The position numbers were made by a program, and so were the translations under genes. A stretch of 30,775 nt of DNA from a virus. Positions 1 through 30,775 of this stretch are shown here, piece after piece (within the stretch, counting starts at the first letter, position 1; every line of letters begins with the position of its first letter). The DNA is taken from positions 1 through 30,775 of IMG/VR virus record IMGVR_UViG_3300012954_000046; one strand, 5' to 3'. The notes beneath the pieces are model-generated. The model was not told the DNA's origin and made no database searches. It saw nothing but the letters and a program-made list of their open reading frames with translations.

Positions 1-816
1 CACACCTTCGGACACTGCACCTCTGCCATAGAACACTGCTTCATATTCTAATGCCATAGAGTTTGCCGCAGGTTCACTGTCTGCATTGTTTAGTGTGTCA
101 TGTTGCCACTGTGTAATGATTGGATTAACAAGATGGTACATTGTATATCTTTTTCTAGACATTTGAAAAATTTGTATACTGTCAAAAAATGCTTCGTGCT
201 GATCATTGTCTAAACCAAATCTAAATTTTCTAAAATCTTGTGCAGAGTTGTAAGCAAGAGACCTACTGAATGCTGTTGCACTTGCGTCAACACTTCCTGT
301 TGCATTTATAAATGCTTCAGGCGATCTTTTTGCTGACTCATCTGAACCATACCATCCATCTCTAAAATAATATCTATAATACATTTCCCACAACGCAGTT
401 GTAACACCGTAATTGTCATCATGAAATACCATCTTGATAGGATCATAACTTATTTTTGTGTGTAACTTTCTTTTTTTATTGTACTGCTGTGCAACAACAG
501 TCTCTATTGAATACTGAGGTAAGTCTACATTTTTAACCAACATATTCAATTCATTCTGATGTTTATTTTTAAAGTTACTTAAAGTTTTAAAAATACGTGA
601 TCCATTAGGGTGTGCTGGACTGTTTGCAATCATTCTATCTAATACATTTTGATTGATGTTAAAAACAACGTGAAAAAGAAATTTTGACTTAGGTGCAAGT
701 CTAAAACTATCGTCTACATACAGTCTTGCCGCATGGGCAAAATCTCCAAGATTACCTTTAGGTTCAAGGACTCCGCTTTTTAATCCGTCTAAGAATGGTG
801 TAAGAATATTTGCCAT
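1..816 (-). CDS. Tail-tube-fold virion protein, C-terminus outside window
   Basis: I translated this frame directly: it is open for 272 codons from an ATG at 816 to the window edge with no stop, so the C-terminus is missing. The protein begins MANILTPFLDGLKSG. Its middle holds a segment reading KNVDLPQYSIETVV, then a Tyr-Asn-Lys-Lys-Arg run, then YDPIKMVFHDD and an aromatic YYRYYF run. That pattern is typical of the tail-tube fold shared by gp19-like and gp54-like (tube initiator) proteins. It sits just downstream of the tube and sheath genes on the same strand, which supports a role in the tube or baseplate. A perfect TATAAATA box ends 6 nt before the ATG and there is no Shine-Dalgarno site. 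The exact T4 counterpart is not certain; a baseplate hub or tube-initiator protein is the main alternative. Confidence 0.6.
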   Translation of the reverse strand, partial: MANILTPFLDGLKSGVLEPKGNLGDFAHAARLYVDDSFRLAPKSKFLFHVVFNINQNVLDRMIANSPAHPNGSRIFKTLSNFKNKHQNELNMLVKNVDLPQYSIETVVAQQYNKKRKLHTKISYDPIKMVFHDDNYGVTTALWEMYYRYYFRDGWYGSDESAKRSPEAFINATGSVDASATAFSRSLAYNSAQDFRKFRFGLDNDQHEAFFDSIQIFQMSRKRYTMYHLVNPIITQWQHDTLNNADSEPAANSMALEYEAVFYGRGAVSEGV

Positions 817-822
817 ATACTG

Positions 823-830
823 TATTTATA
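823..830 (-). promoter_or_regulatory. T4-type late promoter box (TATAAATA)
   Basis: A perfect match on the minus strand to the T4 late promoter octamer. Only six bases (CAGTAT) separate it from the ATG at 816. In T4 transcription starts about six bases past the octamer, so the mRNA for the downstream gene would have essentially no leader. Confidence 0.75.
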
Positions 831-851
831 TGTTGAAAAATGTGGTATTTT

Positions 852-884
852 AAAAACAAAAAAGGCGACTTATTAAGCCGCCTT
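852..884 (-). terminator. Rho-independent terminator after the 39-aa membrane protein gene
   Basis: On the minus strand the sequence forms a 10-bp stem (AAGGCGGCTT pairing with AAGTCGCCTT, one G-T wobble) with a 3-nt loop, followed by TTTT and a T-rich tail. It lies 22 bp past the stop of the small gene ending at 907 and ahead of the late promoter at 823-830, so it separates two transcription units. Confidence 0.85.
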
Positions 885-906
885 CTATCAATTATTTAAT
901 TTGTAA

Positions 907-1026
907 TTAGCCTTGAGTAGTAGCATCAACTGGAGTTGTATCTCCCGAAATCATTGCCCATGCAAATACGGCAACAATTATTGCTACACCAATCCAAACT
1001 TTTTTGTTTTTTAATAGTTTTTTCAT
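907..1026 (-). CDS. Small single-pass membrane protein, 39 aa
   Basis: Found by reading the minus strand; the gene is short. The protein starts MKKLLKNKKVW, a strongly basic N-terminus, and continues as a hydrophobic helix of about 17 residues (roughly 11-27, IGVAIIVAVFAWAMI) followed by a short polar, acidic tail ending in TTQG. A strong ribosome-binding site (AAGGAG) stands 6 nt before the ATG. The layout suggests one transmembrane segment with the basic end in the cytoplasm, or an uncleaved signal anchor. It lies between tail tube gp19 and the next tail gene and is bracketed by terminators. I do not recognise the family; a small virion, holin-like or host-membrane protein are all possible. 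Confidence 0.75.
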   Translation of the reverse strand: MKKLLKNKKVWIGVAIIVAVFAWAMISGDTTPVDATTQG

Positions 1027-1050
1027 GGTTTGCTCCTTCCCTTGGTTAGT

Positions 1051-1080
1051 AAAAAAAAAGGGGCCGGAGCCCCCTTTTTA
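1051..1080 (-). terminator. Rho-independent terminator downstream of tail tube gene
   Basis: A GC-rich stem (GGGGC/GCCCC, loop TCCG on the minus strand) is flanked by nine consecutive A residues on the plus strand, which give the U-tract for minus-strand transcripts. The other flank is T-rich, so it may work in both directions. It lies 22 bp past the stop of gp19. A 7-of-8 match to the late box (TATAAATT, minus strand, 1080-1087) immediately precedes it and could start transcription within the hairpin. Confidence 0.85.
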
Positions 1081-1101
1081 ATTTATAATTGCAAATGAAA
1101 A

Positions 1102-1728
1102 TTATGCACCGCCGCCGGTTATCAATGTATTCACTGTTCTGCCCACAGCCGTACCAACACCTGTACCTTGAGGTGTTTGTATTGCATTATCATATCTTAA
1201 TGATAATGTTACTGTAACTGGCTCACTGGTGTTGTAAGCCAATGTGTTGTAGTTTGCTGACTCGACGTAGCAACCATACAACTCAAATGTTTCTAAAACT
1301 CCAACTGTATTGGCACCATTAGCACCATCAGTAATTTCAATTCTAGTAACAAATTTATAATCAGCACCGCTTGCCGCCGCTGATTGTTCGAAGAAATCGA
1401 ATTGTTTTTGTAACTGCTCACCAACAAGTTTTTGTACGTTGTTGTTTACATCTTCTCTTAATGTAAGTGTGATTGGTTCCCAAGTGTGTTTTCCAGCAAG
1501 ATAAACTTTACTGTTATAAACATCAATTGTTGTGTTTTCAAATGATAGATTAGGTCTTGTAATATCTTGCACTTGTTTAGTCAACTCAGTTGTTGGAGTT
1601 GATACACCAAAATTTTCTAACATTACTCTAAAACGGTACTGTAATTTTGGCATTAACAGACCTTGGTTAGATGCACTTTGATTGCTATCTAAAGGGACTG
1701 TAATTTTTGATAGTGTAGATATGCTCAT
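1102..1728 (-). CDS. gp19: Tail tube protein, gp19-like
   Basis: The 208-aa protein matches the T4-like tail tube monomer in layout. It has an N-terminal region reading PKLQYRFRVMLENFG, a central WEPITLTLRED segment, and a late strand pair (FELYGCYVES then VTVTLSLRYDNA), the standard tube beta-strands. The tube is the inner channel through which DNA passes and around which the sheath is assembled. T4 gp19 is 163 aa; this one is slightly longer through an Ala/Gly-rich insert and a Gly-rich C-terminus. The start is fixed by AGGAG 6 nt upstream of the ATG. It is directly downstream of the sheath gene, the canonical 18-19 order, with its own late box at 1744-1751 and a terminator after it. Confidence 0.92.
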   Translation of the reverse strand: MSISTLSKITVPLDSNQSASNQGLLMPKLQYRFRVMLENFGVSTPTTELTKQVQDITRPNLSFENTTIDVYNSKVYLAGKHTWEPITLTLREDVNNNVQKLVGEQLQKQFDFFEQSAAASGADYKFVTRIEITDGANGANTVGVLETFELYGCYVESANYNTLAYNTSEPVTVTLSLRYDNAIQTPQGTGVGTAVGRTVNTLITGGGA

Positions 1729-1743
1729 TTGTTTCTCCTAATA

Positions 1744-1751
1744 TATTTATC
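1744..1751 (-). promoter_or_regulatory. T4-type late promoter box (GATAAATA) for tail tube gene
   Basis: Seven of eight matches to TATAAATA on the minus strand, in the 27-bp gap between sheath stop and tube start. It is followed by a 15-nt spacer containing AGGAG. It would give the tube gene extra late transcription independent of the sheath promoter, in keeping with the high copy number of the tube subunit. Confidence 0.65.
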
Positions 1752-1755
1752 CTTA

Positions 1756-4700
1756 TTATAACCCTGCTATTTCGCCAGTATTCTTAAGTCTCAATGGAAT
1801 GTAAATGAACTCCACTGCTTTGACTGGCTCTATTGCTATGTCTAGATATAATTCATTTCTATCTATTCTAGCAGGTGTGTTGTTTGTTTCGTCACACACA
1901 ACTAGGAAGTCATATAACGCTCTATTACCAACCAATTCTAACATTAAACTTTCTGCTTGAGCCTTGATTTCATCTCTTGTAGTTTTATCATTTGGTTCAA
2001 ACACATAAGGTCTTGCTAATTTGTTTAACTGACTTCTTAGGTAGATAACAAGTCTTGCAACGTTGATTCTGTCTAAAGAACTTGCCGCCGCCGCTCTTGT
2101 TTTCTGTCCGTAGTTTACTAAACCAGCACCTGTAATGAAAGTAATTGGGTTAACATTACCTGCGTAAAGTGTGTCTCTTTGTCCTTCATTTAATGAAACT
2201 CCAACAAATTCGCCTTCACTGTTAATGTAACCAGTTGATGTTGCGTTGCTTATACCACCACGTCTTGTACCTGCTGGTGCAAACCATGGGAAAGAAACTT
2301 GATCGCTTAATGCAATAGTTCTTAACATCATGTGACTTGGTGGAACTGCAATGTTTTTTCCAAAGTTATCACTTGTGAATCCTGATGGATAAAATACACC
2401 CAAGTATTCATCATTTGTAACTAAACCTAAGTCATTGTCTTCTAATGCTTGGTTAACATTGTTTACATAATCATTTATTGATGTAGCATCAGGAGTTAAT
2501 CTAAATGGAGTATCTCCTACAACGAATGCACTCAAGCCTCTGTCAAAGTTTAATGAAACCATTTCACCAATTAGTTCTGCATAACCTGGAGTTGCCATTA
2601 CGTTGAACAATCTAGATTCATCATCTCTAATTTCTTGGTTACCATTTACCATTGCTTGTAAAGCCTGTACTACAACTTTTCTTTGTGCTTTTCTTCCAAA
2701 TGAACCTGAACCGTCTGCTTGGTTTCCAGATTCAGTTACCCATCTATGAGTGTAGTAACTTGTCATTGCTTCATCACCTGCTCTTGGGTTGTCAGCAGTT
2801 TGATCAATGTAATTTCTAACAAATTTTCTTACGTTGAAACCTGAACGTCTTGTGTTCCATAACAACATACCTTGTGGATATAATGCTGGATCTGGAGCGT
2901 CAAAGTCTAAGAAGCCACTTGTTAATAATGCTTCAATTGTTCCTGCTTCATCACTTGTTGGACCTGATGTATTGTATCTTGCATCAGCAAATAAAATGCC
3001 ATCTTCAGTTGTTTGATCTGTGTTATCAACTAACACCCATCTTGAATCAACTGGACCTTGGATTGATGAATCATATTTGTAAATTTTTGGATAGTTTTCT
3101 AAATCTGCTGTTGATATCCAGATATCATTATCAACAAGCGAACTTGCACCATCCTGCTGTGTGCTTGGAGCAGTTGCTGAAACTGTTGGACCTTTTGCAT
3201 CTGTTGATGCATAAGCAGTTTTGTAACCAACCCAAGTCGTACCATTGTGTACCATTAAATCAACTTCATCTATTGTTGATGAGTACCATAACTGACCATC
3301 TGATGCCAATGAAGTAACAGCATTGTCGCTGGCACTGTATGATAACATTTTCCAATTTGAAATCGTGTACTGTTTAGGATTTGTAGCACTTGTAGTACCC
3401 GCTTCGTAATATAAGTTACTAGTTGATGCTGGATCAAATCCAATCAATGCTAATAATCCGTTTGTATCTGTAATATTAATTTCACCACCTTCAATGTGTT
3501 CTAATACAAGTCTGTTTAAACTGTCAACACTTGCTTTAACATTGTTTAAACCAGCCGCACTATTAATTGCACCTGCAATCACATCAACGTCTGCTGAATT
3601 TTGATTTAAGTCTGCATCTAATACTGTGATTATTGCACTTGATGTTGAATTTACACCTTTTCTAGTTTCTGAAATTGTTAAACTGTAATTTGCACCTTGA
3701 TCAGCAACACCGCTACTTGTAACTATTCCACCTGTAGCAATTGAATTACCGGAGTTTTCTCTTCTCCAAACTTTGTAATCAACTTGATCTGTACCATTGT
3801 CTGCATTTACATATAATGAACCTACTGCTAAATTTACACCGCCACCTGCTCTGTCTAAATTGTATAAAGCCGATGTTGCATTTTTGTAAACTGGAGCACT
3901 AATTTCTTCCCAAAGGTTTGTGCTTCCGTTGAATTTTTTAATTCTAAATCTAGCACCACCATTTGGCTCTGTAATTTTAATCCAAAGTGATCTGTTAGGA
4001 CGTGCACCTGCATCTGTTCCTGGAGTACCTTTCCACTGTGGTACTGATGTGTGTGGATCTATTGCTACAACTGGATTGTTGTATTTTGCCGCAACACTTA
4101 AACCAACTGCCGCCGCAAGTCCTGTACCTTCTGTGATTGTTATTCCGTTGTTACCGCTTGTATTGTCGTCAAATAAATGTAATCTGTTGTCAATGTTTAC
4201 AGCAGTAATTCCTGAAATATTAGCAAGGTTAATTGCTGTCACTGTTGCATCTAAATCACCACCACCTGTTACTGGTGATCCGTTTATGCTCATTGTAATA
4301 CCATTAGTAGTTGGATTGCTTATTGTTCCTTCTGCTGTTGGTATAGAACCTGTCCATGCTTGAGAACCAACAAGTCTCCATGCACCTGAATTATCTTTTC
4401 TAAATAATTCATTAGATGTGTTTGTTGCCACTATTGCATAATCACCTGTTTGTCCTACAGCAGTTTTTGGAGCGCCACCTGTTTGTGCATTTCCACTTGC
4501 TAGGTCAGTTGCTTTTGTAACAACAATTGGAGTTTTACTTGTGAATACTTGTCCACCGTTTACTTTTGAAGCCGAACTCCATTCCATTATACCCCATTTT
4601 GTAATAGATGAATCCAACCAATAAGTTCCTGCTGGTGGATTTGCTGTTGGCACAGAAGCACTTGCTTCTAATTGACCTAAGTCAACATTTGCTCTAACAA

Positions 4701-5025
4701 CGAATGCTCTGTTGGCAACTCCTAGATAAGAGTAAGCCGCTTGTAGTCCGTATTCATTTGTTTCACCACCGTGGATAGGATTATTGTTTGCATCAGTTTT
4801 AAATACTGGATCTCCAAATGTTTCTGCTAATTCTCTTTGTGAAGTCATTAAGAACACTTTGCCGGCGTTTGCCGCTGTTGTACCTTGTGCGGTACCTGTT
4901 CCTGAACTGTTTGTTTTGTCTTGTGCCGAAGCAACAAATATCATTGGGACTGTGCCCGGTTCCGCTGGTGTATAGAAACTTTCGTCTATTACACTTACTT
5001 GAACTCCTGGTGAAACTAATGCCAT
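1756..5025 (-). CDS. gp18: Contractile tail sheath protein, gp18-like, expanded
   Basis: The 1089-aa product is a myovirus sheath subunit. The N-terminus (MALVSPGVQVSVIDES) is the usual sheath start. The last 350 or so residues carry the conserved core: a VSFPWFAPAG segment, an NPITFITGAGLVNYGQKT segment, a VARLVIYLRSQL helix and a final LYLDIAIEPVKAVEFIYIPLRLK. T4 gp18 is 659 aa; the surplus is a large middle insertion (about residues 110-700) rich in Ser, Thr, Asn and Gly. That insertion holds two copies of a hook-IN-like motif (about 256-310 and 476-532) and several short WNG-like beta motifs. The insertion probably faces outward as domain III does in T4. The start is set by AGGAG 8 nt before the ATG, and a perfect TATAAATA lies at 5056-5063. 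Confidence 0.93.
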   Translation of the reverse strand: MALVSPGVQVSVIDESFYTPAEPGTVPMIFVASAQDKTNSSGTGTAQGTTAANAGKVFLMTSQRELAETFGDPVFKTDANNNPIHGGETNEYGLQAAYSYLGVANRAFVVRANVDLGQLEASASVPTANPPAGTYWLDSSITKWGIMEWSSASKVNGGQVFTSKTPIVVTKATDLASGNAQTGGAPKTAVGQTGDYAIVATNTSNELFRKDNSGAWRLVGSQAWTGSIPTAEGTISNPTTNGITMSINGSPVTGGGDLDATVTAINLANISGITAVNIDNRLHLFDDNTSGNNGITITEGTGLAAAVGLSVAAKYNNPVVAIDPHTSVPQWKGTPGTDAGARPNRSLWIKITEPNGGARFRIKKFNGSTNLWEEISAPVYKNATSALYNLDRAGGGVNLAVGSLYVNADNGTDQVDYKVWRRENSGNSIATGGIVTSSGVADQGANYSLTISETRKGVNSTSSAIITVLDADLNQNSADVDVIAGAINSAAGLNNVKASVDSLNRLVLEHIEGGEINITDTNGLLALIGFDPASTSNLYYEAGTTSATNPKQYTISNWKMLSYSASDNAVTSLASDGQLWYSSTIDEVDLMVHNGTTWVGYKTAYASTDAKGPTVSATAPSTQQDGASSLVDNDIWISTADLENYPKIYKYDSSIQGPVDSRWVLVDNTDQTTEDGILFADARYNTSGPTSDEAGTIEALLTSGFLDFDAPDPALYPQGMLLWNTRRSGFNVRKFVRNYIDQTADNPRAGDEAMTSYYTHRWVTESGNQADGSGSFGRKAQRKVVVQALQAMVNGNQEIRDDESRLFNVMATPGYAELIGEMVSLNFDRGLSAFVVGDTPFRLTPDATSINDYVNNVNQALEDNDLGLVTNDEYLGVFYPSGFTSDNFGKNIAVPPSHMMLRTIALSDQVSFPWFAPAGTRRGGISNATSTGYINSEGEFVGVSLNEGQRDTLYAGNVNPITFITGAGLVNYGQKTRAAAASSLDRINVARLVIYLRSQLNKLARPYVFEPNDKTTRDEIKAQAESLMLELVGNRALYDFLVVCDETNNTPARIDRNELYLDIAIEPVKAVEFIYIPLRLKNTGEIAGL

Positions 5026-5055
5026 TTTATAATCTCCTAATTCCTTTATCTGTTG

Positions 5056-5063
5056 TATTTATA
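5056..5063 (-). promoter_or_regulatory. T4-type late promoter box (TATAAATA) for sheath-tube operon
   Basis: A perfect octamer on the minus strand, 30 nt before the sheath ATG, followed by a leader with a good ribosome-binding site (AGGAG). This is the conventional arrangement of a T4 late promoter with a leader. Confidence 0.8.
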
Positions 5064-5118
5064 AAGAATTCCTAAATCACAGGCTTTTTAGTGCTATCAA
5101 AAGGCTTCAAAAAGGCTA

Positions 5119-5126
5119 GGTAAATA
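5119..5126 (+). promoter_or_regulatory. Late-promoter-like box (GGTAAATA) before the HNH gene
   Basis: Six of eight bases match TATAAATA. The box ends exactly 6 nt (CTGTAT) before the ATG at 5133, the same spacing seen at 816, 7474 and 7517, and no Shine-Dalgarno sequence is present. The same GGTAAATA variant occurs before the gene starting at 24272. Confidence 0.5.
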
Positions 5127-5132
5127 CTGTAT

Positions 5133-5474
5133 ATGAGGCCTTTATGTAGTGTTTGTAAGCAAAAGCCGTGTGCAATTAATTATCACAAGGACGGCAAAGT
5201 TTTCTATAGACAGAAATGCAGTATATGTTTAAAACAGAAAAAAGGCAAAAAGGGTTGGCCAAAGTGGTGGCTAGCAGGATATAGACCTAAAAAGTCCTGT
5301 GACAAGTGTGGACATAAAAGTAGGTATAAACATCAATTTGATGTGTTTCATATTGATGGCAATTTAAACAATGTGTCTTATAGTAATTTAAAAACTGTGT
5401 GTGCTAACTGCCAAAGGGTATTGCATCTTGAAGGGGTAACTTGGAAGCAAGGTGACCTTGTACCCGATTTCTAA
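5133..5474 (+). CDS. HNH endonuclease-like zinc protein
   Basis: The 113-aa protein has three Cys-x-x-Cys pairs (CSVC near residue 5, CSIC near 30, CDKCG near 56) and a C-terminal HNH-like core. That core runs FHIDGNLNN, then SNLKTVCANCQR, which fits the His-Asp-Gly-Asn...Asn-Leu...Cys-x-x-Cys pattern of small zinc-binding HNH nucleases found free-standing in T4-like phages. The family usually nicks or cuts DNA and may be a mobile homing enzyme or take part in DNA packaging. No interrupted gene or intron border is visible next to it. It is the only plus-strand gene in a minus-strand block and its last 71 nt overlap the end of the convergent kinase gene. Function beyond nuclease fold is inferred. 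Confidence 0.75.
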   Translation: MRPLCSVCKQKPCAINYHKDGKVFYRQKCSICLKQKKGKKGWPKWWLAGYRPKKSCDKCGHKSRYKHQFDVFHIDGNLNNVSYSNLKTVCANCQRVLHLEGVTWKQGDLVPDF

Positions 5475-6030
5475 GAGCATCTACAGTAGAATCATTTTCT
5501 AATACTTTGTCAAAATGTACGTTTGCCCATGCCCATTCTGATGGATGTATATCTTGAGGTTTTTGACCTATGTCTTGATACATTCTAAACCACATAGGCA
5601 ATGGGCCTCTTTTTACCCACCAAACTTCACCGCCTACTTCTTTAATCATTTTTGCTTCATTATCAAATCTTACATCTGGAATAACCCATTTTATGTCTGG
5701 ATTATCCAATACTTTCTTTTTTGTAAGACTTACCCATATACCATCATAAAATCCATCACGCATACATTCTGTGCCAAACTTTTGTAATACTAATCTTGGG
5801 GTAACACTATAACCTAGTTCCTTAGTCCAGTATGCATCTTCCTTTTCTCGCCATGCTCTTGATTCGTCTGTTTTGCCATCCAATAGTTCTCTGTCCCAAT
5901 CAAACATTGTGGCAACACTGTCTTTGAGTTTATCTGCAAAAGATAGTTTCTTAAAATTATAATTTGTAACCAAGTAATCTGCGATTGTGTCTTTGCCCGA
6001 ACCAATAAGTCCGCATATTCCTATAATCAT
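5404..6030 (-). CDS. gp1: Deoxynucleoside monophosphate kinase, gp1-like
   Basis: The 208-aa protein opens MIIGICGLIGSGKDTIADYL: a Walker A P-loop (GLIGSGKDT) right at the N-terminus, as in T4 gene 1 dNMP kinase (241 aa). Other family-like segments are SFADKLKDSVA, a LLQKFGTE-type stretch reading LVLQKFGTECMR, and WVIPDVRFDNEA. The enzyme phosphorylates dNMPs to dNDPs for phage DNA synthesis in the cytoplasm. An upstream ATG in frame at 6078 exists, but the start at 6030 is preferred because it puts the P-loop at the N-terminus and overlaps the stop of the upstream oxygenase as ATGA, a translational-coupling junction. The gene ends inside the convergent HNH gene (71-nt overlap). Confidence 0.88.
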   Translation of the reverse strand: MIIGICGLIGSGKDTIADYLVTNYNFKKLSFADKLKDSVATMFDWDRELLDGKTDESRAWREKEDAYWTKELGYSVTPRLVLQKFGTECMRDGFYDGIWVSLTKKKVLDNPDIKWVIPDVRFDNEAKMIKEVGGEVWWVKRGPLPMWFRMYQDIGQKPQDIHPSEWAWANVHFDKVLENDSTVDALRNRVQGHLASKLPLQDAIPFGS

Positions 6031-6668
6031 AATTCTAATTGATAAGTTCCTTCTCCAAATTTTCCTGTAGGAAAACAATTGAATGCTAACCCTATTCTTT
6101 CAACATCTGGTTGTTGTGGATTCACAGTGTGTTCTAGCCACGATGGGAACAATAAAAGGTCTCCTGTTTCGGGTTGAACTCCAATGTGATCACTGTTATA
6201 CTGATTTTTATTGTTTTGATCAAATGTAATTTGCACTGTTTGATGTATAAAATTTGTGTATAAAAATGGTTTGTTAAAAACAATTGGTGAACAATTAGGT
6301 GTTGTTTCTATGTAATACACTCCACTTATTACACTGTTTGCGTGTGAGTGTTGTTGTATCCAATCCTCTTTTGGAATCTTATTAATCCAACTGGTTGTAA
6401 TTCTGAAATTTTGTTCTATGCCCATTACTGTTTTTGTAAAATATTGAAGTGCATTTTGTATTTTTATTTTTGTATTTTTTAATTGTCCACTATTTAGAAT
6501 ATGCATTCCTCTATTGACCATTGGAAGATGATCGTCAGATTTGTCCCTTGCTACTGCTTTTGGTGGATACTCTAAACTATCTATCCAGGTTCTTTCAATA
6601 GAGTCTAATGGACCAATGTTTGTTTTAAACAAAGGCACGGAAAATAAAGGAATCATTTTGTGTTGCAT
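6027..6668 (-). CDS. 2-oxoglutarate/Fe(II)-dependent oxygenase
   Basis: The 213-aa protein fits the 2OG-FeII_Oxy_5 / TIGR02466 type. It shows an iron-ligand stretch QQHSHANSVISGVYYIE (H107, H109), then GDLLLFPSWLEHTV with the distal His at 180, and R191 in ERIGLAFN to bind 2-oxoglutarate. The double-stranded beta-helix would hydroxylate an unknown substrate; such genes are frequent in marine T4-like phages. It sits between neck gp13 and the dNMP kinase, on the gp13 transcript, and overlaps the kinase start by 4 nt. The ATG at 6668 lacks a good ribosome-binding site; M5 (6656) is an alternative start. Substrate cannot be inferred. Confidence 0.85.
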   Translation of the reverse strand: MQHKMIPLFSVPLFKTNIGPLDSIERTWIDSLEYPPKAVARDKSDDHLPMVNRGMHILNSGQLKNTKIKIQNALQYFTKTVMGIEQNFRITTSWINKIPKEDWIQQHSHANSVISGVYYIETTPNCSPIVFNKPFLYTNFIHQTVQITFDQNNKNQYNSDHIGVQPETGDLLLFPSWLEHTVNPQQPDVERIGLAFNCFPTGKFGEGTYQLEL

Positions 6669-6712
6669 ATCTTACGATATTACAACAAAATTATGATATT
6701 GTCAACTGTGAA

Positions 6713-7474
6713 TTAACCAATTGTGAAACTATAACCAACACCACCTGCTGTTTGTGTTGATAATTCTTGATCAAGTCTTTCTAACTCTGAAGAGGCTTCT
6801 TGTTTTAGTGCGTCACCGTTCAAGGAACTTCCACCTTGTGGCCCTGCAACTGTATTAAATTTACTTCTGGCTTCACCAAGCATATATTTCGATATTGCCA
6901 AAGTGTAACTTTTTATCCATTTTTGTGCCAAATAATCATTCAATAATTCTGAATCTGGTCTGTAATTGTATGCATACAACAATAAATTTTCTTCTGCTCT
7001 TGGTCTTTGGAGTAGAGTTAATTCTTTATTTGTGTTGTTCCATTTGAATTCTATAAAAGAACCAAACATTCTTCCTACTAATTCTTGATACTGTGCAAAA
7101 GCATTGTAGGTTGCTAATCCACCCAAGTTTGTACTTGCTAACAGGTAGGTGTTTGTGTATGCTAGATTGAATGGTTCAAACAGTGTACCACCATCTCCAC
7201 CACCTGTTCTCGAACCAATAGAGCGTCTAAAAATTTTTCTAACTTCCATTACTTCGTTAGGTAGGGTGTATGTGTTTTGGTCTATCACAGTGGGCATGAA
7301 TAGATATGATTCTTCCACTGAATGGTCAGATCTCTGTCTATATCTGTCGAATGCGTCTTTAATTGCTGTCTCGTAGTGGTCAGGATCTAACTCTACATCA
7401 ATCATACCACCACCCAACATACGGAAAACGTAGTCGAATATCTCTTGTTTTTGTGTGTTGAATTGCGTACTCAT
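6713..7474 (-). CDS. gp13: Neck protein, gp13-like
   Basis: The 253-aa protein resembles the gp13 neck (head completion) protein of marine T4-like phages. The N-terminus has IFDYVFRMLGGGMIDVELDPDHYETAIKDAF, characteristic of the family, followed by an ESYLFMPTV...YTLPNEVMEVRKIFRR segment and a C-terminal helix (WIKSYTLAISKYMLGEARSKF). In T4, gp13 with gp14 closes the filled head and forms the collar to which the tail docks; gp13 there is 309 aa. Here the gp14 homologue is transcribed divergently just 42 bp away. A perfect late box stands 6 nt before the ATG with no Shine-Dalgarno site. Confidence 0.85.
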   Translation of the reverse strand: MSTQFNTQKQEIFDYVFRMLGGGMIDVELDPDHYETAIKDAFDRYRQRSDHSVEESYLFMPTVIDQNTYTLPNEVMEVRKIFRRSIGSRTGGGDGGTLFEPFNLAYTNTYLLASTNLGGLATYNAFAQYQELVGRMFGSFIEFKWNNTNKELTLLQRPRAEENLLLYAYNYRPDSELLNDYLAQKWIKSYTLAISKYMLGEARSKFNTVAGPQGGSSLNGDALKQEASSELERLDQELSTQTAGGVGYSFTIG

Positions 7475-7480
7475 TTCTTA

Positions 7481-7488
7481 TATTTATA
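7481..7488 (-). promoter_or_regulatory. T4-type late promoter box (TATAAATA) for gp13 operon
   Basis: A perfect octamer on the minus strand, ending 6 nt (TAAGAA) before the gp13 ATG. It lies back to back with the plus-strand box at 7503-7510; the two octamers are separated by only 14 bp. Confidence 0.8.
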
Positions 7489-7502
7489 TGCCTTGAACTA
7501 TT

Positions 7503-7510
7503 AATAAATA
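7503..7510 (+). promoter_or_regulatory. T4-type late promoter box (AATAAATA) for gp14 operon
   Basis: Seven of eight matches to the late octamer, followed by a 6-nt spacer (TGCTGT) and the gp14 ATG at 7517. No ribosome-binding site is present. It is the only late-like box with near-consensus sequence ahead of the long plus-strand operon. Confidence 0.7.
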
Positions 7511-7516
7511 TGCTGT

Positions 7517-8920
7517 ATGCCGAGAATCAGTTTATATAAACCAGAAAAAGGTCCAGATTACACGTTTTTAGACAAGAATATTAACGAAATGTTCACCGTG
7601 GGTGGAACAGACGTTTATGTTCACAAATATCTAGGACCTCGTAATCCAGACGAATCAGAAGCCACTGCGGACAAGCCTAGGTATGATGCTGTCAAAGAAA
7701 CAAATATACAGGATTTGTTGTTTTTAGAAAACAGAGACAGAAAATACGATGAAAACATTTATAGATTAAGAGGCATATACAACGTGCAAGATGTCGACTT
7801 TGACATGAGTCAGTTTGGCCTATTCCTACAAAATGATACATTGTTTATGACTGTGCCTATTAGTTACAGTGTAAAAACATTAGGTAGAAAAGTGATGCCA
7901 GGTGATGTATTTGAATTGCCTCACTTGAAAGATGAATATGCTCTTAATGATTTTAACGTTGCATTGAAAAGATTTTATGTGGTTGAAGATGTAAACAGAG
8001 CAAGTGAAGGATTTAGTCAAACTTGGTGGCCTCATCTTTATAGAGTAAAATTAAAACAAATTTACGATTCACAAGAATTTAAAGATATACTAAAACAAGA
8101 TGCTGGAAACGGCGATGGTAAGACATTACGTGATGTGCTTTCTACTTATGAAGCAGAAATGAATATTAATAATGCTGTCGTGCAACAAGCAGAAGCAGAT
8201 GCAAGTAAATCTGGTTATGATACAAGTCATTTATACACTTTACAAGTTGATGAAAATGGAAAACGTGAATTAGTAACTACTGATACAACAGAATTAGACA
8301 CATCTACACTAAATGAATTAGCAGACAGAGTTGAACAAACTCCTGAAAGAACAGGTTATGATGGATATTTGTTAGGCGATGGTCTAGCACCAAACGGAGA
8401 AGTTTTTGGTCATGGTATATCTTTCCCAACAGGTTCAGTAAAAGGAGATTATTTTTTACGTACTGATTTTATGCCCAATAGATTGTTTAGATATGATGGT
8501 GCACGTTGGGTCAAAATGGAAGATGCTTTACGTATGACTTTGACAAATACAAACACAAGAAACACAATGAAAACTAAATTTATAAACAACAACAATTATG
8601 TATTTTCTGGGCGTGTTGCTACAGATGTTGTTACCCTTACAAAAGATGCAACAACAATCACAACAACTATTCCGTATCCAGTGACATCAGCAAACTATCT
8701 ATTACTAAAACTAGATACAAGAGAAATTACATACGCAATCGCCGACCATACAAATTTAATTACATCATCCAATAATAAAGTGTTTATAACATTGCCTATA
8801 ATCAGTGAAGTTCAGGAAAAAATACCTTTTGACGGCAAATGGAATGTTGAATTATACAAAACAAGACAACAAGAAAGACAAAGTCTTTCTAAAGCGTTGC
8901 GACCACAGGCGGACAATTAA
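7517..8920 (+). CDS. gp14: Neck protein, gp14-like, with C-terminal extension
   Basis: The 467-aa protein aligns in its first 200 or so residues with gp14: FLENRDRKYDENIYRLRG, then VDFDMSQFGLFLQNDTLFMTV, then PGDVFELPHL and an RFYVVEDV strand, matching the gp14 pattern of SQFG followed by a GDhhxxP strand. T4 gp14 is 256 aa. The second half is an extension with a helical linker and a beta module (GDYFLRTDFMPNRLFRYDGARWVKM, split over about residues 314-335) similar to motifs in the sheath and gp15. gp14 forms the neck with gp13 between portal and tail. Its stop overlaps the next start as TAATG. Confidence 0.8.
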   Translation: MPRISLYKPEKGPDYTFLDKNINEMFTVGGTDVYVHKYLGPRNPDESEATADKPRYDAVKETNIQDLLFLENRDRKYDENIYRLRGIYNVQDVDFDMSQFGLFLQNDTLFMTVPISYSVKTLGRKVMPGDVFELPHLKDEYALNDFNVALKRFYVVEDVNRASEGFSQTWWPHLYRVKLKQIYDSQEFKDILKQDAGNGDGKTLRDVLSTYEAEMNINNAVVQQAEADASKSGYDTSHLYTLQVDENGKRELVTTDTTELDTSTLNELADRVEQTPERTGYDGYLLGDGLAPNGEVFGHGISFPTGSVKGDYFLRTDFMPNRLFRYDGARWVKMEDALRMTLTNTNTRNTMKTKFINNNNYVFSGRVATDVVTLTKDATTITTTIPYPVTSANYLLLKLDTREITYAIADHTNLITSSNNKVFITLPIISEVQEKIPFDGKWNVELYKTRQQERQSLSKALRPQADN

Positions 8921-9120
8921 TGAAAATAAGAGAATTATTTGGTTTTGCTGGAATTCCTATGGCACACACTGCCAAACCGCAAGGACTCAGAAAAGTAACA
9001 AAGTCTTACATGGGTAAAGTGAGAACATACTATGAACCAACTGGAAATAAGTTCAACGAAAATAATAGAAATATAGAAAATGATCCTTTTAAAGGAACAT
9101 CAATAGAAGGTAAGGATTAA
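8920..9120 (+). CDS. Small conserved-position protein between gp14 and gp15
   Basis: The 66-aa product (MKIRELFGFAGIPMAH...) is not recognised. It has a basic middle (RKVTKSYMGKVRTYYE) and a polar, Asn-rich C-terminus, with no membrane segment or cysteine. Both ends overlap neighbours by one base as TAATG (with gp14 upstream and gp15 downstream), so it is almost certainly translated with them and in similar amounts. The context suggests a small neck or tail-completion protein or an assembly factor. Confidence 0.75.
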   Translation: MKIRELFGFAGIPMAHTAKPQGLRKVTKSYMGKVRTYYEPTGNKFNENNRNIENDPFKGTSIEGKD

Positions 9121-10562
9121 TGCAATTTTTTTACGACGGACAAATACGTAGATATATTACTCAAATTGTTAGATTAATGAGTAATTTTAATTTTAAAGAT
9201 GGTGATGGTGCTTTGCGTACGATTCCAGTGATGTATGGCGATATTACTAGACAGGTTGCTCATATTATGCGAGATAACAGTGAGAATAAAATTATGAGTG
9301 CTCCTCGTATGGGAGTGTATATTACTAATTTAGAATTAGATAGAACAAGACTTGCAGATGCTACGTTTATTTCAAAAGTTCATCTTAGAGAACGTGCATA
9401 TGATAGTGATAATAATGAATATCTTAATACGCAAGGAAATAATTATACAGTTGAAAGATTAATGCCAACTCCATATACATTGAGTGTTGCAGTTGATTTA
9501 TGGACTACAAACACTGAACAAAAATTACAAATTATGGAACAAATTTTAATGTTGTTTAATCCTAGTTTAGAAATTCAAACAACAGACAACTATGTGGATT
9601 GGACAAGTCTAAGTGTAGTAGAAATTGCAAATATTAATTTTAGTAGCAGAACTATTCCAACAGGTACAGAGTCTGAAATAGATGTTGCTACTTTAAATTT
9701 TACAACACCTATATACATATCGCCTCCAACAAAAGTTAAAAAATTAGGAGTTGTTACACAAATCATTGCAAGTATATACAATGAAAGAACAGGCAATATT
9801 GACCTAGGACAAACTATGCCTGAACTCCAAGCATATTCAGATGACTATTCTAAAAGTGTTAAATCAACAATTACAAAAAGTGCAGATGGCAAAATTGATT
9901 CTAGTGCTACAACGAAAGAAGATGCAGATGCTGTAATTGCCACAACTGCTATTGGTTATGATTTATTAGTAATGAATAATGTAGGTCAAGTGATTGACAA
10001 AGGCATTGCTGGCGCAGTTAATTGGAATAAAATTATCAAAACACTACCAGGAAAATACAATGCAGGATTGAGTAGAATATTATTGAATAGGCAAGATATT
10101 AATCAAAGAGTAAGTGGTACTTTTGCTGTAAATGAACTTAATGAAAATCAACTTATTATAAATTGGGATGAAGACACAATTCCAACAGATACAATATTTA
10201 CAGGAGTAAATGCAAGAGGTACAGTTGATTACATAATAGATCCAACTAAATTTAATCCGTCAGATATCAAACAAACAGGCACAAGATTATTACTTCTTGC
10301 AGATGTAAACAATGACGCAGACGCATGGAAAAACACAAACAACTCTTTAACAGACATGAATGAAAATGATATTGTTGAATGGAACGGATCTACATGGACA
10401 GTGTTGTTTGACGCAAGTGCTAATCTTAAAGACAGTGAAGGTTTTGAAACCAAATTCATTACCAATTTAAATACCGGAATACAATACAAGTGGACAGGCG
10501 AACAATGGCTGTTATCATTTGAAGGTGAATATCGTAAAGGAACCTGGCAAATTCAACTCTAA
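9120..10562 (+). CDS. gp15: Proximal tail sheath stabilisation protein, gp15-like, extended
   Basis: The 480-aa protein starts MQFFYDGQIRRYITQIVRLMSNFNF and soon has IPVMYGDITRQ. This parallels T4 gp15 (FYNSSFRRYATLMGDLFSN...VPITYAS), as does the later PTPYTLSVAVDLWTTN...MEQILMLFNPS segment. gp15 caps the tail and joins it to the neck. T4 gp15 is 272 aa; the extra 200 residues here form a C-terminal region with two short W-containing beta motifs (EWNGSTWTVLF and YKWTGEQWLLSF). The start overlaps the upstream stop as TAATG and is preceded by an AAGGTAAGGA purine tract. Confidence 0.83.
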   Translation: MQFFYDGQIRRYITQIVRLMSNFNFKDGDGALRTIPVMYGDITRQVAHIMRDNSENKIMSAPRMGVYITNLELDRTRLADATFISKVHLRERAYDSDNNEYLNTQGNNYTVERLMPTPYTLSVAVDLWTTNTEQKLQIMEQILMLFNPSLEIQTTDNYVDWTSLSVVEIANINFSSRTIPTGTESEIDVATLNFTTPIYISPPTKVKKLGVVTQIIASIYNERTGNIDLGQTMPELQAYSDDYSKSVKSTITKSADGKIDSSATTKEDADAVIATTAIGYDLLVMNNVGQVIDKGIAGAVNWNKIIKTLPGKYNAGLSRILLNRQDINQRVSGTFAVNELNENQLIINWDEDTIPTDTIFTGVNARGTVDYIIDPTKFNPSDIKQTGTRLLLLADVNNDADAWKNTNNSLTDMNENDIVEWNGSTWTVLFDASANLKDSEGFETKFITNLNTGIQYKWTGEQWLLSFEGEYRKGTWQIQL

Positions 10563-10565
10563 ATA
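10558..10565 (+). promoter_or_regulatory. Possible weak late box (TCTAAATA) before the Nudix-heptose genes
   Basis: Six of eight matches to the late octamer, overlapping the gp15 stop codon and ending 9 nt before the Nudix ATG. No Shine-Dalgarno site follows. It could give the sugar genes their own late transcription, but the match is poor and chance is plausible in this AT-rich DNA. Confidence 0.25.
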
Positions 10566-10574
10566 ATTAACTGT

Positions 10575-11009
10575 ATGACCGAGAAGATTATTGGGTGCGG
10601 TGCATTATTCTATTCTAAAGAAACTAATAGATTTTTACTGCTACACAGAACGCAAAGCAAACAAAACAGAGTGTGGGGACTTGTTGGAGGAACCACCACT
10701 AATGAATTAGCGTGGGCAGGTCTTAAAAGAGAAATTAAAGAAGAAATTGGTGACGTAAAAATTCTAAAAACAATACCAATGGAAACCTTTATTAGCAATG
10801 ATGAAGCGTTTTTGTATCACACTTACCTGTGTGTTGTAGGTCCTGAATTTTTACCAAAACTGAATAAAGAACATGATGGCTTTGCATGGTGTACATTTAA
10901 CCATTGGCCCAAACCTTTACACCAAGGTTTAAGAAAAACCTTGCAATCAAAAGTAAACCAAACAAAATTAGATACAGTATTTAAAATACTAAAATTTTTA
11001 GATGATTAA
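10575..11009 (+). CDS. Nudix hydrolase
   Basis: The 144-aa protein carries a full Nudix box: G38, E44, R52-E53, E56-E57, G59 (GGTTTNELAWAGLKREIKEE, then IG). The final hydrophobic position of the signature is Asp60, a mild deviation. Nudix enzymes hydrolyse nucleoside diphosphates linked to another group; the pyrophosphate linkage is cut with Mg2+ held by the glutamates. It begins the non-structural part of the operon and overlaps HldE by 8 nt, so an ADP-sugar or other nucleotide-sugar substrate is tempting but unproven. Nucleotide clean-up or mRNA decapping are alternatives. Confidence 0.88.
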   Translation: MTEKIIGCGALFYSKETNRFLLLHRTQSKQNRVWGLVGGTTTNELAWAGLKREIKEEIGDVKILKTIPMETFISNDEAFLYHTYLCVVGPEFLPKLNKEHDGFAWCTFNHWPKPLHQGLRKTLQSKVNQTKLDTVFKILKFLDD

Positions 11010-12267
11010 AATTATTGGTGACATTATGTTAGATGCATGGGTAAATGGTGACTGCCAAAAAGTAAGTCCCGAAGCACCTGTACTTGTTGTTAAAGAATCA
11101 AGTAAAGAATATAACGTAGGAGGCGCTGGAAATCTGTCATTAAACCTGTCAAATTTGGGCACACACACGTCTCTTTATGGATCCGTGGGTAGCGACACCC
11201 CAGGGTTAAAAATACGTGAAATATTAATGCAAAATAGTGTAAAATCTTATCTATCTTTAGACAGTAAATGCACTACTACCAAAACAAGAATTATAGGTCA
11301 AAACGGACAACACCTTATCAGAGTGGATAAAGAAGAACAATACAAAGAAAATATTCCTGCAGAAAAATTAATAGAAGACTTAACAGAAAGTGACACAGTG
11401 ATTGTCAGTGACTACAACAAAGGTGTAATCAAAAAAGATACTGTGCAAAAAATATTGGAAAAATGCAAAAACGTTTATGTGGATCCTAAACAAGATTTTA
11501 CTTCATACAAGGGTGCGTTTTTAGTAAAGCCAAATATGAAAGAATATGAATCGTGGTTTGGAGTATTCGAACCTAAATCCGCTCAACAGCATTGTGAAGA
11601 AAATAATTGGACTTGGCTTATAGTCACTGATGGTGCTAATGGTATTCATGTTGTGAGTAAAAATTCTCACAAACACATTCAAGGCGACGAAGTAGAAATA
11701 GCAGATGTAAGTGGTGCAGGAGATTCTGTGTTGGCAGTCATTGCACATTACCTACAAAAACATGATATGGTGTCGTGCTGTGAATTGGCTGTAAAAGGTG
11801 CTCAAAAAATTATTCAAAAAAGAGGTGTTTCAATTATTGATAAAACTGATATTGAAGATACAATAGTATGGACAAATGGTGTGTTTGATATTTTACACAA
11901 AGGACATTTTGAACTGTTAAAATTTGCAAAACAACAAGGAGACATTTTAATTGTAGGAATTAATTCCGACAGTAGTGTAAAAAGATTAAAAGGCGAAGGT
12001 CGCCCTTTAAATAATGCATATGTAAGAGAACAACAGTTACTACAACTACCTTGGGTAGACAAAGTGGTTGTGTTTGAAGATGATACACCATTAGAAAAAA
12101 TTCAAGAATATTCTCCGGACATTATTGTAAAAGGCGGAGATTATACAGTAGAAACCACAGTGGGTAATGAACTTGCTGAAGTAAAAATTTTTCCCACTGT
12201 TGAAGGATTTTCTACAACACAAATAATGGAGAAGGTGAAAAACAATGCAGAAAAAAATTCAAAATAA
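11002..12267 (+). CDS. hldE: Bifunctional heptose 7-phosphate kinase / heptose 1-phosphate adenylyltransferase (HldE)
   Basis: The 421-aa protein has both HldE domains in the bacterial order. Residues 1 to about 280 are a PfkB/ribokinase-type kinase: IGDIMLDAW, VSPEAPV, VGGAGN at 39-44, and the catalytic/anion-hole motif DVSGAGDS at 235-242. Residues 288-421 are a nucleotidyltransferase: TNGVFDILHKGH (HxGH at 299-302), NSDSSVKRLKGEGRP, VKGGDY and FSTTQIM near the end. E. coli HldE is 477 aa. The two steps are heptose 7-phosphate to 1,7-bisphosphate, and heptose 1-phosphate to ADP-heptose. The phosphatase between them (GmhB) and the first isomerase (GmhA) are not in this window. The start overlaps the Nudix stop by 8 nt; the end overlaps the next gene by 23 nt. 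Key motifs look intact. Confidence 0.93.
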   Translation: MIKIIGDIMLDAWVNGDCQKVSPEAPVLVVKESSKEYNVGGAGNLSLNLSNLGTHTSLYGSVGSDTPGLKIREILMQNSVKSYLSLDSKCTTTKTRIIGQNGQHLIRVDKEEQYKENIPAEKLIEDLTESDTVIVSDYNKGVIKKDTVQKILEKCKNVYVDPKQDFTSYKGAFLVKPNMKEYESWFGVFEPKSAQQHCEENNWTWLIVTDGANGIHVVSKNSHKHIQGDEVEIADVSGAGDSVLAVIAHYLQKHDMVSCCELAVKGAQKIIQKRGVSIIDKTDIEDTIVWTNGVFDILHKGHFELLKFAKQQGDILIVGINSDSSVKRLKGEGRPLNNAYVREQQLLQLPWVDKVVVFEDDTPLEKIQEYSPDIIVKGGDYTVETTVGNELAEVKIFPTVEGFSTTQIMEKVKNNAEKNSK

Positions 12268-12862
12268 TAAAATAATTATTGATAATTTGTTGCCTGAAAA
12301 TGAATCAAAAGTAATAATTGATCGTTACTATGGTGAACACTTTCCTTGGTATTTTAAAAATTATGTTGTAGACGAATCACAGGTTGTAGAAGAAAGTAAA
12401 AAACATCAATATCAATTTACTCATCACGTGCTTAGAGAAGATGGAAATATAGTTACTGAACAGGATAATTGGCAGATGCTATTTCCTATCTTTAATAGGA
12501 TTCATCCTAATACTTTTGTAAGGATAAAGGCTAATTTGGTTCCAAGAACTGAAAAAATTTACGTGCATGGATTTCACTGTGATTGTATGGTACCTTTAAG
12601 TATTACAGGAATATACTACATGAATACAAATGATGGTTATACTGCTTTTGCTGATGGAGATAAAGTAGAGAGTGTGGCAAATAGAATTGTTTTATTCCCA
12701 AGTCATATGGAACATTCAGGATCTACTTGCACAAATGCTAATTCAAGAGTAGCACTCAACATTAATTTTATTCCAAGATTCCATGAAGATTCAATGTACA
12801 AAGACATATTGTCAATAGAACAATGGAATGAAATTGTAAAATGGTGTGATAAGATAGACTAA
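12245..12862 (+). CDS. 2-oxoglutarate/Fe(II)-dependent oxygenase
   Basis: The 205-aa protein has the iron triad of the 2OG dioxygenase superfamily: H111-x-D113 in HGFHCDC, distal H157 in FPSHMEHSG, and R168 in NSRVALNINF for 2-oxoglutarate. Between them are the typical strands TGIYYMNTNDGYTAF and SVANRIVLF. It differs in metal motif and sequence from the other oxygenase in the window (6027-6668), so it is not a recent duplicate. It is embedded between HldE and the SGNH-type protein, with a GGAGAAGG ribosome-binding site inside the end of hldE. Hydroxylation of a sugar, or of a structural protein before glycosylation, would fit the context but is inference. Confidence 0.85.
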   Translation: MQKKIQNNKIIIDNLLPENESKVIIDRYYGEHFPWYFKNYVVDESQVVEESKKHQYQFTHHVLREDGNIVTEQDNWQMLFPIFNRIHPNTFVRIKANLVPRTEKIYVHGFHCDCMVPLSITGIYYMNTNDGYTAFADGDKVESVANRIVLFPSHMEHSGSTCTNANSRVALNINFIPRFHEDSMYKDILSIEQWNEIVKWCDKID

Positions 12863-12863
12863 G

Positions 12864-13649
12864 ATGAAACTTTTTACGTTTGGTTGTAGTTACACAAATT
12901 ACTATTGGCCCACATGGAGCGACTTGTTTGGATATCAATTTGATGAACATCAGAATTGGGCAATTAGTGGTCTTGGCAATAATGCAATAATGCAACGTGT
13001 CAATGAAGCCTTAACAAAAAATAAAATTACTGAACAAGATTGTGTTGTTGTGCAATTTACTGATTTTAATAGATTAGATCTGCACTCAGTGGGTATATTG
13101 CCTTTTGGTAATTGGAGAGCAGGCGGTAATATTTGGATGAAAAGTGTTGAGGAACCATGGATACAACAAACCTGGAATGAAGAAAGTTATATGTACATGA
13201 GCCACAATTATATCAGCATGACTATAAATTTTTTAAAAAGTTTACCATGTAAATGGACTGTTACAAGTAGTGTAGAGGTGCCTGCTTTGTTGCAAGGTAA
13301 AGAGTTTGTACACAACACAAATATTTACACAGGGTGGGTAAAAGCAATTCAATCATATGCTGATGAAAGAAAAAGTCCAGTTATTAATGTTACCTATAAA
13401 GATCGAGATCCTATTAGTTTGTTTACAAAAAGGAAAAAAATTGAAAAAGATAAACATCCTTCTATAAGCACTCATGCTAATTGGGTAAAAGAACATTTAG
13501 CACCAAGATTAGGTGTTGATGTTTCTAATAACGAATTTATTCAACACTATTTGACAAATGATGAATTAGATGTTAACATGGTTGAAATGGACAACGATTA
13601 TTACAACAAATTTAAATGGAAAGGTGATTTCCAATATTTTGGTTTTTAA
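12864..13649 (+). CDS. SGNH/GDSL-hydrolase-like protein
   Basis: The 261-aa protein shows SGNH landmarks: block I FTFGCSYT (putative nucleophile S9), block II NWAISGLGNN with a Gly near 36, and a C-terminal block V-like DKHPS at 196-200 followed by H204. SGNH proteins include esterases and O-acetyltransferase/deacetylase domains acting on glycans. One base separates it from the upstream oxygenase and none from hldD downstream, so it belongs to the heptose operon and may acylate or deacylate the sugar product. The hydrophobic linker and N-terminus show no signal peptide, which places it in the cytoplasm. The precise substrate is unknown. Confidence 0.65.
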   Translation: MKLFTFGCSYTNYYWPTWSDLFGYQFDEHQNWAISGLGNNAIMQRVNEALTKNKITEQDCVVVQFTDFNRLDLHSVGILPFGNWRAGGNIWMKSVEEPWIQQTWNEESYMYMSHNYISMTINFLKSLPCKWTVTSSVEVPALLQGKEFVHNTNIYTGWVKAIQSYADERKSPVINVTYKDRDPISLFTKRKKIEKDKHPSISTHANWVKEHLAPRLGVDVSNNEFIQHYLTNDELDVNMVEMDNDYYNKFKWKGDFQYFGF

Positions 13650-14462
13650 ATGAGAATATTAGTTACAGGTGCCGCTGGTTTTATTGGACAAAATTTAATA
13701 CAGCATCTTGAAAAAGATCACACAGTAGAAGGATTTGAATACACTCCAAACGTTTACCCTGACGCATCTAGATATGATTGGGTAATACATTTAGGTGCAA
13801 TTAGTTCTACAACGGAAACTAATGTAGATAAAATTTTAACACAGAATTACGAATATAGTATGCGTTTGTTACAAATGTGCGAACAGATGGGTACAAATTT
13901 TCAATATGCCAGTTCGGCAAGTGTTTATGGAAATACAGAAAAGTTTAAAGAGGAAGATAGCGTGTCTCCGCAATCGCCTTATGCATGGAGCAAGTACCTA
14001 TTTGATAGATTTGTTAGAGAAGCAGGCGAGTTTAATATTTTAGTACAAGGATTTAGATATTTTAATGTGTACGGACCCATGGAAGAACATAAAGGAAAAC
14101 AAATGAGTCCAGTAAGTAAATTTATTGAACAAGCAAAACAAACTGGAGTAATTAAAATTTTTGAAGGAAGTGAAAATTATACACGTGATTTTGTAAGTGT
14201 GCATGATGTTTGTGAAGTTCATAAACAAATGCTTTCAGCAGATACTTCTGGTGTGTTTAATGTTGGTACTGGGACTAATATAAGTTTTAAACACGTTGCT
14301 GAAGTAGTTGCAAATAAATTCAATGCCAAAATAGAAGAAATTCCAATGCCAGAAAATATAAAAAAGCATTACCAAAGTTACACACGGGCAGACAATTCTA
14401 AAGTAAATAAATTTGTTAACGTAGATTGGAGCACAATTGAACAATATGTCGAAAAATTTTAA
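13650..14462 (+). CDS. hldD: ADP-L-glycero-D-manno-heptose 6-epimerase (HldD)
   Basis: The 270-aa protein is an extended short-chain dehydrogenase: TGAAGFIG at 6-13 binds NADP, and Y111-x-x-x-K115 (YAWSK) is the catalytic pair. Several stretches are specific to HldD: HLGAISSTTE at 47-56, FRYFNVYGP followed by EHKG, and FEGSENYTRDFV. These parallel E. coli HldD (HEGACSSTTE, FRYFNVYGP, FEGSENFKRDFV; 310 aa). The enzyme inverts C6 of ADP-D,D-heptose to ADP-L,D-heptose. The N-terminal half is shortened by about 40 residues between the Rossmann motif and HLGA. Its ATG follows the upstream stop directly, without its own ribosome-binding site, so it is probably coupled. A related NDP-sugar epimerase is the alternative. 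Confidence 0.88.
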   Translation: MRILVTGAAGFIGQNLIQHLEKDHTVEGFEYTPNVYPDASRYDWVIHLGAISSTTETNVDKILTQNYEYSMRLLQMCEQMGTNFQYASSASVYGNTEKFKEEDSVSPQSPYAWSKYLFDRFVREAGEFNILVQGFRYFNVYGPMEEHKGKQMSPVSKFIEQAKQTGVIKIFEGSENYTRDFVSVHDVCEVHKQMLSADTSGVFNVGTGTNISFKHVAEVVANKFNAKIEEIPMPENIKKHYQSYTRADNSKVNKFVNVDWSTIEQYVEKF

Positions 14463-14868
14463 TAAAGAAGGTAAGATTGAAAAAGGATGGGGATACGAAG
14501 TTGTATGGGCATCCAACGAACACTACTGTGGTAAGTTTTTAGTATTCACTAAGAAAGATGCAAAATTTTCAATGCATTTTCATAAAAACAAAGATGAAAC
14601 TTGGTTTGTAAATGATGGTGAATTTAAATTAAGATATATTGACACAAAGACAGCAACATTATATGAAAAGCCATTAAAAACTGGTGCAACATGGCACAAT
14701 CCTCCATTAATGCCACATCAACTTATTTGTATGACAGATACAGGTAGTGTTACAGAAGTTAGCACAATGGATGATCCAGATGACAACTACAGAGTTATAC
14801 CTGGTGATGGACAAAAGACACCAGTAAGTCCTGCTGACCAACAAAGTTTAGCCAAAAAATTACTTTAA
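14446..14868 (+). CDS. Cupin-domain protein
   Basis: The 140-aa protein is a single cupin: FSMHFHKNKDETWFV gives H44, H46 and E51, and PPLMPHQL gives H91, the usual metal-binding set. The N-terminal KGWGYEVVW resembles the C-terminal cupin of type II mannose-6-phosphate isomerases. It overlaps hldD by 17 nt and is the last gene of the operon, so a sugar-phosphate isomerase or epimerase role is plausible. It could in principle stand in for the missing isomerase step, but GmhA is unrelated to cupins and this is speculative. A TTG start at 14437 is possible; the ATG is preferred. Confidence 0.75.
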   Translation: MSKNFNKEGKIEKGWGYEVVWASNEHYCGKFLVFTKKDAKFSMHFHKNKDETWFVNDGEFKLRYIDTKTATLYEKPLKTGATWHNPPLMPHQLICMTDTGSVTEVSTMDDPDDNYRVIPGDGQKTPVSPADQQSLAKKLL

Positions 14869-14880
14869 AATATTATTGAA

Positions 14881-17800
14881 TTACGCTTGTGCTTCTGACC
14901 AACGCAGTGTAACTGTTGCTGGAACACCGCCTGTTCCTGCTGTTCTATAAACGTTAATTGCTAACACGTCCGGACCATTAGGGAAAGTACCTCTTCCACC
15001 TAATGTAGTATTTGTTAACTCTTGGATTGATGAAAGTGATAATGTTGATCTTTCACCTGGCTGTGCAACGAAAGAGAAAATACTCTGTCCCGGCTGTGCG
15101 TATGGTGGTTGACCAAATTGGAATGATATCGCTGTACCGCCTGCAATAGTTCCTTGGAACGATTGGTTAAATGTTACCCTATAATAGTTTGTTGCTCCGA
15201 ATTGTGCCAATGAAGCAACAGATACAATTGAAGCACCTGCCGGAAATTCTGTACTTGTTGCAAAGTCTACTTCTGTTCCTGTTGTAGCACCAAGTGCCAA
15301 CCAAGATGCTTCTTGGAAGAACAAGTAGTTAGAGTTTGCTATGTCTCCACCATATTCAAAGTCTACTGCTTGACCTGATTGTAATCCTGTGTGTCTTTGA
15401 GAGAAGTAAACCAAGTAATATGAACCTCTGTCTTGAATCTGTGTTACTGTTGTACCTGCTGGGAATTGTCCAGATGTTACTTTCATACCAACTACGTGAC
15501 CTTTGTTCTCCCAATCATTTTGTAAGAAGTAACCATAGTTTCTGTTACCACCTAAGTTGAACCAGTGATTAGCAGTTGATGTCATTGCGTTAGTTGTAAG
15601 TGCTGTTGCAGTTGTAGTCGTTGTACCTGAGTTCCATACAACTGAACCACCTGGTGCAATTTGAGCAAATGACGGCTGACCACCTTGTGCAACTCCAGTC
15701 AAGTCTGTCCAACCAATGTCGCTTGGATCAACTGGATAGTTTTGTGGATTTAAAATTCCGTTAATTACAATCTGTCCATTAGTACCTGAAGCCGGTGTAT
15801 CTGAAGTTATTTCTAGTCCGTCCAATAACAACTGGGCTCTGTTCAACAAGTCTCTATCTCCTAAATCACCTGTTAATGCATTCGATACTGACGGTGCTAG
15901 TCTTAATAGGAATACTGTTTGTCTTGTTGTTGTTATATCTAAACCTGATGCTGAGTAACTGAATAAGTATCCTCTGTCTTCATCAAAATTACCATCAGTA
16001 ATAAATGCTGATCCCCAGTGTGATATAATTGGTGATGTTGTATTAGATATTAAAACAACACCTGTATTTCTAAAGTGTTCCGAAGCCGGACCAGCCGAAT
16101 ATGATCTTGTGGCACCTGAAGCAAAGTTTGTTAACTGTGCCGCACGTGTACATCCTGTTAGTTTGTCTCCTAATACACCTGTAAATGTAATAATCTCATT
16201 ATCAACATACACTGTTCCACCTGTAGTTGGGAAGAATGATGCATCTATTAATGGTAATTCCGTTGCAGTTGCATTTACGTTAGATTCTAATTTACCACTT
16301 GGACCTTCGTTTGCAACTTCATAACGAACAGGTTGGTTACCTGTTCTCATAAATGCTTCTGTGTTTACGTTTGAATTTCTCATTCTGTGAGCAAACACAA
16401 AGTCACCGTTTGAACCTCTTGTCATGAAGTCAATAAATCCAGCCCCGTACCATGAAAACTGTATCCCGATCATCTGCATTTTGCCTGGATCAAAATTATA
16501 TCCACTTGGGCCTGTGCCATCAATCTTATCTAAATTAAATTCGCTTTGTTTTGCAACTTTATCTAAAACCAAACAAGCCTTAACACCTGCTGATACATTT
16601 ACTCCTCTGTAATCTGGAGTAACAAACATCTGTGTGTTTGAATTTACTTGAGCAACAACGTGTGTCATTCCTCTTACTACAATTCTATCACCTGCTTTTA
16701 ATTGTTCTCTAAATCTTGTTCCTTCACCTGTTATTGAGTTTGAGTCTGGTGTTGCTGTTACTGTACCTGTAATTTGTCTTGTTGAAGTTCTTTGAACCAC
16801 GGATAAATTTCCGCCATCGTACTGCCAGAAAATTCCGTTTTGATCATCAAATGTTCCTGAACGCACAGTTGCACCATTCCAATTTGATAACGAAACTTGT
16901 GGTTGATCTTCAAATTCAGCAACAGTGCTTCCTAAAGACTGTACTGCTAATACAGTAAATTGTCTTTCACTAATAACACTTGCAACTGTGTAATAACCGT
17001 TATATCCTGATGTACCAATTCCAATTAATCTAACTCTTGAACCTACTTGTAGTCCATGATCTGTATCATCAGTTGTTACAGTGATTGTTGAACCTACTGC
17101 TGTTGCATCAGCAGTAACATTTAACAAGTCATAACTTGGTGCAAACAAGGCACCAGTTGTGTACATAATACCTTTACCTGATTGATATCTAATATATTTT
17201 TTAGATTGACGTATTGCCTGTGCACCGTGTTGTGGACCACCTGTACCTAATTGAACACCACCATCAAATGGTCTGTGAACAAAGAAAGAGTCTGGTCTTA
17301 CATATATAAATCCTTGCCAAGAACTGTCAGTAATTGTTCCTGGTGCTCTTACTTGGTATTGTAGTTGTGTTAATGTAGGAATCGACGTTGCTAAAAACGG
17401 TCCTGACGCTAATAAGTGATTGTTTGCACCATCATCTGATTGTATTGTTACCAAGAAAGCATCTCCTGGAACAAGACCATGTGGTGTTTCGAAATCAACC
17501 TGCATAGTTGCTAATGCACTGTAAGTTAATTGTGTGCTTTGTGCAATACTGCTTGACGTTGGCTCAGATATAGTAACACTTGAGTAAACTGAAATTCCTG
17601 TACCCGAAGCCGCAACACCTGAGTGTGTATTTGCTAAAATTCCACCTGTTGTGTTTATTGCTTGAACTCTAACAACGACGTCATTTGCTGGTGAACTTCC
17701 ACCTAAACTTTGTCCTTGCAATGAAATTCTATCACCTACTTGATAATTTGATCCTGTACCTGATACAATTACTTCTGTGTATGCTGTTGTTGAAGCAGTT

Positions 17801-20800
17801 GTGGATCTTTGGACACTGAATGTTGCACCAACACCTTGTGGTTGTCTATTAGAACCTGATACTCCTAAAGTACTTGCACTTCCTTGATTAGCAGTACCTG
17901 AAATATTTGCGCCTGTAATACCACCAGATGCATCAACACCAGTTACTGTTATTGTGGCATCGTTTGCTGGAGATGTTCCAAATAAATCTGTACCCAATAT
18001 TACAAAAGTTTGATCAACACCATAATCATTACCTGCACTTGCTATTGCAACTGAGTATGTACCTGAATTCAATGTTACATCAAATGAAGCACTTTGACCT
18101 ACTTGGTTAGTTACTGATGCATCAGTATAGTCTTGTACATTCACTGCTGTACCACTTACTGTGATAGTTGCAATACCACCAGCACCATCTACAGAATCTA
18201 CTGTGATTGTACAATCATTTCCTGGGGATACACCACCTAAATCTGTACCTGCAACAACAATCTGGTTTGTCGCATTGTATCCAGTACCTGCTGGATCTAT
18301 TGTTGCACTGTAAACTGTACCTGTTCTTGTTACAACAAAATTTGCACCAACACCATCACCACCTGTATAGTTTGGATTTGTATAATCAACCACTGCATCT
18401 GTGGCAGAACCTGTAACTGTAAATGTGTTTATAGATGTGTCACCATTGATAGAAGCAACTTTAATTAACGCATCATTTGTTCCTGTTACACCACCTAAGT
18501 TAGAACCTTCTGCTTTGATAATATCTCCAACTTTGTAGTTTGCTGTACCACCATTGGCACCAGTTCCACTGTTTGTAAATGAAGCAACTCCTCTTGCTGG
18601 ATTTGTTAAAGAAGATATGTTAATTGTTAAATCATGTGTTGGTGATACACCACCTAAAGCAGTTCCTGGTATTACTATGTCTTGACCGTCACCATAGTTT
18701 TGACCTGCATTGTTAATTGTAATTGTGTTGTAAGAAGTTCCAGATAATGCTACGTCAAAAGAAGCACCATTACCTATTAAGTTTGAACCTGAATCTACAT
18801 CTAAAAATGTTTTGCTGTTTACTGCTGTGCCTGTTGGAGTTTGCTGAATAATTCCTCCACTACCATCAACACCATCAACTGTAATTGTACAATCGTTTGC
18901 AGGACTAGTACCACCTAACAAGGTACCTGCTATGACTAATGTTTCATTAAGTACAAATCCTGATCCTAATCCAGTTGTTGTTGCAGAATATGTTGTTCCA
19001 GTTCTAGTAACTGTAAACGTTGCACCTGCACCTGATTGACTTGCTGTGTAATCACTTACGCCAATGTTGTAACTTTCTAATGCATCTGGAGCCGTGCCTG
19101 ATGTTGTAAAAGTTGTAATCCCACCTGTTCCATTTACTCCTGTAATTCTTACAAATAAATTTTCATTAGTTGTTCCGCCGAAAGTTCCGCCTGCAAATGA
19201 TACAACATCATTTACAACATATCCTGTACTTGCATCATCTCCACCTAGTGCCGCAGAGTAGGCGTTGTTGTTTATTGTTACATCTAATTCTAAACCTGAT
19301 CCTGAACCTCCAGCGACTGTTCCTTCTACTGCTGTGAAACTTGGATTTCTTAAACTTGCTGAATAACTGTTATTAGTCTTTGTAATATCCCAGCCACCGC
19401 CAGTACCATTTCCATTTTGATATGAACCTGAAATCGCTGTTTTAGATCCTGAGCCAGTAAATGCGTCACCGTCCAAAGTATATGTTAAAATCTCACCACC
19501 TGTATCAACAGAAGCAACACTAATTGTTAAATCATTTGCCGGAGTTGCGCCACCAATCAAATCTCCTGTAATTACAATAGCGTCACCTACTTCATAGTTT
19601 TCACCTGAGTTAGAAATAGTAATACTGTATACACCAGCATTATTGAATACATCACAAGCAAAATTTTGTCCTGCTGGATTCACATTGAATCCTCCAATGT
19701 TTGCATATGTTGTTCTGTCACCAATTAAGTTTGATGTTAATCCAGAACTTAATGTTAATGAATTTCCTGATACGTTTGTAATTGCAACACCAAATCCATC
19801 ACCTCTATCAATAATACTATTTTGTAAAATTCCTGCAGAATCAACAACATTAATTTCTGTTGCGCCTGCTGTGTAGTCTCCTTCAATTTCTGGAGTTGCA
19901 AGTGTTGAACCCGTACCAGTTACTGCTGTAATCTGTGCACCAGTTGCCATACCTGATCCAGTTATAGGAGCACCTATTTCTGGCAATTGTGAATCTTGGA
20001 AAGGAATAATTGAAACTCCTGCAAGACCACCTATTGGTAAAATAAAGTTTCCATTTGCACCGTTTGATGATACACTAAAAGTTGGTCTACCAATTGTTGC
20101 TCCTGAATAAAATCCTGCCGCTCTTAATTGAGTAAATGTTGTGCTAATTGTAGTTGGATTAGATACACCAACCTTTGCTTTTGCGTAATATGTAAATTGT
20201 CTATTTGTAGGAATTGTGTTTACTACAAATGAACCTTGAGCTCTACCTGTTCCAGGTACACCGTTTGTAAAACCAATAATTGTAAATGCATCACCAGGTT
20301 CAAAACCATGAGGACCTGTTGTGTTTACTGTGATCAATGAAGAACCAATACCGTTTGTGCCTGCAGATGCATCGGTTGTAACATCATCAATATCTATGTC
20401 TGTTCCTGGTATTTCATAAATTGAAGGATATCCTCTTTGTGTTCCAATGGCTTGCCACTTCGTAGGCTGTAATCCATACTCAAAGTCAGCATCAAGCATT
20501 GATTGAGCAGGCGCTACTCTCATTCTTTCAATAGCATCTGTACCAAAGTCAAAAGGTCTTGTTCTAATTACTTTGTCTTCAACAAACATTTGAATTTCGT
20601 CTGTTGATTGATATGAACTTGTATCAAAGTTTAAAAATACAGTTGTAATTGTGTCTGTGTTTTGCAAAAATGTAGGAAAGTCTGCATCTTCTTCTTGCTC
20701 ATAACTTACTTCTGCACCCAAGGTTGCATCAGCAAAGTTGTATAAAACTTTGTTACGTGTAGTATTTGTAATTAATAAGATATCTTCTAATCCAATTTTA

Positions 20801-21858
20801 GTTGGTGCCTTGATTGAACTTATTTCATTTCTTTCTAGTGCTGGTAAATTATCTAAACCATTTTCAATAACATCTGTAATAATAAAAGTTAGTGCTGTAA
20901 TTCTTGCTGAAGCACCTGCTTCGCCAGCCGCAGTACCAAAGTACTGTGTAGTTACTACTGGTGACTGTTGTGAAGTGTAAGCAGTTCTAGTTAAAACGTA
21001 ATTGTTTATTACATCTCTAATATGATTTTTAACTAGTATTTCAGGTTGTCTGTCTCCATCAATTTGTGGAGTTGATCCTATCCAATATTTTGAAGCATTA
21101 AATCTTGAGTCTTGGTTACCATTGTATCTTAAGTCATTTAAGAAACCATTTATGTTGTAACCCATGTCTCTTTCACATTTGTATGAATCATATGTGTATC
21201 CTGCAAATATGTAAGGACTGCTTACCAATGTTGGCAAGTTTATAATACCGTTATCTAGTGTTGTGATAAAACCGTTAGCAAGTGCTGTGAACGTTGTTGT
21301 GCCTGTTGGCTCAGCAGTTCCACCAGATGTATCTTGGCTTGTTACACTTTGTAAATTACTGAAATTTACTCCTGGTAAAATGTAACTTACACAAAGGTCT
21401 CTTGCATATTCAAAGTATGTTACTTCTGGTTCTCCATCACCTGGTATGTTAAGTGAACCATCTGTGTAATAACTTTGTGCAAAAGATACCGTGTTTTCGT
21501 TTCCACCATATCTTAAGTCATTCTTTAATCTTGTAATGTAATTGTCAATAGTAGTTTCAAGTGCTAAAACATCATAGCCGTATCCTGCGTATGGTGGAAC
21601 ATTAGCACCAACCTGTTGTGCCACCCAAGCCGCTACTTCATCTTTAATAAATTCTTTGTTATTGTCTAATCTTGCAACAGCATTAGGAAAATTATTTGCC
21701 GCTGTATCAGTTGCTACTCTATCTGCCACATATGCAACAGATTCGTCTTTTAAAAATTCTAAGTTATTTTGTATTAAATCATATGCATTAGGAAATAGAT
21801 TTCCAGACTTTGGTATCCCTGGTTGAAATATATAATTTACTACCTTACGTTTTGCCAT
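14881..21858 (-). CDS. Giant repeat-containing virion structural protein (fibre-like)
   Basis: The 2325-aa protein has no enzyme motif and looks like a long tail or fibre protein of marine T4-like phages. The N-terminal 300 residues contain two related segments, each with an NDLRY(G/N)GN motif (about residues 115 and 240) followed by a DG(E/D)xxPE-type motif. From about residue 740 to 1420 there are eight copies of a beta-rich unit centred on LGG(V/T)SPANDxTIxV. A C-terminal part has a second set of beta segments, including a FLVDNEIITF-like stretch (YVDNEIITFTG). The composition is Gly, Thr, Ser and Asn rich, with very few Cys. AGGAG lies before the ATG, only 3 nt past the upstream fibre gene, so the two are co-transcribed. 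Its end is 12 bp from the convergent cupin gene. Confidence 0.75.
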   Translation of the reverse strand: MAKRKVVNYIFQPGIPKSGNLFPNAYDLIQNNLEFLKDESVAYVADRVATDTAANNFPNAVARLDNNKEFIKDEVAAWVAQQVGANVPPYAGYGYDVLALETTIDNYITRLKNDLRYGGNENTVSFAQSYYTDGSLNIPGDGEPEVTYFEYARDLCVSYILPGVNFSNLQSVTSQDTSGGTAEPTGTTTFTALANGFITTLDNGIINLPTLVSSPYIFAGYTYDSYKCERDMGYNINGFLNDLRYNGNQDSRFNASKYWIGSTPQIDGDRQPEILVKNHIRDVINNYVLTRTAYTSQQSPVVTTQYFGTAAGEAGASARITALTFIITDVIENGLDNLPALERNEISSIKAPTKIGLEDILLITNTTRNKVLYNFADATLGAEVSYEQEEDADFPTFLQNTDTITTVFLNFDTSSYQSTDEIQMFVEDKVIRTRPFDFGTDAIERMRVAPAQSMLDADFEYGLQPTKWQAIGTQRGYPSIYEIPGTDIDIDDVTTDASAGTNGIGSSLITVNTTGPHGFEPGDAFTIIGFTNGVPGTGRAQGSFVVNTIPTNRQFTYYAKAKVGVSNPTTISTTFTQLRAAGFYSGATIGRPTFSVSSNGANGNFILPIGGLAGVSIIPFQDSQLPEIGAPITGSGMATGAQITAVTGTGSTLATPEIEGDYTAGATEINVVDSAGILQNSIIDRGDGFGVAITNVSGNSLTLSSGLTSNLIGDRTTYANIGGFNVNPAGQNFACDVFNNAGVYSITISNSGENYEVGDAIVITGDLIGGATPANDLTISVASVDTGGEILTYTLDGDAFTGSGSKTAISGSYQNGNGTGGGWDITKTNNSYSASLRNPSFTAVEGTVAGGSGSGLELDVTINNNAYSAALGGDDASTGYVVNDVVSFAGGTFGGTTNENLFVRITGVNGTGGITTFTTSGTAPDALESYNIGVSDYTASQSGAGATFTVTRTGTTYSATTTGLGSGFVLNETLVIAGTLLGGTSPANDCTITVDGVDGSGGIIQQTPTGTAVNSKTFLDVDSGSNLIGNGASFDVALSGTSYNTITINNAGQNYGDGQDIVIPGTALGGVSPTHDLTINISSLTNPARGVASFTNSGTGANGGTANYKVGDIIKAEGSNLGGVTGTNDALIKVASINGDTSINTFTVTGSATDAVVDYTNPNYTGGDGVGANFVVTRTGTVYSATIDPAGTGYNATNQIVVAGTDLGGVSPGNDCTITVDSVDGAGGIATITVSGTAVNVQDYTDASVTNQVGQSASFDVTLNSGTYSVAIASAGNDYGVDQTFVILGTDLFGTSPANDATITVTGVDASGGITGANISGTANQGSASTLGVSGSNRQPQGVGATFSVQRSTTASTTAYTEVIVSGTGSNYQVGDRISLQGQSLGGSSPANDVVVRVQAINTTGGILANTHSGVAASGTGISVYSSVTISEPTSSSIAQSTQLTYSALATMQVDFETPHGLVPGDAFLVTIQSDDGANNHLLASGPFLATSIPTLTQLQYQVRAPGTITDSSWQGFIYVRPDSFFVHRPFDGGVQLGTGGPQHGAQAIRQSKKYIRYQSGKGIMYTTGALFAPSYDLLNVTADATAVGSTITVTTDDTDHGLQVGSRVRLIGIGTSGYNGYYTVASVISERQFTVLAVQSLGSTVAEFEDQPQVSLSNWNGATVRSGTFDDQNGIFWQYDGGNLSVVQRTSTRQITGTVTATPDSNSITGEGTRFREQLKAGDRIVVRGMTHVVAQVNSNTQMFVTPDYRGVNVSAGVKACLVLDKVAKQSEFNLDKIDGTGPSGYNFDPGKMQMIGIQFSWYGAGFIDFMTRGSNGDFVFAHRMRNSNVNTEAFMRTGNQPVRYEVANEGPSGKLESNVNATATELPLIDASFFPTTGGTVYVDNEIITFTGVLGDKLTGCTRAAQLTNFASGATRSYSAGPASEHFRNTGVVLISNTTSPIISHWGSAFITDGNFDEDRGYLFSYSASGLDITTTRQTVFLLRLAPSVSNALTGDLGDRDLLNRAQLLLDGLEITSDTPASGTNGQIVINGILNPQNYPVDPSDIGWTDLTGVAQGGQPSFAQIAPGGSVVWNSGTTTTTATALTTNAMTSTANHWFNLGGNRNYGYFLQNDWENKGHVVGMKVTSGQFPAGTTVTQIQDRGSYYLVYFSQRHTGLQSGQAVDFEYGGDIANSNYLFFQEASWLALGATTGTEVDFATSTEFPAGASIVSVASLAQFGATNYYRVTFNQSFQGTIAGGTAISFQFGQPPYAQPGQSIFSFVAQPGERSTLSLSSIQELTNTTLGGRGTFPNGPDVLAINVYRTAGTGGVPATVTLRWSEAQA
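17620..19640 (-). repeat. Eight degenerate in-gene protein repeats in the giant structural protein
   Basis: The core motif GGxSPANDxTI recurs near 19543, 19168, 18901, 18646, 18478, 18223, 17968 and 17692. Most cores are 255-276 nt apart (85-92 aa); one interval is about 165 nt and two, near the 5' end of the gene, are longer. Copies 3 and 6 share an identical DCTITVD stretch. The repeats are diverged at DNA level, so they reflect old internal duplication of a beta domain. Confidence 0.75.
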
Positions 21859-21861
21859 TTA

Positions 21862-23739
21862 TTAAACTCCTAACGCAATAGCCAACACAGTACTTGTGCT
21901 GTCTACATAATTTTTGTTACTCACATCATTAGCATCAGTAGGGGCACTTGTTACTGTTGCACTGGTAAAAGCACCAGTTGTCGGTACAGTTGCTCCTATT
22001 GTAGTGTTATTTAACGTTCCTTGGGTCGTTTCCAACAATGAAAAAGAACCTTTTCTTGCTGTGGTTTGACCAATGTCAACGTTGTCTAATGTGCTTAAAT
22101 TAATAGGATTTACAGTCAATATACCTGTGCCTTGTGGACTTAACACAACATCTGCGTTTACAGGTGTTAAAGTTGTTTGTCCTACACTGGTAATTGAACT
22201 TGCATTTATATCCATGTTAGAAATAAATCCACCACCTGCTGGATTTATTGAAACTGTTCCATACGATCCTGTAGGCTGTAACGATATTTCTGCATCTTGT
22301 CCGTTACTGATTAAATCGCCTGTGTTTAAAATTGCACTAAAACTTCCAATACCTGTAAATGTTGGGTCTGCAATAGAAATGGTTCCAAATGGGTTACCAT
22401 CTCCGTCACCATAGAATATAGTATCAGGAGTGTCAACTGGTACAGTTATTGTTAAAGTTCCTGTGCTTTTATTTTGTGCATCTGCACCTGTTAAAGTTGT
22501 TGCAACAGGAATGTTTTCATATGATGAAACATCAATTTGTGTTGTGATATAATTTTGTAAGCCAGTTAAGTATTCACCAAAGTTACTTCCTACACCGTCG
22601 TATGCAAATAATCTTAGTGCACCATTTTTGTAACTGTACAAAGTTTCTCCACCTGGTTGGATTGCACCAGATGTTAATTGATCTGCTATATCGTTTTCTG
22701 CTTTTGCCCATGCATAAATTGTATCTTGAGCACTTTTTAATTCTAATCCATTTGCAATTCCGCCTGTGTAAGGCCAATCTAAATTATTTGTACCATTAAA
22801 CATCAAATAATTTCTTCCTGATAGCGGTGTTACTGCTGACCAAATCATTTGAGTTGAATCTTCTGCTTGTAATGGATTCAATGTTAAAGAATAAAATGTG
22901 TCTACTCTATTATTTTGAGAATCATATGTAACTTTGTGTTGGTCAAAGTGTAATAAACTTGATATTAAAACTAAATTTTTTAAATTTGTTTTTTGTGTTT
23001 GTATGAAATATTGTGATGCTAATTGTCCGCCTACACCATAGCCAATAAATGTAATGTCTCTAGTATCAACATTATCATAAGTTTCTAATTTTGTTAAAAC
23101 ACTATCAATCAATGCTTGATCATCTGCTTGACTAGTGCTGTATCCTACGTTCCATGTATTTCTATATCCTTGAGGAGCAATTAAAATTTTATCTGTAATA
23201 AAGTTTACACTATCAGTTACAGATGACATTGTGCTTCCAACATCATGCAATGCTATTACAACTGGTATTTTTTTACCGCTTAATTTTGTTATTGCTGTTA
23301 CATCTGGAACTGTAACTTTTACTTTTCTATCAAAACTTGTTTCTTGTACCCAAGATTGCGTAAATGTCCATTCTCCAGTTGTTATTGTATTTCCTGTAAC
23401 TACATTTGCATGGCTTAAACCAGTGCTTAATAAAGTTCCTGGAACATTTGGATTAGCATCTGAAGGTCTAAAAAAGTTAAATCCTAAACTTGTCAAGTTT
23501 AATGATAAAGTTTTTGATTCACCTCTTGTCAAAGATATAGTAGGATTGTCGCCGCTGAAGTTAGCAATATTAAATGCACCTGCATTTTCTGTAACAGTAA
23601 AATCAGGTGGCGTAGTTGCTTCTTCTGGAATGAAAGTTTGGGTAAGTGTTCTTACAACAACGTTACCCGCTGTGTCAACTGTAAAGCCGGGACTTTTAAA
23701 ACCTGATTGTGTTTCAAATTGTTTGTAGTTGATAGCCAT
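21862..23739 (-). CDS. Tail fibre-like protein with a degenerate alpha/beta-hydrolase domain
   Basis: The 625-aa protein has three parts. Residues 1-130 are a beta-rich N-terminus (MAINYKQFETQSGFKSPGF). Residues about 137-395 follow an alpha/beta-hydrolase of the PHB-depolymerase/feruloyl-esterase type: IPVVIALHDVGST, ILIAPQGYRNTWNVGY, ITFIGYGVGGQ, and NGTNNLDWPYTGG. The nucleophile elbow is G-Y-G-V-G, so the serine position (235) is Gly; the expected Asp in the GTxD motif is Asn; no catalytic His is seen. The C-terminal 200 residues are phage-fibre-like, with IGATVPTTGAF and NDVSNKNYVD. It probably binds rather than cleaves a surface polymer. A late box (AATAAATA) ends 9 nt before the ATG. 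Confidence 0.75.
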   Translation of the reverse strand: MAINYKQFETQSGFKSPGFTVDTAGNVVVRTLTQTFIPEEATTPPDFTVTENAGAFNIANFSGDNPTISLTRGESKTLSLNLTSLGFNFFRPSDANPNVPGTLLSTGLSHANVVTGNTITTGEWTFTQSWVQETSFDRKVKVTVPDVTAITKLSGKKIPVVIALHDVGSTMSSVTDSVNFITDKILIAPQGYRNTWNVGYSTSQADDQALIDSVLTKLETYDNVDTRDITFIGYGVGGQLASQYFIQTQKTNLKNLVLISSLLHFDQHKVTYDSQNNRVDTFYSLTLNPLQAEDSTQMIWSAVTPLSGRNYLMFNGTNNLDWPYTGGIANGLELKSAQDTIYAWAKAENDIADQLTSGAIQPGGETLYSYKNGALRLFAYDGVGSNFGEYLTGLQNYITTQIDVSSYENIPVATTLTGADAQNKSTGTLTITVPVDTPDTIFYGDGDGNPFGTISIADPTFTGIGSFSAILNTGDLISNGQDAEISLQPTGSYGTVSINPAGGGFISNMDINASSITSVGQTTLTPVNADVVLSPQGTGILTVNPINLSTLDNVDIGQTTARKGSFSLLETTQGTLNNTTIGATVPTTGAFTSATVTSAPTDANDVSNKNYVDSTSTVLAIALGV

Positions 23740-23748
23740 CTTTTTCTA

Positions 23749-23756
23749 TATTTATT
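23749..23756 (-). promoter_or_regulatory. T4-type late promoter box (AATAAATA) for fibre genes
   Basis: Seven of eight matches to the late octamer on the minus strand, with a 9-nt A-rich spacer (TAGAAAAAG) to the ATG at 23739. It would drive the fibre gene and the giant structural gene. Confidence 0.65.
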
Positions 23757-23774
23757 AAAATTTATTTTGCAATT

Positions 23775-24272
23775 TTAATAACCACTTCCTCCACCTTGTC
23801 CACTGTTTACATTTGTGTTGTCATAGTTGTTGCCTGAATTAATAAGTTCTGCCGCACCACCCTGTAAGGCATTCTGTGTTTGAAAATACGTTGCACTAAA
23901 AATAACTTTTGCTCCTGCATACGTAGTAGTTGGAGTTTTTTGTGCTGGATTTAATACAATTCTTACATATGAATTGTTAACAGTGCTTGAAATATTCACT
24001 AAATCATTGCCCATATTACTTCTACCATAAACAGTCACTGAACTGTTAGATGGTGTAGCACTTACTAATACTTTGATAATCTCTTTGTTGTTTGTATCAT
24101 AATCCACTGACATTGTGTATTCTGCTGTGCAAAATGTGTTCACATGGAATTGATCCATTACTGTGTCAGTTCCAACAACCACATATGGGCCGTTGTAGGA
24201 CAATTGAAGTCCATTCTTCAACAATAATGTGTTTCTAATTCCCTTGCCAAATAGTCTTGATACGTCAAACAT
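23775..24272 (-). CDS. Putative virion structural protein, 165 aa
   Basis: The protein starts MFDVSRLFGKGIRNTLLLKNG and is mostly beta-strand (SSVTVYGRSNMG, YVRIVLNPAQK, AKVIFSATYF), ending in a Gly/Asn/Ser-rich tail. No enzymatic motif is visible. It lies directly upstream of the fibre genes on the same strand, which suggests a tail or fibre-attachment protein. A GGTAAATA box at 24298-24305 precedes it by 25 nt. I do not recognise a named family. Confidence 0.65.
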   Translation of the reverse strand: MFDVSRLFGKGIRNTLLLKNGLQLSYNGPYVVVGTDTVMDQFHVNTFCTAEYTMSVDYDTNNKEIIKVLVSATPSNSSVTVYGRSNMGNDLVNISSTVNNSYVRIVLNPAQKTPTTTYAGAKVIFSATYFQTQNALQGGAAELINSGNNYDNTNVNSGQGGGSGY

Positions 24273-24297
24273 AAGTGTAATCTACTTCTTTTACGTG

Positions 24298-24305
24298 TAT
24301 TTACC
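24298..24305 (-). promoter_or_regulatory. Late-promoter-like box (GGTAAATA)
   Basis: Six of eight matches to TATAAATA on the minus strand, 25 nt before the ATG at 24272, in the 55-bp gap after the glycosyltransferase gene. It has the same GGTAAATA form as the box before the HNH gene. Confidence 0.45.
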
Positions 24306-24327
24306 TATTTTTATAGGAATTGAAAAA

Positions 24328-25284
24328 CTACTTTTTTTTGTGTTTGTGCTTGATCATGAACTTCACGGAATTGACCACTTTTTGCTCTTGATTTTCGTCC
24401 ATTTCCATGATTCCTTCATTTAGACGGTCGGAATATTCGTCCTGTGTAATACGTATAGGACTGTATATACGGCTATCTTTACCCAAATCAATGATGTCTA
24501 CTTTATCATTGTCTGGAAAAGACGTGTTAATTGGGAAAGTACTGCCTATTAGCACAGTCATAGTTTTATCAAATGAATATGCAATGTGTTGCCCTACAGA
24601 ATCACAACCGACAAAATGTTCTACTTGCTTAATTAATGCGGCCCATATTCTAATATGCGTCTGTAATGGTAGTGCAACGGGTTGATTTATTCCTCCATGC
24701 GTTTTAAATTCTAAGCCAAACTCACTCATAACCATTACACCATAATCTTTGCTTAATTTTTTTATTATAGCCCATAAGTTTTTCAACTCTATGCTTCTGC
24801 CTGTTAAATCAATAACTTCAGATTCTGATTTTTTCTCAGCACCTCTGCCAAAAGGTTGTATTAAAACAATTTTATTTTTCTTTGTTTTGTCTTTTACTTC
24901 GCCTATCATCTGTCTTGCCATTAAAATTTCTTCTTTAGAAAGATAGATTCTTGGTTTAGGTAATTTACGAAGACCTTTTTTGTTAATTGCAATATCATAT
25001 GCTTCTGCAAGACTACATTTTTGATTGTAGTATTCCCATACTCTGTATGGTTCAGGAGAAATAAGATTTCTATCTTTTAATAAATCTTGAAACAAATTTT
25101 TGTGCCAATTGTCATATGCTCTAAAATGTAATAGAGGATGACCTTTGTACGCATCTGTACCACCTTCGCAGACAATTATAAAATCATCATCAGGATTTTC
25201 TTTAGCATATAATTCTAAAGCAGGTATGGAACTGATATGCCTACCAGCACCACCGTTCATAAAAAAAGCACTTTGTCTATCCAT
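24328..25284 (-). CDS. GT9-like (heptosyltransferase-fold) glycosyltransferase, copy 1
   Basis: The 318-aa protein has the two hallmarks of glycosyltransferase family 9. Near the N-terminus, FFMNGGAGRHISSIPALELY corresponds to the GDxxxxxPAL acceptor-side motif. In the C-terminal half, VEHFVGCDSVGQHIAYSFDKT followed by VLIGSTFP corresponds to the VGxDSGxxHLAxAxG-TxxxFGxT donor-binding motif. Known GT9 members move heptose from ADP-heptose to LPS core, and relatives of the TibC type heptosylate adhesins. A lysine-rich tail (KHKHKKK) ends the protein. It is about 40-50% similar by eye to copy 2 (27084-28037), sharing an identical ISPEPYRV stretch. Its ATG overlaps the carbamoyltransferase stop by 8 nt. 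The donor sugar is inferred from HldE and HldD elsewhere in the window. Confidence 0.72.
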   Translation of the reverse strand: MDRQSAFFMNGGAGRHISSIPALELYAKENPDDDFIIVCEGGTDAYKGHPLLHFRAYDNWHKNLFQDLLKDRNLISPEPYRVWEYYNQKCSLAEAYDIAINKKGLRKLPKPRIYLSKEEILMARQMIGEVKDKTKKNKIVLIQPFGRGAEKKSESEVIDLTGRSIELKNLWAIIKKLSKDYGVMVMSEFGLEFKTHGGINQPVALPLQTHIRIWAALIKQVEHFVGCDSVGQHIAYSFDKTMTVLIGSTFPINTSFPDNDKVDIIDLGKDSRIYSPIRITQDEYSDRLNEGIMEMDENQEQKVVNSVKFMIKHKHKKK

Positions 25285-27091
25285 TTTTCACCTTCACTAA
25301 TTTACCGTATTCAATCAAGTATAGATATTCTATATCTGAATTTTGTAAAGTTCTCACTGCATCATCGAGGGTTTCAACTAGGGGTTCTCCACCTAAATTG
25401 AAAGAAGTGTTAAACACAATAGGACATTCTGTCATTTCATGGAACTTTTTAATTAATCTGTAGTACAATTCATTGTCTTCTTTTTTAACACTTTGAATCC
25501 TACAAGTTCCATCTACGTGTATAATACTAGGTATTTTTTCTTCTACACCCGGCTTACAATTTACTGCATACATCATATGTGGAGTTTCTTCCATGCCACG
25601 TAAATCGAACCATTCATGTGTGTATTCATGCAGTATAGATCCAGCAAATGGTCTAAAGTATTCTCTTCTTTTCACTCTATTAACGTAATCTTTACCATCT
25701 TTAAAACGTGGATCAAACAACAAACTTCTGTTACCTAATGCTCTAGGGCCGTTTTCAGATTGACCTTGCCATAAAGCAACAATATTTTTTTCAGTTAACA
25801 GTTTTGCAACTTCTTCATCTGTAGAATCTACAACTTCAATGCCGTCTTCATCATTGTATTTCATTATGTCATTATTTGTAAGATCATATTTAGGACCTAG
25901 ATATAATGTTTTTGTTGTGTCTTTATCTGTGCTTTGTGCTAACGAATAGTAATACAATAAAGCGGCTCCCATAGCCGTTCCGGCATCATTTGACACTGGC
26001 TCTACATATATCTCTATACCATCTTTGCGTAAAGTATCTAGGTAATAATAATTTGCAACACAATTCAGTCCATAACCTCCTGATATTACAACTCTTTTCT
26101 TACCTGTCATTTCAACTGCTTTGTAGATTAATTTTCGCACTTCTTCTTGTGTATCAGTTTGACAAGCATATGCAAGATCTCTTCTACTTTGAAGTTCTGT
26201 TAAGTCTTTTTGATCTACTTGTAATTTTTCTTCTAATGCATAATAATTGTCGTAATTTACAAGAGCGGCATTAGGATAAGTTGGAATGATTAAGTTCCTA
26301 TTACTCAAAGTTCCTTTGCCATTGTGTACAAACAGTTCAGGAATTTCTTTATTTGGTTTTCCATAAGGAAATAATCCCATTGTTTTACCTGCTTCAATGG
26401 CACTGAATCCACAGTATTGTGTTACTGCTTCATAAACTTTTACTATTCCTGCTCTATCTGAAAAAACTGCTTCATGTGTACTTCCTGGTTCGCCCATCGA
26501 ATCTGATGGATAGGCAGGAATATATGCACACTGACAATTTTCACTTGTTCCATAGTGTTTATATTTTGTAATAAAATCGTTAGGATAAGCACAATCAAAA
26601 ATCGTTTCTGTTTCGAACACAGTCATCTGATGACCTGCACTGTGAGTAGCAGGAATAAAAGTTCCAGCCCCGTCAACAATAAGTGCCGCGGCATCATCCC
26701 AACCTGATCTATAAAAAGCCAAAGCGGCGTGTAGTTTGTGGTGTATATGTGAAAGGTCAATTACTTGTGGATGATCTGGAGACTTTGCTGTTCCTCTTTT
26801 ATCTATTAATCCTAATTTCCTTGCTAGTCCTGTGTAAACATCATCACCATTATAATCTACTCTACCTGTACTTCTATCTTTCAATGACTGCGTGTGTGCA
26901 ATTACTAGATAATCAATTTTATCTGTGTATTCTAATATTTTTACCATTGAAGCATATGGTCCACCGTCGTATTTTACTCGACTTAATCTTTCTTCTTCAA
27001 TTGAAAAAACTATTTTACCATCTTTTAACAAACATACACCGGAATTGTGTCCTCTGGCTATTGCGGCTATGTATCCTGTTTTCTTACTCAT
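25277..27091 (-). CDS. O-carbamoyltransferase, NodU/CmcH family
   Basis: The 604-aa protein matches the NodU/CmcH/TobZ carbamoyltransferases over full length (usually 550-600 aa). The N-terminal Kae1-like domain starts ARGHNSGVCLLKDGKIVFSIEEERLSRVK and carries HIHHKLHAALAFY and a VDGAGTF segment, where TobZ-type enzymes bind metal and carbamoyl-adenylate. The mid region has GGYGLNCVANYYY and QGQSENGPRALGNRSLLFDPR; the C-terminus has PIVFNTSFNLGGEPLVET. These enzymes use carbamoyl phosphate and ATP to carbamoylate a hydroxyl on a sugar or similar acceptor. It is flanked on both sides by GT9-like genes with 8-nt overlaps, so the acceptor is probably the sugar they transfer. Key motifs look intact. 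Confidence 0.9.
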   Translation of the reverse strand: MSKKTGYIAAIARGHNSGVCLLKDGKIVFSIEEERLSRVKYDGGPYASMVKILEYTDKIDYLVIAHTQSLKDRSTGRVDYNGDDVYTGLARKLGLIDKRGTAKSPDHPQVIDLSHIHHKLHAALAFYRSGWDDAAALIVDGAGTFIPATHSAGHQMTVFETETIFDCAYPNDFITKYKHYGTSENCQCAYIPAYPSDSMGEPGSTHEAVFSDRAGIVKVYEAVTQYCGFSAIEAGKTMGLFPYGKPNKEIPELFVHNGKGTLSNRNLIIPTYPNAALVNYDNYYALEEKLQVDQKDLTELQSRRDLAYACQTDTQEEVRKLIYKAVEMTGKKRVVISGGYGLNCVANYYYLDTLRKDGIEIYVEPVSNDAGTAMGAALLYYYSLAQSTDKDTTKTLYLGPKYDLTNNDIMKYNDEDGIEVVDSTDEEVAKLLTEKNIVALWQGQSENGPRALGNRSLLFDPRFKDGKDYVNRVKRREYFRPFAGSILHEYTHEWFDLRGMEETPHMMYAVNCKPGVEEKIPSIIHVDGTCRIQSVKKEDNELYYRLIKKFHEMTECPIVFNTSFNLGGEPLVETLDDAVRTLQNSDIEYLYLIEYGKLVKVKNG

Positions 27092-28037
27092 CGGTTTGCC
27101 TTCCCATTATTGTGTCTATGACATAGTCTTCTATTTCTGGAGTCATAAACATTAGGTTTTCATTAACTCGACTAATTCTTTCGTCGAAAGTAATTCTAAT
27201 TGGATCATACTGTCTATCATTTTGTCCAAGATCAATTATGTTTACACCTTCTTTATCTGGATATGTTGTATTTTCTGGAAATGTTGCTCCTGTTATTACT
27301 GTTGATGGAGTGCCTAAACTGTAAGCAAAGTGTTGTCCAACAGAATCACAACCAACAAAATGATCAACTTGTTCAATAATTGATGCCCATATTCTTAAAT
27401 CTATATTTTCAGGTTGTGCAACGTCCATTTCAAAATTTTCTTTTTTAAGTTCTATTCCGAAATCGCTCATAACAATTACACCAACCTTTTCTTTGTGTAA
27501 TTTTCTAATAATATTTTTAAAATTTGTGTACTCAATACTTCTGTTACTTGGATCAACAAAACTAGAATCTATTTGTTTGATTGCTCTTCCAAAAGGTTGG
27601 AATATAACATACTTGTCTGCTTTAATTTTTTCTTTGCACTCTTTTAAAATTTCTGTTGCTTTTAATTTTTCTTCTTTAGAAAGATATAGTTTAGGTTTAT
27701 CTAACTCTCTAATACCTTTGTCATTTAATATGATATCGAATGCTTGTGATAGGTTACATTGTTGAGAAAAATATTCGTACACTCTATAAGGTTCAGGACT
27801 TATAATATCTCTCTTTTTTATGTGTGTATGGAATAAATTTTTATGATACATATCGTAGGCTTTACTATCCAATGTTGGATGCCCATCTAATATGTTACAT
27901 TTTCCTTCAATGACAACGATAAAATCTTCGTCACCTGATTCTTTTTGGTATTTTTCTATTGCCGGAATTGCACATAGAATTCTTCCTATGCCACCGTTTA
28001 GAAATATTGCTTTGGATCTTTTAGTTTGAGTGTTCAT
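27084..28037 (-). CDS. GT9-like (heptosyltransferase-fold) glycosyltransferase, copy 2
   Basis: The 317-aa protein has the same architecture as copy 1: AIFLNGGIGRILCAIPAIEKY near the N-terminus (split here at residues 10-30), and VDHFVGCDSVGQHFAYSLG followed by VITGATFPENT in the C-terminal half. Shared blocks such as ISPEPYRV, KPxxYLSKEE and QPFGRxxK show that the two are paralogues from a duplication, now considerably diverged. It would be the first-translated gene of the GT9-carbamoyltransferase-GT9 unit; its stop overlaps the next ATG by 8 nt. No Shine-Dalgarno site precedes its ATG, and the ATG lies in one arm of a 13-bp perfect inverted repeat. Two GT9 enzymes could add two successive residues. 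Confidence 0.72.
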   Translation of the reverse strand: MNTQTKRSKAIFLNGGIGRILCAIPAIEKYQKESGDEDFIVVIEGKCNILDGHPTLDSKAYDMYHKNLFHTHIKKRDIISPEPYRVYEYFSQQCNLSQAFDIILNDKGIRELDKPKLYLSKEEKLKATEILKECKEKIKADKYVIFQPFGRAIKQIDSSFVDPSNRSIEYTNFKNIIRKLHKEKVGVIVMSDFGIELKKENFEMDVAQPENIDLRIWASIIEQVDHFVGCDSVGQHFAYSLGTPSTVITGATFPENTTYPDKEGVNIIDLGQNDRQYDPIRITFDERISRVNENLMFMTPEIEDYVIDTIMGRQTDE

Positions 28038-28073
28038 GTAACTGTATGTATCGATAACACACAGTTACATGAA
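28033..28073 (-). promoter_or_regulatory. Inverted repeat covering the start codon of GT9 copy 2
   Basis: Arms 28033-28045 and 28061-28073 are perfect 13-bp complements (TTCATGTAACTGT / ACAGTTACATGAA); one A-C mismatch and 3 further pairs extend the stem, leaving a 7-nt loop (50-56). In the minus-strand mRNA the downstream arm contains the GT9 ATG (28035-28037). There is no U-tract after the stem, so a classical terminator is unlikely. It may hide the start codon in transcripts that enter from upstream, as known for some T4 late genes. Confidence 0.65.
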
Positions 28074-28086
28074 TGATTCTTGGATC

Positions 28087-28734
28087 TTAAAGTTCTGGGA
28101 ATGGTGGAAAAGGGATTTTCCAGTGTTTTACACCTGCATATTTTGTTGGTGCATTGTCCAACCATGTAATGTAGGCGTTAAGTTCTGTTACTTTTTCTGC
28201 AGGATGATTACCGCTGTCAATTTCTGCTTGAACGATTGCTTTTTGATTAGCAAATGTTTCGTTAAAAGAATCTTCTGCTATTGCATGAGCTCTGAAATCA
28301 GGTCCTGTGTAGTTTGTACCATCAAACTTCAATGTACCATGTAAGTATATTTGAGATATACATCCTGTATTATCGTTCCAATAGTACGTCCATGTTTCTG
28401 CATTTCCTTCTGCATCAGTTGTTCCGATGTCTTCTTCGTAGTCTGCAACATCACCTGTTTCATAGAATCCTGTAATGTACGACGCTTGTAATGGATTTTG
28501 TTGTGAATCTATTACGTGAAAAGAAGTTCCTTCTCTTGCTGGTATACCATTATCCAACTCTGCTTCTGTGTCGCCATCAGCAATTACGGCACCAATCGTT
28601 CCATCGGAATCCGATTTTTCTACTTTCCAGTATCTTGGACCCTTGTATGTAGCCGATTGCGTGTTGCCATCGCTAAAGTCGTTCACATATGGCTCGTTTG
28701 GCATTGGTATGTCAAAGTTTACTGTAATTGCCAT
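28087..28734 (-). CDS. Putative virion structural protein, 215 aa
   Basis: The acidic 215-aa protein begins MAITVNFDIPMPNEPYVND. Strand-like stretches (ATYKGPRYWKVEKSD, TSFHVIDSQ, ETWTYYWND) are followed by a helical part (EDSFNETFANQKAIVQAEI) and a Pro/aromatic C-terminus (WKIPFPPFPEL). The tail region with a YITWLDNAP segment is reminiscent of phage tail-assembly chaperone C-termini, but the match is weak. It has a good ribosome-binding site (AGGAG) and a GCTAAATA box 28 nt upstream. It lies between the cysteine-rich paralogues and the glycosyltransferase unit. Function unknown. Confidence 0.65.
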   Translation of the reverse strand: MAITVNFDIPMPNEPYVNDFSDGNTQSATYKGPRYWKVEKSDSDGTIGAVIADGDTEAELDNGIPAREGTSFHVIDSQQNPLQASYITGFYETGDVADYEEDIGTTDAEGNAETWTYYWNDNTGCISQIYLHGTLKFDGTNYTGPDFRAHAIAEDSFNETFANQKAIVQAEIDSGNHPAEKVTELNAYITWLDNAPTKYAGVKHWKIPFPPFPEL

Positions 28735-28762
28735 TTGTTTTGCTCCTATATTTTAATACTTC

Positions 28763-28770
28763 TATTTAGC
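28763..28770 (-). promoter_or_regulatory. Late-promoter-like box (GCTAAATA)
   Basis: Six of eight matches to the late octamer on the minus strand, 28 nt before the ATG at 28734, in the 47-bp gap after the cysteine-rich gene. It would also serve the glycosyltransferase unit downstream by read-through. Confidence 0.4.
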
Positions 28771-28781
28771 GGATTCCGTTA

Positions 28782-29750
28782 TTAATCTGCTAAAAACTTG
28801 ATTCTTACGCCACCGAATCCACCTCTTATACCGTGATCTCTTACATCCGGACAAGCATTCGGTCCAATACCACCTGTACCTACTGGTAGGTAGTTTGAAC
28901 AACCTTGTGATTCATAACAACCACAAGATCTATCTGATCTCCAACAATAACTGTTTGGAGTACCCATTCTAGGTGCTCTTGAAGTTGAATTTAGTGCCGC
29001 ATAAAACTGGAATAATTGGTTACCTGACCATTGTGACATCGGAGTTCCATCCGACTCTGTTTGGAAAGTAATCAATGCGCCTTCTTCTGCAAATAATCCT
29101 GCTGGAGTTGGTACGTGTCTTTGGAATTGACATTTACAATGCGGATAACAACCAAAGAAACTAACACAACCTACTTGTCCACAGCAACATACATCTCCGC
29201 CGTAACCAAAGGCACACCATGCACCTGAGCAGTGATTACAAATCACTCCACAATAGTTTTCGTTACATCTTGTACCGCAGAAACCATTTGCTCTGAAACA
29301 ACAGAATAGTGAGTGTGTGTTTGGGTTACAGAAAGAAGTACCACCTCTTCCACCTTCAGCACACATACATAAGTCGCCGCTAGATGCTGTTACAATACAA
29401 ACTCCTGTTGCATTTGAACAGCCTGAAAAACATAATGGGTGAGCGTAACATGAAATACCTGTACAACCAGTTACTGTGTCACCTTGTTCCATTTGAATAG
29501 ATTTTTTAACGTATGCACCAGCATTTCCTGGTAATCCGTCACCACAACAACACATTCTTGAACCAGATCCACCAGCACCCCAAATCTCAATTAGTGCGGC
29601 ACCGTTTGATGGAGCAGTCCAACATATACCGTTACAAAAGTTCGTGAAATCTGAACCCGGAGTCCATGACCAGATATAACCTTTTTCTAGGTTTTCTTCC
29701 TGAGGTACAGCAGTGTTTCTCTGTATTAAAAGTCCTTTAAGTGTTGCCAT
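28782..29750 (-). CDS. Cysteine-rich, glycine-rich putative fibre/adhesin protein, paralogue A
   Basis: The complete 322-aa protein has 33 cysteines (about 10%), with Cys-Cys-Cys triplets at two places (RMCCCGDG and DVCCCGQ). It starts with MATLKGLLIQRN and a conserved NLEKGYIWSWTPGSDFTNF. Then comes a glycine-rich domain start (LIEIWGAGGSG), a motif GLPGNAGAY, and CGVICNHC. The last 30 residues (CPDVRDHGIRGGFGGVRIKF) close the Gly-rich beta domain. Glycine-rich domains of this type occur at receptor-binding tips of phage fibres. The Cys content suggests disulfide cross-linking outside the cell or metal binding; no signal peptide is present. Its start lies 6 nt after an AGTAAATA box, though an AGGAG also stands 12 nt before the ATG. 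Confidence 0.72.
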   Translation of the reverse strand: MATLKGLLIQRNTAVPQEENLEKGYIWSWTPGSDFTNFCNGICWTAPSNGAALIEIWGAGGSGSRMCCCGDGLPGNAGAYVKKSIQMEQGDTVTGCTGISCYAHPLCFSGCSNATGVCIVTASSGDLCMCAEGGRGGTSFCNPNTHSLFCCFRANGFCGTRCNENYCGVICNHCSGAWCAFGYGGDVCCCGQVGCVSFFGCYPHCKCQFQRHVPTPAGLFAEEGALITFQTESDGTPMSQWSGNQLFQFYAALNSTSRAPRMGTPNSYCWRSDRSCGCYESQGCSNYLPVGTGGIGPNACPDVRDHGIRGGFGGVRIKFLAD

Positions 29751-29756
29751 ATACTT

Positions 29757-29764
29757 TATTTACT
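29757..29764 (-). promoter_or_regulatory. Possible late box (AGTAAATA)
   Basis: Six of eight matches to TATAAATA on the minus strand with the recurrent 6-nt spacer (AAGTAT) to the ATG at 29750. An overlapping AGGAG could instead act as a long-spaced ribosome-binding site for a transcript coming from upstream. Confidence 0.35.
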
Positions 29765-29765
29765 C

Positions 29766-30775
29766 CTATTGGTATTCTGGGTATGTTGGATCTTCATCCA
29801 CATCCGCTATAAATCTTATTCTAATCATACCATGTCCACCTCTGTGTGCGTGATCTCTTACTCCATCACATGGTGTTGGTCCTTGTCCTGGAATACCTGC
29901 TGGCATAAATGCTGTACAGCCGTTCCATTCGTAACATCCACAACTTGTATTACCTGTCCAACAAGCACTGTAAGCCGAACCTTGTGTTGGATTTCTTCCC
30001 ATTAAGTTCAATGGGTGAGTTGCTCCCATGTGTCCACCTGCACCTGAGTGTCTGTATCTTCTACCGTTTTGGTCAACTGCATAGTGAATTTCTCCACCAC
30101 ATTCTGACCACATACCTGATGGTATTCTTAAAATCATTATCTTACCGCAGTTACAGTTTGGTTGACATCTTTCAAATCTTGCACAAGAGAAACCACCATA
30201 ACAGTTGATATCTCCACCATATGCTTGAGCACACCAATCAGTATCAGCGGCACCTTTGTAATTACATATAACTCCACAACCATCGTTACCTACTCTGTTT
30301 CCGCAGAATCCGCCTGCTACAAAACAACAGTACAATGATGTTCCAGTTGAACAATAAGAGTATCCACCTTTACCACCTTGAGCACACATACAACCATCTG
30401 CGCCATTGTTACCAAACCAACAAATTTGTGTTGGCTCTGATCTTCCTCTGTGACATAAATCACTTGAGTTACCACAACTGAAACCAACTACACCACATAC
30501 AAAAGTTGTTCCAGCATCAATATCTGCTTGTTCAATTCTTATACATTTTGTTGAATATGCACCTGGGTTTCCTGGTAATCCTCCACCACAACAGCACATC
30601 TCTGCACCTGAACCGCCTGCACCCCAAATTTCTATTCTGGCACAACCTGCTCTTGGTGGAACCCAACACACGTGACATCTAAAGTTCGTGTAGTGGTTAC
30701 CTGGATAGTAAGAATATATTTCACCTCTTTCAAGGTTTTGCTCGTTACCAACGAAAAACGAGTATTTGTTTTTTA
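29766..30775 (-). CDS. Cysteine-rich, glycine-rich putative fibre/adhesin protein, paralogue B (N-terminus outside window)
   Basis: The frame is open to the window edge: codons before the GTG at 30671 read NLERGEIYSYYPGNHYTNF, matching NLEKGYIWSWTPGSDFTNF in paralogue A. The true start is therefore beyond 30775 and the GTG is internal. At least 31 cysteines are present. Shared landmarks are IEIWGAGGSG, EMCCCGGGLPGNPGAY, CMCAQGGKGG, GFCGNR, CGVICN, CGCYEWNGC and a closing HRGGHGMIRIRF; an extra acidic tail (DVDEDPTYPEYQ) is absent from A. The tandem order shows a gene duplication. Same inferred role as paralogue A: a disulfide-rich surface or fibre-tip protein. Confidence 0.75.
   Translation of the reverse strand, partial: KNKYSFFVGNEQNLERGEIYSYYPGNHYTNFRCHVCWVPPRAGCARIEIWGAGGSGAEMCCCGGGLPGNPGAYSTKCIRIEQADIDAGTTFVCGVVGFSCGNSSDLCHRGRSEPTQICWFGNNGADGCMCAQGGKGGYSYCSTGTSLYCCFVAGGFCGNRVGNDGCGVICNYKGAADTDWCAQAYGGDINCYGGFSCARFERCQPNCNCGKIMILRIPSGMWSECGGEIHYAVDQNGRRYRHSGAGGHMGATHPLNLMGRNPTQGSAYSACWTGNTSCGCYEWNGCTAFMPAGIPGQGPTPCDGVRDHAHRGGHGMIRIRFIADVDEDPTYPEYQ

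Follow-up and report, generated by a model that had tools for sequence, protein, structure and literature searches.

Two modules resembling the flagellin hook IN motif occupy optional positions in a giant gp18-like phage tail sheath

The stretch of DNA that we analysed, a virus record of 30,775 bases (hereafter the window), carries a gene for a contractile tail sheath (Table 1). The protein matches the tail sheath family phrog_10581 (E = 2.2e-229), its C-terminus (residues 982–1078) matches Pfam Phage_sheath_1C (E = 7.6e-16), and hhalign aligned residues 892–1085 with residues 466–649 of T4 gp18 (E = 2.4e-27). A T4 tail complex chain is the top Foldseek match of the sheath model (4.7e-22), and the tail sheath entry of phage Lilla1 scored Z = 37.1 in VIA. 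Both the N-terminal and the C-terminal parts of a T4 gp18-like core are present. With 1089 residues against 659, the window sheath is 430 residues longer than gp18; it has at least three domains (counted by eye), with the extra ones placed between the core halves, as in multi-domain (type 3) sheaths. A Pfam scan of the whole protein up to E = 10 returned the sheath C-terminus and a sub-threshold Flagellin_IN match, nothing else; the terminal helical regions of flagellin and the N- and C-terminal regions of FliD were absent from it.

Trp-rich hairpin motifs occur several times over in the insert (residues 119–700), three of them borne out by computation, and similar motifs were seen by eye in the window proteins at 7517–8920 and 9120–10562. 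Named sheath relatives among the matches listed are Sinorhizobium phage Phosso, Agrobacterium phage Atu_ph07, Paride, PA5oct, SCTP-2, CBB and RaK2, whose genomes range from about 287 to 490 kb; a search of the viral collection with SCTP-2 as the query returned no relatives. Elsewhere in the window, a small zinc-finger-like ORF, possibly HNH (by eye), adjoins the sheath gene on the opposite strand (5133–5474, +), and a 2325-residue protein (14881–21858, −) shows, by eye, numerous diverged repeats that include LGGxSPxND-like stretches. Sugar genes lie among the tail genes at 11002–12267 (+), 13650–14462 (+), 24328–25284 (−), 25277–27091 (−) and 27084–28037 (−). Two similar, adjoining proteins (28782–29750 and 29766–30773, both −) are very rich in Cys and Gly (for example MCCCG, by eye), which is odd for a virion region.

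Table 1 Features of the sheath gene and its neighbour in the window
Feature	Position	Strand	Extent in protein	Basis and remarks
Contractile tail sheath, T4 gp18-related	1756..5025	(-)	1089 aa	PHROGs, Pfam, Foldseek, VIA
Sheath core, N-terminal part	4672..4968	(-)	Residues about 20-118	Conservation; VIA alignments from ~20; boundary by eye
Small beta segment with Trp-rich motifs, preceding slot 1	4345..4671	(-)	Residues 119-227	Sequence by eye, secondary structure
IN-like module 1, slot 1	4078..4341	(-)	Residues 229-316	Profiles, models
Beta segment separating the slots	3694..4077	(-)	Residues 317-444	First half of a Trp-rich hairpin, split by module 2
IN-like module 2, slot 2	3406..3693	(-)	Residues 445-540	Profiles, full model
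Second half of the split hairpin and more Trp-rich beta segments	2926..3405	(-)	Residues 541-700	
Sheath core, C-terminal part	1771..2868	(-)	Residues about 720-1085	hhalign to T4 gp18, Pfam, conservation
Tail tube protein, adjoining the sheath gene	1102..1728	(-)		phrog_4542 tail tube, E 1.1e-52

The original prediction placed two motifs with a shared pattern at about sheath residues 256–310 and 476–532. Its coordinates are right, residues 256 and 532 corresponding to window bases 4260 and 3430, and the pieces that it named are present: VTAINLANISGITAV and IAGAINSAAGLNNVKASV, an N-R-L strand in each copy, and ITITEGTGLAAAVG and INITDTNGLLALIG. The shared pattern stands, but the proposed extents were too short, the units reaching from about 229 to 316 and from about 445 to 540. 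Both units open with a β-hairpin ahead of the helix in an AlphaFold model of the full sheath (mean pLDDT 90.6, pTM 0.78), for which the input was an alignment of 97 sheaths, window included, thinned from 147 (A1). In this model, module 1 consists of strands 244–247, 250–253, 273–278, 281–286 and 294–299, a helix at 258–267 and a short helix at 303–306. Module 2 consists of strands 447–454, 461–468, 496–500, 506–510 and 516–521, a helix at 479–489 and a short helix at 524–527. The order of strands and helices is identical in the two.

The two modules also match each other as profiles. We cut residues 228–316 (slot 1) and 441–540 (slot 2) by position alone from aligned sheaths (63 distinct sequences, that of the window among them) and compared the resulting profiles of 50 and 41 rows with hhalign. 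They matched over 55 columns with an E value of about 1e-4 and a probability of 57–60 (two runs), and the score of 28.2 compares with a best of 16.1 among 200 column shuffles. When the sheath was tiled into 23 segments, scores rose above background only where the segments overlapped slots 1 and 2. Wider, cleaned profiles of slot 1 (A6, 36 rows) and slot 2 (A7, 34 rows) gave a probability of 97.6 and a score of 62.8, against a best of 14.6 in 200 shuffles; this match is partly circular, since a profile derived from the two slots together had served to select its rows, a circularity from which the comparison of 50 with 41 rows is free. The repeat within the sheath exceeds chance. Segments for the wider sets were picked from matches at E 1e-3 or better and thinned by similarity. 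Set A2 held 37 of 39 picked slot-1 segments (L070 and L168 were removed as wrongly assigned) and included one row from a further place near residue 179 (L091); set A3 held 36 of 37 picked slot-2 segments (one L123 segment near residue 625 was removed) and included two slot-1 rows (L215, L221). A6 and A7 are the cleaned versions, while the model of module 1 alone and the PDB profile searches used the uncleaned A2 and A3.

Searched one by one against Pfam, the modules of both slots matched Flagellin_IN (PF07196) more often than any other family. At E 1 or better this family was found in 8/36 slot-1 modules (best 4.7e-6), followed by DUF348 in 3/36, and in 19/34 slot-2 modules (best 5.4e-6), where the next families reached 1/34. 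It was also the sole non-sheath family found in more than one member when full-length sheaths were searched at E 0.1 (9/45; 2/52). When whole records were searched, 25 of 50 matched it at E 0.01 and six passed the curated cut-off of 22.7 bits, five of them within slot 1 (L075, L127, L039) or slot 2 (L177, L168) and one, L091 with 29.6 bits, at the place near window residue 179; match positions in the records were converted to residues by hand. Phosso (32.3 bits) and Atu_ph07 (26.6 bits) likewise passed it inside the sheath gene near window residue 179, that is, in a further slot outside the two of the window, and both have an IN-like stretch at slot 1 too (by eye). The window's own copies score lower. 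Module 1 had no Pfam Flagellin_IN match at E 1, module 2 reached 12.4 bits, and the whole sheath reached 10.7 bits (E = 0.62), or 14.1 bits in the record search. The proposed search with the flagellin hook IN profile thus succeeded for some modules of relatives and fell short for the two copies that had inspired it; since their own scores are weak and some counterparts pass, we regard the window copies as diverged homologues of PF07196 and not as members by score.

Searches of PDB sequences agreed for slot 1. Of the 14 matches of the slot-1 profile, 8 were flagellin or FliD, among them flagellin B (E = 5.5e-4), while an unrelated SUN-domain protein took top rank (E = 3.4e-5). The slot-2 profile returned 13 rows, six of them designed TIM barrels and one a flagellin (E = 0.88). 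As a yardstick, E. coli K-12 FliC and FliD had no Pfam Flagellin_IN match at E 1, and this FliD matched the slot-1 profile weakly in a four-protein search (E = 0.0063). Non-sheath ORFs, whether of the window (at least 60 aa) or of 225 loci (at least 150 aa), yielded no IN module. One PF07196 match outside a sheath, below the cut-off with 21.1 bits and close to the beginning of an adjoining 528-residue protein in the L080 record, was judged by eye to be due to chance.

Modelled alone, module 1 was predicted with a pLDDT of 90.2 and has the fold of the motif-bearing outer domain of flagellin and FliD. Flagellins took the six best of 48 rows in a Foldseek search of the PDB (top E = 0.027; none of the 48 under E 0.001), and in VIA rows 1–14 were all flagellin or FliD (Z = 9.9 to 7.0), including all seven rows with Z of 8 or more. 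Alignment with V. cholerae flagellins covered 82 residues at an r.m.s.d. of 2.2–2.3 (Z = 9.9), and FliD 6iwy reached Z = 9.4. Below row 14, among more flagellins and some T7-type tail proteins, came phage tail entries of phiTE, XM1, A-1(L), Pa193, Milano, Mu and E217, aligned at residues near 86–210 with Z from 6.9 down to 4.3; from titles and lengths we infer that these chains are sheaths. Values under 8, as for phiTE (6.9), XM1 (6.5, a 497-residue chain of a baseplate entry that we took as the sheath) and A-1(L) (6.4), may reflect a common arrangement and nothing more. The resemblance of both segments to the flagellin/hook IN motif, as originally claimed, is supported by the Pfam matches in the two slots and the VIA ranking of module 1, and profile similarity goes together with the same predicted order of elements, the opposite of what the original prediction had named as its refutation.

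The modules are optional. Of the 97 sheaths in the A1 alignment, the window's among them, 49 show an empty slot 1 and 34 an empty slot 2. An empty slot is a short linker of 14–37 aa (slot 1) or 20–33 aa (slot 2), filled slots have medians of 118 and 148 aa, and the flanks stay alignable in either state. Slot 1 lies between two Trp-rich β segments. Slot 2 is nested inside the loop of a Trp-rich hairpin, module 2 replacing the loop; in L174, which has no slot-2 module, the hairpin runs uninterrupted (VYVGYD...LRRWSGTQWESLSYEAS). Scanning 160 distinct sheaths (T4, eight named phages and a few short ORFs included) gave two IN matches in 78 and one in 20. Among the 96 sheaths that could be placed, slots 1 and 2 each held one module in 73, slot 2 alone in 14 and slot 1 alone in 4. 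Further IN places occur in the insert near window residue 179 (L091, Phosso, Atu_ph07) and near residue 625 (L123); in their own sheaths, these additional modules span residues 191–270 in L091, 190–270 in Phosso (L082) and 502–586 in L123.

A quick tree of core sequences only, built without bootstrap and with several long branches, requires at least 10 changes in slot 1 between the states empty, IN (filled and outside the L203 group) and other, and at least 6 changes in slot 2 between empty and filled. Within one clade of 11 rows (starred), slot 1 is filled in two and empty in nine. The IN modules are thus optional cassettes, gained and lost separately, and on this ground they are probably optional decorations of the tail surface. 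They also evolve under relaxed constraint relative to the core: taking medians over 62 relatives, the core parts share 91% and 83% identity with the window, whereas module 1 shares 30% and module 2 shares 44%.

Occupants other than recognizable IN modules were found as well. Nine of 48 filled slot-1 places, the L203 group, are not recognizably IN, and neither are several filled slot-2 places. By hhalign probability, the occupants of the L153 group (92.9, with A6) and the L149 group (86.0) are IN-like. Weaker values were obtained for L168 (73.5), L221 (52.3), L147 (39.9, with A7) and L117/L118 (14.5, with A7), and about 5–7 for the CBB and L211 groups, compared with 0.8 or less for seven control segments; the occupants in L160 and the L203 group were unmatched to the IN profiles. 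The slots look like insertion hot spots, because other, partly non-IN inserts fill them (L221, L222, L168, L160). Such alternative inserts in slots 1 and 2 reach several hundred residues.

FliD-like sheath domains have already been published. The sheath of Vibrio phage XM1 has an insertion domain with a Dali match to FliD D3, for which its authors suggested a host origin (PMC10457771), and the lateral sheath domain of Adele, phiTE and Sf14 has also been found in nozzle and auxiliary capsid proteins, FliD and flagellin (PMC12846349). The XM1 sheath differs from that of the window in being small and having one insertion domain, and the accessible part of its report mentions no sequence-level IN match, second copy or optional slots (PMC10457771). 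Adele and its relatives carry a single lateral domain, as described in the available portion of that work, whereas here two modules occupy separate slots of a larger, multi-domain insert (PMC12846349). Closest in architecture are the type 3 multi-domain sheaths of Evseev et al. 2022, who modelled the sheath of Atu_ph07, a relative of the window sheath in our sheath search, as a protein of 1086 aa with five or more domains (PMC9230969). In the accessible sections of that paper the added domains are mostly Ig-like, the IN motif is unnamed, flagellin and sheath layouts are compared in general terms, and the extra domains sit away from the tube, with suggested roles in stability or adsorption (PMC9230969). 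Flagellin follows the plan that we propose for this sheath, in which a fixed assembly core bears replaceable outer domains. The hook IN motif of PF07196, present in flagellins and FliD, has the same hairpin–helix–strands order as the window modules, with an A-I-N helix, a gvtA strand next and an R-L strand; it differs in belonging to a flagellar protein and not to a phage tail sheath, and the window copies lie under its cut-off. Among open-licence PMC papers we found none that names the IN motif in a tail sheath, and the presence of several sequence-detectable, separately gained and lost copies in giant gp18-like sheaths looks new.

The reading that we favour, and consider likely, is a gp18-like sheath whose replaceable outer IN modules form a repeated surface layer, as in flagellin. 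It builds on the internal repeat, the shared fold, the Flagellin_IN sequence link and the optional presence computed above. The conserved core (residues about 20–118 and 720–1085) would build and contract the sheath; one long insert of small β-rich modules, two of them homologous to flagellin/FliD IN, splits it. The IN modules would lie on the tail exterior and take no part in contraction, and one pair per sheath subunit would give a repeated surface layer offering side contacts or weak surface binding. The outward position, the tolerance of contraction and the surface role are suggested by analogy with the reported sheath domains, and by modules that vary, come and go. Exposed tail decorations, a possibility that the original prediction raised, are what these modules likely are, and at about 90 residues each they do account for part of the 430 residues that the sheath has beyond gp18.

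A mainly structural role, in which the modules clamp neighbouring subunits and stiffen the long tail and have no part in binding, is possible though doubtful. Any sheath module recurs in every subunit, and one additional domain in the sheath of phage 812 contacts a neighbouring subunit, according to the accessible text of the paper that cites it (PMC9230969); a required clamp, however, would be unlikely to be lost and gained separately among relatives and to be so poorly conserved. That the modules converged on a simple, small α/β fold and share no ancestry with flagellin IN seems very improbable. Small folds of a similar kind do occur at lower Z in phage tails, T7-type tail proteins among them, DUF348, the runner-up among slot-1 modules, is a ubiquitin-like domain, and the module profiles found no match in the phage Mu sheath. 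Against convergence stand the Pfam matches above cut-off, found both in these slots and in another part of the insert, together with the flagellin and FliD structures as the top group for module 1.

Many bacteria glycosylate the outer modules of flagellin, and the original prediction had offered the sheath modules as possible glycosylation or adhesion sites. Glycosylation is worth testing since genes for an HldE-like kinase/adenylyltransferase (NF008454, E = 7.5e-98), for a protein resembling ADP-heptose epimerase (TIGR02197, E = 2.2e-73) and for a carbamoyltransferase (PF16861, E = 3.6e-57) are present in the window, together with two weak matches to glycosyltransferase-9. Phage-made ADP-heptose and the phage's own glycosyltransferases might then decorate the tail through flagellin-like modules acting as glycan acceptors, a proposal that we rate as quite improbable. 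HldE domain II was found in 11 of 27 searched records and the carbamoyltransferase in 7; in the eight records with two filled slots confirmed (L037, L049, L022, L006, L080, L018, L032 and L053) the counts are 7/8 and 5/8. Across records, however, an association of IN modules with heptose genes fails. The complete genomes of Atu_ph07 and Phosso, both IN-bearing, have no match to HldE domain II or the carbamoyltransferase at E 1e-5, and L191 reverses the relation, with both slots empty and a match to HldE domain II. The window's HldE and epimerase scores are under NCBI's curated cut-offs, and the sugar genes may instead target host lipopolysaccharide. The combined Ser and Thr content of the modules (0.21 and 0.18) exceeds that of the core (0.16 and 0.12) and falls within the range of other insert segments (0.14–0.24). 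The case for module glycosylation is circumstantial, and the glycosylation or adhesion sites of the original prediction remain candidates.

A bolder reading takes the modules as cassettes exchanged between flagella and contractile phage tails. In phages with flagellin-like tail surfaces they would serve, as they do in flagella, as a swappable outer face that alters the range of cells or surfaces contacted by the tail, or as mimics of host flagella; we regard this as speculative and rather unlikely. For the giant phages themselves, whose sheaths are far longer than that of T4, part of the extra length now corresponds to a named module with a flagellar counterpart. The slots mark sites where the sheath tolerates extra domains, and relatives that are cleanly filled or empty make the role of sheath insert domains directly testable.
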